Source: Streptomyces sp. NBC_01439 (GTDB taxonomy: Bacteria; Actinomycetota; Actinomycetes; Streptomycetales; Streptomycetaceae). From it: a stretch of 64,000 nt of DNA. Shown here in pieces: positions 1 to 64,000 of the stretch. Position numbers and translations under genes: made by a program. The stretch lies in assembly GCF_036227605.1 (NCBI RefSeq), contig NZ_CP109487.1, forward strand, positions 2,790,001-2,854,000, given 5' to 3'. Each line of letters starts with the position of its first letter. The first letter of the stretch is position 1. Below the pieces are notes generated by a model that worked only from the letters and a program-made list of their open reading frames with translations, searched no databases and was not told where the DNA came from.

Positions 1-2897
1 TCGACGTCGTCGGCAGAGGCGTGGCCGAGCACCACCGCGACCCGGCCGAGTATCAGGGCGAGCAGTTCCCGCACCTGTTCCGCGACCGGCAGCGCGGCGA
101 AGGACGCGGGCAGGCCGGTTGCGCCGAGGAAGGGATGCGCGGTCGCCACCTGTCCGAGCGAAGAGGCGTCAACGGAAACGGGAGTCGCGTCGAGCCAGTA
201 GCGGTCGCGCTGGAAGGCGTACGTGGGAAGGTCCACCAGCCGCGCCCCGGTGCCGGCGAACAGCGCCTGCCAGTCGACCGCCGTCCCTGCCCGGAAGGCC
301 TGGGCGAGCGCGGTCAGCAAGGTGTGCGCCTCGTCCCGCCCCTTGCGCAGGACCGGCACCAGCAGCGCAGCGTCCTCCAGGGACGCCTCGGCCATCGCGG
401 ACAGGACACCGTCGGGACCCAGCTCGATGAAGGTCGACACACCCGCAGCCTCGAGCGCCCGGACGCCGTCAGCGAACCGCACCGGCTCACGGACATGACG
501 CACCCAATACTCGGGATCGGCCAACTCCCCCGCACCGGCGACCCGCCCGGTCACGTTCGAGACCACCGCAATACGCGGCTCACCGAACTCAAGACCCCCA
601 ACCACCTGCCGGAACTCCTCCAGCATCGGGTCCATCAACGGCGAGTGGAAGGCGTGCGAGACCGCCAGCCGCCTGGCCGCGACACCCCGCGCCTCCAGCC
701 TCGCCACCACCTCCAAAACCGGGCCCTCCGCGCCCGAAACCACCACGGACTCCGGCCCATTCACCGCCGCCAAACCCACACCGTCGACGCCACTCAACAA
801 CGGCAGCACATCCGCCTCAGCGGCCCGCACCGCCACCATCACACCACCAGCGGGCAACGCCTGCATCAAACGACCCCGCGCAGCAACCAGCCGACAAGCA
901 CCCTCCAGGGACAACACCCCCGACACGTGCGCAGCCGCGATCTCCCCCACCGAATGACCACCGACGAAGTCAGGGCGCACCCCAAAAGACTCCACCAGAC
1001 GGAACAACGCCACCTCCACCGCAAACAACGCAGCCTGCGCATGGACCGTCCGGTCCAACAGCCCCTGGTCCCCGTCGAAGATCACCTCCCGCAACGGACG
1101 CTCGAGACCCGCATCCAGCAGGACACAGACCTCATCCAACGCGCGCGCGAACACCGGGAACCGGGCCACGAGCTCCCGCCCCATACCCACCCGCTGACTG
1201 CCCTGACCGGTGAACAGGAACGCCGTCCTGCCCCGCTCCGCCCGCGAGGTACCCCGAGTACCCGCACCCGCACCCGCTGCCACCTCCGCCAGGCCGGCAA
1301 GCAGCTCCGCACGATCCGTACCCAGTACCACCGCGCGGTGATCGAAGAGCGCACGCGAAGCCACCAACGAGAAACCGGTATCCACCAGGGATAAGTCCGC
1401 ACCAGCAGCAACGAACTCGTGCAACCGCGCCACCTGCGCACGCAACGCATCCGCCGTACGACCCGACACCACCCACGGCACCGGAACACCCACGGGCCAA
1501 CCCGACACAGCAACATCCCCGCCGGCAACCACCTCCCCCACAACCTGCCCCGGAGGCTCCTCCACGATCACATGCGCATTGGTACCGCTGATACCGAAGG
1601 ACGAGATGCCCGCACGACGCGTCTCGCCCTCGCGCTGCTGCCACTCCACCTCCTCGGTGAGCAGCTCGATGTCGCCCGCCGTCCAGTCGACGTGCGTGGA
1701 CGGGGCGTCGACGTGCAGGGTCCTGGGCATGACGCCGTGGCGCAACGCCTGCACCATCTTGATGACACCGGCGACTCCGGCGGCGGCCTGGGTGTGTCCG
1801 AGGTTGGACTTCACCGAGCCCAGCCGCAAGGGGCGTCCCTGCGGGCGCTCCTGCCCGTAGGTCGCGAGCAGTGCGTCCGCCTCGATGGGGTCGCCCAGGG
1901 TGGTGCCGGTGCCGTGCGCCTCGACCACGTCCACGTCGGCGGCCTTGAGTCCGGCGTTCGCCAACGCGGCCCGGATGAGACGTTGTTGGGAAGGTCCGTT
2001 GGGGGCGGTCAGGCCGTTGCTCGCACCGTCCTGGTTGACGGCGGAACCAGTGACGACCGCCAGCACCCGGTGACCGTTTCTGCGCGCGTCCGAGAGGCGC
2101 TCCACGAGCAGCACACCGGCGCCCTCGGCGAAGCCCGTGCCGTCCGCGCCGTCCGCGAAGGACTTGCAGCGGCCGTCGGGGGCCAGGCCGCGCTGGCGGC
2201 TGAATTCCACGAAGGTGCCCGGGGTGGCCATGACGGTCACACCGCCGGCGAGGGCCAGCTCGCACTCGCCGCGCCGCAGTGACTGGACCGCCAGGTGCAG
2301 GGCCACCAGGGAGGACGAGCACGCGGTGTCCACCGATACGGCAGGGCCCTCCAGGCCGAAGGTGTAGGCGACCCGGCCCGAGACGATGTTGCCACTGCCG
2401 AAGCTGTGCGGGTAGTCGTGGTACATGACGCCGGAGAAGACACCTGTCGTGGTCCCCCGCAGGCTGGCCGGGACGATCCCCGCGTGCTCCATGGCCTCCC
2501 AGGAGGCTTCCAGCATGAGCCGCTGCTGCGGGTCGAGGACCGGCGCCTCGCGCGGGCCGATGCCGAAGAACTTGGCGTCGAAGTCTGCCGCGTCGAGCAG
2601 GAAGCCGCCGTCCAGGCTGTACGTCGTACCGGCGCGCTCACCCTTGGGGTCGTGCAGCTGCTCGAGGTCCCAGCCCCGGTCCCCCGGGAAGCCGGTGATG
2701 CCGTCCCGGCCGGCCCTGACGAACTCCCACAGCTCGTCGGGGGTGCGTGCGCCGCCGGGGAACCGGCAGGCCATGCCCACGATCGCGATCGGTTCGCGGG
2801 AGGCGGACACCACCTTGCGGTTCTGGTCCCGCAGGCGTTCGGTCTCCTTGAGCGAGGCCCGCAGGGCCTCGATCAGCTTTCCCTCGTTCTGGGCCAT
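1..2897 (-). CDS. Type I PKS, KS-AT-(DH remnant)-ACP module, 3' end outside window
   Basis: This is the start of a modular polyketide synthase protein, and its C-terminus lies beyond base 1. The ATG at 2897 sits 7 bp after the upstream PKS stop and has a GGGAGG ribosome-binding site. A coiled-coil N-terminal docking segment (about residues 1-35) is followed by a ketosynthase with Cys193 in DTACSSS and the HGTGT motif, then an acyltransferase with GHSVG (Ser649) and HAFH, which predicts malonyl-CoA. After the AT and its LPTYAFQ linker the chain shows HPFLGA (His921 on), the normal first strand of a dehydratase. It then runs straight into an ACP N-flank ending at the [11 protein letters not shown] motif. 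No DH core and no KR are present, so the module should leave a beta-ketone. It would be the fifth extension in gene order if order equals use. The domain calls are secure. The interpretation of HPFLGA as a deletion scar is an inference. Confidence 0.95.
290..1040. repeat. Near-identical AT repeat, copy 1
   Basis: The AT-coding stretch matches 5814-6564 at a constant offset of 5524 bp, with about seven mismatches seen by eye and no indel. A second block, 1296-1621, matches 6808-7133 with about two mismatches. Coding context is the AT of the PKS beginning at 2897. Confidence 0.9.
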
Positions 2898-2904
2898 GAT
2901 GGGC

Positions 2905-13716
<10,812 letters not shown>

Positions 13717-13745
13717 CAGGGCCTCACCAATTCTCTTAAGTCCAG

Positions 13746-13769
13746 GAACTGTTCGTGGAACTGTTCGTG
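13746..13769. repeat. Tandem 12-bp repeat in the spacer between two PKS genes
   Basis: Two exact copies of GAACTGTTCGTG, each containing the small palindrome GAAC-T-GTTC, lie in the 85-bp spacer between PKS genes (13717-13801). The function is unknown. It could be an RNA structure or a protein site. Confidence 0.8.
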
Positions 13770-13801
13770 CAGACGACGCTTCGGGAGCACGTGAGTTCCC
13801 G

Positions 13802-16800
13802 TCAGGAGATCCCGAGTTCCTTGTCGATGAAGTCGAACAATTCGTCTGCCGAAGCGGCCTTCAGCTGGTGGGCGACCGCGGCCGCCTCCTGGGTGGCGTT
13901 CGCCTCGTTCAACCGGGTCAGCAGGGCTTGGAGTCGGGTGGTGACCTTGGTGCGTTCGATCTCTTCCGGTGCGAGGGACGCCACGAGGGCCTCCAGTCGG
14001 TCCAGTTCGGCGGCCACGGAGCCACTCCCCGCACCGTCGGCGGGTACCACCAGTGCCTCGTGTAGCTGCTCCGCCAGGGCGGCGGAGTTGGCGAAGTCGA
14101 AGAGCAGGGTGGCCGGTAGTTTCAGGCCGGTGGCGGTGTTCATGCGGTTGCGCAGTTCGACCGCGGTCAGCGAGTCGAAGCCCATGTCCTTGAAGGCCCT
14201 CGTGGGCGGTACGGCCTCGGGGCTGTCGTGTCCGAGCACCGTGGCGACCTGCCCGCGCACCAGGTCGAGCACGGCGCGCCGTTGCTCGCTCGCGGTCAGT
14301 CCGGCGAGGTGCTCGGTGAACCGGGCTGCGTCGGCCGCCGATGGGGCGCCGCCGCGGGGCCGGTCGGCGGTCAGTGCCCGCTGGGCTTCGGGGACCCCTC
14401 CGATGAGCGGGCTGGTGCGGCCCGCGGTGAACGAGGGCGCGAGCTCGGCCCAGTCGGCGTCGACGACGCCGATGCCGCTCTCGCCGCGTTCGAGGACGCC
14501 TTGGAGCGCGGCCACGGCGAGGCCGGGGTCCAGTTCGGTGAGGCCGCGCCACCAGGCGCGGTCCTGGGTCTCCTCCTTGGTGGCCATGCCGCCGCCGCCC
14601 CAGGGCCCCCAGGCGATGGAGGAGGCCGCGAGACCGCGTGACCTGCGATGGTCGGCGAGGGCGTCCAGGTAGGCGTTGGCCGCCGCGTACGCGGCCTGTC
14701 CCGCGCCGCCGAGCAGGCCCGCGACGGAGGAGAACGACACGAACGCGGTCAGGTCGAGGTGCTGGGTCAGCTCGTGCAGGTTGCGGGCGGCGGCGACCTT
14801 GGGCCGCAGCACTCCGGCGAGCCGTTCGGGGGTGAGGGAGCCGAGGGTGCCGTCGTCGAGTACGCCGGCGGCGTGCATGACGGCGGTCAGCGGGGCGTCG
14901 GCGGGCAGCTCCGCCAGCAGTGCGGCGAGGGCGTCGCGGTCGGACGCGTCGCAGGCGGCGAGGGTCACCGTGGCGCCGAGCTCGGTGAGTTCGGCCGCCA
15001 GCTCCCGGGCGCCGGGCGCCCGGTCGCCCCGGCGGCCGGCCAGTACGAGGTGGTCGGCACCGGAGCGGGCCAGCCACCGCGCGACGTGCGCGCCGACCGC
15101 GCCGGTGCCGCCGGTCAGCAGCACGGTCCCGGTGGGCCGCCATTCGCCGGCCGCCGGGCTGGTGGCACTGGTGGCGCGCTCCAGGCGGCGTACGAAGACA
15201 CCCGCGGCCCGTACCGCGATCTGGTCCTCGCCCGTGGTGTCGGCGAGTGCGTCGGCCAGCCGGGCCGTGAGGTGCCCGTCGGGCGCGGCGTCTGCGGGCA
15301 GGTCGACGAGTCCGCCCCACAGCTCCGGAGTCTCCAGTGCGACGACCCGGCCCAGTCCCCAGACCTGTGCCTGCCCGGGGTTGACCAGCTCCTCGGTGGC
15401 GCCCGCCGCGACCGCGCCTCGGGTCAGGCTCCACACCGGCGCGGGGGTGTCGAGGTCGGCGAGGGCCTGGACGAGCGCCACGGTGGAGGTGAGGCCCCGG
15501 GGGGCGACGGGGCCCCGCGGGTCGGGGGTCTCGTCGAGGGCGAGCAGGGAGACGACGCCCGTGAGGGGGGTGTTCGAGCCCACCTCGGTGCGCAGGTGGT
15601 CGGCCATCGCCTTGCGGTCGGTGTCCGCCGCCGTGGCGCGGATCCGTACGACGTCGGCGCCGCGCTCGGTGAGGGTCCGTACGACGGCCTCGGCCCACTC
15701 CTCGCCGGTGCCGTCGGCAGGCAGCACCGCCAGCCAGGTGCCGGTGAGCGCGGAGCCCCGGGGCACGGAGTACGGCTGCCAGCCGATGCGGTAGCGCCAG
15801 GCGTCCACTGTGGCCTGCTCGACGCTCTGCCTTCGCCATTCGGTGAGCAGCGGCAGCACCGCGCCGAGTGACGCCAGCTGGTCGCCGCCGCGTACTTCCA
15901 GGGTGTCTGCGAGGGAGTCCAGGTCGGCTCGTTCCACGGCTGCCCAGAAGGCACCGCCGGCCGCGCTGCCCGCGCCGGGGGCCGTGGTCTCGGGCTCGGT
16001 CTCGGGCTCGGTCTCGGCCCAGTACCAGCGGCGCTGGAAGGCGTACGTCGGCAGATCGACGCGGCGGGCCCGGCGGCCCGTGAGGCAGCCGGTCCAGTCG
16101 ACGTGGACGCCCCGGACGTGGAGCTGGGCGAGCGCGGTGAGCAGGCCCTGCGGTTCTGGGGCACCGCCGCGCAGGGCGGGCACGCAGAGGGCCGGCGGCG
16201 CGCCGTCCTCGGTGGCGTCGAGGCCTTCGCCGGCCATCGCGGTGAGCGTCGCGCCGGGGCCGATCTCCAGGTAGGTGTCCGCGCCGTGGCGGCGCAGGGT
16301 GCGCAGCCCGTCGAAGAACCGCACGGTGCCGCGGACGTGGCGCACCCAGTAGTCCGGGGTGCACAGTTCGCCGGCGTTGGCGAACTCGCCGGTGACGTTG
16401 GAGACGACGGGGACCGACGGCTCGTGGAAGGTCAGGCCTTCGAGCACCCGGCGGAACTCTTCGAGCATGCCGTTCATGCGGGGCGAGTGGAAGGCGTGGC
16501 TGACGCGCAGTCGCTTGGTGCGGGCGCCGCGCTCGGCGAGGAGCGCGGCGACCTCGGTGGCGGCGTCCTCGTCGCCGGAGAGCACCACCGCGGTCGGCCC
16601 GTTGACGGCGGCGAGAGCCAGTTGGTCCTCGCGGCCGGCCAGCAGTGGAGTGACGTCGGCCTCGGCGGCCTGCACCGCGATCATCGCGCCGCCCTCGGGC
16701 AGCGCGTCCATCAGTCGGCCCCGTGCGGCCACCAACCGCGCCGCGTCGGGCAGCGAGAGCACCCCCGCGATGTGGGCGGCGGCGATCTCACCGACCGAGT

Positions 16801-18787
16801 GTCCGACGACGCAGTCGGGGCGCACCCCGAGGGTTTCGAGCAGCCGGTACAACGCGACCTCGGTCGCGAAGAGCCCGGCCTGCGTGTAGAGCGTGCGGTC
16901 CAGGAGCGCCGCTCCGTCGGATCCGGGTGCGGCGAACACGACCTCGCGCAGCGGCCCGGGCAGCAGTCCGTCGAGCTGCGCGCACACCGCGTCGAAGGCG
17001 GCTGCATAGGCGGGGAACGCCTCGTACAGCTCCTGGCCCATGCCGGGGCGCTGCGCGCCCTGTCCGGTGAAGAGGAACGCCGTCCCGCCGTTGCCCCGCA
17101 CCTCGCCGCGCACGAGCCCCGGGGTGTCCTGGCCTTCGGAGAGGGCGGTGAGCCCGCGCAACAGTTCCTCGCGGCCGGCGCCGATCGCGACGGCCCGGTG
17201 TTCGAAGGTCGCGCGGCCGACCGCGAGCGACAACGCCACGTCATCGGGGGCGAGTTCGGGCCGTTCCAGGAGGTGGGTGGCGAGCCGCCCGGCCTGGGCG
17301 CGGAGCGCGGGCTCGGTGCGGGCCGAGAGCAGCCAGGGGGTCGCCGCGGACTCTTCGGTGACCGAGGGCGCGGTGCGCACTGCGGGCTCCCCGGCGCGGT
17401 CGGGGGCGGAGACGTCCCCGGGGTTCGGGGTGGTGCCCTCGGGGGCCGGGGCCTCTTCGAGGATGGCGTGCGCATTGGTGCCGCTGATGCCGAACGAGGA
17501 GACGCCGAAGCGCCTGGGGCGTTCGCCCCTGGGCCAGGGCACCTCGTCGGTGAGCAGCTCGACCCGGCCCGCCGACCAGTCGACGTGGGGCGTCGGCCGG
17601 TCGATGTGCAGGGTGCGCGGCAGTGTCTCGTGCTGGAGGGCGAGCACCATCTTCATGACGCCCGCGACTCCGGCCGCGGACTGCGGGTGGCCCATGTTGG
17701 ACTTGATCGAGCCGAGCCTCAGCGGCCGTCCTTCGGGGCGGTCCTGGCCGTAGGTGGCGAGGATCGCCTGGGCCTCGATGGGGTCGCCCAGGGTGGTGCC
17801 GGTGCCGTGCGCCTCGACGGCGTCGACGTCGGCGGCCACCAGCCCGGCGTTCTTCAGGGCGGCTCGGATGACGCGCTGCTGGGACGGTCCGTTGGGCGCC
17901 ATCAGGCCGTTGCTCGCGCCGTCCTGGTTGACGGCGGAGCCGCGTACGACGGCCAGGACGGGGTGTCCGTTGCGGCGGGCGTCGGACAGCCGTTCCAGGA
18001 CGAGGATGCCCGCGCCCTCCGCCCAGCCCGCGCCGTCCGCCGTGTCGGCGAAGGAGCGGCAGCGGCCGTCCGAGGACAGGGCGCGCTGCCTGCTGAACTC
18101 GACGAACAGCTGTGGCGTCGCCATCACGCACACGCCGCCCGCCAGGGCGAGCGTGGAGTCACCGGCGCGCAGGGACTGGCAGGCCAGGTGGAGCGCGACC
18201 AGCGAGGACGAGCAGGCGGTGTCCGTGGTCACGGCGGGGCCCTCGAGGCCGAGGGTGTAGGACACGATGCCGGAGACGATGCTGCCCGCGGTGCTGGAGC
18301 GCGGGTAGTCGTGGTGCATCAGCCCGGCGAAGACTCCCGTCCTGCTGCCCCTGAGCGACGTGGGGTCGATCCCGGCCCGCTCCAGGGCCTCCCAGGAGAC
18401 CTCCAGGAGCAGCCGCTGCTGCGGATCGGTCTCCGGTGCCTCGCGGGGGCTGATCCCGAAGAACTCCGCGTCGAACTCCGCCGCGTCGTGCAGGAATCCG
18501 CCCCTGCGGACGTACGTCCTGCCGGGCTTGCCGGGCTCCGGGTCGTACACGGCTTCGGTGTTCCAGCCCCGGTCGGTCGGGAAGTCGGAGACGACGTCGA
18601 CGCCGTCGGCCACGACCCGCCAGAGGTCCTCCGGGGACCGTACGCCGCCAGGGTAGCGACCGCTCATCCCGATGATCGCCACGGGTTCGTTGCGCGCCTC
18701 CTCGGCCTCGCGCAGCCTGCGGCGGGTGTCCTGGAGGTCGGTCGTCGCGCGCCGGAGGTAGGTGCGGAGCTTGTCGTCATGCGCCAT
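13802..18787 (-). CDS. Type I PKS, KS-AT-KR-ACP module
   Basis: A 1661-residue single-module polyketide synthase. Residues 1-33 are a docking coiled coil. The KS has Cys192, His327 (HGTGT) and His367. The AT has Ser664 in GHSVG and HAFH at 764-767 (malonyl type). There is no dehydratase: the post-AT linker, with a Glu-Pro-Thr repeat around 936-945, leads into the KR structural half. The KR has the dinucleotide motif near 1225-1233, LDD at 1310-1312 (B-type) and Tyr1367. The ACP serine is Ser1539 in GFDSL, and a helical C-terminal docking domain follows. The product of this step should be a beta-hydroxy intermediate. Its sequence is more divergent than that of its neighbours and it does not share their near-identical AT blocks. 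ATG at 18787, 54 bp after the previous stop. Confidence 0.97.
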
Positions 18788-18841
18788 CAGGGTCTCAACC
18801 GTTCTTGGAGTGGCCGGGGTTCAGCGGGCGGTCCTGCTCCG

Positions 18842-21800
18842 TCACCCGATGCCGAGTTCGTTGTCGAGGAATTCGAAGAGTTCGTCGTCACTGGCCTCAC
18901 CGAAGTCCTGGGCGTCCTGGGCGGACTCCCCGACCTGGCCGCCGCGGGTCTCGCTCCAGCGCCGCAGCAGGTCCTTCAGCCGGGTGGTGACGGCGTCGTG
19001 GTCGTGGGCCCGGTCGACCTGCGCCAGCGTCGTCTCCAGCTGATCGAGTTGGGCCTCCAGCGATTGCGGTGTGCCGACGCCGGCCGGGGCGATCTCCGCG
19101 GCCAGGTGCTGGACCAGCGCGGCGGGCGAGGGGAAGTCGAAGACGAGGGTGGTCGGCAGGCGCAGCCCGGTGGCCTTGTTCAGCAGGTTCCGCAGCTCCA
19201 CGGCGGCCAGTGAGTCGAAGCCCATGTCCTTGAACGCCCGGTCCGGGTCGACCGAGTCGGCGGACTCGTGGCCGAGCACCCCTGCGACGTTCGCACGGAC
19301 GAGGGCGAGCAGCTGACGCCTGCGGTCGGTCTCGGACAGCACGGACAGGCGCTGGGCGAGCCCCTGGCCGGCGGGGGCGGCCGGAGCAGCGGGCCGGGCG
19401 GCGGAGCGCCGGGACCTGGTGCGGGGGTGGCTCAGCGCGCGCAGTACTGCGGGCACTTCGTCGGTGTGGTCGGCGAGTGCCGGCAGGTCGAGCCTGATCG
19501 GCACGAGTGCGGCGCCGCCGTCGGCGAGCGCGGCGTCGAGCAGGGCGAGTGCCTCCTCGCTCTCCAGTGGCGGCATGCCGAGGCGGTGCAGCCGCCCGAG
19601 GTCGGCGGCGCCCAACTGCCCGGCCATGCCGCTGGTGGAGGCCCACAGCCCCCAGGCGAGGGAGAGCGCCGGCAGGCCGGCCGCGCGGCGGTGCTCGGCC
19701 AGGTCGTCCAGGAAGACGTTGGCGGTGGCGTAGTTGGCCTGTCCGGCGCCGACCAGCAGTCCGGCCGCCGACGAGAACAGCACGAAGGCGGTCAGGTCCA
19801 GGTCGCGCGTCAGCTCGTGCAGGTGCCAGGCGGCGTCGGCCTTGGGCCGCAGTACGGTGTCGAGCCGCTCGGGGGTCTGGGCGGCCACGACCCCGTTGTC
19901 GGTGACGCCCGCGGTGTGCAACACGCCGGTCAGCGGCCGGTCTGCGGGGATCCGCTCCAGGACGGCGGCGAGCGCTTCCCGGTCGGAGGCGTCGCAGGCC
20001 TCGACGGTGACGCTCGCGGCGCCCGAAGCGGTGAGTTCGGCGCGGAGTTCGGGCACGCCGGGGGCGTCCGCGCCGCGGCGGCTGAGCAGCAGGAGGTGGC
20101 GTACGCCGTGGGCGGTGACGAGGTGGCGGGCCGTGAGGCCGCCGAGGCCGCCGGTGCCGCCGGTGACCAGGACCGTTCCGTCGGCGCCGAAGGCGGCGGG
20201 GGCGCCGTCCCGGCCGGACGCGGCGACCCGGGCCAGGCGGGGCACGAACAGGGCGCCGTCGCGGACCGCGACCTCGGGTTCGCCGGTCAGTGCGGCGTGC
20301 CGCAGCGCGCCGAGCGTGCCGTGGGCCGCGTCCCAGTCGAGCAGCGTCAGTCGTCCCGGGTTCTCCGACCGTGCCGAGCGCACCAGGCCCCACACCGGCC
20401 CCGCCGTCAGATCGGCGACGGTGCCGGCGGCGGCCACGGCGCCCGAGGTCAACACGACCAGCCGGGCCGGCTCGAAGCGGTCGTCCGCCAGCCACGCCTG
20501 GACCTCCGCCAAGACCCGCCCCGCGGTGGCGCGCAGGGCGCCGGGTACGTCGGAGTCGTCGCCGGCCGGCACGGTGAGCAGCACCGTCTCGGGCAGCGGT
20601 GTGCCCGCGTCCAGTGCGGCGCCGAGCGCCGCCACGTCCGGGAAGGCGGTGGCCAGCCGACCCGCGACCGCGGTCCACGGCGCGGCGACCGGGCCGACCA
20701 CGGCCCAGCGGGTCACGGCCCCGGCGCCGTCGGCCGACGGCCGGGGGTCGCCGCCCGGCTTCCGCCGGTCGAGTTCCTGCCAATCGAGCCGGAACAGCGA
20801 CTCGACGGTCTCGGCCCGGGTCAACCGGAGCTGGTCGTCGGAGACCGGCGGCGCCACCAGCTGCTCCACGGAGGCGATGGGCGCGCCGGTCACGTCGGCC
20901 ACGTCGACGCGTGCGGAGTCGGGGCCCGTCGAGTCGACCCGTACCCGGACCGTGGTGGCGCCCGCGGCGAACAGCGAGACGCCCTGCCAGGAGAACGGCA
21001 GTCTGGGCACGCCCGACCCGTCGGGCTCCACGAACAGCGAGGCGTGGAAGGAAGAGTCGAGGAGCGCCGGGTGGAGTCCGAAGGCCTCGCCGTCGGCGCG
21101 GGCGTCCTTGGGCAGCGTGACCTCGGCGAACACCTCCCGGCCGTTACGGGTCCAGGCTCGGCGCAGCCCCTGGAACACCGGGCCGTAGCCGTAGCCCCGG
21201 CCGACGAGTCCCTCGTAGGCGCCCTCGAGGGACACTTCCTCGGCGTTCTCGGGCGGCCAGACGGTCAGGTCGTAGGGGTCGGGGCGGCCGTTGCCGCCCA
21301 GTACGCCCTCGGCGTGCCGGGTCCAGCCGGTGTCGGGGTCCGCGTCCTCGGGCTGGGAGTACACCGACAGGGAGTGCCGCCCGGAGCCGTCGGAGGGCCC
21401 GACGACGACCTGGAGGCGTACACCGCCCTGCTCGGGGATCACCAGGGGCGCCCCGATGGTCAGTTCCTCGACGACCTCGCAGCCGGCCTGGTCGGCGGCC
21501 CGGACCGCCATCTCGACGAAGGCGGTGCCGGGCAGCAGGACCGTGCCGAACACGGCGTGGTCGCCGAGCCAGGGCTGGGTGTCGAGGCCGAGGCGTCCGG
21601 TGAGAACGACGCCGTCGGAGTCGGGCTGTTCGACGGAGGCGCTGAGCAGGGGGTGGGCGGAGGGCAGCTGTCCGAAGGCCGCCGCGTCGCCGAGGACGCG
21701 CCCGTTCGTGTCGTCGAGCCAGTAGCGCTCGCGCTGGAACGCGTAGGTGGGCAGGTCGACCCGGCGTGCCCCGGAACCTTCGAACACCGCGGTCCAGTCC

Positions 21801-24442
21801 ACGTCGACGCCGGCCCGGAAGGCCTGGGCGAGCGCGGTCAGCAGGGTCTGCGCCTCGGGGCGGTCCTTGCGCAGGGCGGGGACGAGGAGTACGTCCCCGG
21901 TCTCCTCCAGCAGGGGCCTGGCCATCGCGGAGAGCACGCCGTCGGGCCCCAGCTCGATCAGCCGGGTGACGCCCGCGGCTTCGAGGGCGCCGACGCCGTC
22001 GGCGAAGCGGACCGCTCGGCGGACGTGGCGCACCCAGTACTCGGGATCGCCCAGCTCACCGGCTTCGGCGAGCCGTCCGGTCACGCAGGAGACGACGGCG
22101 ATGCGCGGCTCGGCGAACTCCAACTCCTCGACCACCTGCCGGAACTCATCCAGCATCGGCTCCATCAGCGGGGAGTGGAAGGCGTGCGAGACGGCGAGCC
22201 GTGCGGCGGAGACGCCCTGCAGCTCCAGCGCGGCGACGATCTCGTCGACGGTGGCCTCTGCGCCGGAAAGCACCACGGAGGCGGGACCGTTGACGGCGGC
22301 GATGCCGACCAGGTCCTCCTTTCCCTCGATCAGCGGCAGTACGTCGGATTCGGCGGCCCGGACGGCGGCCATCACGCCACCGGCGGGCAGCGCCTGCATC
22401 AGCCTGCCGCGCGCGGCGACCAGTCGGCAGGCATCCTCCAGGGACAGGACCCCCGCGACGTGGGCCGCGGCGATCTCGCCGACGGAGTGGCCGGCCAGGA
22501 AGTCGGGGCGTACGCCGAAGGATTCCAGCAGCCGGAAGAGCGCCACTTCGATCGCGAACAGCGCGGTCTGGCTGTACGTCGTCTGCTTCAGCAGCTCCTG
22601 ATCGCCGGAGACGACCTCGCGCAGCGGACGGCCGAGCTCCTTGTCGAGCAGGGCGCACACCGCGTCGAAACTCTGGGCGAAGACGGGGAACCGGTCGGCG
22701 AGTTCGAGGCCCATGCCGACCCGCTGGCTGCCCTGGCCGGTGAACAGGAACGCCGTGCGGCCCTCCGACCGGGGGGTGCCGGGGGGCTCCTCGCCGACAG
22801 CGATCTTCTCCAGGCCCACGAGCAGTTCGGTGCGGTTCGTGCCGAGCACCGCGGCGCGGTGGTCGAGTACGGCTCGGGTGGAGGCCAGTGAGAAGCCCAC
22901 GTCGACCGGGGTGCGGTCGGTGCCAGTCGCGAACGCGTGCAGCCGCGCCGCCTGTGCGCGCAGCGCCTCGGCGGTGCTGCCGGAGAGCACCCAGGGCACG
23001 GGGACGGCCGAGGGCCATTGCCCGGTCTCCGCCGGGGCCTCGGCCGGCGCTTCCCGGGGGGCTTCCTCGATGATGACGTGGGCGTTGGTGCCACTGATGC
23101 CGAAGGACGAGATGCCGGCCCGGCGGGGGGTGTCCGTCCCGGTCTTCCAGGGCTGCTCCTCGGTGAGGAGCGTGACGTCGCCCGCGGTCCAGTCGACGTG
23201 GGAGGACGGGGCGTCGACGTGCAGCGTCCTGGGCAGCACGCCGTGCCGCATCGCCATGACCATTTTGATGACGCTCGCGGCCCCGGCGGCGGCCTGGGTG
23301 TGTCCGAGGTTGGACTTGACCGAGCCGAGCCACAGCGGGCGGCCCTCCGGTCGCTCCTGGCCGTACGTGGCAAGGAGCGCCTGCGCCTCGATGGGGTCGC
23401 CCAGGGTGGTGCCGGTGCCGTGCGCCTCGACCACGTCCACGTCGGCGGCCGACAGTCCGGCGTTCGCCAGCGCGGCGCGGATGACGCGCTGTTGGGAGGG
23501 ACCGTTGGGGGCGGTCAGGCCGTTGCTCGCACCGTCCTGGTTGACGGCGGAACCAGTGACGACCGCGAGCACCTGGTGACCGTTCCTGCGCGCGTCCGAG
23601 AGGCGCTCCACGAGGAGGACGCCGACTCCCTCGCCCCAGGCCGTGCCGTCCGCGGCCTCCGCGAACGCCTTGATCCGGCCGTCGGCGGCGAGACCGCGCT
23701 GCTGGCTGAACTCGACGAAGGTCTCCGGCGTCGGCATGACGGTCACCCCGCCCGCGAGGGCCAGGTCGCACTCGCCGCGGCGCAGTGCGTTCGCCGCCCA
23801 GTGCAGGGCCACCAGGGAGGAGGAGCAGGCGGTGTCCACCGAGACGGCGGGGCCCTCCAGGCCGAGCGTGTAGGCGATGCGCCCGGACACGACGCTGCCG
23901 GTGTTGCCGTTGCCGATGTACCCCTGGAGCTCGTCGGGGACGACGCTCAGGCGCGAGGCGTAGTCGTGGTACATCACGCCGGCGAACACCCCGGTCCTGC
24001 TGCCCTTGAGGGACGACGGGACGATGCCCGCCCGCTCGACGGCTTCCCAGGACGCTTCCAGGAGCAGTCGCTGCTGCGGGTCGGTGGCCAGCGCCTCGCG
24101 CGGGCTCATGCTGAAGAACTCGGCGTCGAAGTCGGCGGCGTCGTGCAGGAACCCGCCCGACCTCGCGTACGTCCTGCCGGGCTTCCCCGGCTCCGGGTCG
24201 TAGATGTCCCGTGCGTCCCAGCCGCGGTCGTCCGGGAACTCGGAGACCCCGTCCGCGCCTTCGGCCACCAACTGCCACAGGTCCTCGGGCGACCGTACGT
24301 CGCCCGGGAAACGGCAGCTCATCCCGACGATCGCGATCGGCTCATTTTCTCGGCGCTCGGTTTCCCGAAGTTGTCGGCGAACCTCCCGAAGATCGGCGGT
24401 CGCCCGCTTCAGGTAGTCGAGAAGCTTCTCCTCGTTCTCCAC
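18842..24442 (-). CDS. Type I PKS, KS-AT-DH-KR-ACP module
   Basis: A 1866-residue single-module polyketide synthase, first of the minus-strand PKS run. GTG start at 24442 with an AGGGG ribosome-binding site 7 bp upstream. The N-terminus is a docking coiled coil (1-33), not a loading domain, so it must accept a chain from a partner encoded elsewhere. KS: Cys206, His341, His381. AT: Ser653 and HAFH at 753-756 (malonyl type). DH: His962 in HxxxGxxxxP and Asp1129/His1133. KR: dinucleotide motif near 1427-1434 and Tyr1571, but the usual LDD reads TDN at 1514-1516. ACP: Ser1744. Residues after about 1800 form the C-terminal docking domain. The expected step is one malonyl extension ending as an alkene. 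Stereochemical type of the KR is uncertain because of the TDN. Confidence 0.97.
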
Positions 24443-24781
24443 GCCAATGTCCCCTCAAGATCCGGCCAGGAATTCAAAATGCTTGAGAGCTGAATCCCCA
24501 ACGGCTCGAAATCAAGACACGTCGGATAAACACCCCCGCGGCGCATACGCTCGTACGCTACGCAGGCCAAGTCCCGCATCCCACCCCTAGTCCGCCCCTA
24601 TTCGCCCCTAAGGAGACGGCACCCACCGGGCCGGATCGGCCGTGCGACCACTATCCATTACAGGCCCTCTTGCACAGCCCGGACACTACCCAATAGCCTG
24701 CGCCAGGAAGACATCAGAAATATCTACGTTGCGGAATTCCATTTCACCGCAGTCACGTCAGGGAGAGGGCGGTCAAGAACC
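24443..24781. promoter_or_regulatory. Divergent promoter region, PKS genes / type II thioesterase
   Basis: This 339-bp gap has no credible gene. It separates the leftward PKS run from the rightward thioesterase and is visibly less GC-rich than the coding DNA. It contains the TAGGGG repeats at 24584-24610. A possible thioesterase promoter is TTGCAC (24670) and TAGCCT (24694) with an 18-bp spacer. That promoter call is weak. Confidence 0.6.
24584..24610 (-). promoter_or_regulatory. Triple TAGGGG direct repeat (activator site candidate)
   Basis: CCCCTA occurs at 24584, 24595 and 24605 on the plus strand, i.e. three TAGGGG units in the direction of the PKS genes. The 11- and 10-bp steps put them on one face of the helix. 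Similar units lie before the LAL/pptH, desaturase and 31817 genes. Confidence 0.6.
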
Positions 24782-25549
24782 ATGGGAGAGGCCACCGGAG
24801 GCACCAGTCCGTGGATTCGGCAGTTTCATCCGGCTCCTGCCGCGCCGGTCCGGCTGATCCTCTTCCCGCACGCGGGCGGTTCGGCTTCGTTCTATTTCCC
24901 GGTGTCCCGCACGCTCGCACCGGCGGTCGACGTCGTCGCGATCCAGTACCCGGGCCGGCAGGACCGCAGGCACGAGGAGGGCATCGGTGACCTGCACGAC
25001 CTGGCCGAGGCCCTCGTCGCGGAGCTGCGGCCCCTGGCGGACAGGCCGCTGATGCTGTTCGGACACAGCATGGGTGCCACGCTGGCCTTCGAGGTGGGCC
25101 GTCGACTGGAGCAGGAAGGGATCGTTCCGCTGGCTCTCTTCGCCTCGGGCCGCCGGGCGCCGGGGCGGGCCAGGGACGAGACCGTGCACCTGCGGGACGA
25201 CGAGGGACTCGTGGACGAGCTCAAGGAGTTGAGCGGTACGGAGCCGGGCGTGCTCGGGGACGAGGAGCTTCTCCGGATGATCCTGCCGGCCATTCGCAGC
25301 GACTACCGGGCCGCCGAGACGTACCGCTACCGGCCGGGACCCGATCTGAGCTGCCCCGTCCACGCGTTGGTGGGCGACAACGACCCGAAGGTGACCGTGG
25401 ACGAGGCCCGTTCCTGGTCGGATCACACGAGTGGGCCATTCGATCTGAGGGTGTTCGACGGTGGGCACTTCTATCTCGCCCCGCACGCGGCCACGGTCAA
25501 TCGCCTGCTCGCCGACTGCGCGGCAGCACATCCGGCCGGCGCCGCCTAG
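24782..25549 (+). CDS. Type II thioesterase (editing)
   Basis: A 255-residue alpha/beta-hydrolase of the stand-alone thioesterase family that accompanies PKS and NRPS clusters. These enzymes hydrolyse stalled or mis-primed acyl groups from ACPs. The nucleophile is Ser96 in GHSMG. Asp201 (or Asp199) and His229 in GGHFYL complete the triad, and the oxyanion-side motif FPHAGG is near residue 28. The length is typical. There is no signal peptide or membrane segment, so it should act in the cytoplasm. It diverges from the PKS genes across a 339-bp regulatory gap and converges on the LAL regulator with a shared terminator. It is not fused to a PKS, so it is unlikely to be the chain-releasing enzyme. 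Confidence 0.95.
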   Translation: MGEATGGTSPWIRQFHPAPAAPVRLILFPHAGGSASFYFPVSRTLAPAVDVVAIQYPGRQDRRHEEGIGDLHDLAEALVAELRPLADRPLMLFGHSMGATLAFEVGRRLEQEGIVPLALFASGRRAPGRARDETVHLRDDEGLVDELKELSGTEPGVLGDEELLRMILPAIRSDYRAAETYRYRPGPDLSCPVHALVGDNDPKVTVDEARSWSDHTSGPFDLRVFDGGHFYLAPHAATVNRLLADCAAAHPAGAA

Positions 25550-25555
25550 CGGGCG

Positions 25556-25586
25556 CGCGGGGATCACTCTGCGAATGATCCCCGCG
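25556..25586. terminator. Bidirectional hairpin terminator
   Basis: A perfect 11-bp stem (CGCGGGGATCA with its complement) and a 9-nt loop lie between the convergent thioesterase and LAL regulator genes. There is no U-tract, as is common in Streptomyces. Confidence 0.85.
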
Positions 25587-25625
25587 GCGCTCCGACTGCC
25601 GTGCCCGTCGGGCGGGTCGGGTCGA

Positions 25626-28538
25626 TCAGCCGCCCGACGCGTGTGCGCGGGAGGCTTCGCCCTGTCCCGCGGAACCGTTCGCCGGGACGCCGAGGTCGTC
25701 GTCCTGCTCAAGGGGCGCCTTGCCCGGTTCGCGGCGCAGGGACAGCCCCTCCAGCAACTCGTCACGATTGCTGACCTGGAGCTTGCGGTAGATCCGGGTG
25801 AGGTGCTGCTCGACCGTGCTCACCGTGATGTACAGCTTGCGGGCGATCTCCCGGTTGGTGTGGCCCACGGCGGCCAGGGTGGCGACGCGGCGCTCGGCAT
25901 CACTGAGCGCCGTGGAGGCGTCGTCCTCCTTGACCTCCGTCTCCTCCTTCGCCGACACGAAGGCGTCTCCGGACAGACCCCGCAGGAGTTGCATCGATAC
26001 GGCGTCCCTGTGGCACAGCTTCGCCTCCTGCACGGCGCGGCGGCCGACGGTGCGGGCCTGCCCGAAGTCCCCGAGCGTGTGGTGAGCCCTGCTGAGGTCG
26101 GCCAGGGCCCGTACGAGTTCGAGGCGGTTGCCGGAACTCTGCAGGAGGTCCACGGCCTTCTTCAGCAGCTTCGGACGCTGGCTGATCTCGCTGGCCGCCG
26201 CCTGCACCCGGATGGAGATGCCTCGGATGAACGCGCCCTGCGCTCCGGGGCGTTCCATCTGGCGCGCCACCAGCTCCCGGGCCACCTCGGGCCGGGCGAG
26301 GCGCAGGTACGCCTCGGCGAGGTCGCTGCGCCACGGCATCAGTATCGGTACGTCGGCCTCCCAGGCCCGGACCTTCTGCCCGCAGGCCTGGAAGTCGCTG
26401 AGGGCCACCAGCGCACGGTCGACGGCAAGGTGATGATGTCCTCTGGCCCGCAGGTAGAGGGTGCCGAACGCCGTGTCGAACATGGCTTCGGGGACCAGGT
26501 GGTTGAGCAGTTCCGCCGCGCGCTCGTGCCTGCTCAGTGCCGTGTTGACCATCACCAGCGTGCTGATCGGCAGGCCGATCAGCACTCCCCAGCTCTTGGC
26601 CTGGAGGCGTCCGAACGCGGCCTCGGCCTGCGCTTCGGCGATGGCCAGGTCCCCCTGGCGCAGGGCGATTTCCGCTCGTACGCTGCCGAGCACCGCCTGC
26701 CAGGTGTTGGCCCGGCGCCGCACGGCCTCCTCGATCAGCCCGTCGCACCACATCGCGGCGAGATCGGGGCGGCCCGAGAACTGCAGGGCGAGCAGCGCGA
26801 ACGCGATGATCTCCAGTGTGGTGTCGTTGAGCCGGCAGCCCTGGAGGATGTATTCGGCGCTGGTGACCGCGGCGTCCTCGGTTTCGCTCTCCAGGACGTT
26901 GGTGAGCGTCGCGGTGGCACGCGCCCAGGGGTTGCCGACGGAGCCGCCCAACTCGGGGTGGCCGAGGACCATGCGGCCTCCCTCCTGCGGCGGGATCCGG
27001 TTGCCCGGGCCGCACATCGACTGGAAGATCAGGCTCAGCTCCGCGGTGAGCTGCGCGTCGTCCAGGTCTCCCGCCTGGTACAAGATCTTCCGGGCCTCCG
27101 TCGCCCCTTCGAAGTCGCCCTGCCAGAGCAGGTAGCGGATGACGTTGACCACGTCGCGGCCCATGAGGTCGCCGCTGCGCACGGCGGCCTGGAGGGCGTC
27201 TATGTGCGGCAGGATCGTGGCCGGGTTGATCCGCCAGGCGGCGCGGGCCAGCATCGCCGTGATGGCGACCCGCTCGGCGTCGGTCGTGCAGGCCTCCAGG
27301 GCGAGTTCGAGGCACTTGAGCGCGTGTTCGGCGTCATTGCCGGCGAGCGCCTGGGCCGCGGCGTCCCGCAGTACCTCCATGGCCCAGCGGCCGACCGCCC
27401 TGTCCGCCGCGATCAGGTGCTTGGCGATCTCCGCGGTGCTGGAGCCGAGCTTGTGCAGCAGTTCGGCGCAGTGTCCGTGGAGCTGCGAGCGGCTCTCCAC
27501 CTCCAGGCCTTCGAGCACGGCGGCGGCGACGGGGGCGGGGAATCCGGACGCGCCGCGCAGCCCGGACGTACCGAGGATGTCGAGCATCTCTGCGACTTGC
27601 TCCGGCATCATCCCCAGCAGCCTGCCGATCAGCGCCGGGGAGGCGTACTCCCCCAGCACCGCCTGCCCCTGGGCGACTTCGAGGAGCGCCGGCTCCCAAC
27701 GGTGCAGACAGCCGCGGACGGCCTGGCCGAACGCGACGCCGGGCAGCACCTCGGTGAAACCGGACGCCTCGGACCCGTCGGAACGTTCCTGGATGTCCTC
27801 GATGAGCGCGCGCAGCAGCATGGGGTTGCCGCCGGTCAACTCGAAGCAGGAGTTGACGAAGGTGTCCGGTACCCCGGACCCGAGTGCGTGTACGAGCAGC
27901 TCCCGGACGCCGATGCGCGACAGGGCGTCCAGCCTGATGCGGTGGTGCGGCTGCCGGGTGGTCTCGGCATGGAAGAAGGGTCGGGCCAGCCGGGGCCTGG
28001 ACCATTCGTTGAGCACCATCAGGACGCCCGCGGAGCGGATCCGTCGCTGGAGGTACAGCAGGACCTGCAGCGAGGCCGAGTCCGCGAAGTGGACGTCGTC
28101 GATGCCGATCACCACGGGCCGCTCGACAGCCAGGTCCATGATCAGGGCGCACAGTTCGTGGACTCCCTGGACGTCGCTGTGCCGGAGCTCGTCCGGCTCC
28201 GCACCGGCCTCCCCGGGCCCCGAAGCCACCACCGGGACCAGCTCCGACATCTGGGCGGTGACCTCGGCCGGCAGGCCGGCGTGCTGGAACAGCTGGCTGA
28301 TGACGCCCATCCGCAGGGACTGCTCGGCCTTGGCGCCCGTCGCCCCGAGAACCAAAGCGCCGCTCTCAGCGGCCCGACCTAAGAATGTGTCCAGTAACTC
28401 GGTTTTTCCGCTCGCCAGCACCCCACTGACCAGTACAACATTCCCAACCCCGTCATTACATTCATCCAGAAGACCCTCCAGGGTATCCAGAGCACTGACC
28501 CGTTCTGCCTCAAAAACTCGCTTTAACGAGATGTTCAC
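25626..28538 (-). CDS. LuxR-family cluster-situated regulator, LAL class
   Basis: A 970-residue transcription activator of the large ATP-binding LuxR (LAL) family, typical of macrolide and polyene clusters. The N-terminal AAA-type ATPase has a Walker A GVLASGKT near residue 40 and a Walker B ending IDDVHFAD near 150. A long helical middle part follows. The C-terminal LuxR helix-turn-helix (about 880-940) contains TNREIARKL and VSTVEQHL. The last 30 residues are a disordered tail. The GTG start at 28538 gives a leader in which codon 5 is TTA, so translation should depend on the bldA tRNA. It is the only pathway-type regulator in the window and the best candidate to bind the TAGGGG repeats in the flanking promoters. 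Its gene is divergent from the pptH-pptT pair. Confidence 0.95.
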   Translation of the reverse strand: MNISLKRVFEAERVSALDTLEGLLDECNDGVGNVVLVSGVLASGKTELLDTFLGRAAESGALVLGATGAKAEQSLRMGVISQLFQHAGLPAEVTAQMSELVPVVASGPGEAGAEPDELRHSDVQGVHELCALIMDLAVERPVVIGIDDVHFADSASLQVLLYLQRRIRSAGVLMVLNEWSRPRLARPFFHAETTRQPHHRIRLDALSRIGVRELLVHALGSGVPDTFVNSCFELTGGNPMLLRALIEDIQERSDGSEASGFTEVLPGVAFGQAVRGCLHRWEPALLEVAQGQAVLGEYASPALIGRLLGMMPEQVAEMLDILGTSGLRGASGFPAPVAAAVLEGLEVESRSQLHGHCAELLHKLGSSTAEIAKHLIAADRAVGRWAMEVLRDAAAQALAGNDAEHALKCLELALEACTTDAERVAITAMLARAAWRINPATILPHIDALQAAVRSGDLMGRDVVNVIRYLLWQGDFEGATEARKILYQAGDLDDAQLTAELSLIFQSMCGPGNRIPPQEGGRMVLGHPELGGSVGNPWARATATLTNVLESETEDAAVTSAEYILQGCRLNDTTLEIIAFALLALQFSGRPDLAAMWCDGLIEEAVRRRANTWQAVLGSVRAEIALRQGDLAIAEAQAEAAFGRLQAKSWGVLIGLPISTLVMVNTALSRHERAAELLNHLVPEAMFDTAFGTLYLRARGHHHLAVDRALVALSDFQACGQKVRAWEADVPILMPWRSDLAEAYLRLARPEVARELVARQMERPGAQGAFIRGISIRVQAAASEISQRPKLLKKAVDLLQSSGNRLELVRALADLSRAHHTLGDFGQARTVGRRAVQEAKLCHRDAVSMQLLRGLSGDAFVSAKEETEVKEDDASTALSDAERRVATLAAVGHTNREIARKLYITVSTVEQHLTRIYRKLQVSNRDELLEGLSLRREPGKAPLEQDDDLGVPANGSAGQGEASRAHASGG
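28524..28526 (-). other. TTA codon (bldA-dependent) at position 5 of the LAL regulator
   Basis: The coding strand reads GTG AAC ATC TCG TTA AAG. TTA is very rare in Streptomyces and is read by the developmentally controlled bldA tRNA. Its presence in a pathway regulator ties cluster expression to growth phase. Confidence 0.9.
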
Positions 28539-28685
28539 TAGGCCCCCCCTCCACCTTCACACCTCAGTGCATTCTCAATGTCTTCTTCTACACCGTCACC
28601 AACTCCCCCCGCAGTGACCCAGATCACAAGCCCGGCCGGCAACCCTTGCGCGGCCGAGGCTGCCGCCTTTCCGGCCCCCCTCACT

Positions 28686-28713
28686 TAGGGGGTCACAGGG
28701 GTACCACTAGGGG
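28686..28713 (+). promoter_or_regulatory. TAGGGG-type direct repeats between the LAL regulator and pptH
   Basis: TAGGGG (28686), CAGGGG (28696) and TAGGGG (28708) form repeats with 10- and 12-bp steps in the 223-bp divergent spacer 28539-28761. A possible -10 box TAATTT starts at 28726 on the plus strand. The order fits an activator that binds just upstream of the polymerase. Confidence 0.6.
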
Positions 28714-28761
28714 GAGCACATTGCCTAATTTGTCCATCTTTCCACTTTCACTGCTCCCACC

Positions 28762-29694
28762 ATGGCCGACCGCCGTGAAAACAACTCGAAGGATGAAAGC
28801 ATCTTGCCGGAATACAATTCCTCACGGAATATCGGAGAAGGGTCGAACGGCAGAGGTCCAAGGAAGCTCCTCGCCGTCAGCGATCTCCACGCCGGTATAT
28901 CGGAGAACCAAAACCTCGTAGCGGGCCTGCATCCGACGTCCGATGACGACTGGCTGCTTGTCGCAGGTGACGTCGGCGAGATCAGCACGGATATCGAGCG
29001 GACGCTCGGGCTCCTGGCAGGGCGTTTCGCCAAGGTCGTCTGGGCGCCGGGCAATCACGAGTTGTGGACGGTCCCGCAGGACCCCCTCCAGCTGCGCGGC
29101 GAGCAGCGGTACCGCCACCTCGTGGAGCTCCTGCGGAGCCTGGGCGTGGTGACGCCGGAGGATCCGTATCCCGTCTGGGAAGGCCCTGGCGGACCCTTGA
29201 CCGTCGCACCGCTCTTCGTCCACTACGATTACAGTTTCCGCACCGACCCGACGCTGACCAAAGAAGAATCCCTGGCCCGCGCGAGTGACGCGGGAATTGT
29301 CTGTACGGACGAATACATGCTGCATCCCGAGCCCTATGCCAGCATGGAGGACTGGTGCCGTGAACGGGTCGCGTACAGCGAAAGGCGTCTGGCCGAAGTT
29401 GATCCCGGGGCACCTCTTGTCCTGGTGAATCACTATCCGCTGGTACCTGACCCCACCCATGTACTTCATTACTCGGAGTTCGCCCAGTGGTGCGGCACGC
29501 AGCTGACCAGCGACTGGCACCGCAGGTATTCCACGGCGGCGGTGGTCTATGGCCATCTCCACATCCCGCGCACCACCTGGTACGACGGCGTGAGATTTGA
29601 AGAAGTCTCCATTGGATATCCCCGCGAGTGGCGCGCCCGAGGGCTGGTCCGCGGCACGCTGCGTGAAATATTTCCGAACTGGGAGCAACGGTGA
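28762..29694 (+). CDS. pptH: PptH-like metallophosphoesterase (phosphopantetheinyl hydrolase)
   Basis: A 310-residue calcineurin-like phosphoesterase. It has the metal-binding motifs SDLHAG (near 42), AGDVG, GNHE, NHYP and YGHLHIPR, and an extended match to mycobacterial PptH: YDYSF, DEYML, WCGT and TTWYDGVRFEEVS. PptH removes 4'-phosphopantetheine from carrier proteins and opposes PptT. In Mycobacterium the two are in one operon, and the same arrangement is seen here: its stop overlaps the GTG of the transferase gene. A 34-residue low-complexity leader precedes the first motif, and no strong ribosome-binding site is visible at this ATG, so the start is uncertain. It may tune the holo/apo state of the cluster's ACPs. 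That is inference from the family. Confidence 0.88.
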   Translation: MADRRENNSKDESILPEYNSSRNIGEGSNGRGPRKLLAVSDLHAGISENQNLVAGLHPTSDDDWLLVAGDVGEISTDIERTLGLLAGRFAKVVWAPGNHELWTVPQDPLQLRGEQRYRHLVELLRSLGVVTPEDPYPVWEGPGGPLTVAPLFVHYDYSFRTDPTLTKEESLARASDAGIVCTDEYMLHPEPYASMEDWCRERVAYSERRLAEVDPGAPLVLVNHYPLVPDPTHVLHYSEFAQWCGTQLTSDWHRRYSTAAVVYGHLHIPRTTWYDGVRFEEVSIGYPREWRARGLVRGTLREIFPNWEQR

Positions 29695-30509
29695 TAGAGG
29701 AGATCGTGCCCGCGACGGTTGCCTGCGCAGACCGTTTCGACGACGCGGACCCCGTCTCACCGTTCCCTCAGGAGAAGGCGGTGGTCGCCGGCTCCGTGGA
29801 CGAGCGCCGGCGGTCGTTCCACACCGCGCGGCACTGCGCCAGGATCGCCATGGCCCAACTGGGGGTGCCCGCCGCGCCGGTGCTTCCCGGCGAGCGGGGC
29901 GAACCGCTGTGGCCCACCGGCACGGTCGGCAGCATGACCCACTGCGCCGGATACCGCGCGGCGGTGCTCGCCACCGCCGGTGACGTACTCGCCGTCGGCA
30001 TCGACGCCGAACCGCACCGGCCGCTGCCGGACGGCGTACTGGGCGCCGTGTCCCTGCCCCAGGAGCGCGGGATGCTGGCCGAGCGAGCGGCGCAGCGGCC
30101 CGAAATCCACTGGGACCGGCTGCTGTTCAGCGCCAAGGAGTCCGTGTACAAGGTGTGGTTCCCGCTGAACCGCAGCTGGCTCGATTTCGAGCAGGCGGAC
30201 ATCGTCCTGGACCTGGACGGCACGTTCACCGCCCGCCTCCTGGTGCCGGAGGGCCTACGGGTGAACGGCGACCGCGTCGGTCTGCTCTCAGGACGCTGGC
30301 TGGTCGGGGCGGGCCTCGGGCTCACCGCCATCACGCTGGAGGCACCGGGGGCGCGGCACACGTACAGGAGCACCGGAGAACCGACACCCGTACCGGACGA
30401 CCGAGCGCCATGGCGCACGCGCAGAACGACCGAGGTCGTTCCGGCAACCCCTAGCGCCGGAACCGGGGCGCGGAGCGCCCGGGGCGGGGTCGGTCCTCCC
30501 CCGAAATAG
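29691..30509 (+). CDS. pptT: PptT-type 4'-phosphopantetheinyl transferase
   Basis: A 272-residue Sfp/PptT-family transferase that would convert apo-ACPs of the PKS to the holo form using CoA. Motifs include ARHCAR (near 47), GSMTHCAGYRAA, the metal-binding GIDAEPH and the catalytic FSAKESVYKVWFPL. They match PptT closely. The GTG start overlaps the pptH stop (GTGA), which indicates translational coupling. The conserved domain ends near residue 222. The last 50 residues are Pro/Arg/Ala-rich with no recognised domain and are longer than usual for the family, so the C-terminus may be poorly conserved. Its place in the polyketide cluster suggests a dedicated activating enzyme, but it could serve other synthases too. 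Confidence 0.93.
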   Translation: MIEEIVPATVACADRFDDADPVSPFPQEKAVVAGSVDERRRSFHTARHCARIAMAQLGVPAAPVLPGERGEPLWPTGTVGSMTHCAGYRAAVLATAGDVLAVGIDAEPHRPLPDGVLGAVSLPQERGMLAERAAQRPEIHWDRLLFSAKESVYKVWFPLNRSWLDFEQADIVLDLDGTFTARLLVPEGLRVNGDRVGLLSGRWLVGAGLGLTAITLEAPGARHTYRSTGEPTPVPDDRAPWRTRRTTEVVPATPSAGTGARSARGGVGPPPK

Positions 30510-30512
30510 GGG
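30507..30512 (+). promoter_or_regulatory. TAGGGG unit before the desaturase
   Basis: A single TAGGGG lies 47 bp before the desaturase ATG and inside the last codons of pptT. A looser CACGGG unit follows about 10 bp later. This is weaker than the other repeat clusters. Confidence 0.35.
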
Positions 30513-30559
30513 CCGTCACGGGATTCCGGCCCCCTGACCAGGACCGCAGACTTGCCGCC

Positions 30560-31606
30560 ATGACGCTCGATGCTGCGATCACGCCAGATGCCCGGCCGGT
30601 CCCGCAGACGACCGGCAGCGATTTCGCCCGGTTGTCCCGCAGGATCGTCCAGGCCGGTCTCCTCGACCGGCGCCCGCTCTACTACACCGTCCGATTCACC
30701 CTCGTCGGCCTCGCCTACCTGGGTGGCTGCGCGGCGTTCGTCGCCCTCGGGGACTCCTGGTCGCAGCTGTTCGTCGCGTCGGTGATGTCCGTGGTGTTCG
30801 TTCAGGCCGCGCTGGTCACCCACGATCTGGCCCACCGGCAGGTGTTCAACAAGCGCCGGCCCAGCGAGGTGGGCGGTCTGATCGCGGCCAACTTCTTCGT
30901 GGGCATGAGCTACGGCTGGTGGATGAACAAGCACACCCGCCACCACGCCAACCCCAACCACGAGTTGAAGGACCCGGACGTCTCCCCGGACATCCTGGTG
31001 TGGTCCGAGCGCCAGGCGAAGGCGGCCACCGGGCTGCCGCGGTTCATGGGCAAGCACCAGTCCCGGCTGTTCTTCCCGCTGCTGACCCTGGAGGGCCTGA
31101 ACCTCAGCTTCAACAGTTTCAAGGCGCTGCGCAGCCCGACGACGAAGCGCCCGGTCCTCGAAGGCTCCCTGCTCGTCGCGCACTTCGCGCTCTACTTCGG
31201 CGGGCTGTTCCTGGTCCTCTCCCCCGGCCTGGCCTTCGCCTTCATGGGCGTCCACCTCGGACTGTTCGGGGTGTTCCTCGGGTCGGTCTTCGCCCCCAAC
31301 CACAAGGGCATGCCGATGCTCACCGAGGAGCACTCGCTGGACTTCCTGCGCCGCCAGGTCCTCACCTCGCGCAATGTGCGGGGCGGGCCGTTCGTCGACA
31401 TCGCCATGGGCGGGCTCAACTACCAGATCGAGCACCACCTGTTCCCCAGCATGCCCACCCCGGCCCTGCGGCGGGCCCAGGTCATCACCGAGGCGTACTG
31501 CGCGGAACTGGGAATCCCCTACCACCAGACCGGATTGATCGCCTCGCACCGCGAGGCCCTGCGCCACCTGCGCAGCGTCGGCGACCCCCTCCGCGATGCC
31601 CGCTGA
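30560..31606 (+). CDS. Membrane fatty-acid desaturase
   Basis: A 348-residue di-iron acyl desaturase. The three histidine boxes are HDLAH (near 96), HTRHH (near 128) and QIEHH (near 296). The QxxHH form of the third box is typical of front-end and related acyl-lipid/acyl-CoA desaturases. Hydrophobic segments lie around residues 48-90, 105-120 and 195-235, consistent with four membrane passes. It would introduce a C=C bond into an acyl chain, using O2 and reduced ferredoxin or cytochrome b5-like donors. Its placement inside the polyketide cluster suggests it acts on the starter fatty acid or on the finished chain, but a housekeeping lipid role cannot be excluded. The ATG at 30560 lies 50 bp after pptT. 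Confidence 0.93.
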   Translation: MTLDAAITPDARPVPQTTGSDFARLSRRIVQAGLLDRRPLYYTVRFTLVGLAYLGGCAAFVALGDSWSQLFVASVMSVVFVQAALVTHDLAHRQVFNKRRPSEVGGLIAANFFVGMSYGWWMNKHTRHHANPNHELKDPDVSPDILVWSERQAKAATGLPRFMGKHQSRLFFPLLTLEGLNLSFNSFKALRSPTTKRPVLEGSLLVAHFALYFGGLFLVLSPGLAFAFMGVHLGLFGVFLGSVFAPNHKGMPMLTEEHSLDFLRRQVLTSRNVRGGPFVDIAMGGLNYQIEHHLFPSMPTPALRRAQVITEAYCAELGIPYHQTGLIASHREALRHLRSVGDPLRDAR

Positions 31607-31706
31607 GCGCCTACGGAATCGACTCGGCGTCCATCGCCCCACTCACCGGCAAGCCGGGACAGGGGTGCGGCAGTCCGTACGCGATGCGGGGCCGCAGGGC
31701 CCCGCG

Positions 31707-31734
31707 TAGGGGATCGCCGCCCGCACTTTAGGGG
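31707..31734 (+). promoter_or_regulatory. Paired TAGGGG repeat, 22-bp spacing
   Basis: TAGGGG at 31707 and 31729 are two helical turns apart, about 85-110 bp before the 31817 start. They lie in the 210-bp spacer 31607-31816, which holds no other gene. They link this gene to the polyketide regulon. Confidence 0.5.
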
Positions 31735-31816
31735 TGACAAGTCGTGGTGGCTCGGATTCCCCGCCGCCTTCAATGGTCACCCACTCGGGTACCCCGCACA
31801 GCGTTGAGGAGCGGTG

Positions 31817-32449
31817 ATGAACTTCCCTGCCATACCGACCGGAGCAAGTGCCTGGGACGCCATGATCGGCGACGGCTTCGCCCAGGCCCTCCAAGAGGGC
31901 CTCTCCCGGGCGACCCTGAAGACATCCGCGAAATCGACGACCGCGCGCACCACAGCCCCTCCCGCCGTCACCCCGCCCGCAGTCCCGCCGGCCGCCCTCG
32001 TCCCGACCGGCGTCACCCCACCCGCCCCCGCCGCCACGCGCCCTCCGGAACCGCCACCGGGGTTCTCCGACGCGGTGCTGCGCCGCTTCGAGGCGGCCCT
32101 GCCGGACGCGGTCGGCCAGGTGCTGCGCCGGGAGAGCGCGATGCTCCGCAACGTCCTGCGCCGGGCCCGCGCCCTCCTCTCGACGGCGCTCGCCATCCCC
32201 GCCGAACTCCCCGGCCCCGAACAGGCCGGGGACCCGCTGCCGCAGTACCGCACGGCGGCCTCCGTCCTGCTCCTGGAGTGCGTCGTGCTCGAAATGCTGG
32301 AGAGCGGCCACTCGGACCCCGATGCGGTACGGGCCCTGAGCGCGACGATCCGCGCGAACGAGGCGGCCGAGGCCGCGCCCCGACCGGCCCCCACCCGCGC
32401 CGAACGACTCAGAACCCCCGGCTCACTGCGCAAGCCCGCCGCGGCGTAG
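31817..32449 (+). CDS. Hypothetical protein, last gene of the polyketide regulon
   Basis: A 210-residue protein of unknown function. The ATG at 31817 is preferred over the GTG at 31814 because the GAGGAG ribosome-binding site is 5 bp away. The first 40 residues are hydrophilic, residues 45-85 are a Pro/Ala/Thr-rich linker, and about 88-180 form a helical region ending in a hydrophobic stretch around AASVLLLECVVLEML. The C-terminus is Ala/Pro/Arg-rich. It has no signal peptide or clear transmembrane helix. Third codon positions are almost all G or C from residue 60 on, which supports real coding. TAGGGG repeats upstream suggest control with the polyketide genes. It converges on the JetD gene with a shared terminator. 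Confidence 0.75.
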   Translation: MNFPAIPTGASAWDAMIGDGFAQALQEGLSRATLKTSAKSTTARTTAPPAVTPPAVPPAALVPTGVTPPAPAATRPPEPPPGFSDAVLRRFEAALPDAVGQVLRRESAMLRNVLRRARALLSTALAIPAELPGPEQAGDPLPQYRTAASVLLLECVVLEMLESGHSDPDAVRALSATIRANEAAEAAPRPAPTRAERLRTPGSLRKPAAA

Positions 32450-32544
32450 CCCGGCCGGCCCGGTCGAGGTAAGCGGAGACACCTCGCTGCCCCACCCGCT
32501 CACGGATAGCCGCGCACGCGGCTCCGGTGGGGTGCGTCGAGCGT

Positions 32545-32583
32545 CAGACGGGCGCCACGCCCCGGGCGGCCGAGCGCCGTCTG
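32545..32583. terminator. Bidirectional hairpin between 31817 gene and jetD
   Basis: The outer stem CAGACGG/CCGTCTG (7 bp) encloses a very GC-rich region able to pair further. It lies in the 142-bp convergent gap, which also holds a short CCGCG-CA-CGCGG hairpin near 32512. Confidence 0.6.
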
Positions 32584-32591
32584 CCCATCCG

Positions 32592-33836
32592 TCATCGAGC
32601 CAGGTCGGACAGCAGTACGTCGAGTACGGTCTCCTCCTCGATGCGGACGCCCAGTTCCTCGAGCGCACCGGACAACCCCGGTGCCCAGGGAGCTTCGGCC
32701 GGTCGCCCGGTGAGGGGCGATCCGCCCGGGTGGGTGAGTGCCGCGGCCCGGTAGTCGGCCGTCGTATAGCGCCAGGGCAGCCACGGGACTCGGCGCAGCA
32801 GTCCGGATGCGATGCGCAAGCCTCCCCAGTCGAAGTCTCCGTGATAGTGCAGCGCGGTTCCGCCTTGGTGCAGGTGCCGCAAGAGGGTGACGGCCGCTAC
32901 CGAAGGCTGTCCCTGGAGGCAGACCAACGGGGCGGAGTCGGCACCGTGGACGTCGGCCGCCGCCGCGAGCACGGTCGGGTTCTCGCAGATCCGGACCGAC
33001 GGGGTTGAGCTGGCAAGAGGGTTGCGGATGAGCTGCCGCAGGGTCAGGACAGATGGCTCGCCCGCGTCAGCCGCCCAGTCCAGGGCGGGAGTGCCGCGCA
33101 GGTTCAGGGTGAGGACGGTCGAGGACAGCTCGTCTCGCAGCAGCCCGGCGGATGCCCAGGCCTCCCGGCGCCATTCGGCGCCCGCGCCATCGGGGAAGCC
33201 GGTCAGCGCTCGTATTCCGGCCAGGGTGACGGTTGCCCGGGGGGTGTCGTCGTCAAGAGCGTGGGCAGCGCCCAGGACCCGGGCCGCGAAGGCGGGGAGC
33301 GAGACGGGCGGGTCGGCGGGGAGGGCACGCAGGACGGTGACGACCTCGCCGAGGAGGCTGTGCGCGGCGGCAGGTGTGCCCACGAGACGTCGCAACAGAC
33401 CGTCACCGCGCATACGAACGGTCCACGGGGCGAGGGCCGGGATCTCGTCCGCCAGGGCGTCCAGAGGGGCGTACGCCTCGTGCCAGGCCCGGGCATCGGC
33501 TACCTTCGCGCTGTCGAGCGCAACGACCGGCCCGGTGAGGGCCGTGACAGCAGCAGCAAGTCCAGCCGGGCTCACGCCGGAACGGCGCAGCACGGCGTCC
33601 ACGTCGTCGAGCCGGACGGTCAGGGATCGGCCGCTGCCCGGAGAGCGGCCGAGCAGCCGTTCGGCCGCTGCCCGCTGCGCCTGGGTCGGGACACTGAGGG
33701 AAATCGGTCCCGTGAGTGACTGCTCGCGCTCCAGGCGCCGGCGTACCCGGTCGACCAGCCAGCTCAGGCCTGGGTCGCCCAAAAGGCGACGCAGGCGGAC
33801 ACTGTCGACGGGCACGCCGTCGGACCTCAGGTCCAC
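32592..33836 (-). CDS. jetD: Wadjet JetD-like protein (DUF3323/DUF2399, Toprim nuclease)
   Basis: A 414-residue protein of the TIGR02679/DUF2399 type. In Wadjet systems JetD is the Toprim nuclease that cuts circular DNA reeled in by the SMC complex. The C-terminal half contains the Toprim-like HGDFDWGG motif, preceded by CLQGQPS and ENPTVL segments that are typical of the family. The N-terminal part is the DUF3323-like region. The GTG at 33836 is chosen because it overlaps the JetC stop by 10 bp and gives the family length. A longer reading to 34079 only reads through the end of jetC in another frame. It is the last gene of the four-gene operon. Confidence 0.9.
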   Translation of the reverse strand: MDLRSDGVPVDSVRLRRLLGDPGLSWLVDRVRRRLEREQSLTGPISLSVPTQAQRAAAERLLGRSPGSGRSLTVRLDDVDAVLRRSGVSPAGLAAAVTALTGPVVALDSAKVADARAWHEAYAPLDALADEIPALAPWTVRMRGDGLLRRLVGTPAAAHSLLGEVVTVLRALPADPPVSLPAFAARVLGAAHALDDDTPRATVTLAGIRALTGFPDGAGAEWRREAWASAGLLRDELSSTVLTLNLRGTPALDWAADAGEPSVLTLRQLIRNPLASSTPSVRICENPTVLAAAADVHGADSAPLVCLQGQPSVAAVTLLRHLHQGGTALHYHGDFDWGGLRIASGLLRRVPWLPWRYTTADYRAAALTHPGGSPLTGRPAEAPWAPGLSGALEELGVRIEEETVLDVLLSDLAR

Positions 33837-36800
33837 AACGGCTCCGATCCGACCGCCTCCACCCGCGTTCCTACAGGCGCATCCGGAGGCCGCACCGGGT
33901 CCTCGCCGCGCCGCCGCCTCGTGCCGTCCCATTCCCAGCGGGTGACGAGTACCGCCGCCACCTCGTCGATCCGCGACAGCTGGGCGATGGCGACACCGGG
34001 CACCTGCGGGTAGCAGGCCCACTCGCGTTCGCTGGTCATCACCACGTCCAGATCGAACGCGTGGAGCAGTCCGAGGCACTTGGCGCGCGAGTCGTCGTCC
34101 ACCCCTGCGAACGCCTCGTCGAGGGTGACCAGGCGCGGCGCGTACGGACTGGCCGCGCTGGCGTAGTGCGAGGAGGCCGCGGCGAACAGCGGCACGGACA
34201 CCGCAAGGACCCGCTCACCGCCCGATGCCGGGCCGGTGGCCGGGACCCACCGACCGTGCTGGTGCCGCTCGACCCCGAATTCGTGCCAGGTGCGGTAGTC
34301 GAGTGCGACGGTGAGGTGTTCGAGCCAGCTGCCGGAGGTGTCGTCCGTCTGCTGCCTGGCGATCTGAGTCTGCAGGAACTCGCCCACGGCCGTCCGGTCC
34401 TCCGAAGTCCAGGCATCGGCGGACTGCCGCAACCGCTCGCGGGCCGGAAGAAGCCCGGACGGGGCCCTGCGAGAGGCCCGCCAGACGAGCCGCAGCTTCA
34501 TGCCGGTGGAGGTGGGCCGGTGCTCCAGTTCGGCGTTCATGTCGCGCACCTGCCGTTCGGCGGCCCCGATGAGTTCCTGGAGGGTGCCCGCCACCTCGGT
34601 GATCAGGTGGGTTTCGAGGATCTCCCGTTCGTGGGACGAAAGGATGCGGGTGAGTTCGCCGACCTCGGTGCCAAGCGCCTCGGCCAGTTCCGGTACGGCG
34701 CGTTCCCTTCCCTGGAAGACGATGTCGACGACCATGCCGTCCTCGACCATCCGGGCGGAGGCGGTATGTCCGTGCCGGGACAGGGTGTCCTGCAGGGTCT
34801 TGAGTTCCTCGCTCAGTCGGCGCTGTACACGTTCCCAGGCAGCGTCCGAGTCGTCGACCGCGGACAGGCCCGACTCGATCGCGCGGGCGAACACGATCGC
34901 CGGGGTGGCCGCCCAGGGGCCGTCGTCGGCGGCCGGCACGGGGAACTCTGGTACGGCAACGGCGATCAGGCCGGTGGCAGTGAAGCGCTGGAGCCCCGCG
35001 ATCGCCTCCGCGCGCGCCTCGGACGCGCCCGCGAGGCCCTTTTCCAACTGCTCGATGCGGCCTTCCGCCCTACTCGCGTCCCGGTCCGCCTCGGCGTGTT
35101 GCTTTCGGCTGAGCCGCTGATCCGCGTCACAGACGCGCAGAGCCTCGGCCGTCTCGGTGAGTCGCCGTTCGAGTTCGGCGACGGCGGAGCCGACGGTGGA
35201 GCGCAGCGTGGTGTGGCGCTCGTCCGCCGAGGCCGCCTCCCGCCCGGCCTCCTCGGCGCGCAGCATGAGTTCGGTGGTCCGCTCTTGTGCCTGCCCGGCC
35301 TCTACCCGTTCCTCCTCGGCCTGGCGGGCCGCCTCTCCACGTTCGCGCAGGGTCGGCCACAGGGCGGCCAAGGCCACGGCGAGGGAGTCATGTGCTCTGC
35401 GTACTTCGGCTAGTCCGACCCGGTCGTCGGGCAGCCCGAGTTCAGCGGCGGTCCCGGTGAGTTCGGTGGCTGCTGCCTCGGCCCGCTCGGCCGCCTCCAG
35501 GAGGTCTGCGGCCCGCTCCTCACCACGTAGGCGGGTCCGACGCACCGAATCGACGGCAGCGGCCACTTGGGCGTGCGCCCGGGCGAGGGGGGTCTCGTCG
35601 GGAACCCGGGACAGCTCGGCGTCGATGGTGCGGCGCCGCGCGGCCACGTCATCGGCCTGCGCCCCGACTTCATCGGACTTCTGCTGGAGCAGTCCGAGTT
35701 CGCCCCGCAGGACGGCGATACGAGCCCTCCGCGCAGCCTCGCGCGCTCCCTCACCGACGTACTCGGCAGCGGGTTTGGCCCAGCGGCCCGTGAGCGTGCC
35801 GACACGGAAGGACCCGTCCGACCCCGTCCAGGTGCCGGCTCCGCCCTCTCCTCCCGCACCGATGGTGCCGAGCAGCCGTGCCACCGTGGCCTCGCCCACC
35901 GTTGCCGCACGGGCGTCGCCCGCGTCCACCGCCGGACGCAGCAGTGCGCCGAGCGAGGTTCCGGTCACCGGCGCGGTGTTCGGCGAGAGGAGTACGTCGT
36001 GCCCCTCTGAGGTGAGGGTCGAGCCGTCGGGAAGCACCCACGCGTCCAGCAGCCCGGAGGCTTCCAGCGCGGCCTCCAGTCCGGCGCGCTCCTGGTCCGT
36101 GAGCTCCTCCCGGAAGTCCACCAGCCGCCACAGCGGTGCGCCGGGCAGTTGGTCACGCAGGCCCGGGGTGCGGGTGTGCGGGGGCTGGGGCCCGCGTCGG
36201 CCGCCCGCCTCCAGAGCGGTCAGCTCCTCCCGGACCCGGGCCGTGCGCGCTGCCAGCTCCGCCGCCCGGCGCGCCGCTTCGGCTGCCTGATCGGCCAGCA
36301 GTGCCGAGGTCTCGCCGTGGGCCCGTACCGCCCGTGTGCGGGCCGGGTAGGGCCCGTCGAGGTGCCCCGTCCACTCCTGGAGTTCGTCGAGCAGCCCGGT
36401 CAGGTCGGGGTAGGCCAGCTCGGTGCAGGCGCGGGCGTGTTCCCGTACGTCGTCCAGCAGGGCCTGCCCGGCCCGTACGGCGTTTTCCTCCGCCAGGCCG
36501 TGCGCCGCGGTGGTCTGGTCGAGATCGGCATTCGCCTCGTCGAGGCGGACGGATGCCCGGCGCCGGCCCTCGGCGGCGCGCTCGGCCTTCTCCGCGAGGT
36601 CCTCCGCGTGGGCGAGCGCGCGCTTGGCCCGGTCCGTCGCCTCCTCGGTCATCCGTCGCAGTTCGGACTCCGCCGGCCCGTCGTCCCCGGGCAGGTCGAT
36701 CCGTGCGGCAGCGGCCGCCTCCCGTGCTTGAGCGAGTGTGCTCGCGGCCAGCCCGCCGGCGGCCCGCAGCCGGTTCTCGGCGGCCCCGAGCCGCCCGAGG

Positions 36801-37957
36801 GCCCGGGTGTGCAGCGCCGCTGCCTGGTCCCGGTCGTCCCGGGCACGGCCCAGGGCCCGCTCCGCGCGTTCCACCGCCTTGGCCGCTTGCTCCAGCTCCC
36901 GGGCGCTGCGCATCTCGGGGCCCTCGCGCAAGGCCGCGTCCTGGGCTCGCAGGCGGGCCTCGGCCTCCTCCAGGACCGAGATCCGTTCCTCGGCAGCCGC
37001 CCTGTCCTCCTGGGCACGTGTCTGTTGGGCCTGCGCCTCGGCGAGGTCGCGCTGCAGGTGCTCGTAGCGGGAGTGCTCGACGCGCGGGAGACGCGCGCGC
37101 CGCCGGGTGGCAATGCGTGCGTAGCGCCGGTAGTGGTCCAGGAAGGCGGTGGCGGCCCGCTCGGCGGCGGAGGCCGCGGCCAGTTCCTCCTTCTCCTCGT
37201 CCAGGGACCGGAATGCCTCGGCCACGTCGGCGATGACTGCCTGGTCCATGGGTGGCAGCGCCTCCGTGAGGGCCCGGGACAGAGCTGCCTCGTTGGGGCG
37301 CTTGGACAGCTGCGGCTGGCGCAGCTGGATGAGCAGGTCCACCAGTGCGCCGTACCGCTGCTCGCCGAGTCCGAAGAGTGCCTCGTCAATAGCCCTGCGG
37401 TAGGTCTTCGCCTGATCGTAGACCAGGCCGTAACCGGCGATGGCCTCGGCGAGCCGGTCCCGGGACAGCGCTGTGCCAGTGGCGTCGAGCAGGCTGAGTG
37501 ACGTCTCGGCTGCGACAGCGGCGTCCCGGCCGTGGTCGACCCGCTGGGTGGTGAGCGCGTACCAATGGCGTGCGATGCCCCGCCCGCTGACCGCCTTGAG
37601 TCCGCAGAGCAGCGTACGGAAATGCTGCTCGCCGCTCGCCTCGTCCAGGCGGCCGAACTCGATCCAGGTGTAGCCGAGCCGCTCGGAGTGCGGATGCTCA
37701 CCGCCGAGAAGGAGATTCCACTCCATCCGTTTGCCCGGGTCGCCGTCGGGTTCGACGCGGCGTGAGCTGAGGTCTCCGTCGAGCAGGAAGGGCAGGGTCA
37801 GGGCGAGCACCTTGGACTTGCCGGTGCCGTTGTTACCCCGCAGGAGCAGGCGACCGTCCTTGAAGTGGAACTCCTCGACGTCGTAGTGGAAGAGGTCGAC
37901 GAGGCCGATGCGCATCGGTTGCCAACGGGAGCGCAGGGGGGTGGGGAGGCGGGTCAC
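33827..37957 (-). CDS. jetC: Wadjet JetC-like SMC ATPase
   Basis: A 1376-residue SMC/MukB-like ATPase of the TIGR02680 type, the motor of a Wadjet anti-plasmid complex. Walker A is GNNGTGKS at residues 41-48, right after the RWQP-MRIGLVDLF start that marks the family. The middle 900 residues are long coiled coils rich in Arg/Glu/Ala. Near the C-terminus are the signature motif SGGER and Walker B VTLDEAFAG, then TSEREW. The GTG at 37957 overlaps the JetB stop by 4 bp. The reading frame stays open upstream to 39034, but that part is jetB read in another frame. JetC would load on DNA with JetA and JetB and extrude loops, and JetD would cut. Confidence 0.93.
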   Translation of the reverse strand: MTRLPTPLRSRWQPMRIGLVDLFHYDVEEFHFKDGRLLLRGNNGTGKSKVLALTLPFLLDGDLSSRRVEPDGDPGKRMEWNLLLGGEHPHSERLGYTWIEFGRLDEASGEQHFRTLLCGLKAVSGRGIARHWYALTTQRVDHGRDAAVAAETSLSLLDATGTALSRDRLAEAIAGYGLVYDQAKTYRRAIDEALFGLGEQRYGALVDLLIQLRQPQLSKRPNEAALSRALTEALPPMDQAVIADVAEAFRSLDEEKEELAAASAAERAATAFLDHYRRYARIATRRRARLPRVEHSRYEHLQRDLAEAQAQQTRAQEDRAAAEERISVLEEAEARLRAQDAALREGPEMRSARELEQAAKAVERAERALGRARDDRDQAAALHTRALGRLGAAENRLRAAGGLAASTLAQAREAAAAARIDLPGDDGPAESELRRMTEEATDRAKRALAHAEDLAEKAERAAEGRRRASVRLDEANADLDQTTAAHGLAEENAVRAGQALLDDVREHARACTELAYPDLTGLLDELQEWTGHLDGPYPARTRAVRAHGETSALLADQAAEAARRAAELAARTARVREELTALEAGGRRGPQPPHTRTPGLRDQLPGAPLWRLVDFREELTDQERAGLEAALEASGLLDAWVLPDGSTLTSEGHDVLLSPNTAPVTGTSLGALLRPAVDAGDARAATVGEATVARLLGTIGAGGEGGAGTWTGSDGSFRVGTLTGRWAKPAAEYVGEGAREAARRARIAVLRGELGLLQQKSDEVGAQADDVAARRRTIDAELSRVPDETPLARAHAQVAAAVDSVRRTRLRGEERAADLLEAAERAEAAATELTGTAAELGLPDDRVGLAEVRRAHDSLAVALAALWPTLRERGEAARQAEEERVEAGQAQERTTELMLRAEEAGREAASADERHTTLRSTVGSAVAELERRLTETAEALRVCDADQRLSRKQHAEADRDASRAEGRIEQLEKGLAGASEARAEAIAGLQRFTATGLIAVAVPEFPVPAADDGPWAATPAIVFARAIESGLSAVDDSDAAWERVQRRLSEELKTLQDTLSRHGHTASARMVEDGMVVDIVFQGRERAVPELAEALGTEVGELTRILSSHEREILETHLITEVAGTLQELIGAAERQVRDMNAELEHRPTSTGMKLRLVWRASRRAPSGLLPARERLRQSADAWTSEDRTAVGEFLQTQIARQQTDDTSGSWLEHLTVALDYRTWHEFGVERHQHGRWVPATGPASGGERVLAVSVPLFAAASSHYASAASPYAPRLVTLDEAFAGVDDDSRAKCLGLLHAFDLDVVMTSEREWACYPQVPGVAIAQLSRIDEVAAVLVTRWEWDGTRRRRGEDPVRPPDAPVGTRVEAVGSEPLWT

Positions 37958-39192
37958 GGCTTGCGGGCCTTTCGCTGCGCGGGCATACGTGCGGTACCTG
38001 GTTCGAGTACGACGGTCTCGCCGACCGCGTACCGGGCGAGGGCCGGCCGTGGGGCCACACCGTGAGCCGTACGGGAGACCAGCCCGAGGGCAGCGAGCCG
38101 GGCGACGGCCTGTTCCACGAGGTCGGCCTCCATGCCGGGCTCCCGTGCGGACTTGGCCCAGAATCCGCCGTGTTCGGCGGCGAGTTCCCGGACTCTGACC
38201 GCCAGCTGTTCGGTGGCGACGGGACCGCCCGCCGCGGCCAGGTGCTCGGCGAGCAGCAGGGTGACGTGACCGTGGGTGCCCTGTTCGGGCATGCGGACGT
38301 CGGTGAGGTCGTCGTCGGGGTCGACCATCGCGATGCCCTCGGCGCGCACCTCGGGGACCAGTCCGGTCAGCTCGGTGATGCGTGCGGTGAGGAAGCCTCG
38401 CTGGCGGGTGAGGTAGCCGAGCTCGGCGTCGGTCAGCTCGTCGTAATAGAGCACGGGGTCGTCCAGCAGCCTGCGGGTCAGTGACCGTCGCATCGCGCGG
38501 AAGCGCAGTTCGTCGCTGTCCAGCGCGGTCTCGGCCACGAGTTCGGCCAACCGGTCCCCGAGAGCCTGCGCGTGCACGGTGGAGGGCCCGCGGCGCGCGG
38601 CGAGCAGCCCGGCCAGCACGCGCCGTTCCACGTCGTACAGGACGTCGCCCGCTCCGCTGACGTACGCGTCCTCGTCGCCGGCCACGCGCCGCAGCACGCC
38701 GAGTCCGAGCAGGAGCCGTACGACGGCGGCGAGGTCGAGGCGCTCGTCCCGGCGGTCCAGGGTGAACTGGATGCCCACTCGAACGAGGTGGGGGTCCGCG
38801 GCGTCGAGCACGACCTGGTCGGCGAGGCGGCCGAGCGCGATCTGGGCCTCGCCGCGTTCGAGGGCGGCGAGGGCGAGACAGAGAAGGACGTAGCGCCGCC
38901 GCGTGAACGGGGAGGCCGCGCGGGTCGCCTCGCGCGCGGGGTGCGTCGGGTCGCTGAGGACTCCCGGTATCTTCCGCAGGCGGGCGGCCTCGGCATCCGT
39001 CTGGAGCGACCATCCGGTATTGCGGTCGAACCACTCACGCAGTTCGGAGGCGTGTCGCCGGACGAGACGGAACTCGTCGGCGTACCGGCCATGAGCCAGC
39101 AAGAGAGGCTGCTTGACCAGGGCACGAGCAGCCTTGCGGAAGTCGGCTGCGTGTTGGCCGTCGAGCACCTCGGCGAGCGGAGTACTCGTCAT
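37954..39192 (-). CDS. jetB: Wadjet JetB-like protein (DUF2398, kite-type subunit)
   Basis: A 412-residue protein of the TIGR02678/DUF2398 family. In Wadjet it corresponds to the kite (MukE/ScpB-like) winged-helix subunit that bridges the SMC heads and the kleisin. Family features visible are the N-terminal RKAARALVKQPLL region, FTRRRYVLLCLALAALE near 97, and a central segment with DPVLYYDELT and LTRQRG. The ATG at 39192 overlaps the JetA stop (ATGA) and its own stop overlaps the jetC GTG, so the cassette is translationally coupled. No catalytic motif is expected or seen. Confidence 0.9.
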   Translation of the reverse strand: MTSTPLAEVLDGQHAADFRKAARALVKQPLLLAHGRYADEFRLVRRHASELREWFDRNTGWSLQTDAEAARLRKIPGVLSDPTHPAREATRAASPFTRRRYVLLCLALAALERGEAQIALGRLADQVVLDAADPHLVRVGIQFTLDRRDERLDLAAVVRLLLGLGVLRRVAGDEDAYVSGAGDVLYDVERRVLAGLLAARRGPSTVHAQALGDRLAELVAETALDSDELRFRAMRRSLTRRLLDDPVLYYDELTDAELGYLTRQRGFLTARITELTGLVPEVRAEGIAMVDPDDDLTDVRMPEQGTHGHVTLLLAEHLAAAGGPVATEQLAVRVRELAAEHGGFWAKSAREPGMEADLVEQAVARLAALGLVSRTAHGVAPRPALARYAVGETVVLEPGTARMPAQRKARKP

Positions 39193-40760
39193 CGGTCGCC
39201 GGCTCCGTCCGTCAGGTCGATGATCTCGATGAGGTGGTCGGGACCGCTGAAGACGCCGCCCGGCGTTCGGATCTCCGCCGTGCCGCCGTCGGCCAGCGCG
39301 GTGAGCCGGATCCCCATGGAGCCGTCGTTGCTGGTGGCAACGGTGTGGCGCATACCGGGCCTCCAGGTGGCCAGCGCGTCGCCGAGCAGTTGGAGGAACA
39401 GCCCGAAGGAGGCGGGATCGAGTTCACCGATTCCGGAGAGCCGGGTGATTCCGTCGGTGACGAGCCGGGCGCGCGCCGCCGCGGTTTCGGCGGCCTGCTT
39501 GGCGGCCACCTCGGCGAGTCCGCGGCGCCGCTCCTCCCGGTCCTCGACCTTGCGGGGTTTGCCGCGGCGCTCGTAGCTGCCGGTGCGGCGCAGCTGGGGG
39601 CTGATCCGCAGCGGCTCGGCTTCGGCCCACGGCGTGGATGCGGGCACGGGCCGCGCCGCACGGGTGGCCAGCGTCTCGGCGTCGACGGTGAGGTGGCGGG
39701 CGGGGTACAGCCCGAAGGCGGTGCGCCACAGCTGATGGCGGGCGTCGTCGTCGGGGGCCTCGGCGAACCAGCGGGCGAGGGTACGGAAGTCGGCGGACCG
39801 GTCGGAGCGCCCGGCCCTGCGCTCGTTCAGCGCCCGTACGACGGCCAGCAACTGCGGAATCGCCCCGAGCGCCCGGCCACGCAGCAGCCGGGCCTGCGAC
39901 TCACGCCCGTCCCGGCTGATGAACCAGGCCGCGAGGCCGGCCCAGCGCCCAGCCCACCGTTCGTACGCCTCCTTCTCCGCGTGCTCGACCTCCTCCGGCG
40001 AGGCATCGGCCGCCTCACGGGCCGCGGCGGCCCGCAGCAGCGGCCCGATACTCCCCCCTTCCTCCAACTCCAGGATCAGGCGGGCGATGCGCCCACCGAG
40101 GGTGATCAGGTCCTGGATGAACCGCTCCAGGTACTGGATGAGCCGGTCCTTGTAGGCAAGGAAGACCTCCTCTTCCACATCGTGGAGGTCGATGGTCCGC
40201 TGCAAGGACCCCATGAAGGCGCGGGCGTTGTCGGCGAGCGCGGCAAACCGGCTGGCCAGCGCGTCAAGCGCCAGATGCGTTTTGGCCTGATCCGGCCGCT
40301 CCTCGGCCGCCAGCACGAGCAGGGCCCGCAACTGGGTCACGATGTCGTGCAGGGCGACGGCCTGCAGCGCCCCGCGCCGCCCGAGCGCCTCGTCGTAGAC
40401 GCCCAGCGCCTCTTCGGCCGCTTCCCCGGCCCGGGTGAGCTGATAGATGAACCGCTTGCGGTAGAAATCCTCGACGGCGGTGACCCGCGCGGTATCGGGA
40501 TCGGCGCGCAGATTCCCCCAACCGACGAGGCTGTCCAGCGCCTTCACCACGGCGTCGAGCTCGCCATGCCGCGCCTCGGCCGGCAGGGCGGCGTGCACGT
40601 CCTCCGGACGCAGATGGACGGCGAACCGCTCCTTGGCGACGACGAACGCCCGCATCACCTGCCGGTAGAGGCTCGTGTTCTGCACGGTGAGGTGGGCAAA
40701 GGGGCTGTAGCCGTCGGGGCGAGGTTCGGGGCCGGTGGTCGTGACGCTCATCGCGGCCAT
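39189..40760 (-). CDS. jetA: Wadjet JetA-like protein (DUF2397, kleisin-type subunit)
   Basis: A 523-residue protein of the TIGR02677/DUF2397 family, the kleisin-like subunit in Wadjet systems of this type. The conserved N-terminal YSPFAHLTVQNTSLYRQVMR begins near residue 20. Helical segments with HDVEEEVFLAYKDRLIQYLERF and an R/E-rich C-terminal third follow. The start is ATG 40760, with ATG 40751 as an alternative. The open frame continues upstream to 40988 without family similarity. It heads the jetABCD operon, whose order matches the published cassette. Its promoter must lie in the 327-bp gap shared with the kinase-helicase gene. Confidence 0.9.
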   Translation of the reverse strand: MAAMSVTTTGPEPRPDGYSPFAHLTVQNTSLYRQVMRAFVVAKERFAVHLRPEDVHAALPAEARHGELDAVVKALDSLVGWGNLRADPDTARVTAVEDFYRKRFIYQLTRAGEAAEEALGVYDEALGRRGALQAVALHDIVTQLRALLVLAAEERPDQAKTHLALDALASRFAALADNARAFMGSLQRTIDLHDVEEEVFLAYKDRLIQYLERFIQDLITLGGRIARLILELEEGGSIGPLLRAAAAREAADASPEEVEHAEKEAYERWAGRWAGLAAWFISRDGRESQARLLRGRALGAIPQLLAVVRALNERRAGRSDRSADFRTLARWFAEAPDDDARHQLWRTAFGLYPARHLTVDAETLATRAARPVPASTPWAEAEPLRISPQLRRTGSYERRGKPRKVEDREERRRGLAEVAAKQAAETAAARARLVTDGITRLSGIGELDPASFGLFLQLLGDALATWRPGMRHTVATSNDGSMGIRLTALADGGTAEIRTPGGVFSGPDHLIEIIDLTDGAGDR

Positions 40761-41087
40761 TGTCCCGCAGCGGACGGAGCGGACGACAGGGACGAAAGCA
40801 CTTGGCTGATTCGCGATGCAGTCGGTGACCTCCCGGCCCCCGACCGGGCCGCACGTCGGACGTCGTCGATACCCTTGGCCGGCCGCGCACCCAGTCGTCG
40901 TCTGACCGTGCACACCCACTCGCGCACAGAACCGCGACCATCTTGCCCACCTGAGCCGCCCTACGCGCGCGCCACACCTGTTGACCATGTCAACGGATCT
41001 GTGTAACCCTCAGCAATAGTCATTGGTATACACTCCATCCGGAATGTATCCATCTGGCGCGTGACGGGTGAAACACGGGGAGGGGCA
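40761..41087. promoter_or_regulatory. Divergent promoter region, jetABCD / kinase-helicase operon
   Basis: This 327-bp gap holds no gene. On the rightward side are the TTGAC-N3-GTCAA dyad (40981), a -10-like box, and an imperfect inverted repeat GGTATACA (41025) and TGTATCC (41045). The jetA promoter was not pinpointed. Confidence 0.6.
40981..41009 (+). promoter_or_regulatory. Promoter with TTGAC-N3-GTCAA operator (kinase-helicase operon)
   Basis: TTGACCATGTCAA (40981-40993) is a perfect 5+5 dyad overlapping a -35 box TTGACC. TAACCC at 41004 follows at 17 bp as the -10. The same arrangement is found at 57217 and 62623. A repressor bound here would block the -35 box. Confidence 0.6.
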
Positions 41088-44000
41088 GTGACCCTGGAGA
41101 CGGTGGACACGCGGTTCCGGATCACGGAATTCGTCGGGCGCGGGAACATGGGCGAGGTACACCGAGCCGAAGATCTTCATGCTGCCCCCGACTCCCCGCA
41201 CAGGGAGGTCGCGATCAAGACAGTGCTGCGTGGGCGGACCGGGATCGCAGTCGACACCTCGGGGTCCAACACGGAGATCGACCGCTTCCGCCGCGAAGTG
41301 CGGATCATGCGCATGCTCTCCCACGGCCACCCGAACCTCACCCGTCTCATCGACGGTGGCGTCGACGAGACGCCGGGCGGCAGTGGTCTGCCCTACCTGG
41401 CCATGGAACTGCTGGACGGTCACCCGCTCGCCGATCTCATCGACGAGGAACCCCAGCTCCCGGTCTCCTGGGTCTGCGCCATCGGGGCGCAGATCGCCGC
41501 CGGTCTCACCGCCGCTCACACCGCCGGAGTCGTCCACCGCGATCTGAAGCCGGCCAATGTGATGCTGACCGGCGACGGCACCGTCAAGATCCTCGACTTC
41601 GGCATGGGCTCGATCGTCGACGACCCCGACCAGACGCGGCTGACGAGTACGGGCGTCAGCGTGGGCACGGCCCGCTACATGGCGCCGGAGCAGTTCCGGG
41701 CCGAACGCGTCTCCGGCCTCGCCGACCTCTACGCGCTCGGCTGCATCCTGTACGAACTCCTCATCGGGCAGCCGCCCTTCTCGGCGCGAACCCCGTACGA
41801 ACTCTCCGAGCAGCACCAGCACGACCGACCGCCGATCCTGACCCTGGTACGTCCGGACCTCCCCGCAGAGCTGGTCCGCCTGGTGGACCGGCTGCTGGAG
41901 AAGGACTCCGAGCTGCGGCCCGAGAACGCCGCCCTGCTCCGTGACGTGCTGGTCCCGCTGGCGTTCGCGCCGGACGACACGGCCGCCCTGCTGGCTCCGC
42001 ACTGGCAGGTGATGGATCCGGTGAAGCGGCTGCGCTCCCTGCTTCCCGAACGTGCCCCGGCAGCGCCCGTGCCCGTACCGCGCAGGCAGCCGCGGCTGCC
42101 CGAGACGATGGACGTCTTCGGCATCCACTCGGAGCTGATCAACGAGTACGAAAGCTTCACCAAGAGCGCGACGGTGATCCGGGACCCCCGTATCGAGGGC
42201 TTCGTCAAGGACGACCTGGCAAAGAAGTCCCAGTGGCCGGACCCGTGGTTGTCCTTGAATCCGTTCTTCGCGGACGGCGGGCAGGTCACGGATCTCGTCC
42301 GGGACGGCGTGCTGCACCCCCGGTGCGCCGAGATCTTCCAGGCGGGAAAGAAGGAGGGCGCGCGGCGTCCGGACGGCCGGCCGCTCACCTTCCACCTGCA
42401 CCAGCGGCAGGCGATCGAGGCCGCCCAGGCCGGCGACTCCTACGTGCTGACCACGGGTACCGGTTCCGGCAAGTCCCTGTCGTACATCGTCCCGATCGTG
42501 GACCGCGTCCTCAAGGAGCGCGAGACGGCGGGCCCCCAAGCGGGGAACCGGGTCCGCGCGATCGTCGTGTACCCGATGAACGCCCTGGCCAACTCGCAGC
42601 TCATGGAGCTAGAGAAGTACCTGCGCCACGGCTTCGGCGCGGGCCACGAGCCGGTCACCTTCGCCCGCTACACCGGGCAGGAGTCCGACGAACAGCGCCG
42701 GGAGCTGCGCAAGAACCCTCCGGACATCCTGCTGACGAACTACGTGATGCTGGAGCTGATGCTGACCCGGCCGGACGACCGGTCGAGTCTCATCCGCATG
42801 GCGGACGGGCTGCAGTTCCTCGTCTTCGACGAGCTCCACACCTACCGGGGACGGCAGGGCGCCGACGTGGCGTTCCTGATCCGCAGGGTCCGCGAGGCAT
42901 GCCGTGCCTCCGCCACCCTGCAGTGCATCGGCACCTCCGCGACCATGTCCACCGAGGGCTCCTGGGAGGACCAGCAGCGCGAGGTGGCCAAGGTCGCCGG
43001 ACGGCTGTTCGGGACGACCCTGCTGCCGAAGCGCGTCATCGGAGAGACCCTCGTCCGGGCGACCGAGGAAGCTCCGGCGATCGTGCCCGCCGAACGCCTG
43101 CGGGTACCGGCAGCCCCTCTCTCGTACGAGGCTCTGACGAAGGACTCGCTGGCCCGCTGGCTGGAGTCGCGGTTCGGTCTGGAGCGCGAGAAGGAAACCG
43201 GGCGGCTGCGCCGTTGTGCCCCCGGGACCGTCGAGGCCGCGGCCGTCGATCTGGCCGACGAGTCCGGGGTATCCGAGGAGAAGGTCTGCGAGGCGATCCG
43301 CACCACGCTGGAGGCAGGCTCGCGGGCGAAGCACCCGGTGACGGAACGCCCCCTGTTCGCCTTCCGGTTGCACCAGTTCCTCTCCAAGGGCGACACCGTC
43401 TACACGACGCTGCAGGATCCGCTCAGCAGGCCGCTCACCCGTACGTACCAGCTGGAGCAACCGAACAGCGGCGGCATGCCGCTCTTCCCGCTGGCGTTCT
43501 GCCGGGAGTGCGGCCAGGAGTACCTGACCGTCTGGCGCACCGAGGACCAGGGTTCGTTCCGGTACGAGCCGCGCCGGGACACGTCCGCCTCGGGCGGCCG
43601 TGACGGCGAGGGATATCTGTACCTCGGCATCCCCGGCGAGGACTACGAATGGCCGGCGGATCCTCAGACGGCCGTGGACGACCGGCGGTTGCCGGAGTCG
43701 TGGCTGGAGCCCGACGCGCAGGGTGCGACCGTCGTCAAGAAGTCGTACCGCCCTCGGGTTCCCAAGCGCGTCATCGTGGATCCTTTCGGGAACGAGTCGG
43801 GAGATGGTCTGACGGCCGCGTTCGTCCCGGCGCCGTTCCTGTTCTGCGTGCACTGCCAGGTTTCCTACGAGCAGACGCGCGGCCGGGATTTCGCCAAGCT
43901 GGCCACGCTGGACCAGGAGGGCCGCTCCTCGGCCACCTCCCTGATCTCGGCGTCGATCGTCAAGTCCCTTCGGGCCGTACCCGAGGACAGTCTGGGCAAG

Positions 44001-47000
44001 GAGGCGCGCAAGCTCCTCACCTTCGTCGACAACCGCCAGGACGCCTCGCTCCAGGCCGGACACTTCAACGACTTCGCGCAGGTGACCCAGTTGCGCGGAG
44101 CCCTCTACGAGGCCGCCCTGCGGGCAGGTGAGGAAGGGCTGCACCACGACGACCTCGCCGAGGCGGTAACCGCCGTGATGGGGTTGTCGACGCGCGAGTA
44201 CACCGGAGGGGCGTCCCTGGCCCCGTCGATGGAGCGCCGGGCGGCGAAGGCCTTCCGGGACGTCGTCGGGTACCGGCTCTACCGGGACCTGGAGCGCGGC
44301 TGGCGCATCACGATGCCGAACCTCGAACAGACCGGGCTGCTGAGGATCGACTACGAGGACCTGGCCTGGATCGCCGCGCAGCCGGACCGCTGGGAGTCCG
44401 CGCACGCGGAACTCCGCAACGCCGACCCCGCCCTGCGGGAGGAGGTCGCCCGGACGCTGCTCGACCACATGCGCCGGGCTCTCGCCATCGACGTCCAGTA
44501 CTTCCGCGACGACTTCGACGCCCTGCAACGGGCGAGCGAGGAGCGCCTGACCGGTCCGTGGGTGCTCAGCGAGGGCGACCGGCCCGCGGTCGGCACCGCC
44601 TACCCGTACGGTTCGCGCCCGGGCATGGAGCGCACCGCTCTCTTCCTCTCCGCCCGGGGCAAGTTCGGCAAGTACCTCCGCCGGAACATGCCCGAGCTGC
44701 GCGAACTCCCTCCCGAGGACGTCCAGGGCATCATCGAGGACCTGTTGAAGGTGCTGCTCGCGGCGGAACTGGTCCGTGAGGTGGACGCGACGCCCGAGCG
44801 CTCCGGACCGGCATTCCGCCGCGCGGCCGCACAGAAGCGGACCGGATACCGGGTGTCGGCCGCGGCCCTCGTCTGGCGTGCGGGGAACGGCGAGCGCGGC
44901 GCGGTCGACCCGCTGGCCCGTACCTACAGCCAGGGCGAGGGACCCCGCGTCAACCCCTTCTTCCGCGACCTCTACCAGACGGCGGCGGCCGAGCTGGCAG
45001 GGCTGTTCGCCCGGGAGCACACCGCGCAGGTCACACCGGAGGACCGGCTGGAGCGCGAGCGGCAGTTCCGCAGCGCCGAGCTCCCGCTGCTGTACTGCTC
45101 GCCAACGATGGAGCTGGGCGTGGACATCTCCTCGCTCAACGCCGTCCTGATGCGCAACGTACCGCCCACGCCCGCGAATTACGCGCAGCGTTCGGGCCGG
45201 GCGGGCCGTTCCGGTCAGCCCGCGCTGGTGGCCACGTACTGCGCCACCGGCAACAGCCACGACCAGTACTACTTCCGCCGTTCCGAGAAGATGGTGGCCG
45301 GGCAGGTGACGCCGCCGCGTCTCGAGCTGGCCAATGAGGACCTGGTCCGCTCCCATCTGCAGGGCATCTGGCTGGCCGAGACCGGCATGAAGCTGGGGAC
45401 CGCGATCCCGGACGTCGTCGATGTCGCCTATGACCCCGATGCCGGCGACCGGCCCGATCCGCAGATGGCGCTGCCGCTCGTCGACGGAATCTGCGACCTG
45501 TCGCTGGACGAGGGGGCTCGCCGCCGCGCCGCAACAGCAGCCCGTACCGTCCTCAACCCGCTGATCAATGATCTCGCCGCCACCACGTGGTGGTACGACG
45601 AGTGGATCGAGGACCGGATCGAGCGCGCCCCGCAGCGGTTCGACGAAGCCTTCAACCGCTGGCGCGAGCTGTTCCGGGCGGCTGTCATCGACCAGTACGA
45701 GCAGAACAGGCGCGTCGTCGACCACACCCTGTCGCAGGGCGAGCAGAGCCGGGCGCGTACCCGCCGCCGCGAGGCCGAGACGCAGACGAACCTGCTGCTG
45801 AACCGCTCGTCCGACAACAAGTCGGTGATGAGCGACTTCAACCCGTACCGGTACCTGGCGTCCGAGGGGTTCCTGCCCGGCTACAGCTTCCCGCGGCTGC
45901 CGCTGGCCGCGTACATTCCGCGCTCCGGCAACCGCCGCAACGCCGACGGCGACTATCTGCAGCGTCCCCGTTTCCTCGCGATCCGCGAGTTCGGCCCCGG
46001 GGCGCTCATCTACCACGAGGGTGCCCGCTACCAGGTCACCCGCGTTCAGTTGCCGCCGGACGCCTCGGGCGATCTGGCGACGGCGGAGGCGCGACGCTGC
46101 GACGGCTGCGGCTACCACTACGCGGTCAAGGTCGGCGCCGACGTCTGCGACATGTGCGCCGAGCCGCTGAGGAGCAAGCGGACCGGACTGCTGCACCTGC
46201 ACACCGTGTACACCACGCCGCGCGAGCGGATCTCCTCGGACGAGGAGGAGCGCCGCCGGGCCGGTTTCCGGCTGGAGACCTCGTACGCCTTCCAGGAGCA
46301 CGGCGCCCGCAAGGGACGTCTCACCTCACATGTCACCGACGTGGAAGGAGCACCCGTCCTCGACCTGGACTACGGCGATTCGGCGACCGTCCGCATCACC
46401 AATCTCGGCCGGGTCCGCGACAAGGAAGGCGAGCCGGACGGCTACTGGCTCGATCTGGGCGACGGCCGCTGGCTCAACGACCGGGCCGCCGCGGACGCCA
46501 TCGAGGGGACCGGTATGCCGGTGGTCGACGAGGACGGGAACGAGAAGCGCCGCAAGCGGCGTGTCCTGCCCTACGTGGAGGACCGTCGCAACATCCTCGT
46601 GGTCACCCTCGACGAGCCGCAGCCCGAGCCGGTGGCCCTGTCGGTCATGTACGCGTTGGAACGGGGCATCGAGGCGGCGTTCGAGCTGGAGGACTCCGAG
46701 CTCACCGCCGAGCTGCTGCCTCCGGACGACGGTCCGCGGCGGCGCATCCTCTTCATGGAGGCGACCGAGGGCGGCGCCGGTGTGCTGCGGCGCATCCAGC
46801 ACGACAAGGGCGCCCTCGCGAGGGCGGCCCGGACCGCCCTGGAGATCTGCCACTTCGACCCGGTGACCGGCAAGGACGAGGCCGAGGACGAAGACGGGCA
46901 TTCGACCGACGAGCAGTGCGCCCGCGGCTGCTACGTCTGTCTGCTCAGCTACGCGAACCAGACCCACCACCGTCGGCTGAGCCGGCACAGCGCCAAACCG

Positions 47001-47453
47001 CTGCTCATGCGGCTGGCCAGTGCCCACACCGAGCGGGAGGACCGGGGCGAGTCGCGCAGCGAGCAATTCCGCAGGCTCGCGCCGGTGGCCGACGTCTCAC
47101 GCGACGCGCAGCCGTCCACGGCGCCGACGCCGACGCCGCTGGAGGCCGATCTGGGGGCACTGGTCGCCGGCGGCGACCTGCTCGGCTGGCTTCGGGCCAA
47201 GGGCTACCGGCTGCCCGACGAGGTCGAGGTCTTCGTCCCGGAGGCGGGGGCCCGCCCGGACCTCGTCTTCCGGCTGGACGGCGCCACCCTCGCCGTGTTC
47301 GTCGACGGACCCGGCCGTACGGCCGACTCGATGCGCGACATCGAGGCCGGCTACCGCCTGGAGGACGCCGGCTGGGACGTCCTGCGGTTCCCCACGGACG
47401 CGGACTGGGACGCCATCACCGGGCACAACGCCGACTATTTCCACCTCCGTTGA
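41088..47453 (+). CDS. Ser/Thr kinase - DEAD helicase - DUF1998 - Vsr-like fusion
   Basis: A 2121-residue multidomain protein. Residues 10-285 form a complete Ser/Thr kinase: GRGNMG (17-22), Lys44, HRDLKPAN (Asp152), DFG (Asp170), APE (199-201). From about 340 a helicase begins with the segment typical of DUF1998 helicases. It has Walker A TGTGSGKS (456-463), a DELH box (581-584), TSATM, and a second RecA domain with ELGVDIS and QRSGRAGR. The DUF1998 region near the end has [12 protein letters not shown]. The last 85 residues have PDLVF and VDGP spacing like Vsr/DUF559 nucleases. GTG 41088 is chosen for its GGGGAGGGG ribosome-binding site, with GTG 41061 as an alternative. It leads an operon with an SNF2 helicase and an adenine methylase, and resembles DISARM components with a kinase added. 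Confidence 0.92.
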
Positions 47454-47504
47454 CCTACCCTCCCCAGACCTTCCTTTCTCGACCTCTAGGAACTGAGACA
47501 ACTC

Positions 47505-50465
47505 ATGAGCCTCACGTACTCGGCCGGCTCCCTGGTCACCGCCCGTGGCCGGGAATGGGTGGTGCTGCCGGAGAGCACCGACGCCATGCTGGTGCTGCGC
47601 CCCCTGGGCGGGAGCGATGACGACATCGCGGCCGTGTTCCCGTTCGAAAAGGTGGAGCCGGCCGAGTTCGCGGCTCCGAACCCGGCCGATCTGGGCGACC
47701 AGCGAGCCGCCGGCCTGCTGCGTACGGCGCTGCGCATCGGGTTCCGTTCGGGCGCGGGCCCGTTCCGCTCGCTGGCGTCGATCGCCGTGGAACCCAGGGC
47801 GTACCAGCTCGTGCCGCTGCTCATGGCCCTGCGGCAGCGCACGGTGCGGCTGCTGATCTCAGACGACGTCGGCATCGGCAAGACGGTCGAAGCCGGCCTG
47901 ATCGCCAAGGAGCTGCTCGCTCAGGGCGAGGCGAGCCGCCTCGCGGTGCTGTGCGCCCCGGCCCTCGCCGAGCAGTGGCAGTCCGAGCTGCGGGAGAAGT
48001 TCGGCATCGACGCCGAATTGATACTGGCCTCCACAGTGTCGCGCCTGGAGCGCGGTCTGGAGCTGGGCCAGTCCCTGTTCGACAAGCACCCCTACACGAT
48101 CATCTCCACGGACTTCATCAAGTCGACCCGGCACCGCGAGGACTTCGTCAAGCACTGCCCCGACCTGGTCATCGTCGACGAGGCCCACTCCTGCGTGGCC
48201 GCCGACGACAACGCCCAGGGCGGTACTTCCTCCTCGGCGAACCAGCTCCGCTACGAGCTGCTGCGCCGCGTCTCCGCCTCCCCCGACCGGCACCTGCTGC
48301 TGCTGACCGCGACCCCGCACTCCGGCAAGGAGGCCGCGTTCCGCAACCTGATCGGCCTCGTGCGGCCCGAACTCGCCACGCTGGACCTGGAGTCCCCCAA
48401 GGGGCGGGCCGAACTGGCCAAGCACTTCGTGGCCCGCAAGCGCGCCGACGTCCGCAACTACCTCACCAAGGAGGACGGTCTCGCCGACGACTCCCTGGCC
48501 GAGCGGACCGCGTTCCCGTCGGACCGCTGGACGAAGGACGAGCCGTACAAGCTGACGCCCGCCTACCGGGCGCTGCTGGACGACGCCATCGCCTACGCGC
48601 GCGATCGCGTCACAGCGGCCGGGGAGCAGGGCAAGCGGGAGTCCCGGATCGCCTGGTGGTCGGTGATCGCCCTGCTGCGCTCGATGGTGTCCTCACCGGC
48701 GGCCGCCGCCCAGACCCTGAAGACCCGCTCGGAGTCGGCGGCCGCCCGCACCGCCCAGGAGGCGGATCTACTGGGCGCCCCGGTGGCCTCCGATTCCGCC
48801 GAGAACGACCGCCTCGAGGGCATGGACGTCGCCCCGGGCGCCGCCGAGTCGGAAGAGGCGGGAGCGCGACTGCTCGAACTGTCCGAGCGGGCCGCGCAGC
48901 TCGTCGGTCCGGCCGAGGACGCGAAGCTGAAATCCCTCATCCGGCACCTGAAGGGCCTGATCGCCGACGGCTACCACCCGATCGTCTTCTGCCGCTACAT
49001 CCCCACCGCCGAGTACCTCGCCTCCCAGCTGGAGGGAAAGCTCGGCAAGAAGGCCCGGATCGCCGCGGTGACCGGCACGCTCTCCCCGCAGCAGCGTCTG
49101 GAGCGCATCGAACAGCTCGCCACCGGCTCGGCCGAGGACGCCGCCGACCCGGCCGTCCGCCGGGTGCTGATCGCCACCGACTGCCTGTCCGAGGGCGTCA
49201 ACCTCCAGCACCACTTCGACGCCGTCGTCCACTACGACCTGGCCTGGAACCCGACCCGTCACGACCAGCGCGAGGGCCGTGTCGACCGGTACGGGCAAAA
49301 GCGCGACCAGGTCCGGGTCATCACCATGTTCGGCGAGGACAACGGCATCGACGGCAAGGTCCTGAAGGTGCTGTTCGAGAAGCACCGGCAGATCCTGAAG
49401 GACCTCGGCATCTCCGTCTCCGTCCCGGACGAGACCGCCTCCGGTGTCACCGACGCCGTCGTGGAGTGGCTGCTGCTGCACGGACGGCAGGGCAGCCAGG
49501 AGAGCCTGTTCGAACTGGACGGCCACCAGGAGTCGTTCGACCGGATCGAGCGCGAGTGGAACTCCGCCGCAGAGCGGGAGAAGACGTCCCAGTCCAAGTA
49601 CGCCCAGCGCACGATCCACCCGGAAGAGGTGGCGCGCGAGGTCGCCGCCGTACGGGCCGCGCTCGGCGGCGCCGACGAGGTCCGCGGCTTCGCCCTGGAG
49701 GCGTTGCGGGACCTGAATGCCCTGGTCCGCACTGCGACGTCCTCTGGGCGCGACGGCTCCGGTGACTTCACCGCCCAGCCCGGCGGCACCCCGGCCGGTC
49801 TGCGGGACGCGCTCGCCGCCACGCTCGGCGGGCGGATCGTCGAGGAGGACCGCGAGATCCCGTTCCGCACCACGCCGGCGATCGCCCGCGGCGAGGCGGC
49901 ACTGGTCCGCACCGACCCGGCGATCGGCGCCATCGCCTCGTACGTCCTGGACTCGGCGCTGGACGCGAAGACCCCCGGCCCCCGCCCCGCGCGCCGCTGC
50001 GGCGTGGTCACCACGGACGCCGTGACCGCCCGCACCACGCTCCTCCTGGTCCGCTACCGGTTCCACCTGACGCTGCCGTCCCGCAAGGGCGATCAGCAGC
50101 TGGTCGCCGAGGACGCGCGGCTCCTCGCGTACGAGGGGATGCCGGCGCGCGCCCGCTGGCTGGACGACGACGCCGCAACCGCTCTCCTCGCGGCCCGTGC
50201 GAGCGGCAACACCCACGAGCTGGCCGCCCGCAACGCCATCACCAAGGCCCTGGACGGCCTGCCGGACCTGACCGCGCATCTCACCGCCTACGGAACAAGC
50301 CTGGCCGGCGAGCTCGACGCCTCGCACCGCCGGGTGCGCAAGGCCAACGAGGAGATCGTCCGCGGCCTCAAGGTCGTCCCGCAGGAGCCCGCCGACGTCC
50401 TCGGTGTGTACGTCTACCTGCCCCCCGTCGCGTCAGCCCCTACCGTGTCCGGAGCCGAAGCCTGA
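47505..50465 (+). CDS. SNF2-type helicase, DrmD-like
   Basis: A 986-residue SNF2/Rad54-family helicase. Walker A is DVGIGKT (121-127), the DEAH box is at 225-228, TATPHSG follows, and the C-terminal helicase half has ATDCLSEGVNLQ and QREGRVDRYGQ. The C-terminal 250 residues have no recognised motif. It most resembles DrmD, the SNF2 helicase of class 1 DISARM and related systems. It would translocate on DNA rather than unwind it. The ATG at 47505 lies 51 bp after the kinase-helicase stop and its own stop overlaps the methylase ATG (TGATG), so the three genes form one transcription unit. Assignment as DrmD is by domain type and neighbourhood, not by alignment. Confidence 0.9.
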   Translation: MSLTYSAGSLVTARGREWVVLPESTDAMLVLRPLGGSDDDIAAVFPFEKVEPAEFAAPNPADLGDQRAAGLLRTALRIGFRSGAGPFRSLASIAVEPRAYQLVPLLMALRQRTVRLLISDDVGIGKTVEAGLIAKELLAQGEASRLAVLCAPALAEQWQSELREKFGIDAELILASTVSRLERGLELGQSLFDKHPYTIISTDFIKSTRHREDFVKHCPDLVIVDEAHSCVAADDNAQGGTSSSANQLRYELLRRVSASPDRHLLLLTATPHSGKEAAFRNLIGLVRPELATLDLESPKGRAELAKHFVARKRADVRNYLTKEDGLADDSLAERTAFPSDRWTKDEPYKLTPAYRALLDDAIAYARDRVTAAGEQGKRESRIAWWSVIALLRSMVSSPAAAAQTLKTRSESAAARTAQEADLLGAPVASDSAENDRLEGMDVAPGAAESEEAGARLLELSERAAQLVGPAEDAKLKSLIRHLKGLIADGYHPIVFCRYIPTAEYLASQLEGKLGKKARIAAVTGTLSPQQRLERIEQLATGSAEDAADPAVRRVLIATDCLSEGVNLQHHFDAVVHYDLAWNPTRHDQREGRVDRYGQKRDQVRVITMFGEDNGIDGKVLKVLFEKHRQILKDLGISVSVPDETASGVTDAVVEWLLLHGRQGSQESLFELDGHQESFDRIEREWNSAAEREKTSQSKYAQRTIHPEEVAREVAAVRAALGGADEVRGFALEALRDLNALVRTATSSGRDGSGDFTAQPGGTPAGLRDALAATLGGRIVEEDREIPFRTTPAIARGEAALVRTDPAIGAIASYVLDSALDAKTPGPRPARRCGVVTTDAVTARTTLLLVRYRFHLTLPSRKGDQQLVAEDARLLAYEGMPARARWLDDDAATALLAARASGNTHELAARNAITKALDGLPDLTAHLTAYGTSLAGELDASHRRVRKANEEIVRGLKVVPQEPADVLGVYVYLPPVASAPTVSGAEA

Positions 50466-53400
50466 TGTCCGCCGCCACACGCACCGCCCTGGCCTTCACC
50501 GCCGTCGCCCCGGTCGGCGGCCTGCTCCCCTCCGACATGCTGCTGCGCATCGCCGAGGCACGGAACCTCCCGGGCACCAAGTCCGCCGACTACGGCCTGC
50601 CCGCCTCGGTACCCGTACGGCTCGAGGCCGAGCGAGCCTGGGAGTACCTCAAGCCGCTCTGGCGCGACCTGCGCGCCGCCCTGCCCCCGCACCCGGAGAC
50701 CGGCGCGCCCGCCGCCGACCCGACGGGCCGCGCCGGCACCGACTGGCTCGCCCAGCTCTTCCGCAAGCTGGACTTCGGCGCGCTGACGGAGGTCGGCGCG
50801 GAGGGCATCGCGGCCGACTCCGACCCGGACAAGCGCTTCCCGGTCTCCCACCGGCACGGCCCGGCCCTCATCCACCAGGTCCCGTGGAACCAGGACCTCG
50901 ACAAACGCCCGGCCCCCGGCCAGGTCCCCGCCCAGTCGATGGTCCAGGACTGCCTCAACCGCACCGAAGCCCACCTGTGGGCGGTCGTCACCAACGGCCG
51001 CCGGCTCCGCCTGCTGCGCGACTCCTCGTCCTTCTCCACGGCGGCCTACGTCGACGTCGACCTCGAAGCCCTCTTCGACGGCGAGCTGTTCAGCGAGTTC
51101 GTCCTCCTGTACAGCCTGCTGCACGCCTCCCGGTTCACCGTGCCCGAGGGGACGTCGGCGGCCGGGTGCTGGCTGGAGAAGTGGCGCGCCGAGGCCGTCA
51201 CCTCCGGCACCCGCGCCCTGGACCAGCTGCGCCTGGGCGTACAGAACGCCCTGACCGTCCTCGGCACCGGCTTCCTGCGCCACCCGGACAACGCCGCACT
51301 GCGGGAGAACACCGACCCGAGGGCGCTGCGGGACGCCCTGCTGCGGCTCGTCTACCGGCTGCTGTTCGTCTTCGTCGCCGAGGACCGCGGCGCGCTGCTC
51401 GACCCGGAGGCCGGTGAGGGGGCGCGGGACGCCTACGAGCGGTACTTCTCCTCCGCCCGCCTGCGCGAGCGCGCCCGCCGCCGCCAGGGCACGGCCCACG
51501 GCGACCAGTACGAGGCCCTGCGCATCGTCCTCGAAGCCCTCGGCACGGAGGGCGGCCGCCCCGAGCTGGCGCTGCCGGGCCTCGGCGGCCTGTTCTCCGA
51601 CACCGAGACGGATGCTCCGCTGGGCGGCCTGAAGCTGTCCAACGAGTCGCTGCTCTCCGCGATCCGCCACCTCGCCCAGGTCCGCGACCAGGGCGCGCGG
51701 CGCTGGCGGCCCGTGGACTACCGGCACCTGGACGCCGAGGAACTGGGCTCGGTCTACGAGTCCCTGCTGGAGCTGGAGCCGAAGCATTCGGCGACGGACC
51801 GAAGCTTCGAGCTGGTGGAGGTGGCTGGCAACACCCGCAAGACGACGGGCAGTTACTACACCCCGTCCTCCCTCATCGAGTGCCTGCTCGACACCACCCT
51901 CGACCCGGTGATAGACGACGCGGTCAAGCGGGGCGAACAGCGCGCCACCACCGCCGGCCACCCCGACCCGGCCGACGACATCGTGGCCGAGCTGCTGTCC
52001 CTGACGGTCTGCGACCCGGCATGCGGCTCCGGCCACTTCCTGGTGGCGTCGGCCCGACGCATCGCCAAGCGGGTGGCTTCGGTGCGCGAACGCAACCCGG
52101 AGCCGACGGACGACGCCGTACGGCATGCGCTCCGCGAGGTCGTCGCCCGCTGCATCTACGGCGTCGACCTCAACCCGATGGCCGTGGAGCTGGCGAAGGT
52201 TTCACTGTGGCTGGAGGGGATGGAGCCGGGCAAGGCGCTCGGTTTCCTCGACGCCCACGTCAAGCACGGCAACGGCCTGATCGGTGCGACCCCGAAGCTG
52301 CTCGGAGAAGGCATCCCCGACGACGCCTTCAAGCCGCTTGAGGGCGACGACCGCAAGTACGCGTCTGCCCTCGTCAAGCGGAACAAGGCCCAGCGGGGCG
52401 GCCAGGACGAGCTCCTCTTCGACACAGAACCCTTGCCGGGCAACGAGCGGTATGCCGTTGAGCTGGCCCGCATCACCGCCGCCCCTGCCGAGTCGCTGGA
52501 GGAGGTACACGCCCAGGAGTCCGCCTACCGTGCGTACACGGAGTCGGCTGCGTACGTGCACGATCTGCACGCTGCCGATGCGTGGTGCGCGGCGTTCGTG
52601 TGGCCCAAGCACGAGGGGGCGCCGGAGGCTCCGACGGACCAGGTGTTTCGGGCACTGCGGGGGCGGGATCAGACCGCGGTGTCGGACGGCACCCACGCCG
52701 AGGTCCTGCGGCTGCGGGATCAGTACAGCTTCTTCCACTGGCATCTGGAGTTCCCGGAAGTCTTCTCCGTCCCGGAGTCGGGCGCCGGTGTCCAACCGGG
52801 TACGGGCTGGGCCGGCGGGTTCAGCGCGGTGGTGGGGAACCCGCCGTGGGACAGCGTGAACTTCCCCGAGACCGAATTCTTCGCCGTACGCGCACCGGAC
52901 ATCGCGGCGACCAACAACACGGCGGCCAGGAAAAGGAAGATCCAAGCTCTCAGCGAAGACCCGGACACAGTTCAGCTCTACAACGACTATCAAGCCGCCA
53001 AGCGACAGGTGTACGGCGAGAGTCACTTCCTTCGCATCTCCGGCCGCTATCTCTTGACCGGCCAGGGAAATCTCAATGTCTATGCCCTGTTCGCCGAGAA
53101 CGACCGCGTGCTGACATCAGCTCGTGGCCGCACGGGCGTGATCGTTCCAACTGGTGTCGCAACAGACAGTCGAACTCAGTACTTCTTCAAGGACCTCATC
53201 ACCAAGGGCCACCTGGCAGCCCTCTACGGCTTCGAGAACGAGGAGAAAATCTTCCCTGGGGTTGACCACCGCGTGAACTTTGCCCTGTTCTGCATGGCGG
53301 GCTCCGGATCCCCCGAGGCACCAGTATCGATCGCTTTCGGAGTTCGTCAGACCACGCAGATCCAGGAGCGTTCATACCTCCTGACGGGACGCGACATCCA

Positions 53401-54553
53401 GCTCCTCAACCCGAACACCGGTACCTGCCCCGTCTTCCGCAACCGGCGCGACGCGGAAATCACCCTCAGAATCTACCGCCGTGTCCCCATCCTCGTCGAC
53501 GAGACGAAGACGACCGACGGCAACCCATGGGGCGTCTCGTTCATGCGCATGTTCGACCTGTCGCACGACTCCCACCTCTTCTGCCCCGATGTCCAGAACG
53601 GCGAGACCTTCGACGACCTCCTCAAGGACGGCTGGCGCCTTGACGGCAACGTTCTGGTGCGAGGTGAGGAGCGCATGCTCCCCCTGTACGAAGCAAAGAT
53701 GCTGCACCACTATGACCATCGCTTCTCCACCTACGAGGGCGCAACCGAGAACCAACTCGCCGTCGGCACCCTCCCCCGTTTTACCCAGGAACAGCACCAG
53801 AATGCCGCCGCCGTCCCCACGGCCCGCTACTGGGTAGCGGAAGGCGAAATTCCCACGGGAAAGTTCGCAAAGAACGACACGGAGATCACGGCCCTGGGCG
53901 TACGCGGCCGATTGGCCGAGAAGGGCTGGACTCGCGACTGGGTCCTGGGCTGGCGCGACATCACGAACAAGGGCAACGAGCGCACTATGATCGCATCCCT
54001 AGCCCCTGCCCATGGCTTCGGAAACTCCTTCTTCTTGGCGCTCCCTGCCCGGCCGCGACAGGCTCCGCTCCTCGCAACCGTCTGGTCGTCCCTGGCCTGT
54101 GACTACGCTGTCCGTCAGAAGGTCGGTGGCACGCACCTCACCTACGGCTACGTCCAGCAGATGCCGGTCCCCACTCCCGACCAGCTCGCACCGCACACGG
54201 AATTCATCAACCCACGCGTACTTGAACTGGCCTACACCAGCGACGACATGGTGGGGTTCGCCCGCGATCTCGGCGACACCAGCGCACCCTTCCGCTGGGA
54301 TCCGGACCGCCGCGCCGTGATCCGCGCCGAGCTGGACGCCCTGTTCTTCCACCTCTACGGCATCACTCGCGACGACACCGCCTACATCCTGGACACCTTC
54401 AACGTCACCCGCGACAACGACATGAAGGCGCACGGCGAGTACCGCACCAAGAATCTGATCCTCGCCGAGTACGACCGGATGGCCACAGACGGCCTGCCCG
54501 ACTACCGGTCCACGCTCACCCCGCCCCCCGGCCAGGGCCCCCGCCACGCCTGA
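50465..54553 (+). CDS. Large N6-adenine DNA methylase (DrmMI/PglX/Eco57I-like)
   Basis: A 1362-residue class I DNA methyltransferase. Motif I is DPACGSGHF (517-525) and motif IV is NPPW (792-795), which marks N6-adenine methylation. The N-terminal 450 residues are the helical region found in PglX and type IIG enzymes, but no PD-(D/E)XK nuclease motif was recognised there. Residues after 800 should include the target-recognition domain. This part, from about base 52860 to 54200, is less GC-rich and uses more A/T-ending codons than the first half, as expected for an exchangeable specificity region. It is probably the self-marking enzyme of the defence operon and starts inside the SNF2 stop codon. 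A perfect hairpin terminator follows. Confidence 0.92.
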   Translation: MSAATRTALAFTAVAPVGGLLPSDMLLRIAEARNLPGTKSADYGLPASVPVRLEAERAWEYLKPLWRDLRAALPPHPETGAPAADPTGRAGTDWLAQLFRKLDFGALTEVGAEGIAADSDPDKRFPVSHRHGPALIHQVPWNQDLDKRPAPGQVPAQSMVQDCLNRTEAHLWAVVTNGRRLRLLRDSSSFSTAAYVDVDLEALFDGELFSEFVLLYSLLHASRFTVPEGTSAAGCWLEKWRAEAVTSGTRALDQLRLGVQNALTVLGTGFLRHPDNAALRENTDPRALRDALLRLVYRLLFVFVAEDRGALLDPEAGEGARDAYERYFSSARLRERARRRQGTAHGDQYEALRIVLEALGTEGGRPELALPGLGGLFSDTETDAPLGGLKLSNESLLSAIRHLAQVRDQGARRWRPVDYRHLDAEELGSVYESLLELEPKHSATDRSFELVEVAGNTRKTTGSYYTPSSLIECLLDTTLDPVIDDAVKRGEQRATTAGHPDPADDIVAELLSLTVCDPACGSGHFLVASARRIAKRVASVRERNPEPTDDAVRHALREVVARCIYGVDLNPMAVELAKVSLWLEGMEPGKALGFLDAHVKHGNGLIGATPKLLGEGIPDDAFKPLEGDDRKYASALVKRNKAQRGGQDELLFDTEPLPGNERYAVELARITAAPAESLEEVHAQESAYRAYTESAAYVHDLHAADAWCAAFVWPKHEGAPEAPTDQVFRALRGRDQTAVSDGTHAEVLRLRDQYSFFHWHLEFPEVFSVPESGAGVQPGTGWAGGFSAVVGNPPWDSVNFPETEFFAVRAPDIAATNNTAARKRKIQALSEDPDTVQLYNDYQAAKRQVYGESHFLRISGRYLLTGQGNLNVYALFAENDRVLTSARGRTGVIVPTGVATDSRTQYFFKDLITKGHLAALYGFENEEKIFPGVDHRVNFALFCMAGSGSPEAPVSIAFGVRQTTQIQERSYLLTGRDIQLLNPNTGTCPVFRNRRDAEITLRIYRRVPILVDETKTTDGNPWGVSFMRMFDLSHDSHLFCPDVQNGETFDDLLKDGWRLDGNVLVRGEERMLPLYEAKMLHHYDHRFSTYEGATENQLAVGTLPRFTQEQHQNAAAVPTARYWVAEGEIPTGKFAKNDTEITALGVRGRLAEKGWTRDWVLGWRDITNKGNERTMIASLAPAHGFGNSFFLALPARPRQAPLLATVWSSLACDYAVRQKVGGTHLTYGYVQQMPVPTPDQLAPHTEFINPRVLELAYTSDDMVGFARDLGDTSAPFRWDPDRRAVIRAELDALFFHLYGITRDDTAYILDTFNVTRDNDMKAHGEYRTKNLILAEYDRMATDGLPDYRSTLTPPPGQGPRHA

Positions 54554-54559
54554 TCCGCA

Positions 54560-54591
54560 CCTGGGGTGACCGCGTCTGCGCTCACCCCAGG
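54560..54591 (+). terminator. Hairpin terminator of the kinase-helicase operon
   Basis: A perfect 10-bp stem CCTGGGGTGA/TCACCCCAGG with a 12-nt loop begins 6 bp after the methylase stop. Confidence 0.85.
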
Positions 54592-54663
54592 GAGCGCCGC
54601 CCGCTCGACCTCGAATATCGGCCCCCGCGCACCCCGCCGTCACCCTCGAAATGGAGAACCTCA

Positions 54664-55662
54664 TTGAGCATTCACACGGCCCCACCCTCGATGAGCACGT
54701 ACGAGGAGCAGGTCTGGAAGGCCCTCAACGAACACTGGGAGCGCCGCAACAACCGCCGTGGTCTGCCGAAATGGGCGACCAACGCCCTCGACCGCACCGG
54801 GGAGGTCGCGGGAAACGCAGGGCGTCGGGTCAAGGAGGCCGTGCCGGAAGCGGTCAAGGAGCCCATACGTCGCGCGGGTGACGCGATCGCCGATGCGGCC
54901 CTGCGACCGGCGGTCGCGGGCGCGACGGCGCTGCTCGACCTGGTCAACGACTGGGCGTTGGAGCTCAACGACCCGAAGAGCGTCGAGAAGATCGCCCGAA
55001 AGCAAGGGCTCGAGATCGACAGCTACGCCGATCTGCGGGAGCAGGACCTCAAGGTCTGCGACCGGCTGCTGGGCGCCAACACCATGAAGTGGCGGACCGC
55101 CGGCGCGTTCGAGGGGGGCGCCATGGGCGCCCTGGCCATGGTCCCCGTCGCCGGTATCCCCGCCGCGATGACGGCGGACATCCTCGTCATCCAGGTCCTG
55201 AGCGCGTCGATAGCCGCGCGAATCGCGTACTCCTACGGCTACGACGCCAAGGACCCCGATGAGCAGCTCTTCATCCAGCGCCTGGTGCACCAGTCCTTCA
55301 AAGCGCAGGTGGCCAAGGCCGAGCCGCTGCACAAGACCGCGCAGGCGGCGCAGGCCCTCAAGGGGCGCGTGAGGTTTTCGGACAAGCTCCGTCACGACCA
55401 CAAACTGGTGGCCGCTCTTGAAAAGTTGATGCAGCACCTGAGCCCGGCGGGCTCCAAGGTGTCGGTCAAAACCGTGGCCAAGGTCGTGCCGTTCGTCGGC
55501 ATCCTCATCAGCGCCGGCCTGAACTCCGCAGTCCTCGGCCGCGTGGCCTCCGAGGCCCAGCGGTACTGCCAGACCCGCTTCCTGTGCGAAAAGTACGGAC
55601 TGCCGCTGCCGGCCGCACTGGCGGCCGATCCGGACGACGACCTCGAGACCGACTTCGCGTAG
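54664..55662 (+). CDS. EcsC-family protein
   Basis: A 332-residue protein with the EcsC domain in its second half. Visible are the YEEQVWKAL N-terminus, a Gly/Ala-rich hydrophobic stretch around 150-185 (GGAMGALAMVPVAGIPAAMTADI) of the kind that associates with membranes in this family, and a second hydrophobic turn near 285-305. TTG 54664 is chosen because GGAGAA lies 7 bp upstream. ATG 54691 lacks a site. EcsC proteins have no firmly known reaction. It lies after the terminator of the methylase operon, so it may be separately transcribed. In a defence island it could be a membrane-acting effector, but this is speculation. Confidence 0.85.
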   Translation: MSIHTAPPSMSTYEEQVWKALNEHWERRNNRRGLPKWATNALDRTGEVAGNAGRRVKEAVPEAVKEPIRRAGDAIADAALRPAVAGATALLDLVNDWALELNDPKSVEKIARKQGLEIDSYADLREQDLKVCDRLLGANTMKWRTAGAFEGGAMGALAMVPVAGIPAAMTADILVIQVLSASIAARIAYSYGYDAKDPDEQLFIQRLVHQSFKAQVAKAEPLHKTAQAAQALKGRVRFSDKLRHDHKLVAALEKLMQHLSPAGSKVSVKTVAKVVPFVGILISAGLNSAVLGRVASEAQRYCQTRFLCEKYGLPLPAALAADPDDDLETDFA

Positions 55663-55687
55663 AGACCACACTCCCCCTGAACGCGAG

Positions 55688-55719
55688 ACGGTGTGCCGCC
55701 GTCGCAGACGGCACGCCGT
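55688..55719. terminator. Bidirectional hairpin between EcsC and DUF397 genes
   Basis: An 11-bp stem with one G-T pair (ACGGTGTGCCG / CGGCACGCCGT) and a 10-nt loop lies in the 61-bp convergent gap. Confidence 0.75.
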
Positions 55720-55723
55720 TCGT

Positions 55724-55900
55724 TCAGCTATCCGCCACGAACCTCACGAAGGGCGCCCACTCCTCGCGCGTCACGGCGAAGGGCGGGCGAGCCAGATCCT
55801 TGGAGTCCCGTACGTGAACAGCGTCTTCGGCGATCGCGATCTCCACGCAGCTCAGGACCTGCGAGCGCAGTGTTTCACAGCGATGGCAGAGCACACTCAC
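55724..55900 (-). CDS. Small DUF397 protein, N-terminus atypical
   Basis: A 58-residue protein. The GTG at 55900 overlaps the stop of the XRE regulator (GTGA). The C-terminal two thirds match DUF397: SCVEIA, then VHVRDSKD, and a final EEWAPFVRFV. The usual start of the domain, a Trp-Lys-Ser-Ser/Thr-Tyr segment, is missing and replaced by a Cys/His-containing stretch, so the gene may be degraded. DUF397 proteins are the partners of DUF5753 XRE regulators in Streptomyces and the pair often controls differentiation or a nearby HATPase. Here all three members sit together and the other two have frameshifts. Confidence 0.8.
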   Translation of the reverse strand: MSVLCHRCETLRSQVLSCVEIAIAEDAVHVRDSKDLARPPFAVTREEWAPFVRFVADS

Positions 55901-56686
55901 TTGTTTCGGTCCGAGATGAGCCGCCCGTTCTCCTGTCCCTCGGAGTAGCCGAGTCGCCGCCCCTCACGGGTCTCCAGGACCGGCACCGGTCCGTCCAGGC
56001 ACGCGTGCAACCCCGCCCCCAACGGCACCACCTGAAGCGTCACATTGCGCGGAGCGGTCCGTTCCAGCACGTGGTCGACCAAGCCCCACATTGTTTCCGC
56101 GTCACCGAACCGACACCGGAACACGTGCTCCTCCACAATGAAGCCGAACGGCACCGTGGGCCGCTCCCGCATCATCCACTGCCGCTCCATCCGGGCCGTG
56201 AGCTGGTCCTCCAGCTCGTCGTCGGTCCACAGCGGGATCGTGCCCTCGAACACCGCCCCCGCATACGCCTCCGACTGCAACAACCCCGGAACCAGCCGGC
56301 ACTCGTACGTGCACAAGCTCACCGCCTCCCGTTCCAGCCGGGCCCACCGCCGGAACCAGGCGGCGAGGCCGACCTCACCGCGGCTGAGGTGGCGGGCGGC
56401 CCGCCGCAGCGCGCCGGTGTTGCCGAGTGCCTCCTCCGCACGCTCGATGAACGCCTCGTCCGGCATGCGGCGGCCCAGTTCGATGGACTCGACGGTGTGT
56501 TTGGAGTACCGGACGAGGGCGGCGAGCTCCGCCCGACTCAGGCCCGCATGCTCGCCGAGGGCCTGGACGAACCGCGCCGAACGTGCGCAAGCTGTCCGAC
56601 GGGTGGGGTTCCCGCTCCCAGTCCCCTGCCGGTACCGTCCGGGTTCCGCCGGCGCCCGCCACCATCTCCTCTTCTGCGTTGTCCAT
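55897..56686 (-). pseudogene. XRE/DUF5753 regulator with a frameshift near 56570
   Basis: Scr1-type regulator. The natural start is the ATG at 56686 with AAGGGG upstream. This frame encodes the family leader PHPSDSLRTFGAV and then goes out of frame. The rest of the protein continues in another frame from about 56570: VQALGEHAGLSR, the helix-turn-helix with YSKHTVESIELGRRMPD, then the DUF5753 domain with RLVPGLLQSEAY and WMMRERPT, to 55897. One extra base in GCGGTTCGTCCAG restores the join exactly, so the gene is either a recent pseudogene or carries a sequencing error. In the second frame there is no start with a ribosome-binding site between 56763 and the helix-turn-helix. If functional, it would bind DNA with the DUF397 partner. 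Confidence 0.8.
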
Positions 56687-56772
56687 CCGCCGCCCCTTTC
56701 TCCGCGCTGCCCGACTTCACGACTCAGCGTGACGGCTCGCCCCCGGCAGCTACGGGCCGCCACTCTGGCGCC

Positions 56773-57160
56773 ATGGATAACTCCACCCCCAACTCGGCCT
56801 ATCTGCGCACGGCTTCACCCAGCTCCTGTCGTCCACTCGTCGAGGCGCCCGGCTCGCCCGACTGCTCACCGTCTCGTCGCTGCGGCCCTGGGATGCACCG
56901 CAGGACCTCACGGAGCGTGCCGAACTGGTCGTCGCGGAGCTGGCCGCCAACGCCGTCGTCCACGGCCGCGTGCCCGGCCGCGACTTCCGGCTCGCGCTCC
57001 AGTTCCACCCGACGGCCGAAGTGCTCCGCGTGGACGTGACCGACGCACGCGGGGAGCGGCTTCCCCGACTCCCCCGCCCTCACGACGAGGACACCCCACC
57101 CCTCGCGCTGCACACCGGCGGGTACGGTCTCGCGCTGCTCGCCGCGCTCGCCGACGATGC
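56773..57160 (+). pseudogene. HATPase (anti-sigma-like ATP-binding) gene, frameshifted and truncated
   Basis: This is an RsbW-like ATP-binding protein of the kind next to XRE/DUF397 pairs. The ATG at 56773 encodes MDNSTPNSAYLRT. Then a missing G near 56811 shifts the frame. In the next frame the family sequence resumes as GFTQLLSSTRRGARLARLL, ERAELVVAELAANAVVHG (N-box), VDVTDARG, and GGYGLALLAALAD (G-box). The expected C-terminal end with a GKTVW-type strand is absent after about 57160, where the DNA passes into the promoter of the Hsp70 operon. Both the frameshift and the lost 3' end argue for a decayed gene. The in-frame continuation to 57572 has no family similarity. Confidence 0.75.
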
Positions 57161-57216
57161 CAGTCACCCTCACAGGTGGAATCACGCCAAGATCGCCCGA
57201 TGTGCAGGGAAGTGCG

Positions 57217-57245
57217 TTGACGTCGCCAACACACCTCCCTACGGT
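57217..57245 (+). promoter_or_regulatory. Promoter with TTGAC-N3-GCCAA near-dyad (Hsp70 operon)
   Basis: TTGACGTCGCCAA (57217-57229) differs by one base from the TTGAC-N3-GTCAA dyad. It supplies a -35 TTGACG, followed after 17 bp by TACGGT (57240) as the -10. It lies 39 bp before the ATG at 57284. Confidence 0.55.
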
Positions 57246-57283
57246 GGTTCTTGTTACGTGGGGGATCCAGGGGGCGGCAGCGC

Positions 57284-59122
57284 ATGCAGGCGGACGAGAC
57301 CGGTGGACCTGGCCGGGTCGTCACTGCCGAGTCCCTGTTGGACGCCGCCGTACAGGCTTTCCTGCAAGCCGAGTTCAACATCGTGCAACCGATTCTGCAG
57401 CGACTGCGACACGAGTTCGGCGTACCTGACATCGGGCCCGCCGCCGTTCGCCACGACACGCTCCTCGCTGCACTGGCCGCGCGGGTCGGGAACTGGCCGG
57501 ACGTACTGCGCCAGTGCCCCGACTTCGACCTTGTCGAGGCGGACACAGGAATCGTCCACGCCCTCGCCGTAATGGCTCTCCGCGAGCTGGCTCAGGAGGG
57601 GCGGCACACCGATGCTCGCACCGCGGCGGTCGTGATCGTGCTGTGGGCGTACCTCCTGGACGAGGAGGACCCGGACGACTTCCGCGCTCTGCTCACCGAG
57701 CGGCGGGGTGAACCCGTGCCCGATGCGGTCTGGGAGCAGGCCCTCGCTCAGCTGCGTGGGCGTGTCGGCGAACTGCTGCGCGCCTTGGACGTGCGGGCCG
57801 GGCGGGACGTCCTTTCCGCCTGGAGCACGGCTTGGGAGGCCGAGTGCGAGGGCGGCGCGGTCTTCTTCGCCGGCCTTCCCACAGACGCCGGACCGGATGC
57901 CCTGACCACTCTCGGAGAGGCCGCTGGGTACCTCGTCCGCAACGGCCGCGGCGCCGAGCTCCTCACCGCCTACGAGGCCCGGCACCCCGACTCCATGCCG
58001 GCTGACCTGCCCGGTCATGACGCATGCGCCGTACCCCTGGCCCGCGCTCTCGCGGGCCGGGGCCGGGACCTGGCGCGGGCCGACAAGTGGAGCGAGGCCC
58101 TCGCCGACCTCGATGCGGCGGTATGGCTCGGGCACACCCTCAGGAACGACGAACGGGCGGCCGTCCTCCAAGCGGGAAAGAACGTGGGCCGGAGCCGCAC
58201 CGGGCGCGACTACTCGCCCCGCGTACGGATCGCCGGACTGGAACGGGCCCACTCCCTCCTGCCCCAGGACACCTCCCTGGCCGACGAACTCACCGCCGAA
58301 CTGGTAGCGGAGGGCAAGAGAGTCGAGCGTTCCGACCCCCGGGAAAGTCGGAGCCGTTTCGCGCGCGCCCTGGCCGTGACGCCCACGCACCCGGAGGCCC
58401 GGGCAGGCCTCGACAGTCACCTGACCGCTGACTTGGAGAAGGCGATCAAGGGTGCGCACGCGGGGGACGCGCTCCTGGTCGACGAGGTGCGGGGCCTCCT
58501 CGCCCGCGACCCGGAATGCATGCCGGCCCGGCTGTGGCTGGAGAACCACCACGCCGAGCGGGCCGTCACCGCGGCAGCACACGGGCGTACGGATGAGGCA
58601 CGCGGCGCCGTCCGGGAGATGTTCCGGTACGACGGCCCGGAGGGGTCTCCCAGCGAGGGGCTCGTCGACGACCGGCTCGTGGGCATCCTGGTCACCGCGG
58701 CCCGGAACACCCGCATCGAAGACGCCCGCGCCGGCCTGGAGCGCCGCGTACGGCTTCTGCACACGGCCGCATCCGTCCCGAGCCGCACCCTGAGCCACGT
58801 CAGGGAGGACCTGAACGAGGCGCTCCTGCACCTCGCCGAGCACCTGGAGGATGCCGCCTCCCCCTCGGACGTCATCGAGCTGTTCCTCCGGGACCTGATG
58901 CGGACGGGGGCCAGCGCTCGGTTCGACCAGATCGTGGAAGCCGCCTACCGCAACCGTGCCCGGGCCCGGGAGACGGCCGGAGACCCCGGTGGGGCGCTTC
59001 GGGACCGCACGTGCGCGGAGCGGGTCGGCGCCGGGCTGCCGGCCCAGGGGCATCTCTTCGGTCCAGCCTCCGTCAGACCACCACGCCGCGACGCCGACAC
59101 CGGACAGGACACTCTCTTTTGA
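57284..59122 (+). CDS. Helical-repeat (TPR-like) protein of the Hsp70 operon
   Basis: A 612-residue, almost wholly alpha-helical protein with no family I can name. The ATG at 57284 is preferred over a TTG at 57251 because AGGGGG lies just upstream. Residues 230-430 include repeated helix pairs such as LARALAGRGRDLARADKW and FARALAVTPTHPEARAGL, of the kind found in TPR proteins, and the last third has further helices. No catalytic motif, signal peptide or membrane segment is seen. It is the first gene of a tight operon with a 95-aa protein, a GrpE-like factor and Hsp70. It is a plausible scaffold, client adaptor or sensor for the chaperone. Confidence 0.8.
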   Translation: MQADETGGPGRVVTAESLLDAAVQAFLQAEFNIVQPILQRLRHEFGVPDIGPAAVRHDTLLAALAARVGNWPDVLRQCPDFDLVEADTGIVHALAVMALRELAQEGRHTDARTAAVVIVLWAYLLDEEDPDDFRALLTERRGEPVPDAVWEQALAQLRGRVGELLRALDVRAGRDVLSAWSTAWEAECEGGAVFFAGLPTDAGPDALTTLGEAAGYLVRNGRGAELLTAYEARHPDSMPADLPGHDACAVPLARALAGRGRDLARADKWSEALADLDAAVWLGHTLRNDERAAVLQAGKNVGRSRTGRDYSPRVRIAGLERAHSLLPQDTSLADELTAELVAEGKRVERSDPRESRSRFARALAVTPTHPEARAGLDSHLTADLEKAIKGAHAGDALLVDEVRGLLARDPECMPARLWLENHHAERAVTAAAHGRTDEARGAVREMFRYDGPEGSPSEGLVDDRLVGILVTAARNTRIEDARAGLERRVRLLHTAASVPSRTLSHVREDLNEALLHLAEHLEDAASPSDVIELFLRDLMRTGASARFDQIVEAAYRNRARARETAGDPGGALRDRTCAERVGAGLPAQGHLFGPASVRPPRRDADTGQDTLF

Positions 59123-59406
59123 CCACCGGAGCACCCTCCCCGAAGCCCGCCGACACCGAACCGCCCGCGCTCCCCTGGTTCGGTCCCACGCTCCACGAGC
59201 TCATTCCCGGCACCCCGCTCGGCGCCCGGCCCCTGTTTCTCCGGAAGCAAGCGGCGCGGGAGCTGAGTGCCACCGTCCGGAAGGACCCGGCCAGGCACGC
59301 GCTCGTCGAGCGGGCCAACCAGAACTCCCACACCCCGGCAGCCGCGCTCGTCGCCGAGATGCTCACTCCGCCACTGCCCCGCCAGCACACCGAGGAACGC
59401 CCATGA
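59119..59406 (+). CDS. Small 95-aa protein of the Hsp70 operon
   Basis: The TTG at 59119 overlaps the preceding stop (TTGA) and is in frame with the GrpE-side overlap. The stop overlaps the next ATG (ATGA). The product has a Pro-rich start, a PWFGPTLHELIPGTPLG segment and a helical RKQAARELSATVRKDPARHALVERA region. I do not recognise a family. Conservation of the overlaps on both sides suggests a true gene that works with its neighbours. An in-frame start further upstream (59011) would read through the end of the preceding gene and is unlikely. Confidence 0.7.
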   Translation: MTTGAPSPKPADTEPPALPWFGPTLHELIPGTPLGARPLFLRKQAARELSATVRKDPARHALVERANQNSHTPAAALVAEMLTPPLPRQHTEERP

Positions 59407-60035
59407 CCGGTCCGGTCCCCGTCGACGCCGACGCCGACGCCTCGCCGTCCGAGCTCGACAAACTGCGACGCAGGGTCGCCGCCCTGTCCGGCAAGCGGGA
59501 CAAGGCCGAAGCCCGTCTGGACACCCTGCTGGAATCGCTGCTGCGGCTCGACGACCTGCTCGCCGATACTCGCCGCCGCGTCGGAGCCCTGCACGAGGCT
59601 CGCTCCGCCCGGGAGGCGGCGTCGGCCGCCGCCGTGCTGGGCGAGCAGATCGACTCGGCCCATGTGATGCTGCGCAGCGAGTTCGCCCGGTACGACGTCA
59701 GCCCGATCGAGGTCCTGGGCAGGGCAGCGGACCCGGCGGAGATGCGCGTCGTGGGAACCGAGCCGCATCCGACCCGCCCGGACGGCACCGTGCTGCGGGA
59801 GAAGGTCACCGGCTTCCGGCGGGGCTCCGTCACGCTGCGGCCCGCGGAGGTGGTCGTCGCGGTGCCGGGTCCGGCACCGGAGCCCGTGGCCGATCCCGCA
59901 CCGGAGCCCGTACCCGAGTCCGAGCTGCCTCCGGCGAGCAGCACAAGGAGCCAGCCCCGGCGTACGACCCGCTCCCAACGGCGGCTTCCCCGCAAGGCAT
60001 CGGCCGGGCGGGGACGCCGTTCTCGCCGCGCCTGA
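59403..60035 (+). CDS. GrpE-like nucleotide-exchange factor
   Basis: A 210-residue protein. The ATG at 59403 overlaps the previous stop by 4 bp. Residues 15-90 form a coiled coil beginning ELDKLRRRVAAL. Residues 105-155 resemble the GrpE head: MRVVGTEPHPT, a short loop, then VLREKVTGFRRGSVTLRPAEVVVA, which matches the GrpE pattern in which a Gly-hydrophobic turn is followed by an RPAxVxV strand. The last 50 residues are Pro/Glu- then Arg-rich and unlike GrpE. It stands directly before the Hsp70 gene, so it probably serves that chaperone rather than the general DnaK. The GrpE assignment is by motif pattern and context only. Confidence 0.75.
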   Translation: MTGPVPVDADADASPSELDKLRRRVAALSGKRDKAEARLDTLLESLLRLDDLLADTRRRVGALHEARSAREAASAAAVLGEQIDSAHVMLRSEFARYDVSPIEVLGRAADPAEMRVVGTEPHPTRPDGTVLREKVTGFRRGSVTLRPAEVVVAVPGPAPEPVADPAPEPVPESELPPASSTRSQPRRTTRSQRRLPRKASAGRGRRSRRA

Positions 60036-60095
60036 CCACGCACCGCCCCTACACCCCCCGTCCTGCCGTACCACGACGATCAGGAAGCGCCCCGC

Positions 60096-62597
60096 ATGCA
60101 CCGGACCCTCGGCATCGACCTCGGTACCACCAACTCCGTCACGGCATGGATGCGCGACGGCGTCCCCGTCGTCCTGCCCAACCGGGACGGCGCCCAGGCC
60201 ACCCCTTCGGCCGTCGGGCTCGACTCCGGCGGCGCCCTGCTCGTCGGCCAGGAAGCCCTCAACTGGCGGCTCGGCGACCCCCTCTCCGTGATCACGGAGG
60301 TCAAGCGGCTGATCGGGCGGCGCTGGGCCGACGAGCTCGTGCAGCAGGCCCTCGAGGCGCGGCCCGACGACGCCCCGCCCGTACGGGAGAGCGCCGACGG
60401 CTCGGTGGAGATCCGGCTCGGCGCGCACTACCTCTCGCCCGTGCAGGTCTCCGCCATTCTGCTGCGCAGGCTCAGGAAGGACGCCGAGGACGCGGCGGGC
60501 GTGCCGTTCCGGCGTGCGGTGATCACCGTGCCCGCGTACTTCGCCGAGCCTCAGTTCGACGCGGTGCGCGAAGCCGGGCGGCTCGCCGGCTTCCACGTGG
60601 CGCGGATCGTGCAGGAGCCGACCGCGGCCGCGCACGCCTTCGGGGTCCGGCCCGGCGAGGACGGGCTCAAGGACTACGCGACCGTGCTCGTCTTCGACCT
60701 GGGCGGCGGCACCTTCGACGTATCGCTCCTCACGATCGGGCCCGGGCACTTCTCGGTGGCCGGACTCGGCGGGGACAACCTCCTCGGCGGAGCCGACTTC
60801 GACGCGCTGCTCGACGGCCACGTACGCGAGCAGCTCGTCGGCCGCGCCCTCGACGGGGACGGCGACGACTCCCGCATCCGGGCCGCCGCCGAGCGGGCGA
60901 AGATCGAACTCTCCGGGAAGGAAGCCGTCGACGTCGTTCTCGCTCCGCTCGGACGTCAGGGCGGAGCCTGGTCCGGAGCGGTGCGGCGCGCCGACTTCGA
61001 GGAACTTCTGGCCGGGCACCTGCACCGGATGCGCGAGACGGTCGAGACGGTACTGACGGGGTACAGCGCGACGCCGGAGGACGTCCAGCGGGTTCTACTG
61101 GTCGGCGGTTCCACCCTCGTTCCGGCCGTCCGGCGCGGCCTCCAGGACCTCTTCGGCGAGGACACGGTGTCGGACGCCGTGGATCCCATGACAGCTGTAG
61201 CGCACGGCGCTGCCGTGGAGGCCGGTCTCCTCGACACCCTCGGCTGTCCGTCCGGAACCTGCGCCAACGACAGCATCCCCGTCGACTCCGAGGCCTGCCC
61301 GGACTGCGCCACCCCGCTCCTCGGCGCCCCCACGGTCGACTGCCCGGGCTGTCACGTCCCCGCCCCCGAACTCACCGCCGCCTGCCCCGTGTGCGCCACG
61401 GACCTGTCCGGCCTGCGCGCGGCCACCCCGGTCGTCGCCCTCGCCGAATGCCCGGACTGCGGCCGCGACGACAACCCCGCCGGTGCCTCCGTCTGCCTCG
61501 ACTGTGACGCGCCGATGGACACGGGCGGCCTGAAGTGCCCTTCGTGCAATCTGGTCAACGCCCCCGGACTCAGCGCCTGCTCGTTCTGCGACGGCGACTT
61601 CGGCACCGCCCTCCCCCAGCAGATCACGGCCCAGCACATCGGCATCGAACTGGAGGACCACACCGTGGAGGTCCTCATCCCTGCCGGCACCCTGTACCCG
61701 ACGCAATGGCACCAGGTGGACACTCTGGGAATCCGCGGAGTCGACGGCACGTCCGTACGGTTCAACGTCTGGGAGGGGCCGCACCTGCGCTCGGCCCAGC
61801 GCAACGAGTTCTGCGGAGGCTTCGTCGACCCGAGTCCCGAGGGGCTGCGGGGCGATGTGCCGCTCACCCTTGAGGTACGGCTCGACGCCGACCGGACCAT
61901 CGACCTGCGCTATCGCATCGGCTCCGAGGACTGGTCCCTTGCCCGGCTCCGACGCAACTTGATCTCCGAAGCCGTGCGCCGGAAGGGCGTCGGCCTGCTG
62001 CAGCGCTACTCCGAGTTCCTGGACGAATGGAGGCAGGAACTCACCCACGCCGAGAAGGACGCGCTCACCGAGATCGCGGCAGATCTGGAGGCCCTCGGGC
62101 GGGGAGAACCCATGAGCCGATCCCTGGACGGGCTGCTGGATTCCGCCCACGACACCCTGGAGCTGTGCCTGCGGGCCCGGAGCGCCCAGGCCGGAGCGCG
62201 CATGGCCGCCCGGCGCGGGAACGGCCTCCTGCCGTCGCAATCCGTGCGGGACATGACGAAAGCGGCCGAGGACGTCAAGGACGCGCGCGAGGCCATGAAC
62301 ACCGGGGGGATGCGGACAGCCGCGGACCGGGTGGACAGCCTCATGGCCGGAATCGACCCGGTGGTGCGTGCCGCGCTCTACGCCATCCAGTTCGCCGAGC
62401 AGAACGCCTACCCCGCGACCCTGCGCGGTGAGGTCCTGGCCGCCCGCGACGCCCTGCTCGGCGCGAAGGAGGACGATCAGGACACCCGGGACCTTCAGCT
62501 CGTCCGCCTCGGGCAGCTCTACGAAAACGGCCGCCACCTGTTCGCCGACAGCAGCACGGTCTCGCTCCCGTCGAGCGTCCTGCCCTCCCGACGGTGA
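60096..62597 (+). CDS. Hsp70-family ATPase with zinc-ribbon insert
   Basis: An 833-residue DnaK-related protein. The nucleotide-binding domain (1-380) has GIDLGTTNS (6-14), the phosphate-2 motif VFDLGGGTFDVS, QEPTAAAHAFG and LVGGSTLVPAVR, all intact. Residues 383-497 hold at least seven Cys-x-x-Cys pairs (CPDC, CPGC, CPVC, CPDC, CLDC, CPSC, CSFC), predicted to bind several zinc ions. The last 335 residues contain a beta-rich stretch ending DVPLTLEVRLDADRTIDLRYRIG, similar to the start of a substrate-binding domain, and a helical tail. No DnaJ gene is present. It is not the housekeeping dnaK, since the zinc ribbons and the operon are different. It may couple ATP-driven remodelling to a nucleic-acid- or protein-binding zinc module. 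Confidence 0.9.
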   Translation: MHRTLGIDLGTTNSVTAWMRDGVPVVLPNRDGAQATPSAVGLDSGGALLVGQEALNWRLGDPLSVITEVKRLIGRRWADELVQQALEARPDDAPPVRESADGSVEIRLGAHYLSPVQVSAILLRRLRKDAEDAAGVPFRRAVITVPAYFAEPQFDAVREAGRLAGFHVARIVQEPTAAAHAFGVRPGEDGLKDYATVLVFDLGGGTFDVSLLTIGPGHFSVAGLGGDNLLGGADFDALLDGHVREQLVGRALDGDGDDSRIRAAAERAKIELSGKEAVDVVLAPLGRQGGAWSGAVRRADFEELLAGHLHRMRETVETVLTGYSATPEDVQRVLLVGGSTLVPAVRRGLQDLFGEDTVSDAVDPMTAVAHGAAVEAGLLDTLGCPSGTCANDSIPVDSEACPDCATPLLGAPTVDCPGCHVPAPELTAACPVCATDLSGLRAATPVVALAECPDCGRDDNPAGASVCLDCDAPMDTGGLKCPSCNLVNAPGLSACSFCDGDFGTALPQQITAQHIGIELEDHTVEVLIPAGTLYPTQWHQVDTLGIRGVDGTSVRFNVWEGPHLRSAQRNEFCGGFVDPSPEGLRGDVPLTLEVRLDADRTIDLRYRIGSEDWSLARLRRNLISEAVRRKGVGLLQRYSEFLDEWRQELTHAEKDALTEIAADLEALGRGEPMSRSLDGLLDSAHDTLELCLRARSAQAGARMAARRGNGLLPSQSVRDMTKAAEDVKDAREAMNTGGMRTAADRVDSLMAGIDPVVRAALYAIQFAEQNAYPATLRGEVLAARDALLGAKEDDQDTRDLQLVRLGQLYENGRHLFADSSTVSLPSSVLPSRR

Positions 62598-62622
62598 GCG
62601 ATTTCCCGGACATCATGATCCT

Positions 62623-62635
62623 TTGACAGTGTCAA
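62623..62635 (+). promoter_or_regulatory. TTGAC-N3-GTCAA operator before the McrB-like gene
   Basis: TTGACAGTGTCAA is a perfect dyad 49 bp before the ATG at 62685 and contains a consensus -35 hexamer TTGACA. A possible -10 is TGCGGT at 62647, though it is poor. It is identical in its half-sites to the element at 40981. Confidence 0.6.
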
Positions 62636-62684
62636 CAAGTAGGCTCTGCGGTAGTTCCCGCAGGTCCGCCCCGGAAGGTCATCC

Positions 62685-64000
62685 ATGCCCCAGCCCGAAT
62701 TCCTCCCCGGCGCTCCGGAGTTCCGCATCACGCTCCCCAAGGGCAGCGGCGTGGCACGGGGCCGGCTCCTCACCGAGTTCGGCGGCAACGGCACCCACAA
62801 GTTCCTCCTGCTGGCGGGGTCGGTGGCGGCTGCCGACGCCTGGCCCGGCCTGGGCGAACACCGGCGCCGCTCGCGTGCGGCACTCCGGGCGAACGGCGCG
62901 TTCGCCGACGCCCCGGTCAGCCCCGACCTGCCGGAGGCACCCGCACGGTGGGTGGCGACCCGGGACATCACGTGCAACTCCTCGTCCGCGGCGGCGGGAC
63001 TGGTCTACGGGTACGACGCCTCCGGTCCCGAGTCCTGGCGGACCGCCGAGGGCCATCCGCTCGGCGACTACCTCTCCACCAGCTGGCGGGCGCCGCGCAA
63101 GGCATGGCTGGTGCGCGGTTCCAACGTGTCGGGGCACAACCTGGTGCGGCAACTGTGGCTGGAAGGGCGGCTCGTCTCGCTTTCCGGGGCCCATCTGCCG
63201 CCCGTCGAGGAGGACGATCCGACCAAGAGCACGTTGCGCCGTTACGTCGAGGACGGCTACGAAGGGGCGGCCTCCTACAACCAGAAGCGCGGCCTCGTCG
63301 ACGAACTCCACGCATTCCTCACCCAGATGCGGGTGGGCGACACGGTGACGACCATAAGTGACGGGCGCCTGCACGTCGGCCGGATCACTGGCGACGCCGT
63401 GCAGACCGCCTCCCCGGGCGGGCTGTCGAATCTGCGGCGGGCAGTCTCCTGGCTGCCCGGCAGCCACCCGTACGAGGAGCTCCCCGAGGAGGTGCAGCAG
63501 AAGCTGTCGGCGCAGCACGACGTCGTCGACCTCACCGTTGTCCTCGAAGCACTGGACACTCTGTCCGGGTCCGTCGACACGGACGAGGGCGGCACCGCCG
63601 CCCTGCCGCCTTCCGCCGAGGGCGCGGCTCAACGGGAGCTGGTCCTGCCGGAGGTCACGGACGACCTGCTGGCCGAACTCCTCGTCCATGAGCGGAATTG
63701 GCTGGACGAGGTGCGCGAGCTCCTCGTCGACGACCGTCAACTGGTGCTCTACGGCCCGCCGGGCACGGGCAAGACCTATCTGGCCATGAAGCTGGCGGAG
63801 CACTTCGGCGGGGGCCCCGAGCAGGTCAAGATCGTCCAGTTCCACCCGTCCTACGCCTACGAGGACTTCTTCGAGGGTTTCCGGCCCGTGGAGGACCCCG
63901 AGACCCGGGAGGTGGCCTTCCGGCTGACCGCCGGACCGCTACGCGAGCTGGCGGACCTCGCCTCCCGCGAGGGCAACCGGCACGTCCCCCATTTCCTGAT
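62685..64000 (+). CDS. McrB-like AAA+ ATPase, 3' end outside window
   Basis: The first 438 residues of an AAA+ protein of the McrB (5-methylcytosine restriction motor) family. The ATG at 62685 has GGAAGG upstream. Walker A is GPPGTGKT (357-364), and the following VQFHPSYAYEDFFEGFRP is the highly characteristic McrB/dynein-like AAA signature. The 330-residue N-terminus includes VGDTVTTISDGRLHVGRI, like the small beta-barrel domains (SH3/EVE-type) that read DNA modification in McrB proteins. The partner nuclease McrC, if present, would be further right. It lies 88 bp after the Hsp70 gene and has its own TTGAC dyad. The frame is open to the last base. Its conserved ATPase core is certain, but the N-terminal reading is inferred. 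Confidence 0.92.
   Translation, partial: MPQPEFLPGAPEFRITLPKGSGVARGRLLTEFGGNGTHKFLLLAGSVAAADAWPGLGEHRRRSRAALRANGAFADAPVSPDLPEAPARWVATRDITCNSSSAAAGLVYGYDASGPESWRTAEGHPLGDYLSTSWRAPRKAWLVRGSNVSGHNLVRQLWLEGRLVSLSGAHLPPVEEDDPTKSTLRRYVEDGYEGAASYNQKRGLVDELHAFLTQMRVGDTVTTISDGRLHVGRITGDAVQTASPGGLSNLRRAVSWLPGSHPYEELPEEVQQKLSAQHDVVDLTVVLEALDTLSGSVDTDEGGTAALPPSAEGAAQRELVLPEVTDDLLAELLVHERNWLDEVRELLVDDRQLVLYGPPGTGKTYLAMKLAEHFGGGPEQVKIVQFHPSYAYEDFFEGFRPVEDPETREVAFRLTAGPLRELADLASREGNRHVPHFL

Follow-up and report, generated by a model that had tools for sequence, protein, structure and literature searches.

Organization of the locus

The window analysed here, a stretch of 64,000 nucleotides from Streptomyces sp. 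NBC_01439 (contig NZ_CP109487.1, positions 2,790,001 to 2,854,000), contains an operon in which ORF reading and translation place gene 1, gene 2 and gene 3 in this order on the forward strand. Genes 1 and 2 are separated by 51 bp and genes 2 and 3 share one base (TGATG), in agreement with the overlapping or closely spaced genes described in the initial annotation. The features are listed below, with the evidence for each in parentheses.

41088..47453, + strand: gene 1, Ser/Thr kinase, YprA/DUF1998 helicase and Vsr-like nuclease in one chain, 2121 aa (ORF, Pfam, NCBIfam/PADLOC profiles, ribosome-binding site)
41121..41942, + strand: PknB-type protein kinase domain, residues 21-294 (Pfam, alignment, structure matches)
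42105..42107, + strand: Met at the fusion junction (residue 349), the position at which relatives lacking the kinase begin (alignment of loci)
42399..45215, + strand: helicase core with large inserts, DEAD 447-630 and Helicase_C 1317-1385 (Pfam)
46647..46943, + strand: MZB/DUF1998 zinc cluster (Pfam)
47148..47453, + strand: C-terminal PD-(D/E)xK-like nuclease domain, Vsr/DUF559/MTES_1575 group (Pfam, alignment, structure model)
47505..50465, + strand: gene 2, RapA/BrxHII-like SNF2 helicase, ArmA-like, 986 aa (Pfam, NCBIfam, PADLOC)
50465..54553, + strand: gene 3, PglX-like N6-adenine methylase, ArmB-like, 1362 aa (Pfam, NCBIfam, PADLOC)
52865..54184, + strand: hypervariable region of gene 3, residues 801-1240, probably target recognition (alignment variability, divergence correlation)

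The preferred start of gene 1 is the GTG at 41088, which is preceded by GGGGAGGGG; an alternative GTG upstream, at 41061, adds nine residues (2130 aa). Residue numbers of gene 1 are counted from 41061, and nine is to be subtracted for the 41088 start; the Asp152 of the initial annotation is thus D161. The chain matches Pfam Pkinase (2.4e-41), DEAD (2.1e-26), Helicase_C (1.9e-11) and MZB, the DUF1998 metal cluster (1.1e-8), which bears out the earlier proposal of an intact kinase in the same chain as a DUF1998 helicase, and the solved YprA/MrfA structure 6znp is among its best structure matches. In the C-terminal domain, D2067 and D2082 are 98-100% conserved. Pfam matches with E up to 0.1 across 28 such C-termini are to DUF559 (14), MTES_1575 (13) and Vsr (5), and the C-terminus encoded in the window has a weak MTES_1575 match of its own (0.045, under the Pfam cut-off). 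The nuclease-domain model has a mean pLDDT of 81; its best PDB match is VRR_NUC, with probability 0.99 but E 0.018, and no PDB match lies under 0.001.

Gene 2 matches Helicase_C, DEAD, ResIII and, slightly below its cut-off, SNF2-rel. It had been called DrmD-like; it is an SNF2 helicase, but the label is loose, as NCBIfam gives DrmD 302 bits (cut-off 610) and DpdE 172 bits (cut-off 500). Gene 3 matches Eco57I/N6_Mtase with the motifs NPPW and DPACGSG, as expected for the N6-adenine methylase recognized earlier. Divergence of its hypervariable region, the probable specificity region, is uncoupled from that of the other parts, with rank correlations of 0.07 to the helicase and 0.05 to the kinase (2556 pairs, 72 sequences), which suggests that DNA targets are exchanged.

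Flanking frames run through Pfam include neither a phospholipase D gene (drmC) nor a separate DUF1998 gene (drmB), as had been noted from the start. Downstream frames of the window gave matches to EcsC, Hsp70 and an antisense NAD-GH frame, and none of those run through Pfam matches UvrD/GajB (ArmD-type). In a search for fixed neighbour genes, flank clustering in GC-rich DNA yielded many antisense-looking frames. Nine flank frames were put through Pfam; four are matchless and the others are DUF5753/HTH, AAA/DUF4357, a sigma factor, N6_Mtase and Helicase_C, and no phosphatase partner was identified among the nine.

The operon fits ARMADA Type I

ARMADA Type I, which is common in Actinomycetota, is made up of a YprA helicase with a C-terminal Vsr-type nuclease, a BrxHII-like helicase and a PglX-like methylase, in this order (PMC12458937, bioRxiv preprint, September 2025). 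Judged from sequence, by gene set, order and C-terminal nuclease, the operon in the window fits ARMADA Type I, and is neither DISARM nor an unmatched layout. Gene 1 carries the YprA helicase and DUF1998 cluster in one chain, as well as the C-terminal nuclease, albeit with the weak Pfam match of its own, and ArmD (RelE-GajB) of Type II is missing from the downstream window frames run through Pfam, as it is in Type I. On the helicase tree, which contains no named ARMADA reference sequences, the fused clade clusters with copies of this operon that lack the kinase. The locus differs from ARMADA Type I as described in that a Ser/Thr kinase with intact residues is fused ahead of the YprA start. The words kinase and phosphorylat have 0 occurrences in the main text of PMC12458937, the supplements lying outside this count. 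The initial annotation could match the arrangement to no named system; with all three genes now assigned to a described one, the claim that the operon is new falls, while the kinase fusion survives as the new part. Its description of a DISARM-like operon holds in so far as this is a DISARM-related helicase and methylase operon.

ARMADA Type II (ArmABCD) has the same three kinds of protein, but differs in gene order, in the additional RelE-GajB-like ArmD helicase and in its kinase-less description (PMC12458937); the experiments in the available part of that preprint concern Type II. A second locus in the genome of the window resembles Type II. Pgl, or BREX type 2, likewise combines a kinase in a large defence protein with a PglX-like methylase, and does so in Streptomyces. 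However, PglW carries two kinase modules and a NERD nuclease, according to the accessible portion of PMC12839542. It lacks a helicase, which gene 1 has; none of the genes here is PglZ or PglY, and the PglW model gives 43 bits against a cut-off of 990.

It is highly improbable that this is a Dpd, DISARM class 1 or Druantia system going by a different name. In PADLOC, one DpdE-labelled model aligns over the full length of gene 2 (1625 bits), and the best match of gene 1 is a partial one to a DruE model (341 bits). However, the NCBIfam scores stay below the cut-offs for DrmD, DpdE and DpdJ, and the genome of the window has 0 matches to the TGT family (DpdA-like, PF01702), for which 14 of 14 control genomes are positive; Dpd, suggested by the strong DpdE label, was rejected on this basis. 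DISARM class 1 shares the SNF2 helicase, the adenine methylase and the YprA helicase with DUF1998, but has separate drmB and drmC genes, which are absent from the flanking frames run through Pfam; here, helicase and DUF1998 form one chain with a fused Vsr-like nuclease and kinase. DruE of Druantia III is also a YprA helicase-nuclease, but the partners here are an SNF2 helicase and a methylase instead of DruH, and no DruH label occurs among the PADLOC matches listed for the JetC, EcsC and Hsp70 frames or among the best 25 matches listed for each of genes 2 and 3, out of 43 and 45, respectively.

An intact and conserved kinase fusion

The kinase appears active, with its core intact. K53, HRD 159-161, K163, N166, DFG 179-181 and the activation-loop T195 are invariant in 196 aligned sequences (named-genome loci and database proteins P0005-P0123, some proteins occurring twice, with P0081 dropped and P0244-P0363 outside the alignment). 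VAxK, HRDxKxxN and DFG are all present in 237 of 240 database proteins taken from the listings of the closest matches to two members of the clade; the exceptions are P0270, with Lys for Asn166, P0331, which lacks the N-lobe, and P0081, which keeps the kinase end alone. A strict kinase pattern failed for 17 of the 240; the core is nevertheless complete in 14 of these, namely P0309 and 13 proteins whose annotated starts are shortened.

Among 80 related loci, the kinase is fused in frame in 77; contig ends truncate two more, and one, L067, has no kinase. The script called 73 kinases in frame and four elsewhere (L017, L023, L027 and L032); in these four the match starts 6-21 bases ahead of the first codon of the frame and is in the same phase, giving 77. 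By tblastn, 73 of the 80 loci carry every operon part in the expected order on a single strand; these include L046, with a broken helicase frame, and L060, with a partial match to the N-terminal half of the methylase. Six of the other seven are truncated by contig ends, and L067 is missing the kinase alone. This conserved order, which the initial annotation had named as a check, is more than chance. The helicase tree, from which L031, L046 and L075 (cut or broken) were excluded and in which L053 and L059 were scored as unknown, gives one gain and one loss of the fusion. The hosts recovered are Streptomyces, Micromonospora, Nonomuraea, Amycolatopsis and relatives. Because the kinase is in frame in nearly all loci, was gained once and lost once, and has unchanged catalytic residues in the alignment, the fusion is, on this comparative evidence, not accidental. 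Kinase divergence also tracks that of the helicase (rho 0.87) and of the SNF2 protein (rho 0.84; 2556 pairs, 72 sequences).

An intact catalytic core suits any enzymatic role, and the kinase domain matches the defence kinases PD-T4-6 (257 bits) and mad6 (222 bits) in PADLOC. The kinase could hence be a second effector, with the helicase as trigger, that phosphorylates host or phage proteins upon infection and arrests growth in the manner of stand-alone defence kinases. We consider this unlikely, as the PADLOC matches are general to PknB-type kinases, the NCBIfam cut-offs for PknB, MAD6 and PglW are missed, ARMADA Type II works without cell killing according to the available part of PMC12458937, and the close co-divergence with helicase and SNF2 protein is that expected for an inside partner.

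Two further analyses of gene 1 were set aside. Of 74 helicase positions conserved in the kinase clade alone, 17 are Ser/Thr, compared with 89 among the 756 conserved positions that remain (odds ratio 2.2, p 0.01); because the reverse comparison yields much the same ratio (2.0, p 0.12; 8 of 51 versus 53 of 623), phosphosite enrichment was dropped as an argument. The junction residue is Met in 77 of 77 pattern-matched loci and, by eye, M, L and L in the remaining three of 80; it is Met in 202 of 207 database proteins placed by pattern (four Leu, one Val; 16 of 223 not placed). An internal start at this Met is possible, but is not supported, because no consistent ribosome-binding site was seen ahead of it in the DNA inspected and Leu and Val occur.

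Kinase-less relatives and a sister lineage with a separate kinase

The operon also occurs without a kinase across phyla, including in Streptomyces, the genus of the window. Gene order is identical in the Nocardioides and Deinococcus plasmids that lack the kinase, although in Deinococcus the methylase is split in two, and kinase-less ARMADA Type I can occur even in the same genome (G416). This bears on the proposal that the kinase links the system to host physiology, such that its activity would depend, independently of DNA, on the developmental state of the host or on the host's own network of Ser/Thr kinases. The actinomycete hosts, the 51 matches to a kinase query in the genome of the window, and PknB as the closest solved structures to the kinase domain are in keeping with this proposal. 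However, hosts with kinase-less Type I copies do not require the kinase, and the chain has no PASTA or other Pfam-recognised sensor domain, so that we rate such a link as somewhat less probable than a second effector.

L067 belongs to the fused clade but has lost its kinase; no kinase occurs in its 25-kb stretch, and the same contig retains a kinase-fused second copy, L030. Together with the widespread kinase-less copies, this loss implies that the operon core does not need the kinase. It also bears on the idea that phosphorylation restrains the helicase-nuclease, holding it off host replication forks. A helicase-fused nuclease possibly acting on single-stranded DNA would be a risk to the host, and fusion would supply one restraint per effector; the loss in L067 and the frequency of kinase-less copies suggest, however, that the effector is not lethal without its kinase, and restraint appears to us the least probable of these three roles.

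In a sister lineage (SH-aLRT 99), a separate kinase gene, oriented divergently, lies at the 5' end of the helicase gene in all three Streptomyces copies, which sit in two unrelated surroundings. Such a gene is absent from 31 of 31 other kinase-less loci in the stretches fetched, 27 of which have more than 3 kb upstream (L129, L195, L131 and L189 have less than 3 kb, and the helicase of L123 is partial). In the kinase tree, where L227 gave no row and G_L203 and G_L208 are identical in sequence, the separate kinases pair with a host kinase (96/92), although a single clade of fused and separate kinases is not rejected (AU p 0.27). The separate kinase of L121 has no plasmid match at 1e-70, and phages gave one weak match in 50,697 records.

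Proposed mechanism

Phosphorylation that gates the helicase or nuclease, as proposed in the initial annotation, is plausible and unproven. Conservation of the fusion, the sister lineage with its separate kinase and the precedent of PglW support a kinase that works with this system. PglW kinase activity is required for phage resistance in S. coelicolor, according to the accessible part of PMC4365076, and the available portion of PMC13192584 describes the related DruE as dimeric, loading on 3' single-stranded DNA and then forming larger assemblies. The most likely target of the kinase is its own system, as proposed for PglW in Pgl; DNA loading as the trigger is a step that we infer. In this putative anti-phage operon, the PglX-like methylase would mark host sites, which would be set by its exchangeable recognition region, and the RapA-like helicase and the YprA helicase-nuclease would engage invader DNA that is unmarked or contains single strands. 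Several YprA chains loading on one DNA could bring their kinase domains together, upon which the clustered kinases would first phosphorylate one another on the activation loop and then modify the proteins of the system in the same way, so that it passes from idle to attack.

We give about an even chance to this reading as a whole, namely an ARMADA Type I operon whose YprA helicase-nuclease was joined by an active-looking kinase, with self-phosphorylation triggered by DNA loading switching the system on. The kinase-less Type I copies and the loss in L067, the substituted or incomplete kinases of P0270, P0081 and P0331, the lack of a clear Ser/Thr enrichment in the helicase, the failure to identify a phosphatase partner, and a kinase tree that gives no positive join of fused and separate kinases count against it. 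A structure model of the kinase with RecA1 is of low confidence (pLDDT 70.5, pTM 0.48), displays no docking and was set aside as too weak. A bolder form, in which multi-copy YprA loading on invader DNA activates the fused kinase as a DNA-activated immune kinase that phosphorylates partner helicase and methylase and turns methylation-guarded surveillance into attack, is rather doubtful; if it is true, the separate divergent kinase of the sister lineage would be an unfused stage of the same control circuit.

In vWA-MoxR conflict systems, most kinase domains have disrupted catalytic residues, according to the available part of PMC7159879, whereas the kinase described here keeps them intact. The main text of the 2025 description of ARMADA contains no phosphorylation arm, and a large actinomycete clade keeps an intact kinase in the effector chain. 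Natural controls are provided by the kinase-less operon in the same genus, by the sister lineage with a separate kinase, and by a genome in which a copy that lost the kinase accompanies one that retains it. The general question of how methylation-guarded helicase-nucleases switch on is thus addressable by a single kinase-dead substitution, and a possible phosphorylation switch in ARMADA-type immunity becomes directly testable through a kinase fused to a DNA-processing enzyme.

Assignment of the operon to ARMADA Type I

The three genes form an operon, in which genes 2 and 3 overlap by one base. Residues of gene 1 are counted from an alternative GTG start at 41061.

Features of the operon in the window
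41088–47453 (alternative start GTG 41061), + strand: gene 1, kinase-helicase fusion (Pfam)
Gene 1 residues 21–294, + strand: Pkinase domain (Pfam)
Gene 1 residues 447–630, + strand: DEAD domain (Pfam)
Gene 1 residues 1317–1385, + strand: Helicase_C domain (Pfam)
Gene 1 residues 1863–1961, + strand: MZB/DUF1998 (Pfam)
47505–50465, + strand: gene 2, SNF2/RapA-type helicase (domain matches)
50465–54553, + strand: gene 3, Eco57I/N6 methylase (domain matches)

The GTG at 41088, chosen as the gene 1 start in the initial annotation, is directly preceded by GGGGAGGGG, in agreement with that choice, and the locus of kinase-helicase, SNF2 helicase and adenine methylase described there is real and well conserved. 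The suggestion that the layout matches no named system does not hold, as the operon itself matches the already known ARMADA Type I; by sequence it fits the features of this type given in PMC12458937, where a YprA helicase with a C-terminal Vsr-type nuclease precedes a BrxHII-like helicase and a PglX-like methylase, and the locus is a new variant of it.

A PD...D pattern lies within the C-terminal 100 residues of gene 1, and D2067 and D2082 are 98–100% conserved, as judged from 174 sequences of the kinase clade and 131 that lack the kinase. At E up to 0.1, C-terminal profile matches were obtained to DUF559 (14 of 28 family members), MTES_1575 (13/28) and Vsr (5/28). The AlphaFold model of this nuclease domain (mean pLDDT 81) has VRR_NUC as its top structural match (probability 0.99, E 0.018), with the homing endonuclease I-Bth0305I also among the matches; comparison with solved structures gave none at E <0.001.

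Gene 2 carries the PADLOC label DpdE (1625 bits); despite this label, a Dpd identity is ruled out because a profile search of the genome gave no match to the TGT family. The PADLOC-DB 2.0.0 model PDLC02853, which bears this label, covers gene 2 over its full length in a genome without a TGT-family enzyme, and may be partly built from ARMADA helicases, thus mislabelling them as DpdE.

A second locus in this genome (G000:C1, about 1378000–1394000; L119 72–15911) comprises the end of a DrmD/BrxHII-like helicase, a methylase (1815 aa), a YprA/DruE-like helicase (2254 aa) and a GajB-like helicase (788 aa). The gene order is ArmA-B-C-D, as in ARMADA Type II, which this locus resembles.

Conservation of the fused kinase

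The word kinase has no occurrence (0) in the main text of PMC12458937. We found no description of a kinase-DUF1998 helicase fusion, and broader searches gave no account of it by title or abstract start among the matches listed; the fusion is thus undescribed within the literature covered, outside which lie supplements, subscription journals and most preprints. Database records of such proteins exist, mostly under the name protein kinase.

The kinase is in the helicase frame at 77 of 80 loci from named genomes, the exceptions being L053 and L059, cut by a contig end, and the kinase-free L067. Of 240 database proteins, taken as the listed nearest matches of the window and of a Pseudonocardia member, 237 carry VAxK, HRDxKxxN and DFG; Lys replaces Asn of HRDxKxxN in P0270, the N-lobe is missing from P0331, and only the end of the kinase is left in P0081. 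None of the 120 proteins in a list centred on a Nocardioides homologue has the HRD motif. K53, H159, R160, D161, K163, N166, D179, F180, G181 and T195 are invariant among 196 aligned kinases (loci and database proteins overlapping in part). The closest solved structures are those of PknB.

Kinase identity follows that of the helicase (rho 0.87) and SNF2 (0.84) across the 2556 pairs that 71 loci and the window (72 sequences) make up. Methylase region 801–1240 tracks none of the three (rho 0.05 to 0.07), and its rho with the methylase core is 0.24; in the 428 pairs with helicases >85% identical it spans 30 to 87%. The methylase variability profile is drawn from 32 close loci. Such decoupling is the pattern that exchange of recognition domains is expected to leave, and even closely related systems therefore probably methylate different targets.

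Distribution and origin

A match was found in 23 of 396 genomes of the phylum; the frame of two copies could accommodate the kinase and five copies are fragments, and the retrieved sequences bear this out. Within the window's genus, taken as Streptomyces like its nearest relatives, 9 of 61 genomes hold 11 copies of the helicase (9 long, 2 short) and, in a set of 150, 24 hold 26 (22 long frames and 4 short, one of the latter at a contig end), the kinase in long frames being inferred from frame length; G416 carries one long and one short copy. Mapped onto a 121-helicase tree, in which the state of 119 is known, kinase presence requires two changes, interpreted as a single gain and a single loss.

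Kinase-less operons occur on plasmids of Nocardioides, Rhodococcus, Deinococcus and Roseomonas and, with the other gene order, of Chroococcidiopsis. On the conjugative Nocardioides plasmid pNOCA01 (L112), a kinase-less ARMADA Type I lies ~4.4 kb downstream of DISARM drmA/drmB on the same strand. The operon is also found on a 2.8-Mb linear replicon labelled plasmid p1 of Streptomyces sp. BHT-5-2 (H61; NZ_CP081497.1 1686201–1698387; 90% of query, 81% DNA identity, kinase end included). A kinase-fused copy, with a helicase 64% identical to that of the window, lies on a contig labelled Candidatus Melainabacteria (L075, CAJCJE010000769.1), possibly a misassigned actinobacterial contig.

In all three short copies of the genus away from contig ends (L120, L121 and L164), a kinase is encoded separately, by a gene that runs divergently to that of the helicase and lies about 200–250 bp off the helicase start. 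The surroundings of L121 and L164 are 93% identical over 6.7 kb and those of L120 match neither, so these represent two settings, not three. Between the two genes, the divergent promoter of each contains a near-identical element, TTGACT(T/G)AGTTCACA. Among other kinase-less loci, a kinase match was found in none of 31 examined stretches (19 + 12), 27 of which extend >3 kb upstream.

In the helicase tree, made by a quick method and containing long branches, the fused clade has these three loci as its sister group (SH-aLRT 99), with each of the 32 kinase-free rows outside. On the kinase tree, the fused kinases are monophyletic (100/100), as are the separate ones (100/100), whose partner is a host kinase (96/92); a single clade uniting both sets is nonetheless not rejected (AU p 0.27). 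Either one recruitment was followed by fusion or sister lineages recruited kinases twice, and both origins say that this branch favours having a kinase.

Flanking genes

Features flanking the operon in the window
32592–40988, − strand: Wadjet II-like genes (JetABCD-like; Pfam and PADLOC)
54664–55662 and 60096–62597: EcsC-family and Hsp70-like genes, downstream (Pfam)

The Wadjet II-matching genes to the left (DUF2397, DUF2398, JetC2 with 1435 bits, and DUF3323/DUF2399) are directly divergent from the kinase-helicase gene, with ~100 bp between starts. jetA also adjoins the operon divergently in L055 (S. griseocarneus) and is close by in L074; jetA was not matched in the remaining 78 of 80 examined locus stretches. 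The promoter region shared by the divergent genes contains a perfect inverted repeat (GTTGAC-cat-GTCAAC, 40980–40994) centred on the jetA start codon; this repeat may be a chance occurrence. Downstream, the Hsp70-like protein has a weak zinc-ribbon match, and PADLOC at 1e-10 gave no match for it or the EcsC-family protein.

Possible role of the kinase

PknB-type kinases are activated via dimer contact and activation-loop phosphorylation. The nearest precedent is PglW, whose K677A variant lost autophosphorylation and phage resistance, and for which signalling through phosphorylation is proposed in PMC4365076. The related YprA-family helicase DruE is described in PMC13192584 as a dimer that loads onto 3′ single-stranded DNA, with assembly proposed to give nuclease competence. 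Taken together, these three lines suggest by analogy that DNA could drive assembly of the gene 1 protein, which would switch on its own kinase to phosphorylate the operon's own proteins; the kinase-helicase structure model is too weak to use here. Helicase Ser/Thr positions specific to the kinase clade were not clearly enriched (odds ratio 2.2, p 0.01, against 2.0, p 0.12, in the reverse control). That the kinase is a second effector seems unlikely, that it couples the system to host physiology slightly more so, and that it acts as a restraint is the least probable of these readings.

Streptomyces sp. AC1-42W offers a natural kinase-minus control: its kinase-loss copy L067, whose stretch gave no kinase match and whose helicase can start at the old junction Met, shares a contig with a kinase-fused second copy (L030). 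Interest centres on the kinase arm and on the sister form in which the kinase is not fused.
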